Part shown: positions 1 through 64,000 of the stretch, piece after piece | Numbering within the stretch: the stretch's first letter is position 1 | Layout: every line of letters begins with the position of its first letter | Origin: Longimicrobiales bacterium | GTDB lineage: Bacteria; Gemmatimonadota; Gemmatimonadetes; Longimicrobiales; Gaopeijiaceae | Reading direction: 5' to 3' | NCBI GenBank assembly: GCA_951828585.1 | Contig: OX639991.1 | Coordinates: forward strand, 1,458,576 to 1,522,575 | Length of the DNA: 64,000 bases | Made by a program: the position numbers and the translations under genes | Notes under the pieces: generated by a model | What the model saw: the letters and a program-made list of their open reading frames with translations, nothing else | The model's database searches: none | Told to the model about the DNA's origin: nothing

Positions 1-496
1 CGGAGGGTGGAGGGACTCCGGTGTCCTTCGACCCGGGTACCCGCCGTGTCGAAGACCTCCCATCGTGCGAGGCTGAGATCTTCGACCCAGATCGTTCCGT
101 CTGGGCCGTGAAACGCCGGACCGACCCGCATGAATTCCGACGGTCCTTCGCCGGTCCGGCCGATGGTGCGGACAAAGTCGGCCCCGCGTCGAAGACTCTA
201 AGTTCATTCGACTGCGCATCGACGATCCACATGCGGTCCAGGTCATCCACCACAACCGCGCGGACGCTACCGAACAACTCCGGGCCCTCACCGTCGTGGC
301 GCCCGATGCGGACGCGCTCCACGACACTCCAGCGGGCGTCCGGATCCGCGTCCCACAAACCCTGTTCGGAATTGCTGACGACGATTGAACCGCCTGGGCG
401 CGTGTCAACCATCGGTCCATGGTGACTCGTCCCATCGCCCCCGCACGCCCCCAGGAGCAGAGCGCCGCCAACGCTCCCGATTCGCACTCGGTTCAT
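1..496 (-). pseudogene. 6-bladed beta-propeller lipoprotein, frameshifted and cut by the window edge
   Basis: Reading the minus strand from an ATG at 496 (GGAGGT a few bases upstream) gives a lipoprotein signal ending in LLLGAC, then beta-propeller sequence with D-L-D-R-M-W-I-V-D and L-R-V-F-D-A-G. Near 179-186 the frame breaks: the continuation (DFVRTIGR, then GEGPSEF, the family hallmark) lies in another frame, which fits loss of one base or gain of two. The 3' end lies beyond the window. The family is exported and membrane-anchored, common in Gemmatimonadota; individual functions are mostly unknown. A sequencing error cannot be excluded as the cause of the frameshift. Confidence 0.75.
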
Positions 497-617
497 CTTT
501 ACCTCCGCGCCTTGGCAGTCCTTGACCGCTTCGCTCATCTACTCACGATGTAATGACAAGTTTCCATGATGTCATCTGTAGTTTTCATCAGCACTTGCGG
601 GAGGTCTCCACGGATTG

Positions 618-1958
618 CTAACCCGCCGCTCGCTTCCCCTTCAGAAAGTCCATCATGATGTACTGCCCCAGCGTCATCGTTGACGTGAAGTACGCCTTCC
701 CCCGCGCGATCTTGCTCACCTCACGCACAAACCGCACCAGGTACGGGTCGTTGGCCAGCATGAAGGTGTTGATGGGGATCCCCGCGCGCCGGCACGCCGA
801 CGCCTCGCGATAGGTCGCGCGCAGGATGTGGCGGTCCAGCCCGGCGGAATTCTTGTAGATCCGGCCACGGTCCACCGTGATTGCACTCGGCTTCCCGTCG
901 GTGATCATGATGATCTGGCGCATGTCCTTCTTCTGCGCCTTCAGCAGCCTGCGCGACAGCTCGAAGCCCTCGGCCGTGTTGGTGTGGAACGGTCCCACCT
1001 GCGCCTTGGCCAGCTGTCCCAGCGGGATCTCCTGCGCTCGGTCGCCAAAGGTGACGACCCTGAGCGAGTCCCCCGGAAACTCCGTGCGGATGAGGTGTGA
1101 GAGGGCCAGCGCCACCTTCTTGGCCGGCGAGAACCGGTCCTCGCCGTAGAGGATCATGGAGTGCGAGATGTCCAGCATGAGGACGGTGGCGCACGAGGAG
1201 CGGTAGTCGGTCTGGTGGACCATGAGGTCCTTGTAGTCCAGGTTGAGCAGCGGGGCCCCCGGAGTCGGTTCGCCCGCGGCGCCGGGAGCGGTCTTGCCCC
1301 AGCCCTGCGGCGGGACCTGGAGTCCCTCGCGCGCGATCGTCTTCTTGAGCGTCTCGGGGAGGTCCAGGTTGAGGGTTTCGCCGAATTCGTAGGGCTTGCT
1401 CCCCGCGTCGGATTCCACGCCGGTGGCGTACTCGCTGGTCTCGTGGGAACCGATGCTGGACTTGCCCATCGATGACAGCAGGTTCCGGAGCGCGCGGTAC
1501 CCCAGGAAGTCGAGTCCCTTCCTGGTGAGGTTGAAGTTGACCAGTTGCGCCGCCTCGCGCGCTTCGTCGACCTGGCCCTCGCCGGCGGCTTCCTCCACCG
1601 ATCCCCCCAGCCCCCCCGCCTGCCCGTCCAGCGTGATGTACCCCTCTTCGACCATCTTGCGAATGATCTCGTCGAGCAGGTCGGCGATCTCCTTTTGGAC
1701 TTCGGGATTGCCGGGACCCTCGCCGCGCAGCTCCTCGATCATCTCCTCCGTCAGCTGGCCGCTCTGGGCGAGCGCGCGCAGCAGTGCCTGTTTCAGCGCC
1801 TCGAGCGAAGAAGTATCCTCAGTCCCGGACCAGCCCCAGTAGGGGTGGAAGTGCGGCCCTCCGGCGAAGCCGCCGTCAAGGAGGAATTCGGAGAGCTTCT
1901 CGAGGTTGAGGGCGTCGAGCCAGCTCTTCCGATACTTGGTGTAAGTGGTGAATCGCAT
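618..1958 (-). CDS. VWA domain protein, partner of MoxR-like ATPase
   Basis: A 446-residue protein starting MRFTTYTKYRKSW; a TTG 54 bases upstream is possible but adds nothing family-like. The C-terminal half is a von Willebrand A domain with the metal-binding MIDAS motif DISHS at about residues 263-267 and a downstream ITDGKPS segment. The N-terminal half is charged and helical. VWA proteins of this kind work with MoxR/Mg-chelatase-like AAA ATPases, as chaperone-like complexes that insert cofactors or remodel proteins. A matching ATPase lies 1.2 kb away on the same strand, with mutY between them on the opposite strand. The substrate is unknown. Confidence 0.85.
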   Translation of the reverse strand: MRFTTYTKYRKSWLDALNLEKLSEFLLDGGFAGGPHFHPYWGWSGTEDTSSLEALKQALLRALAQSGQLTEEMIEELRGEGPGNPEVQKEIADLLDEIIRKMVEEGYITLDGQAGGLGGSVEEAAGEGQVDEAREAAQLVNFNLTRKGLDFLGYRALRNLLSSMGKSSIGSHETSEYATGVESDAGSKPYEFGETLNLDLPETLKKTIAREGLQVPPQGWGKTAPGAAGEPTPGAPLLNLDYKDLMVHQTDYRSSCATVLMLDISHSMILYGEDRFSPAKKVALALSHLIRTEFPGDSLRVVTFGDRAQEIPLGQLAKAQVGPFHTNTAEGFELSRRLLKAQKKDMRQIIMITDGKPSAITVDRGRIYKNSAGLDRHILRATYREASACRRAGIPINTFMLANDPYLVRFVREVSKIARGKAYFTSTMTLGQYIMMDFLKGKRAAG

Positions 1959-2924
1959 GATGAACAATGGACGGTTGAAGGCCTTGGCGCCATGAACGAC
2001 GCCTTGCGGCAAGTGTACGGGCCCGGCGGGCGGCCACCGCCATGATCGGCGACATTCCCGGCTTCCGCCGTGCTCTTCTGGGCCACTTCGACCGGAGCCG
2101 CCGCGCGCTGCCGTGGCGATCGGAGAGGACGCCGTACCGGGTCATGGTTTCCGAGTTCATGCTGCAGCAGACGCGGGTGGAGACGGTCATCCCCTACTAC
2201 GAGCGCTGGCTGCGCAGGTTCCCCGAGTGGGAGGCGCTGGCGGACGCCGGCGAGGATGAGGTGCTGCGCGCGTGGACGGGTCTGGGGTACTACCGGCGGG
2301 CACGGAATCTGCACCGGGTGGCGCGGGTGGTGCGTGAGCGGTACGGGGGCGAGCTGCCGGAGGAGCCCGCGGCGCTGAAGCGGTTGCCCGGCGTGGGCGA
2401 GTATACCGCGGGCGCGGTGGCCAGTATTGCATTTGGGCAGGCGGTTCCGGCGGTGGACGGGAATGTGAGGCGGGTGTTGTGCCGGATTCTCGACGTTGCG
2501 GCGCCGACGGCCGGCCGGCTGCGCGAGGAGGCCGCTCGCCTGGTCGATCCGGGGCGGCCGGGCGACTTCAACGAGGCGCTGATGGAGCTGGGGGCGACGG
2601 TGTGTACGCCGAGGGCGCCGGGGTGTGGGGGGTGTCCGGTGCGAGGATGGTGTGGGGCGAGGGGGGCGGGGACGGTGGATAAGCGGCCGGCGCGGCGTCC
2701 GCGCAGGGAGGTGGCGCGGGTGGGGTATGGGGTGGTGGTGGTGGTGGGTGGTGACCCCTCGTCGACCGTCACCCTTTTCCGCAAGCGTCCGGAATCGGGG
2801 CTCCTGGCCGGCATGTGGGAGTTTCCGTCGATCAAGTTGTCGGGGGATGAAAAACCCGGCCGCGTACGCATCGCCGCTGCCGCCAACCGGTTGCTGAAAG
2901 ACCTCGGCGTCCCCGCCCACCCCA

Positions 2925-3090
2925 CCACCCCCCTCCCCCCCATCCGCCACGCCTTCACCCACCTCCACGCCACCTATCACCCCATCATCTGCGTCCCCCA
3001 CCCAACCCCTCCCAACCCCCCCACGACCCCACCCACCCCCCACCCACCCACCCCTGTCCCCCACCCAACCCCCCTCCCCATCCCACCACG
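2925..3090. repeat. C-tract low-complexity stretch inside mutY (G-quadruplex-prone on minus strand)
   Basis: This segment of mutY is almost entirely runs of three to seven C separated by one to three bases, so the minus (template) strand is a dense array of G tracts. It encodes a Pro/Thr/His-rich linker not normal for MutY. By tract spacing it should be able to fold into G-quadruplexes on the template strand and i-motifs on the coding strand. That is inference from sequence pattern only. Confidence 0.8.
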
Positions 3091-3200
3091 CGCCGGCGAC
3101 AACGGCGCGGATCTACCACCACCCACCCACACCTGGATCCCCCTCGCCCACCTCAACGAGTACCCCCTCCCCGTCGCCCAGCAGAAGATCGCGGCGCAGC

Positions 3201-4613
<1,413 letters not shown>

Positions 4614-4629
4614 GGGGGTAAGTTAACAC

Positions 4630-6309
4630 GTGACCGAAATCAAACCCGGTAGTACCGTTCATCCGCACCGGCACCAGCCGGCGTTTTCGACGGAGCAGCT
4701 CATCGTGCGCGAGCCGCCCGACGCCGAGGCCGTTCCGCTCGACGTGGTGTTCGTGGGCGGGGGGCCGGCGGGGCTGGCGGGGGCGATCGAGCTGGCGCGT
4801 CTGGTGGCCGAGGGCAACGAATCCGGCGACGGGGTGGGCGAGGTGGAGATCGGGGTGCTGGAGAAGGCCGAGGGGCTGGGGGATCACAACCTTTCGGGCG
4901 CGGTGGTCAACCCACGCTCGTTGCGAGATCTGTTTCCCTCTATGTCATGGTCCGACTTACCGTTACGGCGTCCTGTCGAGCGCGAGGCCGTGTACTTCCT
5001 GACCGAGCGGAGGGCAGTGCGCATCCCCGCTCCGCCCACCATGCGCAACCACGGCAACCACATCGCCTCGATCTGCGAGATCGTGCGGTGGCTGGGCGAG
5101 CGCGCCGATGATCTGGGCGTGATGGTCCTTCCGGGGTTTCCCGCCGACGCGCTGCTTGTCGACGGCCGGGACGTGATCGGCGTGCGAACCGCGCCCCGGG
5201 GCCTGGACCGGGACGGGGAGCCGGGGGGAGCCAACTACATGCCGCCCGTGGACGTTACCGCTCGGGCAACGGTTTTGTCGGAGGGGACGCGGGGTGCGCT
5301 GTCGCAGGCGTACCTCGACTGGCAGGGCATCGGGTCGGCGAATCCGCAGATCTACTCTCTGGGCGTGAAGGAGCTGTGGGAGGTGAAGCGGCCGCTGGAC
5401 CGGATCATCCACACCATGGGTTGGCCGCTCATCAGGGGCGGTTTCGGGGGGACCTTCGCGTATCCACTCGCCGACGACCTGGTGGCGCTCGGCCTGGTCG
5501 TGAGCCTCGACTACCTCGACGCGCGCCTGGACGTGCACGGACTGCTGCAGCGGCTGAAGCATCACCCGCTTTTTCACGGCATCCTGAAGGGCGGCGAAAT
5601 GGTGGAATGGGGCGCCAAGACGATACCGGAAGGCGGCTACCATTCCCTTCCCGAGCGCCGGCACGGAAGCGGGATCTGCATCGTGGGCGACGCGGCCGGG
5701 TACGTGGACGTGGCGTCGCTCAAGGGGATCCATTACGCCATGCACTCGGGAATCCTGGCGGCGCGCGCGATCTACGCGGCCCTCAGGGCGGACGACGTGT
5801 CCGAGGCCGGGCTGGCGAGCTACACCGCCGCGGTGGACCGGTCGTTCATTGCGAGCGACCTGCGCCGCAACCGGAACATGCGGCTGGCCTTCAAGAGCGG
5901 GTTCTTCCTGGGCGGCGCCAGGGCGAGCCTGGCGACGGTGACGGGCGGGCGGATCCCGGGAGGCAGGATCGCAACGGAGACGGATGCCGCGGAGACCAAG
6001 AGGATCGGGGGACGGACAGCCGCCGCGGGGAGTGCCGGCCCCCTGGCCGTGTCCAAGGTCGACGCCGTCTTCAAGAGCGGAAACCAGACCCGCGACGACA
6101 TCCCGTCGCACCTGACGGTGGGCGAAGACGTATCCGCCGAGGTGGCCGAGATGTACGTTCACATGTGCCCCGCGGGCGTGTACGAGCGTGACGGCGACCG
6201 GTTGCGGGTGAATGCGCCCAACTGCGTCGACTGCAAGGCCACCGACGTGCTGGGCCCGAGGTGGGCGCCGCGCGAGGGAGGCAGCGGGCCGCGCTATCGA
6301 CGAATGTGA
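4630..6309 (+). CDS. Electron transfer flavoprotein-ubiquinone oxidoreductase
   Basis: ETF-QO passes electrons from reduced electron-transfer flavoprotein to membrane quinone. The 559-residue product has a GTG start, an FAD-binding GGGPAG at 43-48 and the family segments LGDHNLSGAVV, GGFGGTFAYP and GDAAGYVDV. The C-terminal ferredoxin-like tail has MCPAGVYE (Cys513) and NCVDCKATD (Cys532, Cys535). The family normally has C-x2-C-x2-C there; here the last cysteine position is Thr538, so only three of four usual cluster ligands are visible. It is followed after 10 bases by the CDGSH gene, probably in one operon. Confidence 0.93.
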   Translation: MTEIKPGSTVHPHRHQPAFSTEQLIVREPPDAEAVPLDVVFVGGGPAGLAGAIELARLVAEGNESGDGVGEVEIGVLEKAEGLGDHNLSGAVVNPRSLRDLFPSMSWSDLPLRRPVEREAVYFLTERRAVRIPAPPTMRNHGNHIASICEIVRWLGERADDLGVMVLPGFPADALLVDGRDVIGVRTAPRGLDRDGEPGGANYMPPVDVTARATVLSEGTRGALSQAYLDWQGIGSANPQIYSLGVKELWEVKRPLDRIIHTMGWPLIRGGFGGTFAYPLADDLVALGLVVSLDYLDARLDVHGLLQRLKHHPLFHGILKGGEMVEWGAKTIPEGGYHSLPERRHGSGICIVGDAAGYVDVASLKGIHYAMHSGILAARAIYAALRADDVSEAGLASYTAAVDRSFIASDLRRNRNMRLAFKSGFFLGGARASLATVTGGRIPGGRIATETDAAETKRIGGRTAAAGSAGPLAVSKVDAVFKSGNQTRDDIPSHLTVGEDVSAEVAEMYVHMCPAGVYERDGDRLRVNAPNCVDCKATDVLGPRWAPREGGSGPRYRRM

Positions 6310-6319
6310 GGAAGCGACA

Positions 6320-6754
6320 ATGAGTGAAGGACGACGAAGTGGAAATGTGGCCGAAGTGCCGCCGGCGGGACCGCTCTGCCTGACCGGGCGGATCAGGGTC
6401 GAGGTGGGCGGCGAAATCGCGGCCGAGACGAACGATGTCGCGCTGTGCCGATGCGGTCATTCGGGCAACAAACCGTACTGCGACGGGTCGCACCGCAAGG
6501 TCGGGTTCGAAGATCCGGGGGTGATCCAGGGTGGGCGGCTGGTGGGTGGTGGTGGTGAGGCGGCCGCGGGCGAAGAGGTCACGATCGTCTGTGCGACCGA
6601 CGGGCCGCTGCTGGTGCGCGGGCCGCTAAAGGTGGTGGCATCGGACGGGGGGACCTCCGAAGGGACGAAAGGGGCGCTCTGCAGGTGCGGGGCGTCGTCG
6701 ACGAAGCCGTTCTGCGACGGATCTCACCGTGATGCGGGGTTCATTGGGGGGTGA
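6320..6754 (+). CDS. Double CDGSH iron-sulfur domain protein
   Basis: A 144-residue protein from an ATG 10 bases after the ETF-QO stop. It has two CDGSH motifs of the C-x-C-x(n)-C-D-G-S-H type: CRCGHSGNKPYCDGSH near residues 42-57 and CRCGASSTKPFCDGSH near 123-138. Each should bind a 2Fe-2S cluster with three Cys and one His ligands, as in the mitoNEET family. The adjacency to ETF-QO suggests an electron-transfer or cluster-handling role tied to that enzyme; this is inference from context. No signal peptide is seen, so it is probably cytoplasmic. Confidence 0.92.
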   Translation: MSEGRRSGNVAEVPPAGPLCLTGRIRVEVGGEIAAETNDVALCRCGHSGNKPYCDGSHRKVGFEDPGVIQGGRLVGGGGEAAAGEEVTIVCATDGPLLVRGPLKVVASDGGTSEGTKGALCRCGASSTKPFCDGSHRDAGFIGG

Positions 6755-6783
6755 GGAGACGTAACACTGCACGGAGAGGACCA

Positions 6784-7680
6784 ATGAACAGAAGAAATCT
6801 GCTGACGATCGCCGCCATCGGGATTGCCGCCGGTTGTGTCACAATCGGCGTCCCGGCTGCCACGGGGCACCTGGCGTACGGGGTCCCCGGAACATCGTAC
6901 ACCGTCTACGAAGTCGTCGATACCATCGTGACCGAAATGACCACGCCGGAGGGGGAAGCTTCCGTGGTCACGTCCGCGTCCTCGACGACGCTGCTATTGG
7001 AATTCTTGAGCTCCATCAAGGTGGGCGGCAGTGTCGCGACGACCTTCGACCGCAGCGAGCCCATGAAGGTGTTGTCGGGCCGCATGCGCGTGAGGGGACG
7101 GGTGACGGGCTTCGATGCCACCCAGTCCAGCCCGGCGAGGGGCGTCGTGTTCGGAGACCTCGACGATGTCTCCGGGAACCTTCGGGGGATGATCAACCGG
7201 CACGGGCTGTATGAACTGGCGTCGCATCCTGCGGCCTCGGGTGCAGCCGCGAACGACTATCTCTTCCCCACGCTCGGCCACGCTCTCTTCCCTCGCATGC
7301 CCACAGCCTGGGTGGATCCGGGGGACAGCTGGGTGGATACGGTTACAGTCACGGACGACGGGGAGGGAGCGTCACCTGCAACCACGTGGATCAGAACCCA
7401 CACCCTCGTGGGCGACACCCTGGTGAGGGGCCTGATGCTCATCCACATCGCGGTGGCGAGCAAGGTCACGATGGAGGGTGCGACCGAAGGGGAGGGAATG
7501 CCGATCACGGGGAAGGTGACGGGCACGATGAACGGCTCGATCATGTGGGACCCCGAGCGCAGAATGGTAGCCTACGCGGAGTACCACCGGGATTGGCGAG
7601 TTGCCGCAACCGGCAGCGGGGAGATTTCCCGCCCCGCCCGGACCATCACCGGGCCGACCAGAATATGGCGAACAAGATGA
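6784..7680 (+). CDS. Tandem lipoprotein family, member 1
   Basis: A 298-residue predicted lipoprotein; the signal ends IGIAAGC with the lipid-attachment Cys at 18. It is the first of five head-to-tail paralogs (6784-11454). Shared landmarks here are a Y-x-V-P segment then V-Y-E-V-V-D-T after the signal, LDDVSGNL, LFPRMP followed by VDPGDSWVDTV, LVGDTLVRGLMLIHIAVA, and IMWDPERRMVAY near the end. The regular Thr/Val-rich pattern suggests a beta-rich fold. I do not recognise the family. It follows the CDGSH gene after 29 bases and the next paralog follows 29 bases after its stop, so co-transcription is likely. Confidence 0.85.
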   Translation: MNRRNLLTIAAIGIAAGCVTIGVPAATGHLAYGVPGTSYTVYEVVDTIVTEMTTPEGEASVVTSASSTTLLLEFLSSIKVGGSVATTFDRSEPMKVLSGRMRVRGRVTGFDATQSSPARGVVFGDLDDVSGNLRGMINRHGLYELASHPAASGAAANDYLFPTLGHALFPRMPTAWVDPGDSWVDTVTVTDDGEGASPATTWIRTHTLVGDTLVRGLMLIHIAVASKVTMEGATEGEGMPITGKVTGTMNGSIMWDPERRMVAYAEYHRDWRVAATGSGEISRPARTITGPTRIWRTR

Positions 7681-7709
7681 GGATGCAGCGTGCCACACCG
7701 AGAGGAACC

Positions 7710-8537
7710 ATGAACAAAAGGGCACTGAAGACGATAGCTGCGACCGCTGTGGTCGCTGGCTGTACGGGACCCGGCGCCCCGTCTCCCGCAGACACCTTCA
7801 CCTACACGCTCCCGTCGCCGCCAAACGCGGTCTACGAGATTGCCGACACCATGGTCCTCGGCGTGAATTCGCCCATCGGCGCCCTGGAGATCGTTTCGGG
7901 CGCCACCGTAACCATGGGTCTGGCTTTCGCGACGGACCCGGGGGGCGTGCGCGTCACGGGCACCGTGGAGAGCCTCGAGGCCACGATGGACAACCCGATA
8001 GGGCCCGCGGAAACTGCTGATCTCGACGACGTTTCGGGCACCCTCGATGTCCTGCTGAGCCGCTACGGGGTCGTCGAGGTCGCGTCGTTCCCGGAAGTCT
8101 CCGACGCCCTGGCTCCGACGTCTTCCTTCCCCGTCCTCGCCTACCTGCTCTTCCCCCGCCTCGCCCAGGGCGTGCTGGATCCGGGGGCGACCTGGACGGA
8201 CTCGGCGACAGTGTCCTTCGAAGGGGAGGTGGGCCTGACCTCCACCATGGCCAGCACGTACACCTTCGTGGGCGACACCATGGTCGACGGCCTTTCGCTT
8301 CTGCACATCGCGGTCGCGTCCGAGGTCACGATCGAGTTGGAGGCGGAACAACAGGGGACCTCGCTCAATCAGACGTTCGCGGGCTCGGCGAACGGACTCG
8401 TGCTCTGGGATCCGGCGCGCAGGCTGGTGGCGTACGGTCGGTTCGAGCGCGACCTGGAGGGGGACATGACGATGCCGGGCATTCCCTCGATCCCGGTGGG
8501 GGCAACCGGGCCGACGGTGTTCCGGCTGGGTGGCTAG
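7710..8537 (+). CDS. Tandem lipoprotein family, member 2
   Basis: A 275-residue predicted lipoprotein. The ATG at 7710 follows GAGGAAC, and the signal ends ATAVVAGC with Cys at 18, as in member 1. Family landmarks are YTLPSPPNAVYEIADT, LDDVSGTL, LLFPRLAQGVLDPGATWTD, FVGDTMVDGLSLLHIAVA and GLVLWDPARRLVAY. It probably sits anchored in a membrane facing the periplasm or outside. Function is unknown. No enzymatic motif or conserved Cys pair is visible beyond the lipobox. Confidence 0.85.
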   Translation: MNKRALKTIAATAVVAGCTGPGAPSPADTFTYTLPSPPNAVYEIADTMVLGVNSPIGALEIVSGATVTMGLAFATDPGGVRVTGTVESLEATMDNPIGPAETADLDDVSGTLDVLLSRYGVVEVASFPEVSDALAPTSSFPVLAYLLFPRLAQGVLDPGATWTDSATVSFEGEVGLTSTMASTYTFVGDTMVDGLSLLHIAVASEVTIELEAEQQGTSLNQTFAGSANGLVLWDPARRLVAYGRFERDLEGDMTMPGIPSIPVGATGPTVFRLGG

Positions 8538-8623
8538 CCTGTGAACGGAACAATACGGAGGTGAGCGGCGTAAAAAACTAACACGCTAGGATTCACCAGG
8601 TTGTTGGCGGTGGGGGGCGCTGC

Positions 8624-9484
8624 ATGCGGCACCAAACCCAAACAGTCACTTTGAAGCTTCGACCTGCCTCCGCCCCGGGACATGTGGTGCGGGCGATCAC
8701 TCTGTCGGCGCTCATCGCGACTGCCGCTGCGTCCGGTTGTGCAAAACCTCGCGCCACCATGGGCTACGGATTGCCATCGCCGCCGGACGCCGTCTACCAG
8801 ATTGACGAAACCGTGGAGGTTTACATCGCGGCGCCCGGTGGAAGCTGGGAGGTTGCCGGGGGATACTCCCTGACTCTCGACTTGGGTTTCGAGATGGAAC
8901 CGGATGGGATGCGGGCAAGGGGGATCGTGGAGAGCTTCGAAGGCTCCCTGTCGGATCCGATCGGGGACCTTGGCTACCTGGTCGGCACCATCGAGTTCGT
9001 GGCGAATCCCGGGGGCGTTGTCGAGGTCGAGTCATTCCCGCGGCTTTCCGGCCTGTCCGCCCGTGAACTCTCGCTCGCCGGGCTGCCGTACGATCTCTTC
9101 CCCCGCCTGCCCGGGGACACGGCGAGCGCGGGCGCAACCTGGGCCGATACGGTGTCGTGGCACACCGACCCGGAAAAAGCGGAGCAGTCCTACATTGCGA
9201 ACTACACCTACATGCTCGTGGGAGACACCGTCGTGGACGGGCGGAACCTGCTGCACATCGCGGTCGCGGGCGAGCTCGACTTCTTCACGGCTTGGGACGA
9301 GCCCGGAAACCTGTTGGTTCGCCGGGTGAAGGGCCCGTTGACCGGCTTCATCCTCTGGGATCCCGAACGCGGACTGGTAACCCACCACGAATACGAGAAG
9401 GACCTGGTGAAAACGGTGACCAGGGAAGACTCGTCCTTCAAGGCGAGCTTGTCGGGGCGCAGGAGGATGCACCTTGGGCGCTAA
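8624..9484 (+). CDS. Tandem lipoprotein family, member 3
   Basis: A 286-residue member with a longer N-terminus; the lipobox ends ATAAASGC at Cys39. Landmarks are YGLPSPPDAVYQIDET, YDLFPRLPGDTASAGATW, MLVGDTVVDGRNLLHIAVA and GFILWDPERGLVTHHEY. The LDDVSG element of members 1, 2 and 4 is replaced here (a diverged I-E-F-V-A-N-P segment), so this is one of the more diverged copies. An 86-base gap upstream includes a run of A residues and a GCTAGGAT element that could hold its own promoter. Confidence 0.83.
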   Translation: MRHQTQTVTLKLRPASAPGHVVRAITLSALIATAAASGCAKPRATMGYGLPSPPDAVYQIDETVEVYIAAPGGSWEVAGGYSLTLDLGFEMEPDGMRARGIVESFEGSLSDPIGDLGYLVGTIEFVANPGGVVEVESFPRLSGLSARELSLAGLPYDLFPRLPGDTASAGATWADTVSWHTDPEKAEQSYIANYTYMLVGDTVVDGRNLLHIAVAGELDFFTAWDEPGNLLVRRVKGPLTGFILWDPERGLVTHHEYEKDLVKTVTREDSSFKASLSGRRRMHLGR

Positions 9485-9698
9485 CAGAGAAGCGCCGAGA
9501 GTCAGGGCGCTCGGCAGGGCAATGCAGCGGGCGCACAACTGTAATCCACAGTTTACAAGATGTAACGTCGGGTTGACATCCATAGCGCCCGCCAATCCAC
9601 TCGCCTAGGATTAGACCCGTCACCCAGGACAAAGCCGGAGAACGGAAGGTCCCCGGCGGATCTGCCCCGCGGAGAGTCCCTCCGAAAGAATACAAACA

Positions 9699-10520
9699 AT
9701 GACCAGAACCACTCTGCTCACGATCATCGCCGCCACGGCCACCGCCGCCTGCGTCCGCACCGGCGGCCCGCCCTTCTCCTACGCGGTCCCGTCGCCCGCA
9801 AACGCCGTCTACCAGGTCGACGACAGCATGTCGATCGAGATTGACGCGCCGACGGGCGGCATGGCGATCACGGGCGCGGGTTCCGTGACAATGGCGCTGG
9901 CCTTTCAGGCCGACCGTGACGGCCTCGTGTACGTCGAGGGAACCGTCGAGGCCTTCGAGGGCTTCATGACGAATCCGATGATGGGAACGCGGACCGCGGA
10001 CCTGGACGATGTGAGCGGAAACCTCGCGGTCTTCATCAGCCGGCAGGGGGTGGAAGAAATCGCGTTGGTCCCGGTGCTTTCCGGCCCGGTTGCCCAGATG
10101 TCTTCCTTCCCGGCAATGGCATTCCTGCTCTTCCCGCGCATGCCCGGCGGCGATGTGGACACGGGCGCCACCTGGGTGGATACAATGACCGCGTCCACCG
10201 ATGCCGACGAATGGTCGACGTCGAGCACGACGATCAGCACCTACACGGTCGTCGGCGACACGCTGGTGGACGGCCGCACGCTCGTGCACATCGCGGTCGC
10301 CACCGAAATCACCACCGAGACCGAGGCCGACCAGGGAGGAATGTCGATCACCCAGAATACGGCGGGCTCGGCGGACGGCTTTTTCCTGTGGGACCCCGAG
10401 CGCGGACTGGTCGTCCAGGCGGAGTACGAACGGGATGTCGAGGGGACCATGTCCGCGGGGAACATGGGGACCATGGGCATGGCGGTTACGGGGCCGACAC
10501 GGCTACGGTTGGCCGGGTGA
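9699..10520 (+). CDS. Tandem lipoprotein family, member 4
   Basis: A 273-residue lipoprotein with lipobox ending ATATAAC at Cys18. It has YAVPSPANAVYQVDDS, LDDVSGNL, LLFPRMPGGDVDTGATWVDT, VVGDTLVDGRTLVHIAVA and GFFLWDPERGLVVQAEY. The 214-base gap before it contains TTGACA at 9573-9578 and TAGGAT at 9606-9611, too far apart (27 bases) for a standard promoter, so I do not call one. Function is unknown, as for the other members. Confidence 0.85.
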   Translation: MTRTTLLTIIAATATAACVRTGGPPFSYAVPSPANAVYQVDDSMSIEIDAPTGGMAITGAGSVTMALAFQADRDGLVYVEGTVEAFEGFMTNPMMGTRTADLDDVSGNLAVFISRQGVEEIALVPVLSGPVAQMSSFPAMAFLLFPRMPGGDVDTGATWVDTMTASTDADEWSTSSTTISTYTVVGDTLVDGRTLVHIAVATEITTETEADQGGMSITQNTAGSADGFFLWDPERGLVVQAEYERDVEGTMSAGNMGTMGMAVTGPTRLRLAG

Positions 10521-10617
10521 GGGGCTCCTGGCGCCACCAAGGCGGACAGCGCGCGGGAGTTGACAGAGGCCTTTCCGTTGAGCAAGGTCTCTCTTCGGAC
10601 TACACAAGGCAGGGGGT

Positions 10618-11454
10618 ATGATGGGAAGAACGTGGTTATCGATCGCCGCCGTGGTCTTGGCGGCCGCCTGCGCGGGTTCCGGGCACCCGGCACCACCCGG
10701 CGGCCTTGCCTACCGGGTCCCGTCGCCGCCGACGGCGAAATATGACGTGACCGACTCGGTGGTGGTTGAGAACCGGCCGTTCCTGCAGAGACGGCAGACC
10801 ACCAGGACAACCGCCACGACCCTGGGCCTGACCTTCGAGACAGTGCCCGGCGGAGTTTGTGTCACCGGGACGGCGGAACACTTCGAAGTCTCCCTGAAGG
10901 GCGGGGTTGTTGTGTCAGCGGGCGCACTGCCGGGCCTTGCCGACCTGACGGGGAACCTCAATCTCGTGATCAACCCCCGCGGCGAAGTCGAGGTCACGTC
11001 CCTGCCCGAATTGCCCGGCGAGGACGCTGCCTTGTCTCCCTTCGCCTCCATCGCCCACGAACTCTTTCCCCGGCTGCCGGATCGCGCGGTGGACCCGGGC
11101 GACACCTGGGTGGACACGGTGATTTGGTCCTCGGCATCGATGCGGACGGAGACAACATTCACCAGGGCGTACACCTACACGCTTGTGGGAGACACGGTGG
11201 TCGACGGTCGACCACTCCTGCACATTGCAGTTGCGGGGGAGGCGGCGTTCGAAACCGAAGGTCAGGTGGGCCCGTCGGCGCTGAGCTCAAGTAGCGAGGG
11301 GCAGGCAACAGGTCTCATTCTGTGGGATCCCCGACGGGGCCTGCTGGTTTACGCGCAATACGAACAGGCACTGGAGGGGACCTCGACCCGAGCGGGCATG
11401 CCCCCGTCCTCGACCAGGCACGCCATTTTTCGAAGGGTCTGGCTGGTGGAGTAA
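10618..11454 (+). CDS. Tandem lipoprotein family, member 5
   Basis: A 278-residue lipoprotein; the signal ends VLAAAC at Cys18. Landmarks are YRVPSPPTAKYDVTDS, ELFPRLPDRAVDPGDTWVDT, LVGDTVVDGRPLLHIAVA and GLILWDPRRGLLVYAQY. It is the last of the five copies. About 40 bases downstream begins the 747-bp direct repeat, so the array ends at a recombination boundary. A second ATG immediately follows the first (10621) and could equally be the start. Confidence 0.84.
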   Translation: MMGRTWLSIAAVVLAAACAGSGHPAPPGGLAYRVPSPPTAKYDVTDSVVVENRPFLQRRQTTRTTATTLGLTFETVPGGVCVTGTAEHFEVSLKGGVVVSAGALPGLADLTGNLNLVINPRGEVEVTSLPELPGEDAALSPFASIAHELFPRLPDRAVDPGDTWVDTVIWSSASMRTETTFTRAYTYTLVGDTVVDGRPLLHIAVAGEAAFETEGQVGPSALSSSSEGQATGLILWDPRRGLLVYAQYEQALEGTSTRAGMPPSSTRHAIFRRVWLVE

Positions 11455-11584
11455 GGAGCGGCATCCCGAGCGGGACCCAAAAAGGTGACTTCCGATGGGG
11501 GTGGCAAAGCGGGCAGTGTCGGGCGCTTGACGTATCACCATTGTCGCTAGGTTCACGCGCCCATCCACCTGCGCTTCTATCCCG

Positions 11585-11710
11585 TTTGGGACCGAATGGC
11601 GTTTCGCCATCCTCGAAATCGGCAAATGCTACATTCTGGGGCGAACCGAGGACGACCTCGGCGTGGAGTCGATCCACCTGTGGCAGCTGGAGAGGGCGGA
11701 CGGGGTGTAG
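11585..11710 (+). pseudogene. 3' tail of a 6-bladed beta-propeller gene (copy A)
   Basis: An open frame runs from about 11528 to a TAG at 11708-11710. Its last ~41 codons read as a typical propeller C-terminus (FGTEWRFAIL, then YILGRTEDDLGVESIHL). There is no start, signal peptide or GEGPGEF segment, so it is a fragment carried inside the direct repeat. Confidence 0.6.
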
Positions 11711-11731
11711 CCACCACAAAACTCTCCCAAC

Positions 11732-11769
11732 CACCACATAGACGCTTTGCCAACAACCGATCAGACGCT
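11732..11769 (+). promoter_or_regulatory. 23-bp-spaced GACGCT repeats (copy A)
   Basis: Two GACGCT cores, at 11741-11746 and 11764-11769, lie exactly 23 bases apart in partly repeated units beginning CCAAC. They sit just before the start of the ATPase fusion gene. The same arrangement occurs before the intact copy and, with three cores, before the DUF4143 gene at 25380. An operator role is inference. Confidence 0.5.
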
Positions 11770-11783
11770 TCCGTACCCGACAC

Positions 11784-12671
11784 ATGGCCGCTATCTTTCC
11801 AGCCATGTTTGATTCCCCCGCGCTGTACCCCCGCCCCCTGGTCCCGGTCCTTCAGCATGCCCTGACGGACACGCCCGTCGTGTGCCTCACCGGACCCCGT
11901 CAAAGCGGAAAGACCACCCTGGTGCGCGCAATGATGCCCGACCGCCCCTACTTCAGCCTCGACCATCCGCCCTACCTGTCCGCAGCCAGGGCGGACCCCG
12001 CGGGCTTTGTTGCCGCACTCCCGCGCGAGGTCACCATCGCCGAGATCCAGCGCGCACCGGAGCTGCTGCCCGCGATCAAGCTCTCCGTCGACCTGGATCG
12101 CCGTCCTGGACGCTTCGTCCTTACCGGCTCAGCCAATCTTCTCCTGGTTCCCACGGTCACGGAGTCGCTGGCCGGGCGTATGGAGATTGCCCGTCTCATG
12201 CCACTCTCCGAGGCCGAGAAGGAGCGTCGGCCCGGGCTCTTGCAGCTGTCTCTCTTTGACGAACGGGACCTGGCCGAGATCTCCGCCCCCGAGCTCTGCC
12301 CGGGCGAGCGGCTCGTCGTCTGCCGCAACCCGCTGCTCGCCGCCGAGCGGGCCCGCAAGCGCGAGGCGCTGCTGCAGGCCACGGAGGCCAAGCTCGACCT
12401 GGTCGTGCGGGCCACGAAGCGCGAGAACCGCCCGCTGCGAAGCGAGAAGAACATCGCCGTGCGTGCCAACCGCCAGGCGCCGACTCCTTCCCCGGCCCGG
12501 TGGCCGCAGGGACGTCGAGGTGTCTCCAACCGCCGGAAACAGGCCGACAAACTACTTCTTCCCAACTCGAAACGCTGTTTTGGCCCCCGGAACCGCCCCC
12601 ACCTGCCCTCGCTGGTTGCGAGAGGTTTCTCAGCCCCCTACCTTACCCTCGACCCGGAGGTTCATGAATAA
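11784..12671 (+). pseudogene. Chimeric ORF: DUF4143 ATPase N-terminus fused in frame to IS1634-type transposase fragment
   Basis: Residues 1 to about 152 match the intact ATPase at 14962 (P-loop GPRQSGKTT, AEIQRAPELLP, LTGSANLLL). At base 12241/12242 the sequence switches, in frame, to about 78 residues homologous to the IS1634-type transposase at 41590 (LQLSLFDERDLAEI, then LVVCRNPLLAAERARKR). The last ~65 residues are unlike either and look non-coding. The ATPase lacks its sensor, winged-helix and nuclease-like parts, and the transposase piece lacks most of its catalytic domain. It may be transcribed but is probably non-functional. Confidence 0.85.
12242..12475 (+). mobile_element. Internal fragment of an IS1634-type transposase
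   Basis: About 234 bases align without gaps to bases about 42468-42700 of the complete IS1634-type element, with roughly four in five bases matching. It is therefore a relative and not a recent copy of that element. No IS ends flank it. The left junction is a few shared bases (CTT), consistent with illegitimate recombination. Confidence 0.75.
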
Positions 12672-12698
12672 GCCGGGTTCATTGAGAGGAGGCCAACA

Positions 12699-14441
12699 AT
12701 GGCCAACTTCGGTAAGAGCATCATTGCTCTACTCATCGCCTGTTCCGTCGCCTGCGACGGAGATGACATCGTCGAGCCCGTGCCGGCGCCAGACTTTATA
12801 GGTCAGGTATTGGTCCCGGTCGACGCGAGACCTAGAACTCAGGCAGTGCCGGTGGGCTCAGTCAGTGTAACCATCGTTTCCGGCCCCCGTGCTGGCGAAC
12901 GAGTAGGGACCGACGAGGACGGAAAGTACGTCTTTCCGGAGGTGGAAGAGGACGAGCTTCACATCAAGTTGGAGAAAGCGGAGCATGAAACCAAGGAAGC
13001 TATCGTTCACCGGACGAGAGCCACCACCTTGACGGACAGAATCCTTCTGGAATACGGAGGGCCACAAGACAGACCGGGTACAGTTTTGATCGGCCTAGCG
13101 TGGCCAGAGTACGCCAAGCAAGTGATGGATACGGTGTCTGTCGTATCCGACTTGCTTCTGATCAGGTCCGAAACCCCAGGATCTTATGGATGGGGTGTGG
13201 TTGCAGTAGATGACCCAGAGGAACCAGATCCGTCAAAGAGTACCCTCTTGAGCGAGATCTGCCACGCCCGTCAACACGGTGTGGTAAGACCCCGCGGGGG
13301 CGGTACTGGCTCAGGAACAGGTTGGTGGTCAGAGTGGCTTTCCAGCTCCGAAGGAGAGGCCTATCTCGAAGCGCGAACGGCCGACAAAGAGGAGATGGAT
13401 CTCAATCCTCTGCCTGTTTTTCCAGACGACCCTTGGAATGACAGCGACACCTCGATCGTTGAGGAAAGCGCTAACTTCTGTGCTTTCTGGTGGGGTGCTG
13501 GCAAAGATCGGTACGACCCTTACTACTGGCGACACTGGGTTAGGAGACACGCCCCCAACCGAACTGAATGGTTGAAAGCGCATCTCTACTCCAAGGAACC
13601 GCGACCAACAACACCAGATTTTATAGGTCGGGTGTTGACCCCGGTCGACATGAGACCCAGAAGCAATGCGATACCAGTGGACTCAGTCAGTGTGACCATC
13701 GTTTCCGGCCCCCGTGCTGGCGAACGAGTAATGGCCGACGAGGACGGAAAGTACATCTTTCCGGAAGTCGAGGAAGCAGTGGAGGACAGACTTCACATCA
13801 AGTTGGAGAAAGCGCGACACGAGACCAAGGAAGTTATCGTGCGCTGGAGGAGAGCGACCACCCTGGCAAATGACACGCTGCCCCTGGAATACGGGGGGCC
13901 GCAGGACACGCCAGGTACAGTTTTGATTGGACTCAAGTGGCAAGAGTATGCCAAGCAAGTAATGGATACAATGCTTGTGGTGGCGGACTTGCTTCTGCTC
14001 GAGTCAGGGACCCAAACCGCCAGCGGGTCTTATGGGTGGGGCGTCGTTGTGGTAGACGACCCAGAAGAACCAGACCCCTGGAATAGCGCCTTGATGCACG
14101 AGGTTTGCCACGCCCATCAACACGGAGTGGTAAGACCCCGCGGGGGCGGTACTGGCTCAGGAACAGGTTGGCGGCCGGTTTGGTTTGCCAGCCCTGAAGC
14201 AAGGGCTTATCTCGAAGCCCGAGAAGCTGATCGGGAAGAGATCGGACACAATCCAATAGCTACTTTCCCAGACGATCCGTGGAATGATAGCGAGCTGTCG
14301 ATCGCGGAAGAAAACGCTAACTTCTGTGCTTTCTGGTGGGGCGTCGGCAATGATCGGTACGACATTGAGTACTGGCGAAGGTGGCTTAGGAACGGCGCTC
14401 CCAACCGAACCAAATGGTTGGAGGATTGGCTTTACTCCTGA
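12699..14441 (+). CDS. Internally duplicated lipoprotein with zincin-like HExxH motif
   Basis: A 580-residue predicted lipoprotein (Cys15 or Cys19 in LLIACSVAC) after an AGGAGG site. It is two tandem copies of a ~275-residue unit (about 30-298 and 306-580), closely similar throughout. Each unit has an Ig-like segment resembling carboxypeptidase regulatory domains (SVTIVSGPRAGERV, then DEDGKY), followed by a globular domain with QVMDT, SYGWGVV, a Gly-rich RPRGGGTGSGTGW and NFCAFWWG. The second unit has HEVCH at 467-471, the zinc-protease HExxH pattern; the first has SEICH at 185-189, which lacks the first His. Base composition is visibly less GC-rich than neighbours. Protease activity is inference only. 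Confidence 0.78.
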   Translation: MANFGKSIIALLIACSVACDGDDIVEPVPAPDFIGQVLVPVDARPRTQAVPVGSVSVTIVSGPRAGERVGTDEDGKYVFPEVEEDELHIKLEKAEHETKEAIVHRTRATTLTDRILLEYGGPQDRPGTVLIGLAWPEYAKQVMDTVSVVSDLLLIRSETPGSYGWGVVAVDDPEEPDPSKSTLLSEICHARQHGVVRPRGGGTGSGTGWWSEWLSSSEGEAYLEARTADKEEMDLNPLPVFPDDPWNDSDTSIVEESANFCAFWWGAGKDRYDPYYWRHWVRRHAPNRTEWLKAHLYSKEPRPTTPDFIGRVLTPVDMRPRSNAIPVDSVSVTIVSGPRAGERVMADEDGKYIFPEVEEAVEDRLHIKLEKARHETKEVIVRWRRATTLANDTLPLEYGGPQDTPGTVLIGLKWQEYAKQVMDTMLVVADLLLLESGTQTASGSYGWGVVVVDDPEEPDPWNSALMHEVCHAHQHGVVRPRGGGTGSGTGWRPVWFASPEARAYLEAREADREEIGHNPIATFPDDPWNDSELSIAEENANFCAFWWGVGNDRYDIEYWRRWLRNGAPNRTKWLEDWLYS

Positions 14442-14762
14442 GAGAAACAAAGTCCACTTTTTCTTTGGTTCATAAATTCGAATCGGAAACCATCACCGAC
14501 TACGACGAAGACGAGTCGCGGGACGGGAAGACCACGATCTGTCACCGAAGGTGGAAGCCGGAGGTCGGTTCTCGTTCCAGGTGACTGGCAAATCCTGGAC
14601 GGCAGAACTGGCGAACTGCTTAGCTTTGGCGAACATGGACCAACTCTGAATCCGATTGCTGTGCTGGTTCCAATGGGGGTGGCAAAGCGGGCAGTGTCGG
14701 GCGCTTGACGTACCACCATTGTCGCTAGGTTCACGCGCCGATCCACCTGCGCTTCTATCCCC
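14442..14762. other. Intergenic segment between duplicated lipoprotein and DUF4143 gene
   Basis: No convincing gene is seen. The first ~230 bases are unique; from 14673 the sequence is copy B of the direct repeat. A short open stretch (LDGRTGELLSFGEHGP) just before the repeat is too short and context-free to call. Confidence 0.5.
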
Positions 14763-14888
14763 TTTGGGACCGAATGGCGTTTCGCCATCCTCGAAATCGG
14801 CAAATGCTACATTCTGGGGCGAACCGAGGACGACCTCGGCGTGGAGTCGATCCACCTTTGGCAGCTGGAAAGGGCGGACGGGGTGTAG
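14763..14888 (+). pseudogene. 3' tail of a 6-bladed beta-propeller gene (copy B)
   Basis: Same C-terminal propeller fragment as at 11585-11710, ending at TAG 14886-14888 (FGTEWRFAIL, then DDLGVESIHL). No upstream part of a propeller gene is present, so the fragment predates the duplication. Confidence 0.6.
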
Positions 14889-14904
14889 CCACCACAAAAC
14901 CCTC

Positions 14905-14950
14905 CCAACCACCACATAGACGCTGTGCCAACCACCGATCAGACGCTTCC
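14905..14950 (+). promoter_or_regulatory. 23-bp-spaced GACGCT repeats before DUF4143 gene (copy B)
   Basis: Two consecutive 23-base units begin CCAACCACC and carry GACGCT at 14919-14924 and 14942-14947. They end about 12 bases before the ATG at 14962. Position and periodicity (two helical turns) suggest cooperative binding of a repressor or of the gene product itself; not shown. Confidence 0.55.
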
Positions 14951-14961
14951 GTACCCGACAC

Positions 14962-16233
14962 ATGGCCGCTATCTTTCCAGCCATGTTCGATTCCCCCGCG
15001 CTGTACCCCCGCCCCCTGGTCTCGGTCCTTCAGGATGCCCTGACGGACACGCCCGTCGTGTGCCTCACCGGACCTCGTCAAAGCGGAAAGACCACCCTGG
15101 TGCGCGCAATGATGCCCGGCCGCCCCTACTTCAGCCTTGACCATCCGCCCTACCTGTCCGCGGCCAGAACGGACCCCGCGGGCTTTGTTGCCGCACTCCC
15201 GCGCGAGGTCAGCATCGCCGAGATCCAGCGCGCACCGGAGCTGCTGCCCGCGATCAAGCTCTCCGTCGACCTGGATCGCCGTCCTGGACGCTTCGTCCTT
15301 ACCGGCTCAGCCAATCTTCTCCTGGTTCCCACGGTCACGGAGTCGCTGGCCGGGCGTATGGAGATTGCCCGTCTCATGCCACTCTCCGAGGCCGAGAAGG
15401 AGCGTCGGCCCGGGCTCTTTCTTGCCGACCTTCTGTCGGGAGCGATCACTCCTGCTTTGCGTGCTGGCGGCCAGTTGGCAGATCCGGCCGATCTCGCGCG
15501 GCGCCTCGTCTCCGGAGGATACCCGGAACCGCTCGCCCGCAGTCCGGCTCGCACCCGCCAGTGGCATCGGCAGTACATCCGGAGCATTGTCGACCGGGAT
15601 GTGCCAGATGTGGGAAGAGTACGGGATGCGGACGGCGTCGGACGGCTGCTCGGACTTCTGGCGGCGCGAAACGGCGAACTGCTCAACACGGCCGGTCTGT
15701 CACGAGAGCTGGGCCTCCACCGCGGCACGGTTCGGGAGTACATCGCGGTGCTGGAGAGACTCTTCCTGGTCAGGCGCCTCCTGCCGTGGCACCGCAATGT
15801 CGGAAGGCGGCTGGTGAGGACCCCGAAGATGCACGTTGTGGACAGCGGGCTCGCCGCTACCCTGGCCGGACTCGGGTCCGGGGACTGGATCGGGAAACGG
15901 GACCGCATGGGCCACCTCCTCGAGTCCTTCGTGGCCCAGCAACTGACGACCCAGGCGGGATGGACCGACCCTGACATCCGGTTCTGGCACTTTCGCGACA
16001 AGGACGGCCAGGAGGTCGACCTCGTCATGACCCTCGGATCGCGCACCTGGGGTATCGAGGTGAAGGCGACGACCACGCCGGGACGGTCGGCGGGCCGTGG
16101 AATGGCGCGACTGGCGGCGTTGTGCGGAGACGATTTCGAGGGCGGGATCCTGCTCTACAACGGTCGGGACATTCTGCCGTTGGCCGACGAGAGAATGCTG
16201 GCCGTGCCCCTGAGCGAGCTCTGGGAGCGGTAG
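14962..16233 (+). CDS. AAA/DUF4143 family ATPase (intact copy)
   Basis: A 423-residue protein with P-loop GPRQSGKTT (37-45), AEIQRAPELLP, sensor LTGSANLLL, the family element RLMPLSEAE, a winged-helix-like middle (LNTAGLSRELGL, TVREYIAVLERLFLV) and a C-terminal PD-(D/E)xK-like region (DKDGQEVDLVM, GIEVKAT). This is the AAA_14 plus DUF4143 architecture. Function in the family is poorly known; it is often patchily distributed and near toxin-antitoxin or defence genes. Translation could also start at the ATG at 14983 (MFDSPALYPRPL). Preceded by GACGCT repeats and followed after 6 bases by the VanZ-like gene. Confidence 0.9.
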   Translation: MAAIFPAMFDSPALYPRPLVSVLQDALTDTPVVCLTGPRQSGKTTLVRAMMPGRPYFSLDHPPYLSAARTDPAGFVAALPREVSIAEIQRAPELLPAIKLSVDLDRRPGRFVLTGSANLLLVPTVTESLAGRMEIARLMPLSEAEKERRPGLFLADLLSGAITPALRAGGQLADPADLARRLVSGGYPEPLARSPARTRQWHRQYIRSIVDRDVPDVGRVRDADGVGRLLGLLAARNGELLNTAGLSRELGLHRGTVREYIAVLERLFLVRRLLPWHRNVGRRLVRTPKMHVVDSGLAATLAGLGSGDWIGKRDRMGHLLESFVAQQLTTQAGWTDPDIRFWHFRDKDGQEVDLVMTLGSRTWGIEVKATTTPGRSAGRGMARLAALCGDDFEGGILLYNGRDILPLADERMLAVPLSELWER

Positions 16234-16239
16234 CTGGAG

Positions 16240-16821
16240 ATGGCCGCGACGTCTCCCTTCACCTCCGACCGCGAGCGGCGCCTCTGGCTCTGTGCGCTGG
16301 CCGTCGTCGTGGCCATCTATTCCACGCTGGGATTGGCGGGAACGCTGGCCGAGGCACTGCGCGAGCACAGCCTGCTGCCGGCCGCGCTGCTCGTCCTGAT
16401 GTTCCTCACGGTGGCGACCATCATCGGAAGCGGGCGGAGGCAACGTCCCGGGCGGCGCGAAGTCTGGGTGGCGTGCGGCGTGACGGCCGTCTACGGGATG
16501 GCTGTGCTCAGGATGGGCGGGAGCCTTGAAGAGCGCACCCACCTGTTCGAGTACGGCATCGTCGCCGTCCTGATCTACCAGGCTCTGGGCGAGCGTGCAC
16601 AGAACGGTCGGCGGGTGCCGGTGCCGGCCGCGCTCGCCCTGGTCGTGACCGCACTGCTGGGCTGGGTCGACGAGGGCATCCAGGCGCTACTGCCAAGCCG
16701 CGTCTACGACAACTTCGATGTCCTCTCCAACGCCATCGCCGCCCTGATCGCGATCGTGACGAACCTCGTTGTTGCGCGTGCGAGCGCTGCCGTGGCACGC
16801 CGGCAGGGAAATCGAGAGTGA
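16240..16821 (+). CDS. VanZ-like membrane protein
   Basis: A 193-residue integral membrane protein with about five hydrophobic segments. The central part has the VanZ-like pattern HLFEYGIVAVLIYQAL followed by GWVDEGIQALLPSR and D-N-F-D-V-L-S-N. VanZ-like proteins are of uncertain function; the founding member raises teicoplanin resistance. Its start lies 6 bases after the DUF4143 stop and its stop overlaps the antitoxin start (GTGA), so it is likely in an operon with both. A truncated paralog lies at 23794-24000, also next to a toxin-antitoxin pair and a DUF4143 gene. Confidence 0.78.
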   Translation: MAATSPFTSDRERRLWLCALAVVVAIYSTLGLAGTLAEALREHSLLPAALLVLMFLTVATIIGSGRRQRPGRREVWVACGVTAVYGMAVLRMGGSLEERTHLFEYGIVAVLIYQALGERAQNGRRVPVPAALALVVTALLGWVDEGIQALLPSRVYDNFDVLSNAIAALIAIVTNLVVARASAAVARRQGNRE

Positions 16822-17018
16822 CCGGGCGACGTGGCAAGGACCCTGTCGCCCTGATCGCGGCTGAAGACCTCAGTTCCTGGATGGAGACGAATTACCTGCT
16901 TCGATCGCCGAACAATGCGCGAAGGCTGAAGGAAGCCATGGCTCGGGCCGACGCCGGCGAGGGACAGGCGCTGCGGATTGACGATCTCCGCACGCAACTC
17001 GGCCTGAAGGGGGAATGA
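16818..17018 (+). CDS. YefM/Phd-type antitoxin lacking its N-terminal DNA-binding part
   Basis: A 66-residue product with the conserved core of YefM-type antitoxins (DPVALIAAEDL, then TNYLLRSPNNARRL) and a short toxin-binding tail. Family members have about 30 more residues at the N-terminus forming the DNA-binding fold; here the frame begins at a GTG that overlaps the VanZ stop codon. The toxin-neutralising part seems kept while autoregulation by DNA binding is probably lost. It overlaps the toxin gene by four bases (ATGA). Confidence 0.82.
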   Translation: MTGRRGKDPVALIAAEDLSSWMETNYLLRSPNNARRLKEAMARADAGEGQALRIDDLRTQLGLKGE

Positions 17019-17287
17019 CGCGGAGGAAGTGCCGGGAAGCGGTGTTCGATCCCTCGTTCCTGGAAGATCTGACCTGCTGGACGCGGACCGACCGGAGGCT
17101 GGCGTTTCGCATTCTCAAGCTCGTCGAAGCGATTCTCCGCGACCCCTTCGCCGGAATCGGGAAGCCCGAACCCCTGCGCGGCGAACTCGCCGGTCGTTGG
17201 TCACGCCGGATCGATATCGAACACCGGCTGGTCTACCAGGTCGCGGGTGACCGGGTCCATTTTCTTGGTGCGCGATATCACTATTGA
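17015..17287 (+). CDS. YoeB/Txe family mRNA interferase toxin
   Basis: A 90-residue toxin that in this family cleaves mRNA at the ribosome. It aligns along its whole length with YoeB: GKPEPL with Glu52, SRRIDIEHRLVY with Arg71, and the C-terminal RYHY with His89 and Tyr90, matching the known catalytic Glu46, Arg65, His83 and Tyr84 of E. coli YoeB. The active site looks intact. It is translationally coupled to the truncated antitoxin. Confidence 0.94.
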   Translation: MTRRKCREAVFDPSFLEDLTCWTRTDRRLAFRILKLVEAILRDPFAGIGKPEPLRGELAGRWSRRIDIEHRLVYQVAGDRVHFLGARYHY

Positions 17288-17407
17288 GCGTCCGCCGTCC
17301 GGGCAAACCCTGTCGCTCACCGACCTCCCCGCTCAAGCGGCCACAGTTGCACGGATTCCACATCGAGGTGTAAATCTCACTTCCACCCAACACAGCAGGT
17401 GAATCAG

Positions 17408-18697
17408 ATGAAGACCGCACTACGACAGATGCCGGCATCACACACGTTGCGCTCACCCCGGCGCCTCAGGGCGAGTCTCCTGGCGGTGGCCATCATCGGC
17501 GTCTTCCTCGGATGCGATTCACCGCCGGATTCCGCCACGATCACGGTGAGCGACAGCACGGGGACGAGAATCGTCACCTACGCCTCGCTCGATGACGAAG
17601 CCTTTCCGGTGATCGATCTCGAGCCGCGGGTCGACACCATCGGAGCCGCGGTGGGCGCGGATGAATACCTCTTCCGGATACTCTTCAATGTCGAGCTCGT
17701 GCCTCAGGGCATCGTCACCGCCGATCTTTTCAACAGCGAGCTTCGGCTCTTCGACAGGAGCGGCCGCTTCGTCTCGAGCGTCGGCGGACGTGGAGAGGGG
17801 CCTGGTGAATTCCAGACGCTGACCTGGATGCGGGGGCGTGGAGACAGCCTCTTCTACGCGTGGGATCAGTGGGGCAATCGTCTGAACACCGTGCGCTTGA
17901 CCGAGGCGGGCTTGACCCGCGAATCAAGCGTGCAAGGCTCATGGGAGCCCGGCTACAGCCCGGTCGGCGTCTTTTCACCGAGGCGGGTTGCGCTGGACAA
18001 CAGTCCTATGGTCCCCATAGCAACGAGTGCCGGTCTGCAACGATTCGAACTGGTCGTGAGCGTGATGAGCCTTGACGCGGATCCTTCTTCGAAGCCACTC
18101 CAGGATGTGGCGGCCGTCGAAAGTGCGCTCCGCTACGTCAGCGAGGACCAGCGCCTGGTGCCTGTCCCCTTCCAGAGTATCCCGCGCTACTTCTTCGCAG
18201 ATGGAATGATGTGGCTCAAGGACGGGGTGAACGGAGAATTCCGCCGCGTCCGAATGGACGGTGCGCTGGAACTCGTCGTGCGGCTCCCTCCCGGTCCCCC
18301 GGTGACCGATCAGGACATCGCCGCTTTCCGGGAGAGGAACCTCCGCAACGTCCCGGACGAGGAGGTGCCGGCGGCGCGGCGCCGTCTGGCACAGGTGCCC
18401 AGTCCTTCCTTCTTTCCCCCCATGGGATCGATGCAGCTGGACGACGCGAGCGGCTTCGTCTGGGTGACGCCGTACCCGTCGGGGGACGAGCCCGTGCCTT
18501 GGTATCTGTTCGACTCGCTCGGATGCCCCGTCGGACGGGTGACCCTGCCGGGGACCGGCTCGGTGCTGGATATCGCGGGCCGACGAATCGCCGTCCGGGA
18601 CCAGGACGAGATGGATGTCGAGCGGGTCCTGATCCATCATCTGGCGGGTACCCCGTCGGACCGGGTCGGGAGCGGGGTTTCCGCCTGTCGTCGCTGA
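17408..18697 (+). CDS. 6-bladed beta-propeller lipoprotein
   Basis: About 429 residues from an ATG at 17408 preceded by AGGTG; a GTG nine bases earlier is an alternative. The signal peptide ends GVFLGC with Cys36. It has the family hallmark GGRGEGPGEF preceded by LRLFDRSGRFVSSV, and a C-terminal blade with SVLDIAGRRIAV. Such proteins are surface or periplasmic beta-propellers of mostly unknown ligand. It appears intact, unlike three other copies in this window. Confidence 0.86.
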   Translation: MKTALRQMPASHTLRSPRRLRASLLAVAIIGVFLGCDSPPDSATITVSDSTGTRIVTYASLDDEAFPVIDLEPRVDTIGAAVGADEYLFRILFNVELVPQGIVTADLFNSELRLFDRSGRFVSSVGGRGEGPGEFQTLTWMRGRGDSLFYAWDQWGNRLNTVRLTEAGLTRESSVQGSWEPGYSPVGVFSPRRVALDNSPMVPIATSAGLQRFELVVSVMSLDADPSSKPLQDVAAVESALRYVSEDQRLVPVPFQSIPRYFFADGMMWLKDGVNGEFRRVRMDGALELVVRLPPGPPVTDQDIAAFRERNLRNVPDEEVPAARRRLAQVPSPSFFPPMGSMQLDDASGFVWVTPYPSGDEPVPWYLFDSLGCPVGRVTLPGTGSVLDIAGRRIAVRDQDEMDVERVLIHHLAGTPSDRVGSGVSACRR

Positions 18698-18788
18698 CCC
18701 GGTTTCCCTTTCCCGCCACTCTGCCAGCGGCTACTCTCCACGCTTGGCGGATCGAGGGAACGAGACCCACTCGTCTGGAGGAAACAAA

Positions 18789-19976
18789 GTGATCAAGCGC
18801 ACAACCGCAATCCTCGCCGGCCTGATCCTCGCCGGCTGCACAGGCACGGAGACCGACTCGGCGACCGACGCGGGCCCCGAACGCATCGAGGCCTGGCAGA
18901 CGGTCGAGAGCTACAAGATCGACAAGAGGATGAACATCCTGCGCACCGGCCAGTGGCTCAGGCAGCCGGGCCACGAGGGGAAGTCGCGAGAGGAAGCTGA
19001 GGAGGCGCTGGAACTGGAGACGCTCGACCCGGGTCCGGCCATGGAAGCCGCGTTGGAAATCGCCAGGGCCAATCCCACCGATGACCTGGGCTTCCTGGCG
19101 CTGCATTTCGCCTTCTACGAGCACATGGGATTCGACGATCCGGAGCGGCAGGAGATCCGGGACGAAGTCTACGAGTTCCTTGGGGCGCACTATATCGACG
19201 ACCTGCGACTCGACCGCATGCTTCTGGGCCTCATCCGGTTCGGCGGCGAGGGCGGCGTGGATCTGATCGACGAGGTCGTTGCCAACAGCAGTCAGCGCCG
19301 GCTTCGCGCCCGGGGAGCCTTCTGGTCCGCCACCGAGCGGTTGATGGAGGTCGACGACCTGAGAGCCACGGCGGCCGAGCGTGCGCAGGTGCGCGAAGAG
19401 GTCACCCGCATGGCGCAACTGGTGGTCGACGAGTATGCCGACGTGGAGGTTTTCCGGGGCGAGGCGGGTGGCGAGGCGATCCAGCCCGTCCTGTACGCGC
19501 TCGAGAATGTGACGGCGGGCAGTGTGCTCCCCGAAGCCACTGCGCTGCGCATCGGCGGAGACGAGGAGTCGCTGAGCCAGTACCTGGGAAGCGTCCTGCT
19601 CCTCGACTTCTGGGCGACCTGGTGCGCCCCGTGCATCGCCAGTCTGCCCGAGGTCACGCAGCTCCAGCAGTTGCTCGCGGACCGTGACTTCCAGGTCATC
19701 ACGATCAGCATTGACGAGAACACCGAGCTGGTCGAGCGGTTCATGAACGACCGCATGGACCTGCCCTTCGTGAACTGGTTCGTCGGGGAGCAGTCCAAGC
19801 TGTACGACGACTGGTCGATCCAGGGTGTGCCCACCTACATCGCCGTGGATCGGGAGGGTGTGATTCTGGGCAGGTCGCACGAGGTGGAGGCGCTCTACGA
19901 GGTGATCCTGGAGGCCGCGGGGGCCGACCAAGCCACGCGGGCGGAGCTGGTTGGGGACGGGGTGGCCACGCCTTGA
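18789..19976 (+). CDS. TlpA-like thioredoxin-fold lipoprotein
   Basis: A 395-residue lipoprotein with a GTG start after AGGAAAC and a lipobox ending ILAGC (Cys17). Residues about 30-245 are a helical region of unknown function. The C-terminal ~140 residues are a thioredoxin fold of the TlpA/ResA class with active site WCAPC (Cys279, Cys282) and the cis-Pro loop QGVPTYIAVD. Membrane-anchored TlpA-like proteins reduce or isomerise disulfides outside the cytoplasm. The stop codon overlaps the next gene's ATG by one base. Confidence 0.88.
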   Translation: MIKRTTAILAGLILAGCTGTETDSATDAGPERIEAWQTVESYKIDKRMNILRTGQWLRQPGHEGKSREEAEEALELETLDPGPAMEAALEIARANPTDDLGFLALHFAFYEHMGFDDPERQEIRDEVYEFLGAHYIDDLRLDRMLLGLIRFGGEGGVDLIDEVVANSSQRRLRARGAFWSATERLMEVDDLRATAAERAQVREEVTRMAQLVVDEYADVEVFRGEAGGEAIQPVLYALENVTAGSVLPEATALRIGGDEESLSQYLGSVLLLDFWATWCAPCIASLPEVTQLQQLLADRDFQVITISIDENTELVERFMNDRMDLPFVNWFVGEQSKLYDDWSIQGVPTYIAVDREGVILGRSHEVEALYEVILEAAGADQATRAELVGDGVATP

Positions 19977-20965
19977 TGCCTCGCATGACCCTTCGTCACC
20001 CGTTCACGCGGGCAGCCGCGGTCGTTCTCGCGGCCCTCGCTCTCACTTCATGCGGCGGCCTGCGCTACACGTCACTGATGAACCCCACGGTCGATGTCAA
20101 CGTCGAGCATCCGCCCAATCTGGGACTTGGAATCGCGAGGGTCACCTTCTCGTCGGAGAACGAGTTGCCCGCGCGCACCGGCCTCGCCGACCTCCTTTCG
20201 GACAACCTCGGGCTGTCATCCGCCGTTTGCGGAGCGGAATTGCAGCAACGGCTCACGCGCATGCTCCTAGAAGAAGGCCTCGAAGTCACGCGCAATGACA
20301 ATCGCGCGCAAGCCGACGTGGCCATCTCGATCAGCGTCACCAGGTGCGATGGCGAACAGGAGCGGAGCACATCGCAGGTGGTCGTAGAGAAAGCGGACAG
20401 CGCCGGTCGCCGCCGGACGGCGACGAGCTACCATGCGCATACAAGGGTGTTCTTTCGAGCGCTGTTCGAAGTCACCGATCTGTCGACCGGCAACGTGATG
20501 CTCAGTCGCAGTTACGAGTTTGAACCCAGACGTACCAAAGTGGGGAACAGGGCGGCCGCGCACTACAACGTCGGGATCCTGCACCGGATAAGGGGAGATT
20601 TCGGCCTCGCCCTGGCCAGCCTGGAGCAGGGCCGTGCGGCGGACCCGGACAACGGCGTCATAAGGAGCGCGATCCGGGAAGCGATCTCGGCGGAGGCGGT
20701 GGCCAGGGAGTTCACCCGCGCCGAAGAGGACGCGTCGGTTCAGGTGCAGGAAGAAGCGGGGGAGGTGGTCACCAATGAGGTGGTGATCGGCATGTTCGAG
20801 GACGGGCTGGAGGACGAGATCATCATTGAGGCGATCAGGAATTCGGAGGTGGATTTCGACGTGTCGCCCGCGACGCTGGGAGAGTTGAGGCGCATCGGGC
20901 TGAGTCCGGCGGTGATTTCGGCGATGATTGCGGCGGCGGGGGGCTACCCCCCCACCAACTCATAA
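19976..20965 (+). CDS. Lipoprotein with TPR-like region
   Basis: About 329 residues; the ATG at 19976 overlaps the previous stop (TGATG). The signal ends LALTSC. A middle segment resembles one tetratricopeptide unit (AAHYNVGILHRIRGDFGLAL). The C-terminal part (VIGMFEDGLEDEIIIEAI, later ELRRIGLSPAVISAMI) resembles a small helical repeat seen in other bacterial lipoproteins, in which a G-L-S/E-D-E-x-I unit recurs. Function is unknown. It converges on and overlaps the chimeric minus-strand gene by 22 bases. Confidence 0.78.
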   Translation: MPRMTLRHPFTRAAAVVLAALALTSCGGLRYTSLMNPTVDVNVEHPPNLGLGIARVTFSSENELPARTGLADLLSDNLGLSSAVCGAELQQRLTRMLLEEGLEVTRNDNRAQADVAISISVTRCDGEQERSTSQVVVEKADSAGRRRTATSYHAHTRVFFRALFEVTDLSTGNVMLSRSYEFEPRRTKVGNRAAAHYNVGILHRIRGDFGLALASLEQGRAADPDNGVIRSAIREAISAEAVAREFTRAEEDASVQVQEEAGEVVTNEVVIGMFEDGLEDEIIIEAIRNSEVDFDVSPATLGELRRIGLSPAVISAMIAAAGGYPPTNS

Positions 20966-21954
20966 ACCACCACGCTCTCCACATCCATCTGGTCCAGCTC
21001 CACCCCGAGGACGAGCCCTCCGGCCACATCCAGTATCCGGAACCGTGGCGGCGTCTCCACCGTGCCCAGCCATTCCCCATCGGGCCCGATCACCGTGTAG
21101 GGCGAAGTGCTGATGTTCTCGCCACCCGTCTTGTAGGAAGGCAGCCATACCCTCCCCTCGGCGTCCGCGAACGGGGACCCGAAGAGCGGCATCGGCTGGC
21201 CGATGACGGCGCGAAAGATCCCCATCTGTTCCCGGGTGACTTCCGCGAGCCCGGCATCGGAGATCTGGGGGTTGTGCTGGCGGAGAAGCATCCGGCGCTC
21301 GGCCTCGATGGGTTCCAGCAGGTCCTCGGTCAGGGGGGTCGGGTCGGCTTGCCAGCGGACGATCTGCGTGACGGTGCCGTCGGTCAGACTCCAGGTGACT
21401 TCCGCCCTGTCCGACCTGGTGTAGACGAAGTGCCCGGCGGAGACCATGACCTCGCCAGCGGCCGCGATCGGGTTCCACTCCAGCCCCTGCGGGATCCGTG
21501 GGATGAAGTCGTACGACGCGACCGTGTCACGGGCGCCGGTCTCCATGTCCAGCCGGATCATGTGCCCCGGGAGCCAATCCACATCGAGTCCGGACGGACC
21601 CCAGTGGTTGGCCAGCAGCAACTCGCCGGACAAACCGACTCCGTGCACGCTCAGACCCAGGGCGAGCCTGAGAACCGTGGCGTACGCGACCGAACCGCCG
21701 AAGTCACCGCCGACGTGGCATTCCCGGTAGCGCGCCCACGCGCCATTGAGCGCGTGGTCTCGCCATTGGGGACCGAGCGGGGCGTCGTTGGCAATGAGAA
21801 GGAGCATGACCGACTTCAGCCGGTTCATGTCGTATCGGCCCGACCGCGAGAGACGCTTCCAGTCCTTCAGGAATTGTCGAGCGTAGTCAACGCGTCGCGG
21901 CAGTTTGGTCCGCTTACTGGCCGCTGGCGTCTTCAAGCTCCGCAAACATCTCAT
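20944..21954 (-). CDS. Chimeric ORF: YafQ-type toxin N-terminus fused to beta-propeller C-terminus
   Basis: A 336-residue frame. Residues about 20-85 are a YafQ/RelE-like toxin (YARQFLKDWKRL, then WRDHALNGAWARYRECHVGG) with His67, His80 and Asp84 matching YafQ His50, His63 and Asp67. The Trp and the C-terminal strand with the last catalytic His (His87 in YafQ) are missing. From about residue 86 the frame continues into the C-terminal ~250 residues of a beta-propeller protein, with LDVAGGLVLGVELDQMDVES at the end, without a signal peptide. It lies downstream of and overlaps the DinJ gene by 41 bases. Toxicity is doubtful because the active site is incomplete. Confidence 0.85.
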   Translation of the reverse strand: MRCLRSLKTPAASKRTKLPRRVDYARQFLKDWKRLSRSGRYDMNRLKSVMLLLIANDAPLGPQWRDHALNGAWARYRECHVGGDFGGSVAYATVLRLALGLSVHGVGLSGELLLANHWGPSGLDVDWLPGHMIRLDMETGARDTVASYDFIPRIPQGLEWNPIAAAGEVMVSAGHFVYTRSDRAEVTWSLTDGTVTQIVRWQADPTPLTEDLLEPIEAERRMLLRQHNPQISDAGLAEVTREQMGIFRAVIGQPMPLFGSPFADAEGRVWLPSYKTGGENISTSPYTVIGPDGEWLGTVETPPRFRILDVAGGLVLGVELDQMDVESVVVYELVGG

Positions 21955-22195
21955 CCGCGCTCGCGAAGCGGGCCGCGCGCGTCTCTACCATCTCGTCGAT
22001 TTCGGCCATGGCGTTTCGCGTTTGCGCGTTCGGAACCTTCAGTTCGAGGGGAAACGCCTGGTCGACGGCAATCCGATGGAACAGCAGCCGCACGGCCTGC
22101 GAGGCCGTCAGCCCCATCGCCGCCAGCGCTGCGGTCGCCTTCTGCTTCATCTCGGTGTCCATGCGGACGTGCAGCATCGTACTCTGTGTCTTCAT
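21914..22195 (-). CDS. RelB/DinJ family antitoxin
   Basis: A 93-residue ribbon-helix-helix antitoxin, starting MKTQSTMLHVRMDTEMKQ after a GGAGG site. The motif GLTASQAVRLLFHRI and AFPLELKVPN are typical of DinJ, which pairs with YafQ. Its cognate toxin gene follows directly but has been cut and fused to propeller sequence, so this antitoxin may be left without an active partner. Confidence 0.9.
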   Translation of the reverse strand: MKTQSTMLHVRMDTEMKQKATAALAAMGLTASQAVRLLFHRIAVDQAFPLELKVPNAQTRNAMAEIDEMVETRAARFASADEMFAELEDASGQ

Positions 22196-22355
22196 CCAAG
22201 CCTCCAGTATCGCATTTGAGATATAGTGTGTCGTGTCGGCGCGCTGCGGTCAACCCCGGCTCCTGACCATCTGCTTCACATGTCGGCTCCATCGCACACC
22301 GGCGAGCGGATGGCAGGCCGGTAACTCACGGGCACACCTCTCCGCTTGCCGCACG

Positions 22356-23068
22356 TCATTCATCGTCATCGAAGATGGAATGCAGCCCGAACGCCGTCAG
22401 CCCCGCCACCGCACCGCGCAGCACCGACGACCCCCGGGAGTCGCTCCGGGCCCGCCGCTCGGCGTCCTCCACTCGCTCCGCGCTTTCCGCCAGCGCATCG
22501 GCGGCCTCGGCCATCGCCAGCGCGCTCGCTTCGGCCAACGCATCCTCGTACTCAGCCTCGTCGAACTCCGCGCCGCCCTCATGATCGGGATCGTCAGCAC
22601 CTGGACCATGTCTTCCGCTTCGAGCTGCTCGGCCGCGGCGGCGTGGTTGGCCTGGAATCCGCGAATCCATCCGGGCAGGAGGAAGGCATCGAGGACCCAC
22701 CAGCAGAGCACGCCGATGAGCCACACCATGGGCCCCGTTTCCGGGTTCGGCAGAAGGGGGGTCAAGATGGCCATCGCGCCGACCAGCCAGGCCAGCATGA
22801 GCCATCCGTGTTTCCGCAGATAGAAGCGGTGTGCACCCACCCAGCCGAGGCACAGCCACAGCATCCAGGCAGCCACGGGGTGCTTCTCGACTGCGCCCAG
22901 TTCGGCCAGCCGGCGACGCTCTTCGGTCTTGGCTTCGTTTACATGGCGGCAGCGCGATTCGGGCCATCCATGCGGACTGAATGGGACACGCCGCCACTCG
23001 CGCCTGGCCCTGGAGAGGCCCCCCGGCTGTTCCGGTCCGCTGATCAGGTGATGACTGGACTGCCCCAA
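22356..23068 (-). pseudogene. TM2 domain membrane protein, frameshifted
   Basis: The minus-strand frame from 23068 contains a TM2 domain: WMLWLCLGWVGAHRFYLRKH followed by two more hydrophobic stretches and WWVLDAFLLPGWI. Near 22590 the coding signal moves to another frame (DHEGGAEFDEAEYEDAL, an Ala/Glu-rich helix, ending LHSIFDDDE at 22356), as if one or two bases had been lost or gained. TM2 proteins have two membrane helices and unknown function. No good start precedes the TM2 domain; the ATG at 23068 is the outermost. Confidence 0.7.
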
Positions 23069-23108
23069 CCTGTTCCCCTCCCGCTCAAGTAGCGGACGCG
23101 CTCTCCAC

Positions 23109-23137
23109 TTGACGTGCTGTACTATGTATGGTACAGT
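23109..23137 (+). promoter_or_regulatory. higBA promoter with palindromic operator
   Basis: TTGACG at 23109-23114 and TACAGT at 23132-23137 are separated by 17 bases, a good sigma-70-type match. A perfect inverted repeat, CTGTAC-N8-GTACAG (23117-23136), overlaps the spacer and -10, as expected for autoregulation by the HigA antitoxin. The predicted start of transcription falls near the GTG at 23145. Confidence 0.7.
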
Positions 23138-23144
23138 CTACCTT

Positions 23145-23504
23145 GTGAGGTACGAATTGCCGGAGCTCAAGAGACTGCCTGCGGCGTTCTACCAAACCCC
23201 GAGCGGCAAGGAACCGGTCAGGGACTGGCTCCTCGCTCTGGACGAGAAAAGCAGGCGCACGGTTGGACGGGATATCGCCACTGCGGAGTTCGGTTGGCCG
23301 ATCGGGATGCCACTCTGCCGGACTCTGGGTGGCGGGCTTCTCGAGGTTCGGTCGAACATTGCCGGAAGGCGCATCGCGAGGGTGATCTTCGTCGTCCATG
23401 CCGGCCAAATGGTCCTGCTGCACGGCTTCGTAAAGAAGGCGCGGAAGACTCCGCGCACGGACTTGGAACTCGCGAAGCAGCGGGCAAAGGAGATCAAATC
23501 ATGA
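23145..23504 (+). CDS. HigB-type (RelE/Gp49-like) toxin
   Basis: About 119 residues, containing KEPVRDWLLALD, CRTLGGGLLEVRS and ARVIFVVHAGQMVLLHGFVK, the pattern of the Gp49/HigB branch of RelE-fold mRNA interferases. I choose the GTG at 23145 because the promoter places transcription start at about that base, giving a nearly leaderless mRNA; the ATG at 23124 lies inside the promoter. The toxin precedes its antitoxin, the usual HigBA order, and overlaps it by four bases (ATGA). Confidence 0.88.
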   Translation: MRYELPELKRLPAAFYQTPSGKEPVRDWLLALDEKSRRTVGRDIATAEFGWPIGMPLCRTLGGGLLEVRSNIAGRRIARVIFVVHAGQMVLLHGFVKKARKTPRTDLELAKQRAKEIKS

Positions 23505-23791
23505 CGAAAAAAACGGGACGGATCGGATCGTCGTTCGAGGATTACCTCGCCGAGCAGGGAACTCTCGAAGAGACCCGCACAATCGCTGTAAAACGGGTCC
23601 TGGCCTGGCAGTTGGAACAGGCGATGGAAGAGAGGCAAATGAGCAAGAGCGCCATGGCTCAAGCGATGCGGACGAGCCGCAGCCAGTTGGACCGGATTCT
23701 GGATCCGGACAACGACCACATCCGACTGGACACCCTCGCCGCGGCCGCGAACGTCCTGGGCCTCAATCTGCGGATCGAGCTGGTCGGCTAG
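23501..23791 (+). CDS. HigA-type XRE antitoxin
   Basis: A 96-residue helix-turn-helix protein: MTKKTGRIGSSFEDYL, then AMEERQMSKSAMAQAMRTS and SQLDRILDPDNDHIRLDTL. This matches the HigA antitoxins that pair with Gp49-type HigB toxins. It probably binds the CTGTAC palindrome in the promoter. It is followed two bases later by a truncated VanZ-like frame. Confidence 0.9.
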   Translation: MTKKTGRIGSSFEDYLAEQGTLEETRTIAVKRVLAWQLEQAMEERQMSKSAMAQAMRTSRSQLDRILDPDNDHIRLDTLAAAANVLGLNLRIELVG

Positions 23792-23793
23792 CT

Positions 23794-24000
23794 TTGCCCC
23801 TCTTCACCTCCAGACGCGAGCGCCGACTCTGGCTCACCTCGCTGGCCGTCGTCGCGGCCATCTATTCCACCCTGGGCCTGGCGGGAAAGCTGGCCGCGTT
23901 CATGCGCGAGCACCAACTCATGACGCCCGCGTTCTTCCTCATGATGTTCCTCACGGTGGGGGCCGGGGCTGTAGCGCGCAGGCTCGGGGACCGACAGTAG
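23794..24000 (+). pseudogene. N-terminal fragment of VanZ-like protein
   Basis: A 68-residue frame (TTG start) clearly paralogous to the first ~65 residues of the VanZ-like protein at 16240: both have F-T-S-x-R-E-R-R-L-W-L and A-I-Y-S-T-L-G-L-A-G. The parts with the VanZ signature residues are absent. Its context repeats that of the full copy: next to a toxin-antitoxin pair and a DUF4143 ATPase gene. Confidence 0.72.
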
Positions 24001-24030
24001 CCGGGGGGCCGTCCTGGCCCATCCGCAGTC

Positions 24031-24058
24031 ACATTTGCCAATATTCCCGACCAAATGT
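24031..24058. promoter_or_regulatory. Inverted repeat upstream of DUF4143 gene
   Basis: ACATTTG at 24031-24037 and CCAAATGT at 24051-24058 form an imperfect inverted repeat in AT-rich sequence, 12 bases before the ATG of the next gene. It is a candidate operator; no other support. Confidence 0.4.
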
Positions 24059-24069
24059 AAAATACGTCT

Positions 24070-25236
24070 ATGATTTGGCGTCCCCTGTGGCTAGAGAGAA
24101 TCCAGCGCGCGTGGTCCGAGAGGCCGGTCGTCTGGCTGTCCGGCGTTCGGAGGGTGGGAAAGACCACCCTGGCCGGCATGGTGCCCGATGTCGTTTACCT
24201 GAACTGTGACCTGCCGTCCACCGCCCGTGCCCTGGCCGATCCCGAACTCTTTCTCGGCAGCCAGAGGCCCGGAGCCGTGATCGTGCTCGACGAAGTGCAC
24301 CGTCTTGCCGATCCGAGCCTGCCGCTCAAGATCGCCGCCGACGAGTACCCGCATCTCAGGATCCTGGCCACGGGCTTGTCCACACTGGCCGCAACGGGCA
24401 AGTTTCGCGACTCGCTGACCGGAAGAAAGCGGTCGGTCCATCTTTGCCCGGTGCTGTGGGAAGAGTGCGCCGAGCCTTTCGGGACTCCGGACTTCGACCG
24501 CCGCTTGCTGCATGGCGGACTGCCGGAGGCCCTGCTGGCGGAGACGAAGTCCCCGGAATCGTTCGCGGAGTGGATCGACAGCTTCTATGCGCGCGACATC
24601 CTCGAGCTGTTCCGCGTCCGCAATCGCCAGGGCTTCCTGACGCTGCTGCGCCTTCTCTTGAGATGGAGCGGAGGGCAGGTCGACTACAGCCGTCTCTCGC
24701 GATTGACGGAGTTGAGCCGTCCCACCGTCAAGTCATACGCCGAGGCGCTGCAGATCGCGCACGCTATCCACCTCGTGAGGCCGTTCCGGGGTGGGGGCAG
24801 CGGAGAGATCGTCAGCCGGCCCAAGTGCTATGCCTTTGACACGGGATTCGTGACGTTCGAGCGGGGCTGGAACCGAATCAGGGAGGATGACCGCGGAGTT
24901 CTGTGGGAACACCTGGTGCTGGACTCGCTCAGGTTCCGCCATCCGGACGACGACATCTTCTATTGGCGTGACAAGGGGGGGCGCGAGGTGGACTTCGTGC
25001 TCCGCCGGGGCGAGGGACGTGTGGACACCTTCGAGTGCAAGATCGACCCGGATGAAGTCGGGGCGGGTCCGGTGACCGCGTTCCGGAGACGGTATCCGCT
25101 GGGGCGGGACTATGTCGTGGTTCCGGTTGTGCGGCGTGGCTATCGAATTCGCAGGGGCGGGCGGGAGTTCACTGTTTGCGGGACGAGCGGGTTGTCGGCG
25201 CGACATGGTCGGCGTGTGGGGGGTCTCGGCGAGTGA
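24070..25236 (+). CDS. AAA/DUF4143 family ATPase
   Basis: A 388-residue ATPase: P-loop GVRRVGKTT (25-33), Walker B AVIVLDEVHRL (about 69-79), LRILATGLSTL, the element CPVLWEECAE, a helical middle with LSRLTELSRPTVKSYAEAL, and a nuclease-like C-terminus (DKGGREVDFVL, FECKID). It is diverged from the other DUF4143 proteins here and not a recent duplicate. The product may act as a stand-alone ATPase of unknown target. It ends about 10 bases before the repeat array that precedes the next DUF4143 gene. Confidence 0.88.
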   Translation: MIWRPLWLERIQRAWSERPVVWLSGVRRVGKTTLAGMVPDVVYLNCDLPSTARALADPELFLGSQRPGAVIVLDEVHRLADPSLPLKIAADEYPHLRILATGLSTLAATGKFRDSLTGRKRSVHLCPVLWEECAEPFGTPDFDRRLLHGGLPEALLAETKSPESFAEWIDSFYARDILELFRVRNRQGFLTLLRLLLRWSGGQVDYSRLSRLTELSRPTVKSYAEALQIAHAIHLVRPFRGGGSGEIVSRPKCYAFDTGFVTFERGWNRIREDDRGVLWEHLVLDSLRFRHPDDDIFYWRDKGGREVDFVLRRGEGRVDTFECKIDPDEVGAGPVTAFRRRYPLGRDYVVVPVVRRGYRIRRGGREFTVCGTSGLSARHGRRVGGLGE

Positions 25237-25246
25237 CGCCTCCTCG

Positions 25247-25326
25247 ATAACGATTGGACGCTATTTCAATCGACAATTGGACGCTCTTCCCATAACGATT
25301 GGACGCTATTACGCTTGACAATCGGC
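25247..25326 (+). promoter_or_regulatory. Iterated 22-23-bp repeats with GACGCT core
   Basis: Three units carry TTGGACGCT, with GACGCT at 25257-25262, 25280-25285 and 25302-25307 (spacing 23 and 22). A degenerate fourth unit (ACAATCGGCCG) follows in phase near 25318-25328. The array fills the gap between two DUF4143 genes and shares its core and period with the units at 11741 and 14919. It is probably a regulatory binding array. Confidence 0.65.
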
Positions 25327-25379
25327 CGGAACCCCTCCCGCCGCTTCCGGAGCCCTTCCCCAGCGCAGGAGCCCCCGCC

Positions 25380-26606
25380 ATGTTCCCAAGGTTCAGTGAC
25401 CGCCTCGTGCGCGAAGCACTCGCCGACACGCCCGTGGTGTTCGTCATGGGCGCGCGACAGGTGGGGAAGACGACCCTGGTCAAGAACCTGATCGACAATA
25501 GCTGGGAGTACATCACCTTCGACGACATCGCGCAGGCGGAGGTGGCCCGCGCGGATCCCGTCGGCTTCATCCGCAATCTTCCCGCCAGGAGGATTGCCCT
25601 CGACGAAGTGCAGCGCGTGCCGGAGACCCTGCTCGCCATCAAGCAGGCGGTGGACGAGGACCGGACGCCCGGGCGCTACCTGCTGACGGGATCGGCCAAC
25701 GCGCTGCTGCGCCCCAGGGTCTCCGATGCGCTGGTCGGAAGAATGGAGGCCGTTCGGCTCGCGCCGTTGTCCGAATGCGAGATTGCAGGTCGTGAGCCGA
25801 CGTTCCTCGGCGCCCTGCTCCGGGGCGAGGCGCCGTCGGCCAGAAACGTGCGGGTCAGGGATCACCTGGTGCGCCGGATTGTGACGGGCTGCTTTCCGGA
25901 ACCGGTATTGCGCGCGGGCGCACGACGGGCAAGCGCCTGGTATCGGCAGTATGTGAACACCCTCATTCAGCGGGATGTGACCGATCTGCCCGGAATCGGT
26001 CATGTCGAGGCCATGACAAAGCTGCTCCGGCTGACCGCCGTTCTCTCGGGACAGCTGGTCAACCTCACCGACCTCGGGGGCAGGCTTGGCCTGAACCGGC
26101 TTACGGCGGGGAAGTACCTGGGTCTCCTGGAGCAGCTCTTCCTGGTGGAGCGTGTCCCGGCGTGGCAGGGCGCCGAGGTCACCCGTCTGGTCAAGACGCC
26201 GAAGATGCACGCCGTCGACTCCGGTTTGATGTGCGCCGTGCGCGGGATCAGCCGACGAAGGCTGGTGGCCAACCCCGCCGACCTGGGGTCGCTGCTGGAA
26301 TCCTTCGTCTACAACGAGCTGAGAAAGCAGGCGCTCTGGGTGGACGAGCCTCTGGCCTTCCATCACTACCGCGACAAGGACAAGGTCGAGGTGGACATCG
26401 TGATGGAGAGCGCGTCGGGCAAATGCTACGGGGTCGAGGTAAAGGCGGCGGCGTCGTTGCGCGCGCGTGACTTCGTTGGGCTGAAGAGGCTCCGGCGCGT
26501 GGCGGGGAAGCGGTTTCGGATGGGGGTACTGCTGTACGACGGGGATCACACGACGGCGTTTGGGGAGGGGCTGTTTGCGGTGCCGGTCGGGGCGCTCTGG
26601 GGGTGA
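25380..26606 (+). CDS. AAA/DUF4143 family ATPase
   Basis: A 408-residue protein starting MFPRFSDRLV after an AGGAG site; an in-frame TTG upstream lies inside the repeat array and is unlikely. It has P-loop GARQVGKTT (24-32), IALDEVQRVPE, LLTGSANALL, RLAPLSECE, a winged-helix-like region and the C-terminal DKDKVEVDIVM with YGVEVKAA. It resembles the ATPase at 14962 more than the one at 24070. The family role is not established. Confidence 0.9.
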   Translation: MFPRFSDRLVREALADTPVVFVMGARQVGKTTLVKNLIDNSWEYITFDDIAQAEVARADPVGFIRNLPARRIALDEVQRVPETLLAIKQAVDEDRTPGRYLLTGSANALLRPRVSDALVGRMEAVRLAPLSECEIAGREPTFLGALLRGEAPSARNVRVRDHLVRRIVTGCFPEPVLRAGARRASAWYRQYVNTLIQRDVTDLPGIGHVEAMTKLLRLTAVLSGQLVNLTDLGGRLGLNRLTAGKYLGLLEQLFLVERVPAWQGAEVTRLVKTPKMHAVDSGLMCAVRGISRRRLVANPADLGSLLESFVYNELRKQALWVDEPLAFHHYRDKDKVEVDIVMESASGKCYGVEVKAAASLRARDFVGLKRLRRVAGKRFRMGVLLYDGDHTTAFGEGLFAVPVGALWG

Positions 26607-26627
26607 ACACCGATCCCCCGCCTGTTC

Positions 26628-27143
26628 CTACCCCGCGGGTGACACCTCCACCGTGTACACCTTGCGCCCCTCCCCGTTGTGATCCTCGCGCCGAATCGCC
26701 CCGCCGTCGCTGTACCAAAGCGTGATCTCCGCGGTCCCCGGCTCCTCGAAGACCCTCGTTGTCCTGTGTTCGACGAACTCGGGATCGGTCGAGCAACCGC
26801 CAACAATAAAGGTATCGGTCGGGATTAACGTAGCCGACCGACCGTCGACCCCTCCTGCGGTCCACGAATACTCATAGCAGCCGCTGCCCCCTGTCCAAAC
26901 CGCTATCTCCAGGGGGACCCCGACGGTTGCCGTCTCGGGGATCTGCGGCAACGGCCATGCAAGATCATCGAAGTCGATCTTTCCGATCACAATGCCGCGC
27001 GACCACTCCTCCTCTTCGCAGGCGAGGAGGCCCGCAGCGCCGATCGCGACCGCCAGCATCGCCAGGTGGCGACGGAGTGGGCGCGTGCGCTTTGGGGGGG
27101 CACGGGTGGGACGAATGCGTGGGGTGGAGGGAAGGTTGTCCAT
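26628..27143 (-). CDS. Hypothetical lipoprotein
   Basis: A 171-residue predicted lipoprotein from the ATG at 27143 (AAAGAGAG upstream). A basic N-terminus (RPLRRHLAML) is followed by a hydrophobic stretch ending AAGLLAC. The mature part is beta-rich and looks like a single Ig/PKD-like module (YEYSWTAGGVDGRS, then EPGTAEITLWYSDGG), as found in extracellular binding proteins. There are no catalytic motifs. It converges on the DUF4143 gene. The 260 bases upstream show nothing I can name. Confidence 0.7.
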   Translation of the reverse strand: MDNLPSTPRIRPTRAPPKRTRPLRRHLAMLAVAIGAAGLLACEEEEWSRGIVIGKIDFDDLAWPLPQIPETATVGVPLEIAVWTGGSGCYEYSWTAGGVDGRSATLIPTDTFIVGGCSTDPEFVEHRTTRVFEEPGTAEITLWYSDGGAIRREDHNGEGRKVYTVEVSPAG

Positions 27144-27404
27144 GGGGCTTCTCTCTTTCCGGTTCAGTCTTTGGCCTGAACCATGGGGGGTATGTAGAAA
27201 TACCCTGACGACGGGGCGGCGTTCCACGAAATGGCGGTGGCGCATCGGTGGGTGGACGATGGGGTGCAATTGTGATGGGCTGGGGGGAAGAGCTCGACCG
27301 GGTCACGCTGCGGACCTCCAACGCCACCAGCGAAGTGACGGGCGCCGTTGAGCCTGCGGGAGAGGGTTGGGGAGGCGGGCGCTTCGGGCGGGCGCCGACG
27401 GACA

Positions 27405-28673
27405 TCACGGACCAAGCACGCCCACTGGGATCACCGCCACGCCGTCCGGGCGCTGGTATCCGTAGCCGGTGGAGGTCACCACGGCGAGAGCTGCCGGGTC
27501 GCCGCAGCGGGCCGTATCGACCCGCTCGGCGAAGGTGAGGAGCGTTCTCGCGGCGTCTTCAATCCGGCCTACTCCCAGCTTGATCTCGAACGCGGCCCAT
27601 CGCCCGGGGCCGGCGTCGACGACGGCATCGACCTCCAGGCCCGTGTTGTCACGGTAGTGATACACCCTGGCGCGCATCGCCTGTGCGTAGACTCGCAGAT
27701 CCCGTACGACCATGGACTCGAACAGGAGGCCTAACCACAACACGTCCCTGAGCAGGTGCTCCGGCCCCGCTCCAAGTGCCGCGGCCGCAAGCGAGGGATC
27801 CACGAAGTGACGCTTCCGCGAAGTCCGGAGCCGGGAGCGCGAGCGCAGGTGGGGTGCCCATGCGGGCTGCTGTTCGACGACCATGAGCTGTTCGAGCGCG
27901 GCCAGGTAGGAGCGCGCGGTCTGTTCGTTGAACGCCGCGTCGGAGCCTTGGGCGTCGCGTGCCATCGTCGCCGCGGTGGCTGCCGTTGCCGTGTTGCGCG
28001 CAAGCGATTGCAGAAACCGCGCGACCCTCTCCGGATCCCGGTTGACTCCCCCTGCGCGACTGATGTCGACCCGGCAGATTTCGGCCAGGTAGTCCTCGTT
28101 CGCGATCATCGCCGCCTCACTCGAACTTCGGCGAAGGTGGCCCGGCCATCCCCCCACGCAGAGCAGTTCGGCCAGAGCCTCCAGCGCCAGCTCGCTCGAG
28201 GTGCTGTGCGGGGGACTGCCGTCCATCAGCCGCTTGAGCGATACGTGGCCGGTGGAGTGTCCCAGTTCGAATAGGGACATCGGACGAAGGCGGAGCCGGC
28301 TCATTCGGCCAGCGCCGGTGTGCCGCGTTACGTCGTCCGCGGGGACCGCCGAGCCGGTAAGGATGAAGTGCCCCAACCCCGGCCGGTCGTCCACGGCCCG
28401 CCGGACATAGTTCCATATCGCCGGTTCCGCCTGCCATTCGTCGACCAGCCGCGGGGACGCTCCCGCAAGCAGCAGTGCGGGGTCGACGGCCATGGTCTCG
28501 CCGACACGGGGGTCGGCGTCCATGAGCACCTCGCTCGCCGCCGCCTGTCGCGCGGTCGTGGTCTTCCCGCACACCCTCGGCCCCTCGATGACGACGGCAC
28601 CGGAGGAAGCGAGCCGCCAAGCCAACTCCTGGTCGGCGATTCGGGGCCGGTAGGCCTGGTGTTTCGGATCCAT
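27405..28673 (-). CDS. AAA/DUF4143 family ATPase
   Basis: A 422-residue protein from the ATG at 28673 (MDPKHQAYRPRIADQ). P-loop GPRVCGKTT (31-39), RLVDEWQAEPAIWNYV, FILTGSAVP, LRLRPMSLFELG and C-terminal YRDNTGLEVDAVVD with FEIKLG give the AAA_14/DUF4143 order. It is divergent from the AAA ATPase at 28837, and the 163 bases between them contain the ATTGCAAT repeats. Function is unknown. Confidence 0.88.
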   Translation of the reverse strand: MDPKHQAYRPRIADQELAWRLASSGAVVIEGPRVCGKTTTARQAAASEVLMDADPRVGETMAVDPALLLAGASPRLVDEWQAEPAIWNYVRRAVDDRPGLGHFILTGSAVPADDVTRHTGAGRMSRLRLRPMSLFELGHSTGHVSLKRLMDGSPPHSTSSELALEALAELLCVGGWPGHLRRSSSEAAMIANEDYLAEICRVDISRAGGVNRDPERVARFLQSLARNTATAATAATMARDAQGSDAAFNEQTARSYLAALEQLMVVEQQPAWAPHLRSRSRLRTSRKRHFVDPSLAAAALGAGPEHLLRDVLWLGLLFESMVVRDLRVYAQAMRARVYHYRDNTGLEVDAVVDAGPGRWAAFEIKLGVGRIEDAARTLLTFAERVDTARCGDPAALAVVTSTGYGYQRPDGVAVIPVGVLGP

Positions 28674-28700
28674 GGTGTCGAAGATGCGATGCTGATACCG

Positions 28701-28770
28701 GAATTGCAATGGTGACAGTAGTGGAAAGGCAATTGTCGTGGCGGTGAAATTGCAACCGGGAAATTGGATT
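28701..28770. promoter_or_regulatory. 23-bp-spaced ATTGCAAT repeats in a divergent intergenic region
   Basis: GCAAT or GCAAC cores occur at 28706-28710, 28729-28733 and 28752-28756, each 23 bases apart, in units starting G(G)AA. The first unit is nearly the same 23 bases as that at 31320 upstream of the Fic gene. The array lies just upstream of the minus-strand ATPase start and could regulate both divergent genes. Confidence 0.6.
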
Positions 28771-28836
28771 TATAACGAGTTTAGCGGTATTATCTCTTGG
28801 CAATAAACCTGCTAACCTCCCTATAATCGAAAACCC

Positions 28837-30027
28837 ATGGATCCGATTCGCAACCCCTATTCGCCCGGAGCCGGCATGCCTCCCCCTGAATTGGCAGGGC
28901 GTGAAGACCTGCTGGACAGGCTTCGGATAACGCTCGAGAGAGTACGGACACGCCGTCCCGCCAAGAGCATCCTCGTGGTTGGACTTCGAGGCGTCGGCAA
29001 GACGGTCCTGCTCCTCAAGTCGAGCGATTACGCGGAATCGAGGGGAATGCTGGTCACCCGTGTCGAGGCGCCCGAGTCACGTTCGCTCCCCGCGCTCCTG
29101 ACCCCCGGGCTGCGCTCGGCCATGATCAAGCTGGCGAGACTGTCGCGTGCACGTGAACTTGCGAGGCGGGCGCTCCGGGGTCTTGCAGGGTTCGCCGGCG
29201 CCCTCAAGGTGAAGTACCACGATATCGACCTCGGGCTCGACCTTGATCCCGAGCCTGGACTGGCGGACAACGGCGACCTCGAACTCGACCTGCAGGCCCT
29301 CCTTGAAGCTGTAGGCGAAGCTTGTCTGAGCGCGGACACGGGGTTGGCGATGTTCATCGATGAACTCCAATACGTCACCGAGAACGAGTTGGCGGCACTG
29401 ATCGTCGCGCTCCACCGCACGGCGCAGCGCAGGCTTCCCGTAGCGCTGGTGGGTGCGGGTCTCCCACAACTGCGCGGACGAATGGGGCATGCGAAGTCCT
29501 ATGCCGAGCGGCTGTTCGACTATCCGGAGGTCGGCCCGCTGTCGCCAATGGCCGCCGCGCTCGCGATCACCAAGCCCGCCGGGGAACTGGGAGTGGAGTT
29601 CCGGAAGGATGCCGTCGAAATGATCCTCAGTGAGGCCGAGGGGTATCCCTACTTTCTCCAGGAGTGGGGCAAGCATGTCTGGGACGCCGCAGCGCGATCG
29701 CCGATTACGGAGCAGGATGTGCGGTCGGCATCCGCCTCGGCCCTCGCCACACTCGACGAAGGCTTCTTTATGGTGCGGTTCGATCGTCTTACCCAGACCG
29801 AACGGCGGTATCTCCGGGCAATGGCCGAGCTGGGCGCCGGCCCCCATCGCTCCGGCGAAATCGCCGGCCAACTCGATCGCAGAGTGACCTCGCTCGCTCC
29901 GGTTCGCGCCAAACTGATCGCGAAGGGAATGGTCTGGAGCCCGGCCCACGGCGACACCGCTTTCACCGTTCCCCATTTCGATGGATTCATGCGTCGAATC
30001 ATGCCCGGCGATCGCTGGCGGAAGTGA
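28837..30027 (+). CDS. AAA ATPase with ORC/STAND-like P-loop
   Basis: A 396-residue ATP-binding protein: ELAGREDLLDRLR at the start, P-loop GLRGVGKT (49-56), Walker B GLAMFIDELQYV, LPVALVGAGLPQL as sensor, and a C-terminal winged-helix-like part (LTQTERRYLRAMAELG, VTSLAPVRAKLIAKGMV). This is the pattern of stand-alone AAA_16/ORC-like ATPases often mobile in bacteria. There is no DUF4143-type nuclease end. The role is unknown; proximity to Fic and TA genes suggests an accessory module. Confidence 0.85.
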   Translation: MDPIRNPYSPGAGMPPPELAGREDLLDRLRITLERVRTRRPAKSILVVGLRGVGKTVLLLKSSDYAESRGMLVTRVEAPESRSLPALLTPGLRSAMIKLARLSRARELARRALRGLAGFAGALKVKYHDIDLGLDLDPEPGLADNGDLELDLQALLEAVGEACLSADTGLAMFIDELQYVTENELAALIVALHRTAQRRLPVALVGAGLPQLRGRMGHAKSYAERLFDYPEVGPLSPMAAALAITKPAGELGVEFRKDAVEMILSEAEGYPYFLQEWGKHVWDAAARSPITEQDVRSASASALATLDEGFFMVRFDRLTQTERRYLRAMAELGAGPHRSGEIAGQLDRRVTSLAPVRAKLIAKGMVWSPAHGDTAFTVPHFDGFMRRIMPGDRWRK

Positions 30028-30030
30028 GTG

Positions 30031-31200
30031 CTACCCAGGCGGACCCTCCGTCCCCTCCCGCAGCACCGCCAGATACCGCTCATACGTAAACACCCTCCCC
30101 CGCTGCCGTCCCGTGACCTCGCGCACGATGCCGAGACTCTCGAGGAGCCGGAGCGCGGCGCCGACGGTTGGCGCGGAGAGGCCCGTACGCGACGCGAGGC
30201 GCCCGATGTTCCCGACCGGCCGCTCGACGAGCGCGTGGTGCACCTTCAGCGCGGACCCCGCACGCCGTCCCTGACGGCCGATTCGCGAGCGGTCGTCACC
30301 GATCGTTTCGCTGGCGGTCCGGGCCGTCACGCCCGCGTCTTCGGCCACTTCCCGCACACCTTCCAGGAAGAACCGCAGCCAGGCCTCCCAGTCTCCGGTG
30401 CGCCGGGTGTCGTTCAGGAGCCGGTAGTAGGTGCTCCGATTGTGTTTGAAGTACAGGCTGAGGTACAGAAGCGGTTCCCGGAGGAGCCCGGCGTCGCACA
30501 GCATGAGGGTGATCAGGAGGCGTCCCAGGCGACCGTTGCCGTCAAGGAACGGGTGAATGGTCTCGAACTGGACGTGGGCCAGGCCGGCCTTAACGAGAAC
30601 GGGAAGCCCGTCGTCCGGGTCGTGGATGAACCGCTCCAGGTCGGCCATGCACTGCTGGACATGGCTGGGCGGCGGGGGAACGAAGACCGCGTTGCCGAGA
30701 CGCGAGCCGCCGATCCAGTTCTGGGATCGCCGGAATTCGCCGGGCATCCTGGCGGACCCGCGTTCGCTCGCGAGTAAGAGGGCGTGCATCTCGCGCAGGA
30801 GGCGGTTGGAGAAAGAAAAGCCGGCTCGCAGGCGGTCGAGGCCGTGGTTCAGTGCGGTGACGAGGTTCGAGGTTTCGAGGGTGTCGGTGGGGTTGGTGGT
30901 GGCGGGGCGTCCTGCTTCGTGGAGCATGAGGTCGGTCAGCGAGGACTGGATGCCTTCGATCCGGGAGGAGAGGATGGCCTCTTTGCGGATGTGGCCGTAG
31001 GCGATGAGGGCGGGGTCGGGGAGGAGGGTGGTGACGGCGTCGAGGCGGCCGAGAGCGGTGGCGGCCTGTTCGAGGAGGTGGCCGAGGGTTTCGCGGGGGG
31101 TGATTTGGGGGGTGGGGGGGAGGGGGTGGGGGATGAAGGCGCGGACGGGGTCGCCGGGGGTGGGGGTGGTTTGGTAGGTGCCGGTGGGGTTGCGGTGCAT
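30031..31200 (-). CDS. Fic family protein (probable AMP transferase)
   Basis: A 389-residue Fic protein. The catalytic motif HPFLDGNGRLGR is at 216-227 and the inhibitory helix motif SSRIEG at 78-83, so it belongs to the class autoinhibited by an N-terminal helix. A C-terminal winged helix (NIGRLASRTGLSAPTVGAALR) suggests DNA binding and self-regulation. Fic enzymes usually transfer AMP to target proteins. Residues about 8-36 are proline-rich and encoded by C tracts. It converges within 4 bases of the ATPase at 28837. Two ATTGCAAT units lie about 120 bases upstream of its start. Confidence 0.94.
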   Translation of the reverse strand: MHRNPTGTYQTTPTPGDPVRAFIPHPLPPTPQITPRETLGHLLEQAATALGRLDAVTTLLPDPALIAYGHIRKEAILSSRIEGIQSSLTDLMLHEAGRPATTNPTDTLETSNLVTALNHGLDRLRAGFSFSNRLLREMHALLLASERGSARMPGEFRRSQNWIGGSRLGNAVFVPPPPSHVQQCMADLERFIHDPDDGLPVLVKAGLAHVQFETIHPFLDGNGRLGRLLITLMLCDAGLLREPLLYLSLYFKHNRSTYYRLLNDTRRTGDWEAWLRFFLEGVREVAEDAGVTARTASETIGDDRSRIGRQGRRAGSALKVHHALVERPVGNIGRLASRTGLSAPTVGAALRLLESLGIVREVTGRQRGRVFTYERYLAVLREGTEGPPG

Positions 31201-31235
31201 GGGGGGTGGGGTTCGTGGGACAGGGGGATTCTGGT
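31080..31235. repeat. G-tract region over the Fic gene 5' end
   Basis: The plus strand (template for Fic) is a dense series of runs of three to seven G over the Fic start and first ~35 codons, the mirror of the stretch in mutY. It encodes a Pro/Thr/His-rich N-terminus. It is G-quadruplex-prone by pattern. Confidence 0.7.
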
Positions 31236-31319
31236 TGTGGTCTGTCGGCGACAGGGGCTTGGTGTAGGTGAGGTTGATGGCACTCGGTTAGAGGGAGATG
31301 TGGCCTGATGCCAATCACG

Positions 31320-31365
31320 GAATTGCAATGGCGCCAGTAGTGGAATTGCAATCGTCGCGGCCCGA
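31320..31365. promoter_or_regulatory. 23-bp-spaced ATTGCAAT repeats upstream of Fic gene
   Basis: ATTGCAAT occurs at 31322-31329 and 31345-31352, exactly 23 bases apart, both in the context GGAATTGCAAT. The segment GGAATTGCAATGG-N5-AGTAGT is shared with 28700-28722 except for two or so bases. This suggests one regulator serving the Fic gene and the ATPase gene pair. Confidence 0.6.
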
Positions 31366-31379
31366 GCAGGGGGGGTGGC

Positions 31380-31988
31380 TCAGGCCCTCTCGTAGAGGAT
31401 CGCGTCTTCGATCTGGGCGATCTCCAGCCCGTAGTCCCACGCCAGGGCTTCGACGGTTTCACCGGCATCGATCCGCTGCGCCAAAGCGCCGGTGGCAACT
31501 CCGGATCCCGCTACGGTGGGCCGGCCGAAGGAGATATGGGGATCGATCACAATCGGCCTGTCCGTGGACCGTTCGGCGCGGAACGGGTAGAGGCGGGACG
31601 GAAGGGCGTCAACATCACGGTCGACTCTCTCCAGGTGTGCCGCGAGGAGCTTTCGCATTGCCATTTGGCTGGAACGCGAGAGTGTGATCAGTGAGCCGAG
31701 GTGTTCGAGAACGAGGTCCTGGCCCGAGGTGCGGAGTTCATCCCGCAGGAGCAGGCGCTCGATTCCCAGAGCTTCTTCGGCGTAGGTGAGGGCGTCGCGA
31801 ACCGCCGTCATCCTGACTCCGCGGATGGTCTGGAGGGCGCGAAGAACGTGGGCCTCGATCAGGTTGTTGAAGGAGACCCTGTTCCTGCTTCCGGAAGGGG
31901 CGCGGATCAGTGGTTTGGAGACCGCACGCTCCAAATCCTTTCGATGCGTGCGACCGACGACCCAATAGCGGAGCGTTGCCTGAGGCAC
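31380..31988 (-). CDS. DUF433 domain antitoxin-like protein, start unclear
   Basis: Residues about 140-202 are a DUF433 domain (IVIDPHISFGRPTVAGSGV, then RIDAGETVEALAWDYGL), as in VapB45-type antitoxins. The N-terminal part is the associated DNA-binding region (SFNNLIEAHVLRALQTIRG). The annotated GTG at 31988 is inside the conserved part. The same frame continues upstream with family-like sequence (YSFPEASRYLGVPQATLRYW) to about 32060 without ATG, GTG or TTG, so the true start is non-standard or was lost. No PIN-domain toxin lies next to it. Confidence 0.78.
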   Translation of the reverse strand: MPQATLRYWVVGRTHRKDLERAVSKPLIRAPSGSRNRVSFNNLIEAHVLRALQTIRGVRMTAVRDALTYAEEALGIERLLLRDELRTSGQDLVLEHLGSLITLSRSSQMAMRKLLAAHLERVDRDVDALPSRLYPFRAERSTDRPIVIDPHISFGRPTVAGSGVATGALAQRIDAGETVEALAWDYGLEIAQIEDAILYERA

Positions 31989-32447
31989 TCCGAGGTAACG
32001 GGAGGCCTCGGGGAAAGAGTAGGCCGGAGCATCTCTGATGTTGTAGGATGTGGTCGGCCTGCGATTCTTCGGCGTCTGGGGTTGGCGGTGCTGAGTGAGG
32101 GAGGGTCTCCGGGATCGTGGGGTTACTCTCTACGGCGCGGGGAGAGAAGCCCGCTCACCGGGCAGGTGAACAGAACTTACACTGCGTCGGCCAGGATACC
32201 ACCGTGAGGGCGCATGTCAGCTCCTACACCCGAGGTGGCGGCCCAAGCACGGTCGCGCGGTCCCGGGGTGCTATGGGCGCGTGAGTTCCGATGCCGACGT
32301 GAGCGATGATTGCCAAGCCAAGATAGTTGACGGGTGCCCTCGCCGTCACGACACTGGCGGGCTTCCGACGGTCGTGACACCTTGGGTAAGCCGAACACGC
32401 CCACCGAATCGCTCGGCCGCGGCGGCGGAGCCCAAGACCAACGGAAG
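31989..32447. other. Intergenic region with inverted repeat before AAA/TOPRIM module
   Basis: Apart from the unstarted upstream part of the DUF433 frame (to about 32060) I see no gene. GTCACGAC (32345-32352) and GTCGTGAC (32371-32378) form a perfect 8-base inverted repeat with an 18-base gap, about 70 bases before the ATPase start; it is a candidate operator for the defence-like pair. Confidence 0.5.
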
Positions 32448-33527
32448 ATGATCCGGACGCTCAGCCTAGAGAACTACCGAGGCTTCGAGGAATACCAGCT
32501 TCGTGAACTCAGTGCGGTGAACCTGCTGGTGGGCCCCAACAACTGCGGAAAAACCTCAGTTCTCGAAGCCGTCCAGCTTCTCGTGTCGCGGGGTGACCCT
32601 CGTGTATTGTTTGAGTCAGCCCGGCGGCGGTTGGAATCGTCCATCAGGGAGGATCGCCGGAGGGGTCCTGCATACCCCCTGCACCACCACTTCCACGGCC
32701 ATACGCTGGAACCGGGGGTTCACCTTGGCGTCTCCTCCAGCGACGGGTTCGGTCGGGTTCGGATTCACATCGTAGAAGGCGAGCCTGGGGAGCCTGAGGA
32801 TCTCTTCGAGGTCCTTTCGGGAACTGTTCGACCGCTGGCACTTCTGATCCGGGCTGGTAACGACAAGGACGGCACTGAATTCCCACTCGCGGAGGATGGT
32901 TCCGTCGATTGGCGTTCCCCGGCAATGCGACGTGCGGCGGCCGAGCGTCCAAAATGGCCGCCACTTCAGTTCGTGACCGCCGACTCCCTGCATGCTCGAG
33001 AGATGGCTGGTACGTGGAACTATGTCATCCATCACGGTCGGGAATCCGAAGTGGTCGAGGCGATGAGGATCCTTCAGGAGGACCTGCAATCGATCCAGTT
33101 CCTGGCCGGCGAACCAACCGTAGGCGGTTCGGATGGGATCCTGTTGGGTTTCCAGCCAGGCACTCCCCGTGTGCCAATAGGGAGCCACGGCGACGGGATG
33201 CGTCGGCTCCTCGCGCTTTCCCTTTCGTTGGTGCGCGCAGCCGAAGGATTCCTACTGGTCGACGAGATCGACACTGGCCTTCACTGGACGGTCATGGAGG
33301 AAATGTGGAATCTCGTGGTTGACGCGGCGGTGAAATCATCCATTCAGGTCTTTGCGACCACCCACAGCCTGGACTCCATCATCGGGCTAGCGGCCCTCCT
33401 GAAGAAGCGATCTGATCTGGCGGAAGCGGTATCTGTTCAGAAGATCGAACGACAACTGGATCGCAGCGTGAGCTTTAGTGCCGCGGACATAATCACTGCG
33501 GCCGATCTGAGCATCGAACTCCGCTGA
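32448..33527 (+). CDS. AAA_15/OLD-like ABC-type ATPase (candidate defence)
   Basis: A 359-residue ATPase starting MIRTLSLENYRGFEEYQL. Walker A GPNNCGKT is at 29-36, the ABC-like signature SHGDGMRRLLAL at 246-257, Walker B FLLVDEIDTG at 268-277 and the switch His in ATTHS at 303-307. This is the SMC/OLD-type arrangement of AAA_15 proteins in PARIS, AbiL and similar anti-phage systems. It overlaps the TOPRIM gene by one base (TGATG), so translation is coupled. I infer that it senses infection and controls the TOPRIM partner. Confidence 0.88.
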   Translation: MIRTLSLENYRGFEEYQLRELSAVNLLVGPNNCGKTSVLEAVQLLVSRGDPRVLFESARRRLESSIREDRRRGPAYPLHHHFHGHTLEPGVHLGVSSSDGFGRVRIHIVEGEPGEPEDLFEVLSGTVRPLALLIRAGNDKDGTEFPLAEDGSVDWRSPAMRRAAAERPKWPPLQFVTADSLHAREMAGTWNYVIHHGRESEVVEAMRILQEDLQSIQFLAGEPTVGGSDGILLGFQPGTPRVPIGSHGDGMRRLLALSLSLVRAAEGFLLVDEIDTGLHWTVMEEMWNLVVDAAVKSSIQVFATTHSLDSIIGLAALLKKRSDLAEAVSVQKIERQLDRSVSFSAADIITAADLSIELR

Positions 33528-34174
33528 TGGTTGGATCCGCAGGTCATGCCGGGATGCTTTTCATCGAGGGTACGGACGATGAGCATGCCATCCGTCACCT
33601 GCTGGTCCGGCGGAGATTCGACGTCGAAGCTCTCCCGGGATTCAAGGACTCGGGCGGCAAATCTGGGGTGCTTCGGGCCATTCGTGTCGCCGTGGGCGCT
33701 GGAACCGGAAAGTCGCTCGGTTTCGTCTTGGACGCCAACGACGAACCCAAGAGCACTTGGGACTCGGTAACGTCGCGGCTAAGAGGCGTCGGCGTTGAAA
33801 CCCCGGACGAGATCCCGGCGGGTGGCTTTGCGGGAGAATCCAAGGTGTACGGGACTCGCGTAGGGGTGTGGCTCATGCCGGACAATCGCCAAACTGGAGC
33901 ATTGGAAGATTTCTTGCGGGAACTCATCAACGAGGGCGATCCGCTGCTCCCCCATGCTCAAAGCTCGGCACGCAAAGCGAAGGAACTCGGAGCACGCTAC
34001 TCGGAGTCACACGCCAGGAAAGCAGTCCTCCATACTTGGCTGGCTTGGCAGGAAGAGCCCGGGCGCCCGTACGGCGTGGCGATCAAGGCCCGCTATTTCG
34101 GAGCCAGCAGCCCTGCGGCGGATCAGTTCCTAGCCTGGTTCGAACGAGTGTTCGGGGTCACTCCAGTTTCGTGA
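33527..34174 (+). CDS. DUF3226/DUF4435-like TOPRIM protein (candidate effector)
   Basis: A 215-residue protein. LFIEGTDDEHAI (11-22, with Glu14) and FVLDANDEP (66-74, with Asp69 and Asp72) give the Glu ... D-x-x-D layout of TOPRIM nucleases, as in DUF3226 and DUF4435 proteins. TOPRIM proteins coded next to AAA_15 ATPases are the effectors of PARIS-like systems. Which of the two DUF families fits best cannot be settled by eye. A conserved-looking ALEDFLRELI segment (124-133) follows. The two-gene unit is compact, with clear ends. Confidence 0.8.
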   Translation: MVGSAGHAGMLFIEGTDDEHAIRHLLVRRRFDVEALPGFKDSGGKSGVLRAIRVAVGAGTGKSLGFVLDANDEPKSTWDSVTSRLRGVGVETPDEIPAGGFAGESKVYGTRVGVWLMPDNRQTGALEDFLRELINEGDPLLPHAQSSARKAKELGARYSESHARKAVLHTWLAWQEEPGRPYGVAIKARYFGASSPAADQFLAWFERVFGVTPVS

Positions 34175-34274
34175 CTGAGAATGAAACGATGGGTCCTCCA
34201 AGTTTCAGTTAGCCCAGCCCCTTTTTCCCGGTTTTCCGATCACCCGGGCTACCGATGAGGAGCAACTCACCCCC

Positions 34275-34817
34275 GTGACCGCATCCCGTCTTCTCGACCT
34301 CTTGACCGAACAGGGCGCCGCCCGCCCCCTCCCCTCCCGACCCGGCACCACACGAGCCGTCGCGGTCGGCCCAATCGAAGTAGCCGAATCCCAACGACCC
34401 AGCGACACCTTCATGCGCGCCCGCTGGAAGGAACGCGTGCGCGGCTCAGCCGTCCCCTACCTCCTGATCGCCGACGACCCCCAACACACCAACCGCATCC
34501 GCGTCCTGGGCCCCTCCCACGGCAAACGACCAATCCAATCGGTCAGCGCCGAGCTTCTGCCGGACTCCCTTCATCAAGTCGCGAAGCTCCCGGCCTTCGA
34601 TGCGATCCGCCGGATCGCCGACGACCTCGCCCGGATCGGTGGCGATGGCCTCACTGTCAATGGGCTACTGACCCGCCACACCCTCGAGTACCGCTTCAAG
34701 GGCGACCCTGCTCGATGGGAGTCGGCCAGCGAGGAGGTCCGATCGGTCAAACCGGCCGACTCCTGGCAACATGTCCTGCGCAAACGGAAGGCGTTGAACC
34801 GGCGCGCGAGATGGTGA
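34275..34817 (+). pseudogene. Truncated N-terminus of an RM-like protein
   Basis: A 180-residue frame from a GTG (GAGGAG upstream). It begins MTASRLLDLLTEQGAARPL; around residues 126-160 VNGLLTRHTLEYRF and SASEEVRSVKPADSW parallel the N-terminal domain of the Eco57I-like methylase gene at 56266 (LRNGGLFAMQELEQG, AEEARSVRPL). All later domains, including the methylase motifs, are missing and the frame stops soon after. I read it as the remnant of a second RM gene; homology to that family is suggested by pattern, not proven. Confidence 0.5.
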
Positions 34818-35002
34818 TCGAGTTCGCGCGTGACCGCGCGGGCCGCGTGCAGATGCGGCGTCAGCGCCTGCAGGAGACGGACGTGGTCCTCGCCCCGGGC
34901 CCGCCACACATCGTCCAGATGGTGCAGGAGTTCGGAGACCGGATCCGCCGTTGGTACAGTGGTCTGCGCCGGTGATCCGGGCTGGGCGAGTCCTTGACTC
35001 AC
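34574..35002 (-). CDS. Hypothetical protein, probably truncated at 3' end
   Basis: A GTG start overlaps the stop of the preceding gene (GTGA), indicating translational coupling. The first ~75 residues (VSELLHHLDDVWRARGEDHV, then HLHAARAVTRELDHHLARR) look like a real helical protein. From about residue 75 the frame runs antisense to the RM remnant on the plus strand and becomes composition-like (Arg/Ser/Cys-rich). The natural 3' part may have been replaced by recombination at about 34790. No family recognised. Confidence 0.45.
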   Translation of the reverse strand: MSQGLAQPGSPAQTTVPTADPVSELLHHLDDVWRARGEDHVRLLQALTPHLHAARAVTRELDHHLARRFNAFRLRRTCCQESAGLTDRTSSLADSHRAGSPLKRYSRVWRVSSPLTVRPSPPIRARSSAIRRIASKAGSFAT

Positions 35003-35430
35003 GATGCCTCCTTGCGGACCGTCCGCCCGGCCTGAACCACCGCCTCGAAGAGCGCTTCGATTCCCGTGTCGGGTTCATCCATCGGATTCATCGCCTTCGG
35101 GAGGTCGAGGCGCACAGCGGTCGTGAGGATCTCGGAGACGGCGTTCCAAGAGCGGTCAGTTGTCGGTTCCACAGGATCCGGCTCGTAGGGTACCTTCCGC
35201 TCCCCAGCCCAGCGGCGGATCTGGTTCCGCGTAATGCGGATGAGCGTCCGGGTCGCCGGATCGACGCCCCGCATCTTCTCGTCGTGTTCCAGCCACCGCC
35301 ATCCGTACCATGGGTTGGTCGTCTGCCATGCGACGCCGCCGACGGGGACGGTGTGGTTGCTATGGTCGTCCAGACTGACCCGGATCACGGCGTACCCGTG
35401 TCGAATCTGGCTGCCCGATCGTGAGTGCAT
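34999..35430 (-). CDS. Hypothetical protein
   Basis: A 143-residue protein (MHSRSGSQIRHGYAVIRVSL) with a strong GGAGG site. The N-terminal half is beta-rich with HTVPVGGVAWQTTNPWYGWR; the C-terminal half has TRTLIRITRNQIRRWAGERK and a helical end. I do not recognise the family. It is expressed from the promoter/palindrome at 35532-35571 with a leader of about 100 bases and is coupled to the truncated gene after it. Confidence 0.65.
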   Translation of the reverse strand: MHSRSGSQIRHGYAVIRVSLDDHSNHTVPVGGVAWQTTNPWYGWRWLEHDEKMRGVDPATRTLIRITRNQIRRWAGERKVPYEPDPVEPTTDRSWNAVSEILTTAVRLDLPKAMNPMDEPDTGIEALFEAVVQAGRTVRKEAS

Positions 35431-35531
35431 GCTGCCCTCCTGTGTCAGCAGTGTAGGATACCACAACCGGTCCAGCCATGCCCTGGGGCGGCAAGCTCGT
35501 TTCCGCCCGAAGCCGCCGGTCAGCAGCACGA

Positions 35532-35571
35532 TATGTACACTTCACATTACATAATGACAACTCCAGTTGTC
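35532..35571 (-). promoter_or_regulatory. Promoter with GACAAC-N4-GTTGTC palindrome
   Basis: On the minus strand, TTGTCA (35560-35555), a 17-base spacer and TACATA (35537-35532) form a promoter. The -35 overlaps a perfect palindrome GACAAC-TCCA-GTTGTC (35556-35571, plus-strand reading). The same arrangement occurs at 39080-39119. It drives the gene pair 35430 to 34574. Confidence 0.72.
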
Positions 35572-35747
35572 GTTTCTGTCCCACCTGGCGTGGCGCCGTT
35601 CCGACCCCCCGGATCGCAGCCAATGCCCACCGTCTTCCTCGTCAACGGAAGCGGCGAGAGGATGGCGAATCCTGCAACCCGCGCATCAGCAGGCCCGTAG
35701 AGCCGGGCATCGCACATCCGCTCCCCTCGATTCCATCGGTGATCCGA

Positions 35748-36960
35748 ATGCTGACCGCTCCCAGCTGCCGTCTTGTTCCCGTAGTCCTGTCCGTCCTCCT
35801 CCTCGCGTCCTGCAACCGGGACGCCGAACTCGACTCCCCGACGCTGCCCATTGACAGCGCGGGCGTCAGGATCGTGGAAAGCGACCCCTCGAGTGCGGAT
35901 GCCACCTGTACGATCGGCGAAGAACCGAGCGTCGTCATCGGAGACGACGAGACCGACGAGCGGCAGTGGTTCTCCTCTATCCAGGGGACGGGACGGCTGT
36001 CGGACGGATCCATCGTGGCAGCGGACCGCGCGACCGGCGAAGTGCGCATCTACGACGAGACCGGCGGGCACCTCAGGTCGATGGGCCGAAAGGGCGAGGG
36101 GCCCGGCGAGTTCGACGATCTCTTCCAGCTCTGGGTCACGGCTGGCGACACGCTGTGGGTGGCGGACGCAGCGGCGCCCTGGCGCTACAACGTCTTCACC
36201 GCGGAGAGCGACTTCGTGCGGCAGGTAAAGCTGAACCCGTTGTTCCTGAACTGGATACAGGGCGGCGTCCTCGACAACGGCTACAGCGTGAATTCGAAGT
36301 TGAAGTCCGCCCGCCGTGAGGACTTCAGCAACCCCGACACGCTGCTCGTCCAGGTCCACGATCCCGAAGACAACCTCGTCGGTACTCTCGCGCGGATGCC
36401 CTATCGGATCAGCGGTGTCGTCAAGGAGATACCGGACTACTGGCTCTCCCCGCTCTTCCAGTCGTTTGCCCGGGTCGATGCCGTGGGGGTCCACCATCGC
36501 GCTGGCACACGGCCGGGACACCGAGGTCCGGGTCCTTGACGACGAGTTCAACCTTCGCACGATCATCCGGTGGTTCGAGCCCGACCGCGAGGTCACCGGC
36601 GCGGATGTGCAGGCGTGGCCTGAGGACTACATCGAGAGCCGCAACCAACCCGCGTCCGCGCCCTGGAGCCGGTACGATGACGCGCGCGTCAGCACCAATC
36701 GTCCCGTGGCCGAACTCTTCCCGTCGGTTTCCATCGTGATGGTCGGCAGGGACGGGCGCATCTGGGTCCGCCAGTACGACCGGCCACGCGAGGACCGGGG
36801 GTGGTTGAGCTTCAACGCCGGGGGCGAGTTCGTCTGTCACCTGGCCCCACTCCCCGGCTCGGTCTGGGAGTTCGGCAGCGACTATGTGCTCCTGGTTGCC
36901 GAGACGGAACTCGGAATCCAGACGGTCCAGGTGTATCGCCTCCGCTTGCCGATGGGCTAG
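35748..36960 (+). pseudogene. 6-bladed beta-propeller lipoprotein, frameshifted at a G run
   Basis: From an ATG at 35748: signal ending VLLLASC, then RIYDETGGHLRSMGR and KGEGPGEF, the family hallmark. The frame is lost at a five-G run (36485-36489): before it reads RVDAVG, and deletion of one G would continue STIALAHGRDTEVRVLDDEF to a normal propeller C-terminus ending YRLRLPMG at 36960. Either a slipped homopolymer in the genome (phase-variable or recent pseudogene) or a sequencing error. All blades appear otherwise present. Confidence 0.85.
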
Positions 36961-36979
36961 CAGCTCGCTGCGACGAAAA

Positions 36980-37666
36980 CTACGAAGTGGACTTCGAGGT
37001 CGTGCCCCGAGACTCCACCGTCCGGGGAGCCTTCAGTTTGTCCGCGACCTCGGAAATAATCTTCCGAACTCGCTCACTCCGAAGCAGCTGCGCACGATCG
37101 ACCGAATGGCCGCTCTCGGTGTGGTGAATCGTCCGGACCGGCTCGGTCTTCTGCTCGGCGTCTTTTGGAATCAGAGGCTCCGTGTCAGTGGCGGTGGGGC
37201 TGCGAGTGGAGGAAGGGGATCTCCCGCCCGTCACCAGATGTTCGATCTCGATACCTCCCCACTGCTCCCTGAGGTATTCCGCAACCAGGCGTCTGTGGCA
37301 GTAATGGGGCCGGTGCTCGCCGCAGAGCAGGCAGGCGCCGTCGAGGAGCGCCGGATCAACTACATCCTCGATTCGCCGACGAGCCATCAATGCCATGAAG
37401 CGTTCTTCATATTGCCCCCAAGTCCCCCGCCGCTTCCGGTAGGCATCCAGAATCTCCTTTGTTGGCGCGAGGCTCGGGACGTGTACGTAGTCCACGTCAC
37501 AGATCTCGCGGAGAAAATAGGCGAGGTCGTGCCTCTTGGCGAATCCAGCCAGTTGCGACACGATGTTGAGACGCACATCCACTACCCGGTTCGCCCCGGC
37601 ATCACGCAGCGATCCAAAGAACTCCTGCGCGCGCTTCTTCGTAAAGCCGATCGTGAATATCTTCAT
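36980..37666 (-). CDS. DUF488 family protein
   Basis: A 228-residue protein beginning MKIFTIGFTKKRAQEF, with VVDVRLN, the LAGFAKRHDLAYFL segment and CLLCGEHRPHYCHRRLVAEY, matching DUF488 (S, F-A-K and C-x2-C-x7-C-H-R pattern). The DUF488 domain covers about residues 1-145; the remaining ~80 residues are charged and variable. Function is unknown; members are often in accessory or phage-related regions. It follows the XRE-ImmA gene by 137 bases on the same strand. Confidence 0.85.
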   Translation of the reverse strand: MKIFTIGFTKKRAQEFFGSLRDAGANRVVDVRLNIVSQLAGFAKRHDLAYFLREICDVDYVHVPSLAPTKEILDAYRKRRGTWGQYEERFMALMARRRIEDVVDPALLDGACLLCGEHRPHYCHRRLVAEYLREQWGGIEIEHLVTGGRSPSSTRSPTATDTEPLIPKDAEQKTEPVRTIHHTESGHSVDRAQLLRSERVRKIISEVADKLKAPRTVESRGTTSKSTS

Positions 37667-37803
37667 GGCTGTACTTCTTCGCCCTTCGCGAGTCAGGTGT
37701 ACGCGATCGAGCCTTCGAGCTACAGCTGTCTCCACGGATCCTCCTTTGCGAGCGCCGTCGTTCGGCCCCCTCCGGTTCCGAGGGCCGCGATGTAGTCTCG
37801 CCA

Positions 37804-38961
37804 TTACTGAATGACGCCCATGACCCGGCCCGCCTTGGTAGCCGTTAGAGATCCCGAGGAAACCAGCCGACCGGCCAGCTCGACGAGGCCCAGACCAAGG
37901 CTGTGTCGGACAAGTACACCGTAAGTGGGACCACCGTCGCTCCCCTGCCGCTTCTGACGCTGGCGCCTCTGGCCATCGAGCCAACGGCTCCGGAACAGGC
38001 GGTTGAGACCACGCCAGGTTTCGCGATCAATCACGGCTTGGCGGTGGAGCCGATAGGCGACCATCGAAGAGCTGACGTTCAGGGGCGCGGCGAACGCGGC
38101 GATCGCTGCGGCCCAAGCGTCCACACTGTTCCCCGCGGGGCGCTGGTACGCGGCCAACTCCTCCTCCGGTAGCAGGAAGCCGGACGCCACCCTGTTGCAG
38201 AACACCTCAACGGGGTCCATGGGGTCTCCACCACTGATTCCCGGCTCGCCGACCCACAGATGCGCCAGTTCGTGGAGCAAAGTGAAGCACCTTGCAGCCG
38301 CCGAGTCCTTCGGGTTGACGACCACGAACGGAGCGACGTCGTCTGCCAAGGCGAACCCCCGAAACACCTCCACCCCCAGATCGGTGTGGTGGCTGCCCAG
38401 GTTGCCCAACACCAGGACGAAGATGCCGGCCTGTTCCGTGTGGGATCGGAGCAGGCGGAACGCTTCGTCCGGATTCCCGGCGGCCCGGAAGGCCTGAAGC
38501 GGCACCCCAAGCGTGTCCCGAATCAATGCGACCAACTGCGTTGCCGACGTATCGGTGGTCGCCGACGCGACGAAAGAGAGCGGGGCAAGGTCGTCGTCTT
38601 CGTCCATCATCGCCTCCCGAAGGAGTCCCTGACGGGCCTGGACGTTCCGGACCAGAGAATTGAGGACTGCCTCGTCCTCGTGGGACCGGCCCGTCATCGG
38701 CGCACGGAAGTCCTTGCCCCAGTCACCTCGGCGAGGGGGTTGGGCGAGATAGAACGTCAGGAGTGGCCTGCGGTACTTGCTGGCCATCCTGGACAGCATG
38801 GCCCGGGTCGGCGGGACTTCCCCGTTTTCCAAGGCCGCCAGCCGGTCGATGGCCGCCACGCCCCACGCGTCTCCGATCCCCAGCTTCTTGATCGCGTCCT
38901 CCGGGCTGAGCCCGGCCGTCTCGCGGGCCCAGCGGAGGATTTCGGGGTTCACTTGTGGCAC
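37804..38961 (-). CDS. XRE-type regulator with ImmA/IrrE metallopeptidase domain
   Basis: A 385-residue protein from a GTG at 38961 (VPQVNPEILRWARETAGL). The N-terminus is a helix-turn-helix of the XRE kind (AGLSPEDAIKKLGI, then AALENGEVPPTRAMLSRMA). The C-terminal half is an ImmA/IrrE zinc peptidase with LLHELAHLW (HELAH at about 230-234). In mobile elements such fused regulators are cleaved or cleave partners to relieve repression. Its own promoter (39080-39119) carries the palindrome also seen at 35556, so it may regulate both. Confidence 0.87.
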   Translation of the reverse strand: MPQVNPEILRWARETAGLSPEDAIKKLGIGDAWGVAAIDRLAALENGEVPPTRAMLSRMASKYRRPLLTFYLAQPPRRGDWGKDFRAPMTGRSHEDEAVLNSLVRNVQARQGLLREAMMDEDDDLAPLSFVASATTDTSATQLVALIRDTLGVPLQAFRAAGNPDEAFRLLRSHTEQAGIFVLVLGNLGSHHTDLGVEVFRGFALADDVAPFVVVNPKDSAAARCFTLLHELAHLWVGEPGISGGDPMDPVEVFCNRVASGFLLPEEELAAYQRPAGNSVDAWAAAIAAFAAPLNVSSSMVAYRLHRQAVIDRETWRGLNRLFRSRWLDGQRRQRQKRQGSDGGPTYGVLVRHSLGLGLVELAGRLVSSGSLTATKAGRVMGVIQ

Positions 38962-39079
38962 TGCCGGTCCTTTCGGTGATCGGATGTGGGGAACGAGGTG
39001 CTGGCGGTCCGAAATCGATTGATCCCAGTCTCGAACGGATTCCGGGACGCGTCCATAGTGGAATCGGCCAAGTGGTGGG

Positions 39080-39119
39080 AATGTATACTCTACTTTACAT
39101 TGTGACAACGCCAGTTGTC
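39080..39119 (-). promoter_or_regulatory. Promoter with GACAAC-N4-GTTGTC palindrome
   Basis: On the minus strand, TTGTCA (39108-39103), 17 bases, then TACATT (39085-39080), with palindrome GACAAC-GCCA-GTTGTC at 39104-39119. It is nearly base-for-base the element at 35532-35571. It should drive the XRE-ImmA gene starting at 38961, giving a leader of about 110 bases. Confidence 0.72.
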
Positions 39120-39134
39120 ATATCCGAGGGAGCA

Positions 39135-40157
39135 TCAGTACCCACCGAATTCCTCATCGGCGTCAACGCACCCCTCCCCAATGCCCGCCTCCTCCAGACC
39201 CTCGCTCAGGCTCTCCAGCTCCACCAGACAACCCAGCTCGTCCAGCTTCCGCCTCGTGATCTTGCCGCGGACGTACGCCTCGATCGCCAATGCCAGGAAC
39301 CTGGACCGAACCCTCTCCTGCCCGCCGGAACTGTCCGGTTCCGGAAGTCCGAGGAAAGCCCTCAGCGCCTTGGCACGTCCCGCACGATCCTGCCCAGCCA
39401 GTCGTGAGCGCTCATCCTCGCTCAGGAAGCCGAGCCCCTTCAACCGGTAGAGCATCGCCGCGCAGCCGACTCCGAAGTGGTTGGCCATCCTGACGACATC
39501 GTGCAGCTCGAGATCCTGGGTCCGGGCAATCACCCTTCCTTCGACCCGCGTGGCTGTGTCTCCATCGAAGGTGTCCGCCCGGGGTCGGCTCGGCTGGCCC
39601 ATCGCCAAGGCGTCCACATAGCTTCGCACTCCCACAGCGGGCATCAGGAACGCAGCAGCGTAGGCGTTGGCCCGAACCTCCATCAGGCTGGACCGGTCCT
39701 GGGTGCGGCTCAGGATGGCTTTTCGTTCGCGATCCAGCAGGACGTGCGCGTATTCGTGCGCGAACGAGAAGCGACGGCGGAGAATGTGATGGGCCCGGTT
39801 CGCCGCGACGAGGATGTTGCTGCCGACGCCCATCAGGGTCAGCCCGGAGATCTCGTCGTCCATATCCACCAGAGCGGTACTGATGCCCTGTGCTCCGAGG
39901 AGATCGGTCACATCCGGCAGCGGAGCGATTCCCAGGTCGAGACGCCGACGCTCGTCTTCAGCCGCGGCACGTCCCTGTTGAACCGCATTCCACTTCGAAC
40001 TGGGGGCGGGCAGCGAATACGCGGGAATCGTCGACAGGCGTCGGCGTAGCCCCAGGACCTCGTGCAGATTCACGAGTTCCCGGTGCAATTCCCCGCAACG
40101 CCGCAGAGATTGCATGGCGGCAGGACTGCCACGCAGCTCGGGGTGCGCCCGGAACAT
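39135..40157 (-). CDS. ImmA/IrrE family metallopeptidase
   Basis: A 340-residue protein with FSFAHEYAHVLLDRER (zinc motif HEYAH) followed by EVRANAYAAAFLMP, the ImmA/IrrE peptidase layout. There is no helix-turn-helix at the N-terminus. I take the ATG at 40157, but the same frame continues upstream with protein-like sequence (AIYNPLAQLYQRDVRAFLED) to about 40272, with no ATG, GTG or TTG before a TAA. The true N-terminus may begin at a rare codon. It precedes the XRE-ImmA gene, possibly as a related pair. Confidence 0.8.
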   Translation of the reverse strand: MFRAHPELRGSPAAMQSLRRCGELHRELVNLHEVLGLRRRLSTIPAYSLPAPSSKWNAVQQGRAAAEDERRRLDLGIAPLPDVTDLLGAQGISTALVDMDDEISGLTLMGVGSNILVAANRAHHILRRRFSFAHEYAHVLLDRERKAILSRTQDRSSLMEVRANAYAAAFLMPAVGVRSYVDALAMGQPSRPRADTFDGDTATRVEGRVIARTQDLELHDVVRMANHFGVGCAAMLYRLKGLGFLSEDERSRLAGQDRAGRAKALRAFLGLPEPDSSGGQERVRSRFLALAIEAYVRGKITRRKLDELGCLVELESLSEGLEEAGIGEGCVDADEEFGGY

Positions 40158-40572
40158 GGCCGTGACAGGATTCGTCTCCTCGAACCGGTCTTCGAGGAAA
40201 GCGCGGACATCGCGCTGGTAGAGCTGGGCCAGCGGATTGTAGATGGCCCGAATCCCGGCAGAAAATCGTCTAAAGTATTACAGGACTGCACGATCTGCGT
40301 TTCCTGCTGGTGTACGGGACCCTGCTGGAACGTGCCGTAAGAGCGGGAAGAACGGACTTGAATGGCGGGACTCCGAGCCCACAGAATGCGGGATCGATTG
40401 GCCGGAGTCCGAACCGTCATCAGGGCATCCCTGTGCCCCTCGGGTCACCGACAGCGCTCAGCGTGGTTAGGCTACATTCCTAGTAGTGTGGAGCACCGGG
40501 AGTTCCCCGAAACGGAAGGTACGGGCACGACGCGGATCAAGAGGAACCAAAGGGTCGGCGAAGGAAAGAAAC
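40158..40572. other. Divergent intergenic region
   Basis: 40158-40272 holds the unstarted coding-like extension of the ImmA gene on the minus strand. The remaining ~300 bases show no gene, repeat or clear promoter that I can support. AAGGAAAG at 40562-40569 is the ribosome-binding site for the next gene. Confidence 0.5.
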
Positions 40573-41262
40573 ATGGGACAAGAATGGATCCAGGTGGCGA
40601 TGCTCGTCGCCACGATCATGCTGGTGCTCGCCAGCGTGGGCGGTTTCACCATCAACTACTACCTCCTCCGGTCACACGTGGACCCGGATGTCGTCGTGTA
40701 CACGGCGCATGATGACCGCCGACCCTCGATCCTGAAAATCGTGATCGAGAATGTGGGAGCCAGCCCGGCGTTTGACGTGCGATTCAAGCTTCCTCGCGAG
40801 ATTGAGCGTGAAGCGTCGAACAATCCGGCGAAACTGATGGACGACATCTGGAGACCGGTGCGGGAGCGGCCGCTGGTCGACGGTATACCGCTGCTCGGCC
40901 CGGGGAGTCGCCGGGTATTGACGTGGGGTTCCTTCATTGCCCTTCGCGAGACATTCTGCGATGCGCCTGTACGGGTGTCGGCAACCTACGAGAGCCGACG
41001 GAGTTTCCCCTGGGATCCGACTGACCACACGTCTAACTCGGTGTTGGAAGTTCGCTCCTTCCTCGCAACCGATGCATCGGAACCGTCTGAGCTTCGGGGC
41101 GTCAAGGCACTCGAAGCGCTATCGAAGAACCTCTCAGCTATGCGGGGCCACGTGCAGGCGATCGCCGTAGCCCTTGAGCGGCCAGAGACCCAGCAGGAGA
41201 TCGAGCGGTTCCAGCGCCATCAATCAGGTGAGAACGACCCCGCAGCCCGGGATCGGCCCTAA
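40573..41262 (+). CDS. Membrane-anchored hypothetical protein
   Basis: A 229-residue protein with one N-terminal membrane segment (VAMLVATIMLVLASVGGFTI) and a soluble domain (VDPDVVVYTAHDD, IVIENVGASPAFDVRFKLP), which resembles a beta-sandwich facing the cytoplasm or periplasm, then a helical C-terminus. The I-V-I-E-N-x-G-x-x-P-A pattern is found in many small membrane-anchored proteins of unknown role. The strong AAGGAAAG site supports the ATG at 40573. Confidence 0.72.
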   Translation: MGQEWIQVAMLVATIMLVLASVGGFTINYYLLRSHVDPDVVVYTAHDDRRPSILKIVIENVGASPAFDVRFKLPREIEREASNNPAKLMDDIWRPVRERPLVDGIPLLGPGSRRVLTWGSFIALRETFCDAPVRVSATYESRRSFPWDPTDHTSNSVLEVRSFLATDASEPSELRGVKALEALSKNLSAMRGHVQAIAVALERPETQQEIERFQRHQSGENDPAARDRP

Positions 41263-41265
41263 CGG

Positions 41266-41397
41266 ATGAGCCGCAAGAGGTTCAGGAAACGCAGGCGCGT
41301 GCGGACTCTGGGGGCAGAATGGCCGTGGCCCGTGGCCTCTCCGCGCGGACGGATCAGGTCAAGGCCATTCGAGGCCGCCGAGCGGTTCCTCCAATGA
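41266..41397 (+). CDS. Small basic hypothetical protein
   Basis: A 43-residue frame beginning MSRKRFRKRRRVRTLG three bases after the previous stop. Highly basic start, no family recognised. It may be coupled to the upstream gene or be chance. Confidence 0.3.
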   Translation: MSRKRFRKRRRVRTLGAEWPWPVASPRGRIRSRPFEAAERFLQ

Positions 41398-41520
41398 CAC
41401 CGGACCGCACACCTGTCGGCGTCAGACCAACGCCGCTAGACCGAACTTCCAGCGAAATCCGGACTTTCTGACGCGGTAACCCATTGGGGAAGAAGACGTT
41501 AGGGGGGATTACCATGTCGG

Positions 41521-43341
41521 ATGGTGTACCCATGTAATGAATATTATATCAGTTTGACATGCCTTGGGTTATTCGTTACTATCATACCCATGTATATCGA
41601 GCGCGTGCCCAACCGGAACTCCCCGCCCGCCGTCCTGCTGCGCGAGTCCTTCCGCGAAGACGGCAAGGTCAAGAAACGAACCCTCGCCAACCTGTCGAAG
41701 TGGCCCGACGACCTGGTCGAGGGACTCCGCATCCTCCTCAAGGGCGGCGTCGCGCTCCCCTCTCTGGGCGACGCCTTCAAGATCCTCCGCTCCCGGCCCC
41801 ACGGCCACGTCGCGGCCGTGCTGGGAAGTGCCCGCCGCCTGGGCCTCGAAAAGCTTCTGGACCGCCGTCCGTCGCGCGAGCGGGCCCTGGCCGCCGCCAT
41901 GATCCTCGCCCGCATCCTGGATCCCCGCTCCAAGCTCGCCACCGCACGCTCCCTGTCCGGCGAGACCCTGGCTCACACGCTGGGCGAGGAGCTCGCCGTG
42001 GGGGACGCCGGCGAGAACGAGCTCTACCGGGCCATGGACTGGCTGCTCAAGCGCCAGGACCGCATCGAGCGCCATCTGGCGGCCCGGCACCTCGAGGACG
42101 GCGCTGTGGTGCTCTGCGACATCACCTCGGTCTACTTCGAAGGCTCGAAGTGCCCGCTGGCCAAGCTCGGCTACTCCCGCGACGGCAAGCGCGGCAAGCC
42201 CCAGATCGTCTTCGCGCTGCTGTGCAACGGCGAGGGCTGTCCCGTCGCGGTGGAGGTCTTCGAAGGCAACACCGCCGATCCCGGGACCCTGGGCGCCCAG
42301 CTCAAGAAGCTGCGCGAACGCTTCCGCCTGTCGCGCGTCGTACTCGTCGGCGACCGGGGGCTGCTCACGGATGCCCGCATCCGCGAGGAGGTCCGTCCCG
42401 CGGGGCTGGAGTGGATCACCGCACTGCGTGCCCCGGCGATCCGCAAGCTGGTGGCCAGCGGCGACTTGCAGCTCTCGCTCTTCGACGAACAGGATCTGGC
42501 CGAGATCACCGCCCCCGAACTGTATCCCGGCGAGCGCCTCGTCGTCTGCCGCAACCCCCTGCTCGCCGCCGAGCGGGCCCGCAAGCGCCTGGACCTGCTC
42601 GCGGCCACCGAGGCCGAGCTCGACAAGGTCGTGGCCGCAACCCGGCGCAAGCACCGGCCCCTCACGGGCAAGGACAAGATCGCCGTGCGCGCCGACCGGG
42701 CGCTGCGCCGCTACAAGGTCGGCAAGCACTTCGACACCGAGAGCACCGACGACACCTTCTCCTGGGCGCGCAACGAGAGCCGCATCGCCGAAGAGGCCGC
42801 CCTCGACGGCATCTACGTCATCCGCACCAACGTGCCCGCCGGGGAACTCGCCGCGGAAGAGGCGGTCCAGTCCTACAAGGGCCTGAGCCGCATCGAGCGG
42901 GCGTTCCGCAGCTACAAGACCGTCGATCTCAAGGTCCGCCCCGTCCACCACCGCCTCGAAGGCCGGGTACGGGCCCATGTCTTCCTCTGCATGCTCGCCT
43001 ACCATGTCGAGTGGCACATGCGCCGCGCCCTCGCCCCGCTGCTCTTCGACGACGACGACCCCGCCGCCGCCGAGGCGGCCCGAACCTCACCCGTCGCGCC
43101 CGCCCGCCCCTCGCCCTCGGCCCGTGCCAAGGCGGGCAGAAAACGCACTCCGGACGGCCTTCCCGTCCACAGCTTCCAGACCCTGCTGGCCGACCTCGCC
43201 ACGCTGACCCGCAACCGTGTTCAGCCCGCTGCCGATGGGGCCGTGGCCGCCGATGTCCTCACCCGTCCCACCCCGCTCCAGGCCGAAGCCTTCCGCCTCC
43301 TCGGCGTCCGCCCATGACCCGTACCCAGTAGCGTACACCCC
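41521..43341 (+). mobile_element. IS1634-type insertion sequence
   Basis: A single transposase gene flanked by short imperfect inverted ends: GGTGTAC at 41523-41529 and GTACACC at 43333-43339. The exact outer limits are uncertain by a few bases and I could not identify a target duplication. It ends about 10 bases from the stop of the D12 methylase, whose last codons may therefore be altered. Confidence 0.7.
41590..43317 (+). CDS. IS1634 family transposase
   Basis: A 575-residue transposase starting MYIERVPNRNSPPAVLLRES. It has DITSVYFEG (first catalytic Asp region), LVGDRGLLTDARI (second Asp), and YKGLSRIERAFRSYKT with the C-terminal Glu and the Y-x-x-x-x-x-x-E-x-x-F-x-x-x-K signature, followed by HVFLCMLAYHVEWHM. 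Full-length compared with the family (about 550-600) and apparently intact. An in-frame start further upstream lies in the element end and is unlikely. Confidence 0.92.
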   Translation: MYIERVPNRNSPPAVLLRESFREDGKVKKRTLANLSKWPDDLVEGLRILLKGGVALPSLGDAFKILRSRPHGHVAAVLGSARRLGLEKLLDRRPSRERALAAAMILARILDPRSKLATARSLSGETLAHTLGEELAVGDAGENELYRAMDWLLKRQDRIERHLAARHLEDGAVVLCDITSVYFEGSKCPLAKLGYSRDGKRGKPQIVFALLCNGEGCPVAVEVFEGNTADPGTLGAQLKKLRERFRLSRVVLVGDRGLLTDARIREEVRPAGLEWITALRAPAIRKLVASGDLQLSLFDEQDLAEITAPELYPGERLVVCRNPLLAAERARKRLDLLAATEAELDKVVAATRRKHRPLTGKDKIAVRADRALRRYKVGKHFDTESTDDTFSWARNESRIAEEAALDGIYVIRTNVPAGELAAEEAVQSYKGLSRIERAFRSYKTVDLKVRPVHHRLEGRVRAHVFLCMLAYHVEWHMRRALAPLLFDDDDPAAAEAARTSPVAPARPSPSARAKAGRKRTPDGLPVHSFQTLLADLATLTRNRVQPAADGAVAADVLTRPTPLQAEAFRLLGVRP

Positions 43342-43351
43342 CAAATCCCGC

Positions 43352-44263
43352 CTATGTCACAGCACTACAATCAGTTGCCCGCTTCTGGACGGTCGAAGTT
43401 CTGGCTAGACCATCGTTAACAGCACGCACCTCCGATACTGACGGAACGCTAAGGGTGTCCGACAGGATGAAGATCTCACGCCCTTGGTAGGAGCTTGTAG
43501 CGCTGTACGGAAGGTTGTAAACGAATCTTCTTCGGCCCTCGTACAGATCCATGATATCCTCATGCGCGTCGTAGGACACCATCCAATGATGAGCGAGTTC
43601 TGTCTGGATAACGCCGGCGAGGCGTACGTGGTCGGCCCGCTCATATCCGTCTAGGTACAACCGTTGCGATCGCTCGTAGTACGGCGGATCGCAGTAGATC
43701 AGGGTCTGTTGGATAGGCAGATGAGTCGGTGCATGTCGGCGCATGAAGTCCTCGGCATCCAGGTTTGTCACGCAGATCCGGTCCGCTTTCGTGGCAATGG
43801 CCTCCACCCGTCGGGCCAACTCATTCCGCGGAAACCGGGCGTCGATCCTCCACCTCCCAGTTTGCGCCAGACCTCCGATTACTCCGGCGGTCAAGATCCC
43901 CGAACGGTTACACCTATTCAGGTAGAAGGTGCTGAACCCGAGCGAGAAGAGATCGTGGTTCTCAGGATGACGCACGATCTCACGATGCCGCCGCCAATCG
44001 TCGACGGTCAGTGCCGCCGTTCGGATTCTCCTACAGAAGTCCTCCGGGCGAGTGACGATCGAGACCCAGACGGCGTAGACATGCAACGACGAGTCGTTGA
44101 GGTGTATGTGGCTGACATGGCCGCCGAGAAGAAGATCTAACGCAACGCCTGCTCCACCCGCGTACGGCTCGGCGTAGTGACCTCCGACAAGGTCATTGAG
44201 CTCCAAGATCTCTCGAACGAACGGAGCCAGCCGCTGCTTCCCTCCGGGATACCGGAGTGGCGT
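43352..44263 (-). CDS. D12-class (Dam-like) adenine-N6 DNA methylase
   Basis: The frame reads TPLRYPGGKQRLAPFVREI (44263 downwards), then YAEPYAGGAGVALDLLL (AdoMet site) and LIYCDPPYYERS (catalytic DPPY), the D12 methylase layout. No ATG, GTG or TTG lies before the conserved RYPGGK; the first standard start in frame (TTG, 44206) would remove it. An ATG in another frame just upstream suggests that one base was lost or that a CTG is used. It is the last gene of a minus-strand operon. The C-terminus lies next to an IS end. Confidence 0.85.
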   Translation of the reverse strand, partial: TPLRYPGGKQRLAPFVREILELNDLVGGHYAEPYAGGAGVALDLLLGGHVSHIHLNDSSLHVYAVWVSIVTRPEDFCRRIRTAALTVDDWRRHREIVRHPENHDLFSLGFSTFYLNRCNRSGILTAGVIGGLAQTGRWRIDARFPRNELARRVEAIATKADRICVTNLDAEDFMRRHAPTHLPIQQTLIYCDPPYYERSQRLYLDGYERADHVRLAGVIQTELAHHWMVSYDAHEDIMDLYEGRRRFVYNLPYSATSSYQGREIFILSDTLSVPSVSEVRAVNDGLARTSTVQKRATDCSAVT

Positions 44264-44329
44264 GACGTAACGTGCGATCAGAGACCTCGGCGATCTTGAC
44301 CCGAGCGCGTCCCATCTGGATGTCCGGGC

Positions 44330-45703
44330 TCACTCATTCATTGCTTCCAGGAGTGGGAATATGTTTCCGAACAACTGACAGACATCCCCCGTGGTCACCG
44401 AGAATTTCGGGTTGTGAACCAGCTGGTTCATGGAGGTCACCGACAACAGACCTTCTGATCGCGCCAACTCTGCCATCGCTCCGTGTAGCTGCTTGGTGCG
44501 TTCCATGTCGGTCTTGCTCTTCGTCAAGTGCTTTGTGACGTCCCGGAGAATGTCCACTAGACGACGATCCCTGCCCTTCTTCTTCGTGGAAAGCCCGCCC
44601 GTAGCACCGTGTTGCCCGCAGTACGCCTTCGCGGAAATCTCGAACATGCTACGGAGCAGGAAGCAGAAGGCTAGGGGGTTGTACTTGAGGTTCAACGCAC
44701 GTATCTCGTCTCGCAGAAGAACCACCTTCTCCCGATCCGGCCCCCGAGGCGTGAAACTCTTGATTGTAGCCTTGACGGCTTTGGGATCTCGCAAACTTGC
44801 GGCCGGTGCTACCCCACCCTTCGTCTTAGCACCAGTCTTGGTCCCGGTCTTGCCAGTTCCTCCCTTCTTTCCGGGTTTTTTCGTCGGATCTCCAGACAGG
44901 GGCGGAATCCTGTATCGTTCTGCGAAATCCTTGCCCGGCTTTCGGATGTCCGTGAACGTCAAGAGCTTGAGGCCGATGTCCTTTGCAATGGCTTCAATCG
45001 CGTCTCGATGGGAGATCGATGGGTACCGGTTTGCGAGGTCCCGTGCGGAGTCCGCCCCAAGACGCCCAGCGAGCCTCTTCATTGCTTCCGCGAGCACCGT
45101 TAGCGGATAGTCGCCCGCCCACTGCTGGGCCTGATGGGGTGTGCGGTTCTTTCCATCTGCCAGGTAGCCTTCGAGGAGATCAAGCGCCGGTTCGTTCGCG
45201 CCGCTCTCGTCGCGACTGTGTCTTGCGCGTGCTACTGCGGTCCAGTTGCTTCGCCCCGCTTTCTGCCCTTTGCCGTGGGCGAGCGTAACGATACGGTCCA
45301 CGGTGTCGCTTTTCGACGCCGGATAGATGATGCAGGGAACCTCTTCGGTCTCCGCCCGCCAACCACTCGATACAACGGCCAGCTTGCTCTCGATGTTCGC
45401 TGGAACTTCTAGGTGTGAACGATTCAAGAGTCCGTGCGCGATCTTCAGGGCCGCTACGCGACGGTTCCCCTCCTTGACCGTGAAGGTCGGTTTCCCGTCG
45501 GAACCCACGCCCTGTAGCACGAGAATGCTCTCTGTTGGCAGATACCCGCTGTCCAACAGACTCTCCATGAGCGCCCAGAACCAGCCGGGTCGGATGGACA
45601 CCATCGCCTCCACCGCTTCCTCTTCGTTTGCTTGCGGCACCGTCCGGAAGTTTCTGAGGTCGAGCTGCAACTGCTCGATCGGCAGGCTTTCGACGCTAGG
45701 CAT
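44330..45703 (-). CDS. ParB/Srx-like nuclease-domain protein
   Basis: A 457-residue protein from the ATG at 45703 (MPSVESLPIEQLQLDLRNFR). The N-terminal ParB-like fold has FTVKEGNRRVAALKIAHGLL, with the G-N-R-R signature. The middle is a helical region, then a Lys/Gly/Thr-rich linker, and a C-terminal helical domain (FCFLLRSMFEISAKAYC). It overlaps the helicase gene by 8 bases. Such ParB-like proteins accompany RM and defence operons and may act as DNA-binding or NTP-dependent switch factors. Its role here is inferred from context only. Confidence 0.8.
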   Translation of the reverse strand: MPSVESLPIEQLQLDLRNFRTVPQANEEEAVEAMVSIRPGWFWALMESLLDSGYLPTESILVLQGVGSDGKPTFTVKEGNRRVAALKIAHGLLNRSHLEVPANIESKLAVVSSGWRAETEEVPCIIYPASKSDTVDRIVTLAHGKGQKAGRSNWTAVARARHSRDESGANEPALDLLEGYLADGKNRTPHQAQQWAGDYPLTVLAEAMKRLAGRLGADSARDLANRYPSISHRDAIEAIAKDIGLKLLTFTDIRKPGKDFAERYRIPPLSGDPTKKPGKKGGTGKTGTKTGAKTKGGVAPAASLRDPKAVKATIKSFTPRGPDREKVVLLRDEIRALNLKYNPLAFCFLLRSMFEISAKAYCGQHGATGGLSTKKKGRDRRLVDILRDVTKHLTKSKTDMERTKQLHGAMAELARSEGLLSVTSMNQLVHNPKFSVTTGDVCQLFGNIFPLLEAMNE

Positions 45704-48700
45704 GGGAGTCTCTGGGTCTCGGGAAGTGGCTGGGAGTGGAAGCAGATGAGAGTTGGGCAGCGCCAAGATGAGAGCTTCGTTGCATCTCAGTCAATGGGCC
45801 GCTTTCCAGAACCCCCATCCAGACCACCAGATTCACTTCGTCCTCCTCGATGGGATCGAGCGGCTCGGGCGGCTTCCACGGCTGTAGCCCGAGTTCGTTC
45901 ACGACATCGGCGATCCTGCGTGTCAATTCTCCAGCGGGGACGTGGTCGGGCGCGAACACTTCGCGGAGCCGACGCTCCTGGCGGATGCCCCACGGCGCTT
46001 CGAGGGCGTCCGCAACCCGGTCCCGATCCTCAACGGACAGCCCGGCTGCGGGATGTATCCGGACATGGTCGGCGGCGGCCCTGAAAAGCGGGCGGATGCT
46101 GGGCTGGAGGGTGGCCGGATCGGTGGCGCGCATCCATTCGTCGTAGATGTCGCGGCGGGCACGCTCCCAAGCGCCGAAGGCTCCTTCCGCGAACCCCTCC
46201 GGCAGCGCGCGCTCGGTGTGCTCGGTGCATGAGAGGATTCCGAGACAGGTCAGGGTGTCGCGCTCGATCTCGGCGTCCGCCTCCGAGGGCACGAACCGCA
46301 TGAACACGCGGTCGAAGACGCGGGCGCAGAAGACGTGGCCGGTGCGGGATCCGCCCACGAATCCCGAGCCGACCCCCCACGCCAAGTCTCGGATCCGGTC
46401 GCCCCAGCGCTCGATTCCCTTCCGCAGCTCCTGCCGGTACTCCTCGCCGCTGTGCGCGTGCACGCCCTCGCCTCCCCGCTCGAAGAGGGAGGAGTCACCC
46501 CTTCGGAGGTCCTCGATCTGCTTCCGGTCGTCCGCGAAGACCTGCTGGGTCTGCTCCATGCCGGGTATCGGGGGTTGTTCGACTCCGATCGAGGCGGCGG
46601 CTTGGGCCAGCTTCCGGCGGATCCGCTCTTCGAGTGCGAGAAGGGCCTCGAGTTGACGGTCGGGAAACACGCAGGTGAGGAACACCTTCTCGTGAGGACT
46701 GCCGATGCGGTCGATGCGCCCGTGGCGTTGCACGAGCCGCATCGGGTTCCAAGGCAGGTCGTAGTTGATGATCCGTCCGCACTGCTGGAGGTTCATCCCT
46801 TCGGCCAGCACGTCGGTCGTAACGAGGATGTCAAACCTGTCCTCGGACCGCGACGGCGGGGCCTCCGTGGATTCGGGTGCGAAGCCGAACACCGCGTCGC
46901 TACGGGAGATCCCGTCGAACGACTCGGTGCCCCGGACGACGGCGATGCGTCCGCGGTACGGGGCGAGCCGCCGATCCGCGGCCACCACCTCCTGCAAACG
47001 CTCGGCGATCCACTCGACGGTGTCGCCGAAGTAGGAGAATACGAGCACCTTGCGCCGGTTGCGGATGTCCCGTTCCGTGATGCCCTTCCGCTCGGCCTCC
47101 GCCGCGATGCGGGCGAGTTCCCCGGCGAGGAGCTTGAGCTTGGGGTCGTTCTCCGCCCTAATCGCGGACGCCCGAACCCGGAGGCGTTCGAGAAGCGCCC
47201 GATCCGACCGCACGTCTTTGACGAGCGTTGCGGTGTCGAGGTCATCCGCGACCGGCTCGCCCTCGCGGAGAAGCTCCTCCCACGCCTCGTCTGAATCGGT
47301 CTCGCGGAGCGCGGCCAGGGAATCGGAGGACGGGATCACCCCGCCCTCGATCGCGCGCACGAAGTCATCGTGAGCGGCGACCATCCTGCTAACGGTCTGA
47401 ACGAACGCCCGTGCCGACGACTCGAACCGCTTGAGCAGCCCGGAGCGGATGAGGCCCACCAGCGCGGTCTCGCGGGCGTCGGGAGTCCCGTCGCGTCGGT
47501 AGCGGGTCGGCCAGTACCGGGCCATCGTGAGCTTGGGCTCGCCCTCCCCGGCGTCCAGAACCTCCGCGAACTCGCTGAAGAATCCGGGAAGCACCTCGTC
47601 CAGATCGTAGCTTCGGGCACGGACCTCCGGGTCCGGGAACCGTATCGTGACCTCCGTCCCGTCCTTCAGGCGGAAGTTGTCGTTCGGGTAGAAGCGCTGA
47701 ACGAAGTGCCGCGTCCGCCGCACGGTGGTGGCGTCGAGGATGTCGAACAGGGTGTCCGGGCTGAGCGAGAACGGATCCTCCTTGTCGGCCTGCCGGAACC
47801 GCTCCTTGAGCGAGGGGATGCCTCGGTCCGCGAACACGGCGTCGTGGCCGACGAAGTAGGTGAGGAGATCGTAGAGGTCCCAGAGCGAGTTGTTCACCGG
47901 CGTCGCGGTAAGCAGGACTACCTTGCGGGGCGGGTCGCCGCGCAGCAGTTGCCGGAGCGCGCGCGCACGCTTCGTGTCCGCGTTCCGGAAGGCGTGCGCC
48001 TCGTCAATCACGACGAGCGAGTAGTCGCCGATGCTAGAGCCCAAGGCGCTTCCGTCCCCCTGGCCCAGTTGCCGGTCGCCGGCCAGTTGCTCGAATGACA
48101 CGACCTCGATGCCGACTTGGTAGCGCCCTCTGAATTGCCTCCACATCCCGTCCCGTAGCTGGGCCGGGGCGATCAGGAGCGCCCGCTGCCGGTTGCGCTC
48201 GATGACCTCGGTGAAGATCTCGGCCGCGATGAAGCTCTTCCCGAGCCCCACGCTGTCGGCGACCAGCACGCCGTTGTACTGGTCGAGGATCCGCTTGGCC
48301 CGGAACACGCCGTCGGTCTGGAAGCGCGTGAGCCGGATCCGGCCCGAGTCCCCGGCCTCCTCTTCGAGTTCGCCGCCGTACCGCTCCCACAGGGCGCGCA
48401 GATAGATCAGGTAGGGAGGATGTTCGGCGAACTGTTCCCTGTAGATGGCGGCGAGATCGTACGGACGGGCGTCGTTCCAAAGCCGGTCGAACCACTCTTC
48501 GACCCTCGCGACGACGCCTGGCTGGTATTGGCCGAGGTTGAGTTCGAGGTTTGACGTGAGCCCTGCGAGCGTGAAGTTCGACGATCCGGCGAGGACCCCC
48601 TGCTTGCCGGAGAACAGGAATGCCTTGCCATGCAGGAAGCGGTGCTCGTAGCGGCGCACCTCGATCTTGCCGGAGTCGAGGAAGTCCAGAAGCTCGCGCA

Positions 48701-49061
48701 CCGAAGCCCGGCTCGGCTCGGAGAACGGGAGGCGGTCGCGGTCCCGTCTGAGTCTGCGCTCCGCGCCGTCGAGTTCCTCGTTCGCCAGCCTCTTCTCGTA
48801 GCGTTCGCCGCGCGGATCGCCGAGGCGGCGCTCTGGCAGCCGGGCCGCGGGCAGCGGCTCGGCACCTAGCAGGAGGCGCACGCCCGCAGCGCGGCGGAGC
48901 ATGTCCGCCAGCCGACCGAAGCCCCCCGGATTGAAGTATCCCGTCGCGATGGACGCCGAAGGCGGTTCGCGCAGCGTAGCGAGCAGGTGTTCGAGGCGCT
49001 CCCGGAGCGCCCGTTCGAGGGTGTTGCCGTCCAGGTTATCCACGAACTCCGGGTGGCTCAT
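45696..49061 (-). CDS. PLD-like nuclease/SNF2 helicase
   Basis: A 1121-residue protein. The N-terminal phospholipase-D-type nuclease domain has H-x-K in FLHGKAFLF (His144, Lys146) and GSSN at 159-162. It is followed by an SNF2/RapA-type helicase: ADSVGLGKSF (268-277), DEAH (353-356), LLTATPVNNS, and motif VI QRHGRIDRIGS. The C-terminal ~250 residues are unassigned. Such proteins are found next to Eco57I-like methylases in bacteria and archaea; here the methylase stop overlaps its ATG (ATGA). Likely the motor and nuclease of a restriction-like system. Confidence 0.92.
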   Translation of the reverse strand: MSHPEFVDNLDGNTLERALRERLEHLLATLREPPSASIATGYFNPGGFGRLADMLRRAAGVRLLLGAEPLPAARLPERRLGDPRGERYEKRLANEELDGAERRLRRDRDRLPFSEPSRASVRELLDFLDSGKIEVRRYEHRFLHGKAFLFSGKQGVLAGSSNFTLAGLTSNLELNLGQYQPGVVARVEEWFDRLWNDARPYDLAAIYREQFAEHPPYLIYLRALWERYGGELEEEAGDSGRIRLTRFQTDGVFRAKRILDQYNGVLVADSVGLGKSFIAAEIFTEVIERNRQRALLIAPAQLRDGMWRQFRGRYQVGIEVVSFEQLAGDRQLGQGDGSALGSSIGDYSLVVIDEAHAFRNADTKRARALRQLLRGDPPRKVVLLTATPVNNSLWDLYDLLTYFVGHDAVFADRGIPSLKERFRQADKEDPFSLSPDTLFDILDATTVRRTRHFVQRFYPNDNFRLKDGTEVTIRFPDPEVRARSYDLDEVLPGFFSEFAEVLDAGEGEPKLTMARYWPTRYRRDGTPDARETALVGLIRSGLLKRFESSARAFVQTVSRMVAAHDDFVRAIEGGVIPSSDSLAALRETDSDEAWEELLREGEPVADDLDTATLVKDVRSDRALLERLRVRASAIRAENDPKLKLLAGELARIAAEAERKGITERDIRNRRKVLVFSYFGDTVEWIAERLQEVVAADRRLAPYRGRIAVVRGTESFDGISRSDAVFGFAPESTEAPPSRSEDRFDILVTTDVLAEGMNLQQCGRIINYDLPWNPMRLVQRHGRIDRIGSPHEKVFLTCVFPDRQLEALLALEERIRRKLAQAAASIGVEQPPIPGMEQTQQVFADDRKQIEDLRRGDSSLFERGGEGVHAHSGEEYRQELRKGIERWGDRIRDLAWGVGSGFVGGSRTGHVFCARVFDRVFMRFVPSEADAEIERDTLTCLGILSCTEHTERALPEGFAEGAFGAWERARRDIYDEWMRATDPATLQPSIRPLFRAAADHVRIHPAAGLSVEDRDRVADALEAPWGIRQERRLREVFAPDHVPAGELTRRIADVVNELGLQPWKPPEPLDPIEEDEVNLVVWMGVLESGPLTEMQRSSHLGAAQLSSASTPSHFPRPRDSHA

Positions 49062-49333
49062 CGGTCACTCTTCCAAGTTTGGAAGTGGTGCAGCGTGGCC
49101 CGTAGCGGTTCTTCGTGGTCCCAGCCCTCGTGGAACGTCTCGAATATGTGGACGACTTGCGACTCGATGAGGCCGTAGAGGTGTGCCACTACGGCGTCTA
49201 GTTCCCGGATGTGGTCCTGCTTCTCGTCCGGGTCCATAGGACCGCACGGGACGCCGAGTCGTCTGGCCCAATCGGCGAAACGGTCGTCCGGCGATGCGAG
49301 TCGCCCCGCCAATGCGATCGCGCGCTCCCCTAG
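49058..49333 (-). pseudogene. C-terminal fragment of Eco57I-like methylase, cut off by IS1182-type element
   Basis: The last ~91 residues (ERAIALAGRLASPDDRFADW, then AVVAHLYGLIESQVVHIFET) are typical of this methylase family's C-terminus. The piece is separated from the rest by the IS at 49334-50935. Removing the IS and one CTAG copy joins it in frame to the fragment at 50936. Its stop overlaps the helicase start. Confidence 0.85.
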
Positions 49334-50935
49334 GAGTCTGCGCCGCAGAAAACCACGACTGCTATCTTTAGGGGAGTCGAAGGCATCGTGAAAGGTTGAT
49401 GGCCAGCCGAGGGGGGTCAATGGGAACGACGTTCCGACCGTACCAGCCGGACCAGATGCAGCTGCTGCCGCAGGATCTGCGTGAGTGGGTCCCGGAAGGG
49501 CACTTGGCGCATCATGTGAGCGACCTGGTGGACGCGCTGGATCTGGATTCGTTCTACGCGCCGTACGAGGGGGACGGGCGGCGCAACTCGCCGTACGATC
49601 CGCGGATGATGGTGAAGGTGCTGGTCTACGGATACGCGACGGGCACTTTTTCGTCGCGGAAGCTGGCGACGAAGCTGGTGGAGGACATCGCGTTTCGGAT
49701 GCTGGCGGCGGGCAACTTTCCGCAACACCGGACGCTGTGCGAGTTTCGCCGGCGGCATCTTGATGATTTCGGGGCGGTGTTCGCCGAGGTGGTTCGGCTG
49801 GCGCGGACGATGGGCCTGGCGGGGTTGGGCAGGGTCTCGGTGGACGGGACGAAGGTCCGGGCCAACGCGAGCAAGCGCAAGGCGATGAGCTATGGCCGGA
49901 TGGCCAAGGAGGAGCGCCGGCTGCGAGCGGAGATCGCGGGACTGCTGGAGGAGGCGGAAGCGGTCGACGCGGCGGAGGATGCCCACTATGGGGAGGACGT
50001 TCGGGGCGACGAGTTGCCGGAGGAGTTGAAGCGGCGCGAGGACCGGCTGGCGGCCATCCGGGCGGCGAAGGCGCGGCTTGAGGCCGAGCAGCGGGCGAAG
50101 GACGACGCGCGGGGCCGCAAGCCGGGACAGGAGCGCAACGCGAAGGGAGGCAGGCCCTACAAGCGGGAGTACGGCGAGCCGGAAGAGAAGGCGCAGAGCA
50201 ACTTTACGGACCCCGAGAGCCGGATCATGAAGACGAGTTCGGAAGGGTTTCAGCAAAGCTACAACGCGCAGATCGCGGTGGAGGGGGACAACCAGCTGGT
50301 GGTGGCTGCGGCGGTGACGGACAACGCGAGTGACCAGGGCCAGCTGGTCCCGATGGTCGACGCGGTGGCGCAGACATGTGGCGAGACGCCGGAGCAGGTC
50401 TTGGCGGACGCGGGTTATTGCAGCGAACCGAACCTGCAGGCGCTGAAGGAGCGGGACATCGACGGCTATGTACCGCTGGCGCGTGAGGGCAAGACGGCCG
50501 CCGACCCCGATCCGGAAGAGTATCCCGCCAAGGCCCGCATGGCCGAGAAGCTGGCAAGCGACGAGGGCCGAAAACGGTACGCACGCCGCAAGTGGATGGC
50601 GGAGGCGCCTGTCGGCTGGATCAAGGAGGTGATGGGATTTCGAAGATTCAGCTTTCGGGGCCTGCGGAAGGTCGAAGCCGAGTGGACCCTCGTGTGTCTG
50701 GCCCTCAACGTGAAGCGGCTACATACCCTCCAGGCCGCATGAGGCGGCGTTCGTTGCCCCGCAACTACGCCCACCGAGGCTCCCACGGGCCTCCTGGGCC
50801 CCGATTTGGCACTGCACGGCCCTCCCGCCCCGTCAGCGGCTCGGATCCCCCATCCCCCCACCCCCGAGTCTTTCGATCCCCCAGTGCCCTTCCCAGGTTT
50901 CCGTCACGTCCGCCGCGCTTCTGCGGCGCAAGCTC
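49334..50935 (+). mobile_element. IS1182-type insertion sequence
   Basis: A 1602-bp element with 17-base inverted ends (GAGTCTGCGCCGCAGAA at the left; GAGCTTGCGCCGCAGAA read inwards from the right) and one transposase gene. It is flanked by CTAG on both sides (49330-49333 and 50936-50939), a 4-base target duplication typical of this family. Inserted in the methylase gene in opposite orientation. Confidence 0.9.
49420..50742 (+). CDS. IS1182 family transposase
   Basis: A 440-residue transposase starting MGTTFRPYQPDQMQLLP after a GAGGGGG site. It has GRVSVDGTKVRANASK (first catalytic Asp), a middle charged helical region, VLADAGYCSEPN (second Asp region) and the C-terminal RKWMAEAPVGWIKEVMGFRR with Glu. 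Length and motifs are complete, so it may be active. Confidence 0.93.
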   Translation: MGTTFRPYQPDQMQLLPQDLREWVPEGHLAHHVSDLVDALDLDSFYAPYEGDGRRNSPYDPRMMVKVLVYGYATGTFSSRKLATKLVEDIAFRMLAAGNFPQHRTLCEFRRRHLDDFGAVFAEVVRLARTMGLAGLGRVSVDGTKVRANASKRKAMSYGRMAKEERRLRAEIAGLLEEAEAVDAAEDAHYGEDVRGDELPEELKRREDRLAAIRAAKARLEAEQRAKDDARGRKPGQERNAKGGRPYKREYGEPEEKAQSNFTDPESRIMKTSSEGFQQSYNAQIAVEGDNQLVVAAAVTDNASDQGQLVPMVDAVAQTCGETPEQVLADAGYCSEPNLQALKERDIDGYVPLAREGKTAADPDPEEYPAKARMAEKLASDEGRKRYARRKWMAEAPVGWIKEVMGFRRFSFRGLRKVEAEWTLVCLALNVKRLHTLQAA

Positions 50936-52198
50936 CTAGCGGGCTGTCTCCGCCGGGACGAGGGACGGGGAAAGGGTTGATGACGAAGTAGGTCAGGTGG
51001 GTCTCCACGAATCGCCGCGCATACCAGTCGAGGGGAAGGGAACTCAGTAGGCCAAGTAGGAAGGCCTCGTCCCTCTCGCCTCCGCGCGGGAGGAGGAAGA
51101 AAGGGGAGTTGTGGACCAGCAACACCCGTGGCGGCACCAACGCGGCGCGGACTGTGCGACTGTCGGTGGCACGAGTGACATCCCGGAAGGCGATGCGGGC
51201 CTTCAGGCAGGGCAAGGTCGCCGGGTCCTTGCGCCATTTGGGGCTGAACTCCGCGAACGCCGAGCGCCTGTTCGCCCGCTTCCGCTTGCCCTGAAGGTGG
51301 CCGAGAACCCGAGCGGGGTCTGCCCATGCGTAGTAGGTCCCCGTGTCCGGGGTCCAAAGGTCGAACGACGCCCCCTTGTAGACCGGCCAGAAGCCGTCGG
51401 GACACTGTTTCGATTCGAGGTCCATCACCGGCTTGTCTGCGGTGGCGTGTAGCTCCGTTTGTGGCCGCGCCCGCCAACCCCTTCCGTCGTTCAGGTCCAG
51501 CCGCGGGCTCTTGCGCAACTGCGCGAACACTTCGACGGACTCGTCCGACGGCAGAAGCGGGAGCGAGGCCGTGTCGTTCCACGCCCCAACCTCTCGGGCG
51601 CGGAACGTCACCGCAGCCCGCCGGACACCGGCCCGGAAGCGCTTGAGGTTCGCGTACGGCCCGCTCAGCCGAAGCTTTGACTCGCGGCTGTCCTTCCTGC
51701 GGGTGATGGTAGTCAGGCCAATGGTGTATTGGGGATGGACGTTGGGAAACACCCACTCGCGATTGTTCACCAGCATCGTCAGGTCCAGCACCTCGGCGCT
51801 CGCCAGCAACTCCTTGCGGAACGCCGTGGATCCCTTCGCCGCAAGCGCCGAGCGCGGTAGCACGACGCCGATCCGCCCGCCGTCCCGCGACACAAGATCC
51901 CAGAACCGCCACACGAACGCCTTGTAGAGGTCGGGATCGCCGGTTCCCATGCCGGGGAACCCTCCAGCCGTGAGAAGGTGGCGCATCGAAGCCGCGCCGT
52001 CCTTTTCAGTTTCGAGTCGGTCCGCCAGATCCGGGCGCTGGGCGCGATACTGAACCTTCAGCGTCTCCTGCACCCTCTGCGGGCGCGACCGCAACCCCGG
52101 GAAGTGTCGCGCCCAGAAAGCGTCCTCTTCGACGCGGGGTTTTTCCCACGGTGGATTGCCGAGAATCACGTCGAACCCGTTGCGTCGGCCAAAGGAAG
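50936..52198 (-). pseudogene. Eco57I-like methylase, catalytic-to-target-recognition part
   Basis: This frame reads FGRRNGFDVILGNPPWEKP, with methylase motif IV NPPW, then a long target-recognition region (VVLPRSALAAKGSTAFRKEL, WADPARVLGHLQGKRKR) to VINPFPVPRPGGDSPL at the IS. It joins the preceding fragment through a frameshift near 52198: one extra C in GTC-TTC-C-TTT would explain it. The rest of the motif order is normal for N6-adenine methylases. Confidence 0.87.
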
Positions 52199-53136
52199 AC
52201 ATGTGGGAAAGCGAGCGCGAAGTGCAGTACATCCAAGCCCTTAAGTTCGTCGCGTCCTTTGTCCATCAACTGGGCTCGGAAGATGTCGCCCGGGTCGTCC
52301 AAAGCCGTCGCCACCCGTCCCTCAGCGATTGCTTCGCGGATGCCGCTGTTCGTGCGCGAGGCCGTCAGGAGCGTAAAGAGCTCCTGCTCCGATTGTATAG
52401 CCTGCCGCATTCGAGAATACAGTTCCCGCGCCTCACGGATCTCGGCATCGTTGGCGTCGGTGAGCCGGGCCAGCCTCTCAAGGGGCTTCCGCACCGCTCC
52501 CAGCCGCTCGCTCGCGACGAACGCGAACAGGTTGCCGCTCTCGGTCTGAAAGAGTTCGGACGCCTCCTCGAAAGAAGCGATCCCCACGAGCGAGTTGCCT
52601 TGGATCAGGTTGTGGTCGAGGAGCGAGAGCGGGAGCCCCGGCACGAAGGTGTGGATCCAGAGCGAGAGGCGAGCCAGTTCGACGGCCATCGGGTTCATGT
52701 CCACCCCGAAGATGCATCGCCGGGCCACCTGCCTGCGAAGCAACTGGGTGTCCTCGATGGGGTCCCCGGACCATTCCGGCCCAAGCTTTTCGGCCGCCGT
52801 CCGGCGGAGCCGAGCAAACTCCTCGCGCACGTCCGGGAGGGGCCGGCCGGCCAGATAGTTGGCGAGACGGCGTTCGATCCGGTCCACTGCGCCGACCAGG
52901 AAGTGGCCGGAGCCCATCGCGATGTCGGCGACCCGGAACTCGAAGAACCGCCGTCCCGCTTCCCGATCCGGCATTTCGTCGAGCCGCTCGATGTGCTCGT
53001 CGAGCGCCGGTTCGAGCGCCCGGTCGAGGAGATGCTCGACGGCGAAGGCCGGGGTGTAGTAGGAACCGGTGGATTTCCGCGCTCCCGAACGGTTGTGGAG
53101 ATACACTTCGCCCGCCCGCACTTCGGAACCTGCCAA
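52199..53136 (-). pseudogene. Eco57I-like methylase, AdoMet-binding part
   Basis: STGSYYTP (motif X-like), then DIAMGSGHFLVGAVDRIE (AdoMet motif I) and CIFGVDMNPMAVELARLSLW. It ends in VLHFALAFPHVF at the frameshift. The fragment starts right at the inner edge of the IS3-type element (T-S-L-A-G-S-E-V reading out of it). The ORF continues in the wrong frame for another 60 codons beyond the shift. Confidence 0.87.
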
Positions 53137-53158
53137 CGACGTTGAGACACTTTCCGAT

Positions 53159-54196
53159 TCAGTTTAGTGAGCCCTCCTTTCCCCCGTTGGCCGGCTCTGC
53201 TCCATCGGCTGCCGTGACGGGGAGTGCGCGGTTGATCCAGACCTCCACCGGGAGTTCCGCAGCTCTCGGCGGGCCACCGACAAAGCGGTCGGGCCGGGCG
53301 GCGTAGGCCGCAGCCAGCACCTTCTGTCTGTGCTCGATGACCGCGGGGGCGCGGCCGAGATGGACCTGTTCCGGCGTCAGCAAGCCGATGCCGCCGTGCC
53401 GGTGCTCGGTGTTGTACCACTGGAAGAACTCCCGGCAGAAGTCCTTCGCCTCCTCGATGTTGCCGAAGCGACCCGGGAAGCCCGGATGGTACTTGACGGT
53501 CTTGAAGTGCGCCTCCGAGTAAGGGTTGTCGTTCGAGACCCTGGGGCGGCCCAGCGACTGGGTGACGCCCAGGTCGGCCAGGAGCTGCGCCGTGCACTTG
53601 GCCGTCATGGGAGATCCCCGGTCCGAGTGCAGCGTGAGCACCCGGGGCTGCACACCGTGCTTGAGGCATGTCTCCCCGATCAAGTGTCCGGCCAAGCCGG
53701 CGGTCTCGCGCTCCGCCACCATCCATCCGGCGGCGTAGCGGCTGTAGATGTCCAGGATCACGTACAGATAGAAGTACTGCCACTTCTCCGGCCCCAGCAG
53801 CCGGGTGATGTCCCAGGACCACACCTCGTTGGGTGCCCTGGCCACCACCTCGGGCTTCGGGTGGTTGGGATGGCTACGTTGCGCCCGGCGCTCGCGGACC
53901 GCCTGATTCTCGGCCAGGACGCGGTACATCGTCCGCTCCGAACACAGATAGACGCCCTCGTCCAGCAGCGTCGCGTACACTTCCGCGGGAGCACGGTCCG
54001 CGAAGCGCGGCGAGCACAGCACACCAAAGACCCCCGCCCGCTCCGTCGCGTCCAGGGCCCGGGCAGGAGCCGGCCGGGGCTGCCACTGCCCGGTCTTCGG
54101 CCTCCGGCGACGGTAGAACGTGGCGCGCGCAACCCCGAGGGCTTTGCACGCCGCGCGTACGCCCACGTGCCCGGCCAAGCCTCTGGCCGCGCTCAA
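53159..54196 (-). CDS. IS3-type transposase, OrfB (DDE catalytic subunit)
   Basis: A 345-residue integrase-core protein: VWSWDITRLLGP (first Asp), LTLHSDRGSPM (second Asp), and NPYSEAHFKTVKYHP (Glu). It begins at a TTG overlapping the OrfA stop (TTGA). The N-terminal helix-turn-helix (GVRAACKALGVARATFYRR) is intact. Full-length, possibly functional. Confidence 0.92.
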   Translation of the reverse strand: MSAARGLAGHVGVRAACKALGVARATFYRRRRPKTGQWQPRPAPARALDATERAGVFGVLCSPRFADRAPAEVYATLLDEGVYLCSERTMYRVLAENQAVRERRAQRSHPNHPKPEVVARAPNEVWSWDITRLLGPEKWQYFYLYVILDIYSRYAAGWMVAERETAGLAGHLIGETCLKHGVQPRVLTLHSDRGSPMTAKCTAQLLADLGVTQSLGRPRVSNDNPYSEAHFKTVKYHPGFPGRFGNIEEAKDFCREFFQWYNTEHRHGGIGLLTPEQVHLGRAPAVIEHRQKVLAAAYAARPDRFVGGPPRAAELPVEVWINRALPVTAADGAEPANGGKEGSLN

Positions 54197-54642
54197 GAGC
54201 GCTTCCCGTCCCCGGGGCTCACACCCAGCAGCCCCGCAACTTTTCCCTGGACATCGATGATGATGCGCGCCTTGCGAAGTTCCTCGCGCAACCGCGCGTT
54301 CTCCCGCTCCAGCTTCCGCACCCTCTTCGCCTCACGCTTCCCGCCGGACGGCCTCGGGCCTCGCTTCTTCGCCAGCCTCCGCAGCGACCCTTCCCGCGCC
54401 GCCTTCCGCCACGACGACAAGTGCGAACTATACAGTCCTTCGCGCCGAAGCAGCTCTCCGATCTCGCCCGGTGTATCGCAGGCGTCCGCCTTCTCCACGA
54501 TCGAAAGCTTGTACGCCGCCGTGAACCGCCGCCGCGTCGTCTTCGCCGCAACCTCCGGATCCGGCCGGGCTGCCGCGCTTCGCTTGCCCTCCCCCGTGGA
54601 GAGGGGCGTTCCGTTCACCTTCATTCCTTCTCCTCGTGCCAT
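54193..54642 (-). CDS. IS3-type transposase, OrfA
   Basis: A 149-residue protein with the helix-turn-helix TTRRRFTAAYKLSIVEKADA, GLYSSHLSSWRKA and a C-terminal leucine-zipper-like segment (KLERENARLREELRKA), as usual for IS3 OrfA. Two starts are possible (54642 and 54624). It overlaps OrfB by four bases, where the fused OrfAB might be made by frameshifting. Confidence 0.9.
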   Translation of the reverse strand: MARGEGMKVNGTPLSTGEGKRSAAARPDPEVAAKTTRRRFTAAYKLSIVEKADACDTPGEIGELLRREGLYSSHLSSWRKAAREGSLRRLAKKRGPRPSGGKREAKRVRKLERENARLREELRKARIIIDVQGKVAGLLGVSPGDGKRS

Positions 54643-54651
54643 CGTTCAACT

Positions 54652-56266
54652 CTCTGCCTCGCCCTACTCTAATCTCTTTCTCCTCTCGTGTCTCGCGTGT
54701 GTTGGCAGAGAGGGCTTCGACCGTGTCGCCGGATCGGGCCGGGAGGTATGCCTCCGTCTTGGCGTCCACCGTCAGGTCCGTCTCGGCGAGCGAGAGCTCG
54801 CTCTCCAGCAGACCCTCGTAGATCGTTCCGAACTCGCGGATGCCGAGCGACCGGAAGTCCACCGGGCCTTCGGTTTCCTCGGCCGTCCGGTCGAGGAGCA
54901 GCGCGGCGAGCGCCCACGCGAACTCGCGGTCGGGGAGCGACAAAGTCGCGATCCGGGCTCCGAGCTTCGAGACGGATTCCTCGGAGGCGAACAGCGTGCC
55001 GTTGTACGGCGGGACCTCCCACTCCGGGTTTCCGAGGCTCACCGCCGTCCAGATCTGCGTGACCTCCGACCAGAAGGAGGGCTGCTCTCCTAACTCGACA
55101 CCCTTGCGCCGGGCCTCGCCCAAGCGCTGGGCGATCCGCTTGAGCGAGTGCTCGCGGTAGCTCCGCGAGGCGTGCAGGGGCAGCAGGCCACGGTCCTCGG
55201 CATAGGCGACGAACAGAAGCCTGTAGAGGATGCGAAGCGCCGCTTGGTAGGCCTGTCGGAGATCGTCCGCAGTCGGACGCTCCGGATACATCGCCGCCAC
55301 GACGGCGCGGGCAAGCGACGGCATCACCTCGCGGTAGACCCGCTCGCGAAGACGACCGCCGAGATCCGCAGCGTAGTCCTCGCTCGCCCGGAGGATGTCT
55401 CCGACGCTCCCGCCCTCCGACAGCGCGGTCGCGGACAGCAGGAGCCAGAGGTAACCGGCGTCATCGCCCGCAAGGAGGTCGAGATCGATCTCGACGAACG
55501 TCTCGGAACGTCCCCGTCGGCCCGTGCCGACACCGGGTTTGGCCGGATAGAGGCGGAGCGTACCACCCGCCACTGCGACCACCCAGTCCAGGTTCTCCCG
55601 GTCGGCCTGCGCCAAGGCGTAGGACACCGGCGAGACGCCGTCGAACCTCGGGCTCGCGGAGTCGATCTCCTCGGGCCGGTCCAGAAGGACGGCTACCGCC
55701 GTCTTGCGGTCTCCGGCCAAGAGCAGCATCGCCGGTCCGGGAAGCTCCTCGGTGGCGAATCCGAGACCCTCGATCAACGCGCGCCCCCGGAGAGGCCGCA
55801 CGCTGCGCGCCTCTTCGGCCGCGTGTGCCCAGTCCCCGCGCGACGGAACCCCCTGCTCAAGTTCCTGCATCGCGAAGAGACCGCCGTTGCGGAGGCCCGG
55901 GATCGGCGCGTCCAATGCGGGGAGCAGCCGATGAAGGAGGCGGATCGCGGCGTGCCGTCCATTTTCCTCCAATGCCCTGCCGCACACGGCTTCGACCTGC
56001 TCGACCGGCAGGTCTCGATGCTCGACCGGATTGTGCTCGGTCGGGCCACACACCGCCGCCCGCCCCGCGCCCCACGGCGCTACGATCAGCACCGGCGCGG
56101 CGCGGCGTCCCGCCCGCGCCCGGAACATCGCCCTGAGATCCGCGATCCGGGGCCGCCCTTCCAACGCGGCCACGACGACTTCGAGAGCGAGCGGGCCGAG
56201 CCCGAGATAGAGCTTGGCCCGGCGGTCTCCGACGGTGACGTGGCGGGGTTCGAGATGGTTGAGCAT
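54652..56266 (-). pseudogene. Eco57I-like restriction-modification methylase, N-terminal part
   Basis: The first ~538 codons of a very long Eco57I-type RM protein (ATG at 56266): a beta-rich N-terminal domain (LYLGLGPLALEVVVAAL), LRNGGLFAMQELEQG, then AYQAALRILYRLLFVAYAED and EFGTIYEGLLESELS, the helical part before the methylase domain. The gene should continue to 49058 as one ~1350-codon frame but is broken by the IS3 element, a frameshift and the IS1182 element. It heads the operon with the helicase, ParB-like and D12 methylase genes. I see no PD-(D/E)xK nuclease motif in it. Confidence 0.87.
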
Positions 56267-56491
56267 GACGAGAAGGATCCGGTTCGTGACTGGAGAGGGC
56301 GACGATGAAGGCAGTCAAACTAGAGACGATCCGGAGACGGGGCGACCTGACCGGTCCCTATCTATGCAGCGGACCCTTGCGATTCGGCGCGCAAGTAGCA
56401 GCGAACCCGGTTATTCGGTAGAGTCAATGGACCATGAATCCCCACCCGATCCGCACCACGTAGTCGGCAACCCAGATCGCGGAGGTCAGTT

Positions 56492-56713
56492 GTGGACCTG
56501 CAATGCATGGCGGTGTTCCGGAAAGTTCCCGAGGGCTACATCGCCTTCATCGAGGAGTTCCCCGGTGCCAACACCCAGGGCGCTTCCCTCGAAGAGGCCC
56601 GGTCGAACCTTCGCGAAGCCGTCGCCATGGTGATCGAAGCCAACCGGGAAATGGCCCGCGAAGACGCCGATGGCGGTGCGGTCATCAGAGAGCCCATCAC
56701 CGTCACGGCGTGA
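56492..56713 (+). CDS. HicB-type antitoxin
   Basis: A 73-residue protein (GTG start, GGAGG upstream) with FRKVPEGYIAFIEEFPGANT and GASLEEARSNLREAVAMVIE, the degenerate RNase-H fold of HicB antitoxins. It has no separate DNA-binding domain. It precedes the toxin and overlaps it by four bases (GTGA), the reverse of the more common hicA-hicB order. Confidence 0.9.
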   Translation: MDLQCMAVFRKVPEGYIAFIEEFPGANTQGASLEEARSNLREAVAMVIEANREMAREDADGGAVIREPITVTA

Positions 56714-56904
56714 AGCGCCGGGACTTGCTGCGGCACTTAACGCAACACGGGTGCGCCTTCCTGCGTGAGGGCGGGAACCACACCCTCTACATCAACCGGC
56801 AGGCCAAAAAGGTTTCGACGATTCCCCGGCACAGCGAGATCAACCGGGACCTCGCGAGAAAGATCTGCAAGGACCTCCAAGTGCCCCGGCCTCCAGACAG
56901 GTAA
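56710..56904 (+). CDS. HicA-type mRNA interferase toxin
   Basis: A 64-residue dsRBD-like toxin: MKRRDLLRHLTQHGCAFLRE, then GGNHTLYINRQAKKVSTIPR with the catalytic His24, and HSEINRDLARKICKDL. HicA toxins cut mRNA in a translation-independent way. The active site looks intact, as does the partner HicB. Confidence 0.92.
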   Translation: MKRRDLLRHLTQHGCAFLREGGNHTLYINRQAKKVSTIPRHSEINRDLARKICKDLQVPRPPDR

Positions 56905-56905
56905 G

Positions 56906-57325
56906 ATGGCAAGGCGGCCCCAGCAGCCCAGGAAACGCCGGTGTGGGTCCTGCGGCAAGCTCTATGTGGGCCGTCCCCGGCAGGAAACCGTATGCCTCAC
57001 CTGCGACACCCGGGGGCGGCTCGGGGCGAGACATCCGGGGCCATCGCGGTTCGCTTCGGGATCCCCCGGTTCCTTGTCGAGGCGGTGCTGGAGTCCGATT
57101 CTCAAACGACCCGTACCCCTCGGAGGTCGGCGATCGTCGATCGTGGCGGATCCCAGAGCCCGTAGTTTTCCCGAAACCGATCCAGATCGGGGGGCTGAAC
57201 TCATCTTGGGGTGTCCCCACGCACGGTTACCTCCGATCCGGTCCTTGGGGAGGGTCCCGCCTGCAAAGGCGCTCTGCGATGGGCGCGTATCGGCTTCGGC
57301 GGGCTTCGTCCTTGGGCTGGATTGA
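56906..57325 (+). CDS. Hypothetical zinc-ribbon protein, perhaps frameshifted
   Basis: An ATG one base after the HicA stop opens MARRPQQPRKRRCGSCGKLY, followed by QETVCLTCD: two C-x2-C pairs about 17 residues apart, a zinc-ribbon pattern. After ~40 residues the composition becomes unconvincing (Arg/Ser/Pro), while another frame reads AIAVRFGIPRFLVEAVLESD, a helix-turn-helix-like stretch. A frameshift near 57030 is possible. It may be the first gene of the mobilizable element. Confidence 0.45.
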   Translation: MARRPQQPRKRRCGSCGKLYVGRPRQETVCLTCDTRGRLGARHPGPSRFASGSPGSLSRRCWSPILKRPVPLGGRRSSIVADPRARSFPETDPDRGAELILGCPHARLPPIRSLGRVPPAKALCDGRVSASAGFVLGLD

Positions 57326-57787
57326 AACCAATCGCGGACCGAATCCGTAAGGTATCGCCCTTCGGGTCACCGAAGCGCGAATGGCAGCCCGATCAAACGA
57401 GGCGAAACGCGGGAGGAGACGCGTAGTTCAGGTTGATCCATACCACTGCGGAACTGATGCCTGTGTCCCCCGCCAGGGGCACTGGCGGGGATCAGTCGCC
57501 GTTCCGGCTTGGGTACATGGACGGCCCGGCATCCCGGGCGTCTATCTGGCCGCGGACCGCGCTTCGCGACGCCTGCTGAACGGCTCCGGCGGAGCGTTTG
57601 TGGGAGTGCGCCGCCACCGCAATGCTGGCGGACACCGAGGGGTGTCGGACACGCCGCCGCCGGGGTTGTCTGTCGCCTGTTTGGGCGGAGAGCCAGCATA
57701 CCCTCCGTGGCCACGCTTCGCGCGTCCCCGGAGGGAGCTGGCGGGGGGCTGTGCCCCCTGTGACCCCCCCATCGCCAACGGCGCGTC
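57326..57787 (+). other. Non-coding region with inverted repeats, candidate oriT
   Basis: Directly upstream of mobC. It contains CCCCGCCA (57467-57474) with TGGCGGGG (57482-57489), a strong 8-base hairpin, and GACACC-GAGG-GGTGTC (57631-57646). Origins of transfer usually lie just before the relaxase operon and carry such repeats. The nick site cannot be identified from sequence alone. No credible gene is seen. Confidence 0.4.
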
Positions 57788-58126
57788 ATGAGTACCGGAC
57801 GCGCCGTGTGGGTGAAGATCCGCTCCAGCGAGGCGGAGCGCGCCGAGTGGCACGCCAAGGCGCGTTCTGCCGGCCTGACGCTGTCGGATCTGTTGCGCCG
57901 GTCGGTTGGCCGGGTGCATACCTGGACCGTGGCGCACGCCGACGTGGAGCACGAGCGCACCCAGCAAGTCGCGCGCATCGGGAACAACCTCAACCAGATC
58001 GCTCGGTGGGCCAATACCCACAAGGGGGCCATCGAGGCCGTCGAGGTGATCGGCCACCTGACTGCTATCGAGCGTTCGCTCGCGACCCTCGCTCGCTTCG
58101 AAAGCCAGGACAGCGATGCTGGTTAA
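57788..58126 (+). CDS. mobC: Relaxosome accessory protein MobC (MbeC-like)
   Basis: A 112-residue protein starting MSTGRAVWVKIRSSEAERAE. AKARSAGLTLSDLLRRSVG is a ribbon-helix-helix-like DNA-binding part, and QQVARIGNNLNQIARWANTH is the MobC signature. MobC/MbeC helps the relaxase open oriT. It overlaps the relaxase gene by 11 bases. Confidence 0.93.
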   Translation: MSTGRAVWVKIRSSEAERAEWHAKARSAGLTLSDLLRRSVGRVHTWTVAHADVEHERTQQVARIGNNLNQIARWANTHKGAIEAVEVIGHLTAIERSLATLARFESQDSDAG

Positions 58127-59705
58127 GTTCCTCGCGCGCGGGACCGGCTCGGCCGGGGCAGCGGTCGGCTACCTCCTCGGGGAGCGGGACGCGGCTGGGA
58201 AGCTGCGCGAGGGTGTCGAGGTGCTGCGCGGGAACCCGGACATGGTGGCCGCCGTGGCCGATACGCTGGCGTTCGAGCACAGGTACACGTCGGGCGTGAT
58301 CGCCTGGGCACCGGAGGACCGACCCACCGACGAGCAGATCGAGGCGGTCCTGGACGCCTTCGAGAAGACGGCCTGGGCGGGACTGGAGCCCGACCGATAC
58401 GCTTGGACCGCCGTGCTGCACCGCGAGCACGGCGGCGGCGCTCACGTCCACGTCCTCGCCGCGAGGTGCGACCTGGAGACCGGACGGAGCCTCAACATTG
58501 CCCCTCCGGGATGGGAGAAGACCTTCGGGCCGCTCCGGGACTCCTTCAACCACGAACACGGCTGGGCGCGACCGGACGATCCGGCTCGGGCCAGAGTGCA
58601 GCAGCCCGGACACCGCGCCTATGTCGAGGCGACGCAGTTGAGGGCCGGCCTCCGGCTCGAAGCATCACCCCGCGACCTGATCCGGGACTACCTGCTCCAG
58701 CGAGTCGAGCACGGCATGGTGCGGAATCGTGCCGATGTCGTCTCCGCGCTGCGGGAGGCGGGTCTCGAAGTCCCGCGCCAGGGCAAGGACTACCTCACCG
58801 CGCTGGACCCCGAGAGCGGGGACCGGTGGCGGCTGAAAGGAGAACTGTATGGAGAGAACTTCGACCGCGAACGACTTGACCGAGCGGCTGCGGAGGAGGC
58901 TGGAGAGCGAACGCAGGGAGATCGAAGAGTTGACCGCGAGCGAGCTCGAACGGCTCGCAGAGAACTCGCGGCGCGTCGCGAGGAACGCGCTACGTACAAT
59001 CGAGCGCGATACGGAGGAGGCGACCGGGCGGATGCGCGAGTTGCTGGTCAAGGCGTGGCAACGGCCGCTGATCGTGGGCCTGAGCCTTTGGCTGGGTTTC
59101 TTCGGCGGAAGCTGGGTGACGATGCGCTGGTTGTCGAGGAGCATCCAGGATCGGATCGAGAGGCTGGCCGAACTGGACTACGACATCTACGACACGCGAC
59201 AGACGCTCGCGCAGATGGAGGTGGACACCTGGGGGGTCGCGCTGCTGGAGATCGAGGGGGAGCGGGTCGTGGTGCTGCCGACGGGGACGCTGGAGGATCC
59301 GCGCTTCACCTGGCGCGGTCGGCCTGTCGTGAAGCTGTCGAACAAGTAAAGGAGCTGTATGACCGAATTGGAGAGGCAGTTGACGGAGGCCTTGAAGAGG
59401 CTCTCCGCGCAGTACGAGAGGGAACAGCGGCGGCACTCCGGGCAGGTCGAAGCCTTGAGGCAGCGCGTCGAAGCCTTGCAAAGGCGCGTCGAGCGGCAAA
59501 GCGAGGAGAACGAAGGCTTGCGGCAGCACGTCGAGCGGCAGAGCGGGGAGAACGCAGCCTTGCAGAGGCGAATCGAGTGGCTGGACGAGCAAGTTACACG
59601 CTTAGCCGAGTCGTACGGCACGCTCGCCGCGACCTTGTGATGATGATAGGGGCGCTGAGCCAGCGCGGGCGCGGGCCGGAACGCGACCACGGTCCGAGCC
59701 GTTGA
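58116..59705 (+). CDS. mobA: ColE1 MbeA-type relaxase MobA
   Basis: A 529-residue relaxase. The N-terminus MLVKFLARGTGSAGAAVGYL resembles ColE1 MbeA, including Tyr19, the nicking tyrosine position of MbeA. RYTSGVIAWAPED follows, then the metal-binding region LHREHGGGAHVHVLAARCD with His102, His110 and His112 (ColE1 itself has a His-Glu-Asn set here). From 58849 the coding sequence is shared with mbeB- and mbeD-like genes in other frames, as in ColE1. It nicks and guides DNA for conjugal mobilization with help from a conjugative element. Confidence 0.92.
   Translation: MLVKFLARGTGSAGAAVGYLLGERDAAGKLREGVEVLRGNPDMVAAVADTLAFEHRYTSGVIAWAPEDRPTDEQIEAVLDAFEKTAWAGLEPDRYAWTAVLHREHGGGAHVHVLAARCDLETGRSLNIAPPGWEKTFGPLRDSFNHEHGWARPDDPARARVQQPGHRAYVEATQLRAGLRLEASPRDLIRDYLLQRVEHGMVRNRADVVSALREAGLEVPRQGKDYLTALDPESGDRWRLKGELYGENFDRERLDRAAAEEAGERTQGDRRVDRERARTARRELAARREERATYNRARYGGGDRADARVAGQGVATAADRGPEPLAGFLRRKLGDDALVVEEHPGSDREAGRTGLRHLRHATDARADGGGHLGGRAAGDRGGAGRGAADGDAGGSALHLARSACREAVEQVKELYDRIGEAVDGGLEEALRAVREGTAAALRAGRSLEAARRSLAKARRAAKRGERRLAAARRAAERGERSLAEANRVAGRASYTLSRVVRHARRDLVMMIGALSQRGRGPERDHGPSR
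58849..59349 (+). CDS. MbeB/MobB-like mobilization protein nested in mobA
   Basis: A 166-residue protein in a different frame inside mobA, with a strong AAAGGAG site before the ATG. A charged helical N-terminus (DLTERLRRRLESERREIEEL) is followed by a hydrophobic stretch (PLIVGLSLWLGFFGGSWV) and a short soluble tail. Position, size and layout match ColE1 mbeB, which also lies wholly inside mbeA and is thought to stabilise the relaxosome at the membrane. Confidence 0.82.
   Translation: MERTSTANDLTERLRRRLESERREIEELTASELERLAENSRRVARNALRTIERDTEEATGRMRELLVKAWQRPLIVGLSLWLGFFGGSWVTMRWLSRSIQDRIERLAELDYDIYDTRQTLAQMEVDTWGVALLEIEGERVVVLPTGTLEDPRFTWRGRPVVKLSNK
59359..59640 (+). CDS. MbeD-like mobilization protein nested in mobA
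   Basis: A 93-residue coiled-coil protein (MTELERQLTEALKRLSAQYE, then repeated ALQRRVERQS and GLRQHVERQS heptads) with AAAGGAG just before its ATG. It closely resembles ColE1 MbeD in start and length and is placed in the same order, after the mbeB-like gene and inside mobA. MbeD in ColE1 is needed for mobilization and entry exclusion. Confidence 0.85.
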   Translation: MTELERQLTEALKRLSAQYEREQRRHSGQVEALRQRVEALQRRVERQSEENEGLRQHVERQSGENAALQRRIEWLDEQVTRLAESYGTLAATL

Positions 59706-59839
59706 CGATGGCGTCAAGTCGCTTGCCACCGGAACGCCGTAGCGCCCGGCGCGCCGCCGACCGCCCGTCTGGCGGAGACGCCGTCCCGGCGCGAAATTTC
59801 AACCGCGCAGATCGTGCGGTCCATCACGAGAGGAATCGA

Positions 59840-61003
59840 ATGATGGCACGCACGAAACGAAGTCGGCGCTCGTACAGCGCCGGCGAATGGGGCCGGAACC
59901 GGGTGAGGGTGTTCGCCGATCCCAAGACCGGCTTGTACCAGATCGAGTGGCGCGAGAACGGGCGCAGGCTCACCCGGTCGCTCAAACACCGCGATTGGGC
60001 GAGGGCCAAGAGGCAGGCGGACGAGGTGGCCGCTGGCTTCGCGGTCCACGAGCCCAACGGCAAGGCGGAAGCCGAGCCCGCGCCGCTCACCCTGGAAGGG
60101 CTTTTTGAAATCTACGGCAAGGAAGTGACGCCTACCAAGGGCGAGCACACGCGGCGACGCGACAGGGTCGCAGCCGCGATGTTCCTCCGCTTCTTCGGGG
60201 GGAACCGAAGGCCCGAAACCCTATCCCAGCGCGACTGGGACCGGTTCATCCGGGAGCGCCGAGCAGGCAGGGTTGGCCCCAGCGGCAAGCCCGTCGGCGA
60301 CCGGATGATCGAATGGGACCTGACGTTCCTGATGGCGGTACTGAACTGGGCGGCGAGGTCGAGGGACGAGGATGGCCGCCTGCTCCTCGACAGGAACCCG
60401 CTGAAGGGCCTCCGCAAGCCCAGGGAGAAGAACCCCACCCGGGTTGTTCTCACGGAGGAGGAATACCAAGCGCTTCTCAGCGTCTCGCGGCAGGTCGACT
60501 GGCGGTTCCACGTCGCGCTCGTGCTTGCTCACGAGACCGGGCATCGGATCGGCGCAATTCGCAACCTCAAGTGGTCGGACATCGACTTCGAAAGCGAAAC
60601 GGTGCGGTGGCGTGCCGAGCACGAGAAGACGGGTTACGAACACAGGACGCCCTTGTCCCCTGAAGCCACCGATGTCCTTGGAGAGGCGCAAAGGCGTAAC
60701 CCGGAGAGCGGGGACGCGCCGGTCCTGCCCGCGACCAGGAATCCCTCGGTGTGCTTGGGCTTCCCGCAGGCCCGTTTCTGGTGGAAGCGGGCGGAGCGGC
60801 TCGCTGGACTCCAACCGAAGCGCGGTAGGGGGTGGCATTCACTGAGGCGGAAGTTTGCGTCCGATCTCATGGACCTCCCGCTCAAGGTGCTCTGCGAACT
60901 CGGAGGCTGGAAGGCGGCCAAGACCGTTCTCCGCTGCTACCAGCAGCCGGACGAGGCGCAACTCAGGCAGGCAATCCGGAGCCGCCGCAGGCCGCGGGGC
61001 TGA
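59840..61003 (+). CDS. Tyrosine recombinase/integrase
   Basis: A 387-residue integrase. It has a basic N-terminal arm-binding part (RTKRSRRSYSAGEW, then GLYQIEWREN), a core-binding domain, and the catalytic set Arg236 (ETGHRIGAIRNLKW), Lys263 (EHEKTG), His333 and Arg336 (WHSLRRKFA), a Trp at GGW-K and the nucleophile Tyr367 (VLRCYQQPD). All catalytic positions are present. It marks the right end of the mobilizable element. Confidence 0.93.
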   Translation: MMARTKRSRRSYSAGEWGRNRVRVFADPKTGLYQIEWRENGRRLTRSLKHRDWARAKRQADEVAAGFAVHEPNGKAEAEPAPLTLEGLFEIYGKEVTPTKGEHTRRRDRVAAAMFLRFFGGNRRPETLSQRDWDRFIRERRAGRVGPSGKPVGDRMIEWDLTFLMAVLNWAARSRDEDGRLLLDRNPLKGLRKPREKNPTRVVLTEEEYQALLSVSRQVDWRFHVALVLAHETGHRIGAIRNLKWSDIDFESETVRWRAEHEKTGYEHRTPLSPEATDVLGEAQRRNPESGDAPVLPATRNPSVCLGFPQARFWWKRAERLAGLQPKRGRGWHSLRRKFASDLMDLPLKVLCELGGWKAAKTVLRCYQQPDEAQLRQAIRSRRRPRG

Positions 61004-61010
61004 ACCCAAT

Positions 61011-61044
61011 CGGCGGGAATCAAACAGCTGGAACTCGCCCGCCG
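61011..61044 (+). terminator. Hairpin after integrase gene
   Basis: CGGCGGG (61011-61017) pairs with CCCGCCG (61038-61044) across a 20-base loop, 8 bases after the integrase stop. It could act in termination or, given its position, be part of the attachment region. It lacks a U tract. Confidence 0.35.
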
Positions 61045-61055
61045 AATCCCGCAAG

Positions 61056-61265
61056 TCACACGCTTACAATGGTATCCGCACCTGATTGCGAATGCTGGGC
61101 CAGCTGGTGCAGTTCCAGGCCCGACACACCCCGCTGTCCGGTTTCCATCTGGAATACCGCCGAGCGTGAGACCCCGAGGGCTTTGGCGGCTTTCGCCTGT
61201 GTGATGTGGCAGGCCTTCCGCGCGCTGCGAAGGCGTCGAGCGAGGTCAAGCTGGGTGATCGGCAT
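61056..61265 (-). CDS. XRE family helix-turn-helix protein, perhaps truncated
   Basis: A 69-residue protein from the ATG at 61265 (MPITQLDLARRLRSARKACH). The helix-turn-helix is clear: ITQAKAAKALGVSRSAVFQMETGQR. After LELHQLAQ, where relatives usually continue, it ends in HSQSGADTIVSV; the 3' end may be cut by the integration of the element next to it. Its regulator role is likely local. Confidence 0.75.
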   Translation of the reverse strand: MPITQLDLARRLRSARKACHITQAKAAKALGVSRSAVFQMETGQRGVSGLELHQLAQHSQSGADTIVSV

Positions 61266-61551
61266 CGGGGGGCTCACTTGGGGTTGGCCGCGCTCGGGCA
61301 AGGGTGACCCCCGAACTGCTGAAAGATAGATTCGCAACTATGATGGCAATATATCGCGATTGGTGTGCAGTATTATCCCACGAAATCATGTGGCCGGTGG
61401 TCACAATTGCACTCCTCCGGGTTGGAAACTGTACTTTGAGTGGGAGCCAGTGCCACTGGCCACTCATCGTCCGCCGAAAGGCGGGCCAACCGGGACCCCA
61501 AGGGGATTCGCCCACTCGGACCCATCCACTCCATTTCAATAGACGGGCATC

Positions 61552-62451
61552 ATGAAAGAACTCTCACGAGGAGCAATGCCCCGCATACGGACGCCACTAT
61601 CGCCAACAGTCGCCATTCTCGCTCTGGCAACCACTCCCGCCTGCGCACCGGATGTGCCCGGCGTGCCCGAAGTCAACGAGCTTCTACCCTTCGCCTCGAG
61701 CGGTGCCCCTCTCAGTGCCACCGACGACATCGCGATCGTGTCCGAAGAGATCGCGTGCGTCATCGACTCCTACGAGTCCCGGATTCACTGCGTAGACCGG
61801 AGCGATGGCGGCGTAGCCGTCTTCGGCCGTGAAGGCGAGGGGCCGGGGGAGTTCGACGGGCTCACGGGCATTGAGCGTGGCCCAGGCGGTCAAGTAGTGG
61901 CCATGGACTACGGGTCCGCACGGATGACCTTCTTCGAGCCGGATGGCAGCCTGGTCTCGGAGGCTCCCTTGCCGCCTCGCTTCCAGCCATCGCAGCTCCG
62001 TGGCGACCGCCTGTTCGGGTTCGAGTTGGGGATGCCAGATTTCGCCAGCGGGGAAACCCAGCCCACCTTTGTCCCCATGGCGGCAGACGCCAGATCCGGG
62101 GAAGTGCTCTGGCAGCGCACGGACCTGGCCGACGCCGTGGGACTCGAGTGTTTCTCCGGGGCGGTGGGTGCCTCGACACCAGACGGCGGCCTCGTGTTCG
62201 AGGTCTGCGGAAATGAGTTGGCGTTCTTTGCCGGCAGGGTTTCCCCGGAAAGAAGCCCGAGACATGACCCACCGAGGAATCCCCATGCCAAGACCAACCC
62301 CGAGACCGGCTGCTACGCCCTGATTCGCTCACCGATGGGCTCCGCCAAGGACGCCCGCAACATGCCGGTAGTCATCCACGCGGACAGCGTCCTGGTATTC
62401 CGTAACGCCACTCGTGAGGTGACCGACCAGCAGGGCCGGACGGGTCAATAG
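61552..62451 (+). CDS. 6-bladed beta-propeller lipoprotein (short)
   Basis: A 299-residue lipoprotein with a signal ending ALATTPAC, then IHCVDRSDGGVAVFGREGEG with PGEF (family hallmark), GQVVAMDYGSARMTFFEPDG. It is about 80-100 residues shorter than intact relatives; from about residue 228 the sequence (RVSPERSPRHDPPRNPHAK) looks unlike a propeller, so a 3' rearrangement is possible. An ATG at 61576 with GAGGAG before it is an alternative start. Confidence 0.72.
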   Translation: MKELSRGAMPRIRTPLSPTVAILALATTPACAPDVPGVPEVNELLPFASSGAPLSATDDIAIVSEEIACVIDSYESRIHCVDRSDGGVAVFGREGEGPGEFDGLTGIERGPGGQVVAMDYGSARMTFFEPDGSLVSEAPLPPRFQPSQLRGDRLFGFELGMPDFASGETQPTFVPMAADARSGEVLWQRTDLADAVGLECFSGAVGASTPDGGLVFEVCGNELAFFAGRVSPERSPRHDPPRNPHAKTNPETGCYALIRSPMGSAKDARNMPVVIHADSVLVFRNATREVTDQQGRTGQ

Positions 62452-62547
62452 CATCCTTATGGACTCTGCCACCAGAGCCTCGCTCCACCCGCTCCGCCGG
62501 GTCAGCGGGGAGCCGTGCCCGGGGATGCTGCCGTCGGTGTCGTAGCC

Positions 62548-63654
62548 ATGGACTCCTTCGAGAACACGTGCGCGGCGCCAAAGATGAACGCGGCGGACGG
62601 AACTGACGTGGCCCGCTGTACCGTAGCCGGCCTGCCCCGTGGTCGATTCGGCAGAGCATTTGCGGTCGTTGTTGCCTTGGTCGCTGCCAGCGCCGGAATG
62701 GCGAGAGCCCAGGGTTTCACCGCAACAATCCCGGCGAAGTACACGGACGCTTGCGATCTCGATCGATCGGACCTGGTCGCACGGGTCATTGCGCGCAACC
62801 CGGAAGTCTACCCTCGTCGGGTCGCTCAGACGCCGGGTGGCTGGCTCGTTTACGACAGGTATGAGCGGCAGGTCGTGGAGCTCGACAGGGATCTTCGGCG
62901 AGTCCGCAGCTGGGGCAGACACGGTCCTGGTCCCATGGAGTACGAGGATCCTGCGGGTCTGGGATGGCTGGACTCCACCCGGATGGTGGTCGTAGACGAA
63001 AAACCGCCTTCCCTGATCGTGTTCGGCCCCGGTGGAAGCGAGCACCGTCTTGCCCTGGCCGGGCTGCCCCGGCATGCCATTGTTGCGGACGGCCGTGTAC
63101 TGATCGCGACCACCGAGGCTACGGTTCACGAAGTCACGTTGGACGGCCAGGTGCGGACGGTGAACACCCGCGACGACTTCGGTCTTCCCGAGAACCGGGG
63201 CGCGGGCACTCACGCGGCACCCCGGCTACGCGGAAACCACATGGCCTTCACCGGGCCGTCGGCGATCTGGAGGCTGGGCACCCAGCCACAACGGATCATC
63301 CAGCGATGCGTCCACGATGACCTGGCGAACATGCTCGAAGAGGCCGTTCGGGTTGACACTCCCTTTGGACCACAACCGTTCAATCTCACCACACTACAGG
63401 ATTTCCTGCCTCTCGGCGCAAATGGGTTCCTTGCGTTGGGCGGGCTCGTGGTGAGAGTGAACGACCAGAAACTCCGGTCCATCGAGCACTACGACTCCGG
63501 AGGCAGGCTCAAGCAGGCCTGGCAACTGACGGGGTATCCAACGGCAAGTGGTGTGTTCGACGAGCACGCCGTCGGCAGAATGCTGATTTGGGACGAGGAC
63601 ACCATCGATGGCATCCAACTGGTCGAACTTGAAGGGCTCGCTGTGAACAGGTAG
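62548..63654 (+). CDS. Secreted 6-bladed beta-propeller protein
   Basis: About 368 residues. A long N-terminus leads to the membrane segment AFAVVVALVAASAGMARAQG, a type I signal with cleavage after ARA. Then LVYDRYERQVVELDRDLRRV, SWGRHGPGPMEYEDP (a variant of the GEGPGEF hallmark), and DFLPLGANGFLALGGLVVRV. It has no lipobox, so it is soluble or released, unlike its relatives. An upstream GTG (62515) or ATG 62584 are alternative starts. Confidence 0.75.
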   Translation: MDSFENTCAAPKMNAADGTDVARCTVAGLPRGRFGRAFAVVVALVAASAGMARAQGFTATIPAKYTDACDLDRSDLVARVIARNPEVYPRRVAQTPGGWLVYDRYERQVVELDRDLRRVRSWGRHGPGPMEYEDPAGLGWLDSTRMVVVDEKPPSLIVFGPGGSEHRLALAGLPRHAIVADGRVLIATTEATVHEVTLDGQVRTVNTRDDFGLPENRGAGTHAAPRLRGNHMAFTGPSAIWRLGTQPQRIIQRCVHDDLANMLEEAVRVDTPFGPQPFNLTTLQDFLPLGANGFLALGGLVVRVNDQKLRSIEHYDSGGRLKQAWQLTGYPTASGVFDEHAVGRMLIWDEDTIDGIQLVELEGLAVNR

Positions 63655-63656
63655 GG

Positions 63657-63881
63657 GACTTTCACACCCTCTCGCGCGTTCTGAACGGACACGCGGCCAT
63701 TTCCCCGGAGATGGCCATTCGCCTGGAGAAGGCGGGCTGGTCCAACGCGGAGTTCTGGCTCCGTCGGCAGGCCACCTACGACCTGGCCCAGGCACGGAAG
63801 CGGGAACATCGGATCAAGGTTGCCCGCTACGAACCCCGGTCGGCGGTGACTGGGGACCCGGAGCAGTGGAGGGAATCGTGA
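63657..63881 (+). pseudogene. C-terminal fragment of a HigA-type antitoxin
   Basis: Right after the propeller stop, a frame without a start reads HTLSRVLNGHAAISPEMAIR, LEKAGWSNAEFWLRRQATYD and LAQARKREHR: the C-terminal two thirds of a HigA addiction-module antitoxin. The N-terminus is lost, no HigB gene is visible, and its stop overlaps the next gene's start (GTGA). Confidence 0.75.
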
Positions 63882-64000
63882 CAGATCTCACCCATGGGGC
63901 GCTGGAGAACTGCCCGGCAGTAGAACGTAATCCCAATGTGGTTGGCGGTGAGTGGGTATTCGAGGGTACCCGCGTTCCGGTTTCGCCCTGATCCAGAATC
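63878..64000 (+). pseudogene. DUF433 antitoxin-like gene, frameshifted at the window end
   Basis: From a GTG overlapping the previous stop, a frame reads RNPNVVGGEWVFEGTRVPVS, the start of a DUF433 domain. It stops at TGA 63989-63991, but adding one G after 63985 would continue SALIQN, as the family expects. So a single-base deletion is likely. The gene continues beyond the window. Confidence 0.7.

Follow-up and report, generated by a model that had tools for sequence, protein, structure and literature searches.

Chromosomal islands with a ColE1-style mobilization module in sponge symbionts of two phyla

Gene content and boundaries of the element

The stretch of DNA analyzed here (64,000 nucleotides; referred to below as the window) belongs to a closed 4.47-Mb chromosome of a Longimicrobiales bacterium (Gemmatimonadota). 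It contains mobC, the relaxase gene mobA, and two genes preceded by ribosome binding sites that lie entirely inside mobA in another reading frame (Table 1). The first-pass annotation had described this cassette, with its Tyr19 relaxase, as following the ColE1 order mbeC, mbeA, mbeB, mbeD; every gene was present as claimed, and the order was borne out by the coordinates, the family matches, and the profile and BLASTP matches to MbeB. The relaxase matched the NCBIfam MbeA family (E = 1e-27, a score under that family's strict 500-bit cut-off) and carries Tyr19, His102, His110, and His112. Tyr19 was aligned in every relaxase row covering that column, and a search of solved structures gave no relevant relaxase match. 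For nested gene D, the Pfam MbeD_MobD match exceeded the cut-off. Nested B had no family match in the domain-family searches and none by tblastn against plasmids, and profile comparison was needed: a profile of nested B relatives gave a 97.7% match to the MbeB profile. As single proteins, nested B and ColE1 MbeB were matched by BLASTP (1e-7) and have a TWGV...VLPxG end in common.

Table 1. Features of the element, its flanks, and related insertions (positions refer to the window unless a locus is named)
Feature	Position	Strand	Basis
Host gene, distal part, Peptidase_M78/ImmA domain	39135..40235	-	Pfam PF06114
Integrative mobilizable element, 20.9 kb	40224..61093	+	interrupted host gene; 11-bp direct repeat
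attL repeat GCTGGGCCAGC	40224-40234		
Conserved left-end sequence of element family	40250..40337	+	nhmmer E 6e-24, the window being one of three seed sequences
PD-Lambda-5 A and B defence genes	43352..45766	-	PADLOC PD-Lambda-5_A 2e-183, _B 7e-97
PLD (HKD) + SNF2 helicase	45696..49061	-	PADLOC HKD+Snf2 2e-53
Type IIG restriction-methylation gene, broken	50904..56266	-	PADLOC REase_MTase_IIG across fragments
HicB-like antitoxin	56492..56713	+	Pfam UPF0150 3.7e-5, HicB_lk_antitox 0.0011; both below cut-off
HicA toxin	56710..56904	+	Pfam HicA_toxin 6e-10
oriT hairpin, 52 bp	57691..57742	+	AGCCAGCATACCCTCCG matches ColE1 bom/nic region; stem covaries in related sites
mobC, MbeC-like relaxosome accessory protein	57788..58126	+	Pfam MobC, NikA-like; BLASTP vs ColE1 MbeC 7e-7
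mobA, MbeA-like relaxase	58116..59705	+	Pfam Relaxase, NCBIfam MbeA; BLASTP vs ColE1 MbeA 3e-30
Nested mbeB-like gene B, one hydrophobic segment	58849..59349	+, mobA +1 frame	AAAGGAG RBS; MbeB profile match; codon-position test
Nested mbeD-like coiled-coil gene D	59359..59640	+, mobA +1 frame	Pfam MbeD_MobD; AAAGGAG RBS
Tyrosine integrase int	59840..61003	+	Pfam Phage_integrase 5e-17
attR repeat GCTGGGCCAGC	61094-61104		
Host gene, proximal part, HTH_3/XRE	61094..61337	-	Pfam HTH_3
mobC-inserted relaxase-less elements	L048:4652-9577, L101:510-5895, L103:1575-5893, L135:1416-5893, L136:683-5898		

When a 17-base pattern combining the bom region of ColE1 with the corresponding window sequence was searched for in the 64 kb, it matched once, at positions 57691 to 57707, 97 bases upstream of mobC (0.03 matches expected by chance when two mismatches are tolerated). 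The count without mismatches is generous because the pattern was built from both of the sequences compared, which differ from each other at 2 of 17 bases. Of 56 sampled copies, 50 have an AGCCAG core upstream of mobA, a few of these matches being at loci where the scanned stretch was long. Across 19 distinct short-form sites, the hairpin showed two-sided pair changes in 29 cells (8.0 ± 2.1 in shuffles) and a covariation score of 0.302 (0.062 in shuffles); the window's oriT forms this hairpin with a longer loop. The nick is taken here to fall at the same bond as in ColE1.

The XRE/ImmA host gene is continuous in the four relatives examined (L080 to L083) and is split in the window between positions 40220 and 61094, with the matching remainder of the gene at 39124 to 40220. 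Because the host gene is uninterrupted in relatives and the right flank is matched from exactly base 61094 in five of them, we delimited the element as listed in Table 1. The earlier proposal that the cassette sits within an integrated mobilizable element that encodes a tyrosine integrase is thus upheld by the boundaries, the empty sites, and the integrase; the cassette first noted is only a part, the element extending 17.5 kb further left. Many copies, one of them on a closed Bryobacterales chromosome, begin with the same left-end motif, and the right end in the element family always lies just beyond int. In the Bryobacterales chromosome, these two landmarks delimit a copy of about 12.9 kb, where a 6-bp repeat alone was seen and may be due to chance. 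Other copies lie beside tRNA-like sequences, within the int of other copies, within mobC genes, or in different target genes, with flanking repeats of 7 to 11 bp whose sequence varies. These varied targets and differing repeats show that the integrase has a relaxed choice of site, which appears to vary by integrase subgroup, since some copies adjoin tRNA genes and others occupy variable coding-gene sites. Judged by eye, a tRNA-Pro-like sequence lies just past int in L044 and L047, and a tRNA-Arg-like sequence in L049, L051, and L065.

Cargo genes, including anti-phage defence genes, and transposases occupy the span from the left end to the mob module. The type IIG gene is broken by an IS3-type insertion, with an rve transposase inside it, and by frame breaks. 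The PD-Lambda-5 A and B genes adjoin the HKD-SNF2 helicase gene (43352 to 49061) near this type IIG gene, forming a defence cluster that is partly broken by insertion sequences.

Selection on the nested reading frames

The length of the nested open reading frames was considered as evidence that they are genes and was dropped as not significant: a stop-free +1 run of at least 166 codons occurred in 61% of synonymous shuffles of the relaxase, and because long +1 open runs are this common in GC-rich DNA, length is no proof. In 29 distinct copies, the nested starts are fixed at offsets of 733 and about 1243 nt and are mostly preceded by an AAAGGAG-type site. Mismatch rates at relaxase codon positions 1, 2, and 3 were 0.116, 0.096, and 0.323 outside the overlap, whereas over nested B they were 0.255, 0.228, and 0.259; the third-position excess of the relaxase frame is gone over nested B and reduced over nested D. 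Of 28 comparisons with the window, 24 showed nested protein B to be more conserved than the relaxase translation of the same DNA. Neither the ATG nor the GGAG site of nested B is present in the other four (L050, L053, L059, and L074), which may for this reason have lost the gene. We conclude that selection acts on the nested frame.

In about a third of the copies, nested B begins with ACG, TCG, or ACC rather than ATG (L047 to L053, L057, L059, L067, and L074), and some of these retain the ribosome binding site. Such copies may have a weak start, a shifted start, or a decaying gene.

Relaxase phylogeny and distribution of the element family

Alignment confirmed an earlier observation that the relaxase of the window has His-x-His where ColE1 MbeA has Glu and Asn. 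Motif III reads H..HxH in all 81 of the 81 sponge-clade rows and also in plasmid relaxases of Methylomarinovum, Citrobacter, Aeromonas, Polaromonas, and Acinetobacter; it reads HEN in ColE1 and seven other plasmid relaxases, and HEH in an Arsenophonus plasmid. In the relaxase tree, the sponge copies form one clade (support 99) in which Gemmatimonadota and Acidobacteriota copies are interleaved and whose sister is the Methylomarinovum plasmid (support 89). The HEN rows are all on the same side of a branch (98). Since the root was placed on these rows for display, with no outside root, the tree is silent on the older motif state. The suggestion that the window relaxase may be an ancestral form of the family is nevertheless weakened, since His-x-His is ordinary in a wide group that includes proteobacterial plasmids and since the window protein is nested deep within the sponge-symbiont clade, with the Methylomarinovum plasmid as sister. 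HEN may well be the derived state.

Homologues were detected in 19 of 22 genomes of the same genus, often in many copies. Across the phylum the spread is patchy (40 of 395 genomes and 8 of 138 genera, 4 of these genera by weak matches only), and the element family also occurs in Acidobacteriota of sponges. Where carriers of related cassettes are named, most are Ca. Palauibacter or other bins of Gemmatimonadota; the sponge Aplysina aerophoba is the source of bins 43, 94, and 61 (PMC5649159). These names suggest that the host of the window is Palauibacter or closely related to it. The first-pass annotation was right to place the cassette in Gemmatimonadota, a host very distant from that of ColE1, and to doubt contamination from a ColE1-like plasmid, against which stand the closed chromosome, the empty sites in relatives, and the dozens of copies. 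The window's chromosome has three other mob-bearing places, all truncated or decayed, which suggests that many copies are dead. The int and relaxase genes of the window have intact reading frames.

The N-terminal part of the relaxase is 90% identical between the window and the closed Bryobacterales (Acidobacteriota) chromosome, whereas the RpoB proteins of these genomes share only 48% identity. This disparity shows recent cross-phylum transfer of the element family. RpoB served as the host marker (82% identity between two genomes of the window's genus), the 16S comparison having given no SSU match in the window's genome. Over 885 bp of DNA, one of the truncated copies on the chromosome of the window is 93.8% identical to the Bryobacterales copy.

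Transfer to Pseudomonadota, as read from "Gammaproteobacteria" titles (RHO1_bin_70, RHO2_bin_50, and SB0675_bin_31), was rejected. These titles look wrong because the same contig coordinates occur in G401, G257, and G305, genomes that the phylum search assigns to the window's own family. The loci L097, L099, L104, L122, and L143, titled Gammaproteobacteria, are apparently misnamed Gemmatimonadota bins. Pseudomonadota group counts in the tree are accordingly to be discounted; L163 and L167 (Pseudomonadales) fall outside this relabelling.

Neither a type IV secretion system (T4SS) coupling protein (PF02534) nor VirB4 (PF03135) was found in the window's genome or in 14 genomes of the same genus, and five other carrier genomes had no VirB4. 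Matches to mating-pair genes in the window's chromosome were limited to sub-threshold hits to AAA_10. Since none was found in the hosts examined, the mating channel would come from a helper conjugative element elsewhere; this helper must either not have been seen yet or have machinery missed by these profiles.

Five further elements of 4.3 to 5.4 kb lie inside the mobC of relaxase-bearing copies. They lack mobA and mobC, and their integrase family and left end are those of the relaxase-bearing copies. Each contains exactly one oriT-like site; for comparison, the first 57 kb of the window contains none on either strand. These cases come from loci fetched via mobA, so that a preference for mobC cannot be read from them. 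On two closed chromosomes, five relaxase-less copies comprised one with a clear oriT, one with a weak degenerate match, and three with none. It is possible, although we hold the idea only tentatively, that sponge symbionts of at least two phyla harbor a layered network in which oriT-bearing satellites that prefer mobC hitch-hike in cis or trans on ColE1-style islands and disable the mobC of their carrier.

Interpretation and comparison with known systems

Taken together, these results make it very probable that the cassette serves as transfer module for a chromosomal integrative mobilizable element that works like ColE1. The integrase would excise the element as a circle between the short direct repeats. 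MobC and the relaxase would then nick the oriT, with Tyr19 holding the strand end as in ColE1, and the nested MbeB- and MbeD-like proteins, judging by their homology, may aid the relaxosome or its delivery to a mating channel, which a helper conjugative element located elsewhere would supply. The integrase would then insert the circle into the recipient's DNA, where many short sites can serve as targets.

The relaxase and integrase might instead serve mainly intragenomic movement or a replicative role, with cell-to-cell spread left to vesicles, phage, or natural uptake. That no T4SS was found in any host examined and that elements are inserted within one another is consistent with this, but we consider it unlikely given the conserved ColE1-type nic region, together with the toxin-antitoxin and defence cargo and tRNA-end sites typical of transferable islands. 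We know of no use of MbeB, MbeC, MbeD, or the ColE1-type nic region outside mobilization. Still less probable, and largely refuted, is that the cassette is the dead relic of a long-integrated, vertically inherited ColE1-like plasmid. Three damaged mob places on the same chromosome and the missing T4SS would suit such a relic; against it, the genes are intact and both frames selected, the oriT is intact with compensatory changes across the family, the copies interleave between Gemmatimonadota and Acidobacteriota, relaxases with 90% identity occur in genomes whose RpoB is 48% identical, the sites differ between genomes, and no Rfam RNA, including ColE1 RNAI, was found in positions 40000 to 61400. 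That the nested genes are chance open frames of GC-rich DNA is scarcely credible: equally long runs in shuffles and the missing ATG of some nested B starts favor it, but the strong ribosome binding sites at constant offsets, the loss of the third-position excess within the overlap, the superior conservation of nested B, and the homology to MbeB and MbeD all argue against it.

The reading as a transfer module makes the cassette part of a large family of chromosomal islands that has been active recently in uncultured sponge symbionts and would carry defence genes between phyla. ColE1-type cassettes have been regarded as characteristic of small plasmids of Gammaproteobacteria (PMC8683028). What is new is a ColE1-style module, with a non-ColE1 relaxase motif, in chromosomal islands of sponge symbionts common to two phyla. 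Restriction and toxin-antitoxin genes are common to sponge symbiont phyla (PMC5649159), and this island family offers a possible route for them. Because MbeB/MbeD nesting also accompanies His-x-His, the nested layout is older than, or independent of, HEN, and the origin of MOBP5/HEN becomes testable. Relaxases and oriTs missed by plasmid typing are also brought to light.

Compared with ColE1/pMB1 (MOBP5/HEN), the window has the same gene order, including the placement of mbeB and mbeD inside mbeA in its +1 frame, a relaxase with Tyr19, and a ColE1-like oriT/nic region upstream of mbeC whose core AGCCAGYATACMCTCCG is common to both. The window relaxase does not have the HEN form of motif III; its residues there are H102, H110, and H112. 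ColE1/pMB1 is a plasmid, whereas the module of the window is part of an integrated element with its own integrase, and the ColE1 RNAI/RNAII replicon origin had no Rfam match in positions 40000 to 61400. The His-x-His plasmids of Aeromonas, Citrobacter braakii, Acinetobacter, Polaromonas, and Methylomarinovum belong to the same relaxase branch and share its motif III (45 to 62% identity over the N-terminal part of the relaxase), but are replicating plasmids of Proteobacteria. Nested B- and D-like frames occur in the Methylomarinovum, Citrobacter, and Aeromonas plasmids, and a B-like frame in the Polaromonas plasmid; the first-pass description of the layout as known from ColE1-like plasmids therefore stands, but its restriction to Enterobacteria does not. 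MOB-suite calls in PLSDB list five His-x-His plasmids as non-mobilizable (L038, which is Methylomarinovum plasmid IN45P, and L039, L040, L190, and L199), so that mobilizable plasmids of this type may be under-counted.

The window element has an integrase, attachment sites, an occupied site with empty counterparts, and its own relaxase and oriT, and no VirB4 or VirD4-type coupling gene was found in the whole chromosome. The iMOB and iOriT integrative mobilizable elements likewise combine an integrase with an oriT, with or without a relaxase and with no mating channel (PMC11389934). The family described here differs from them in its ColE1-type nested module, in its Gemmatimonadota and Acidobacteriota hosts, and in that some of its oriT-only members sit in the mobC of relaxase-bearing members.
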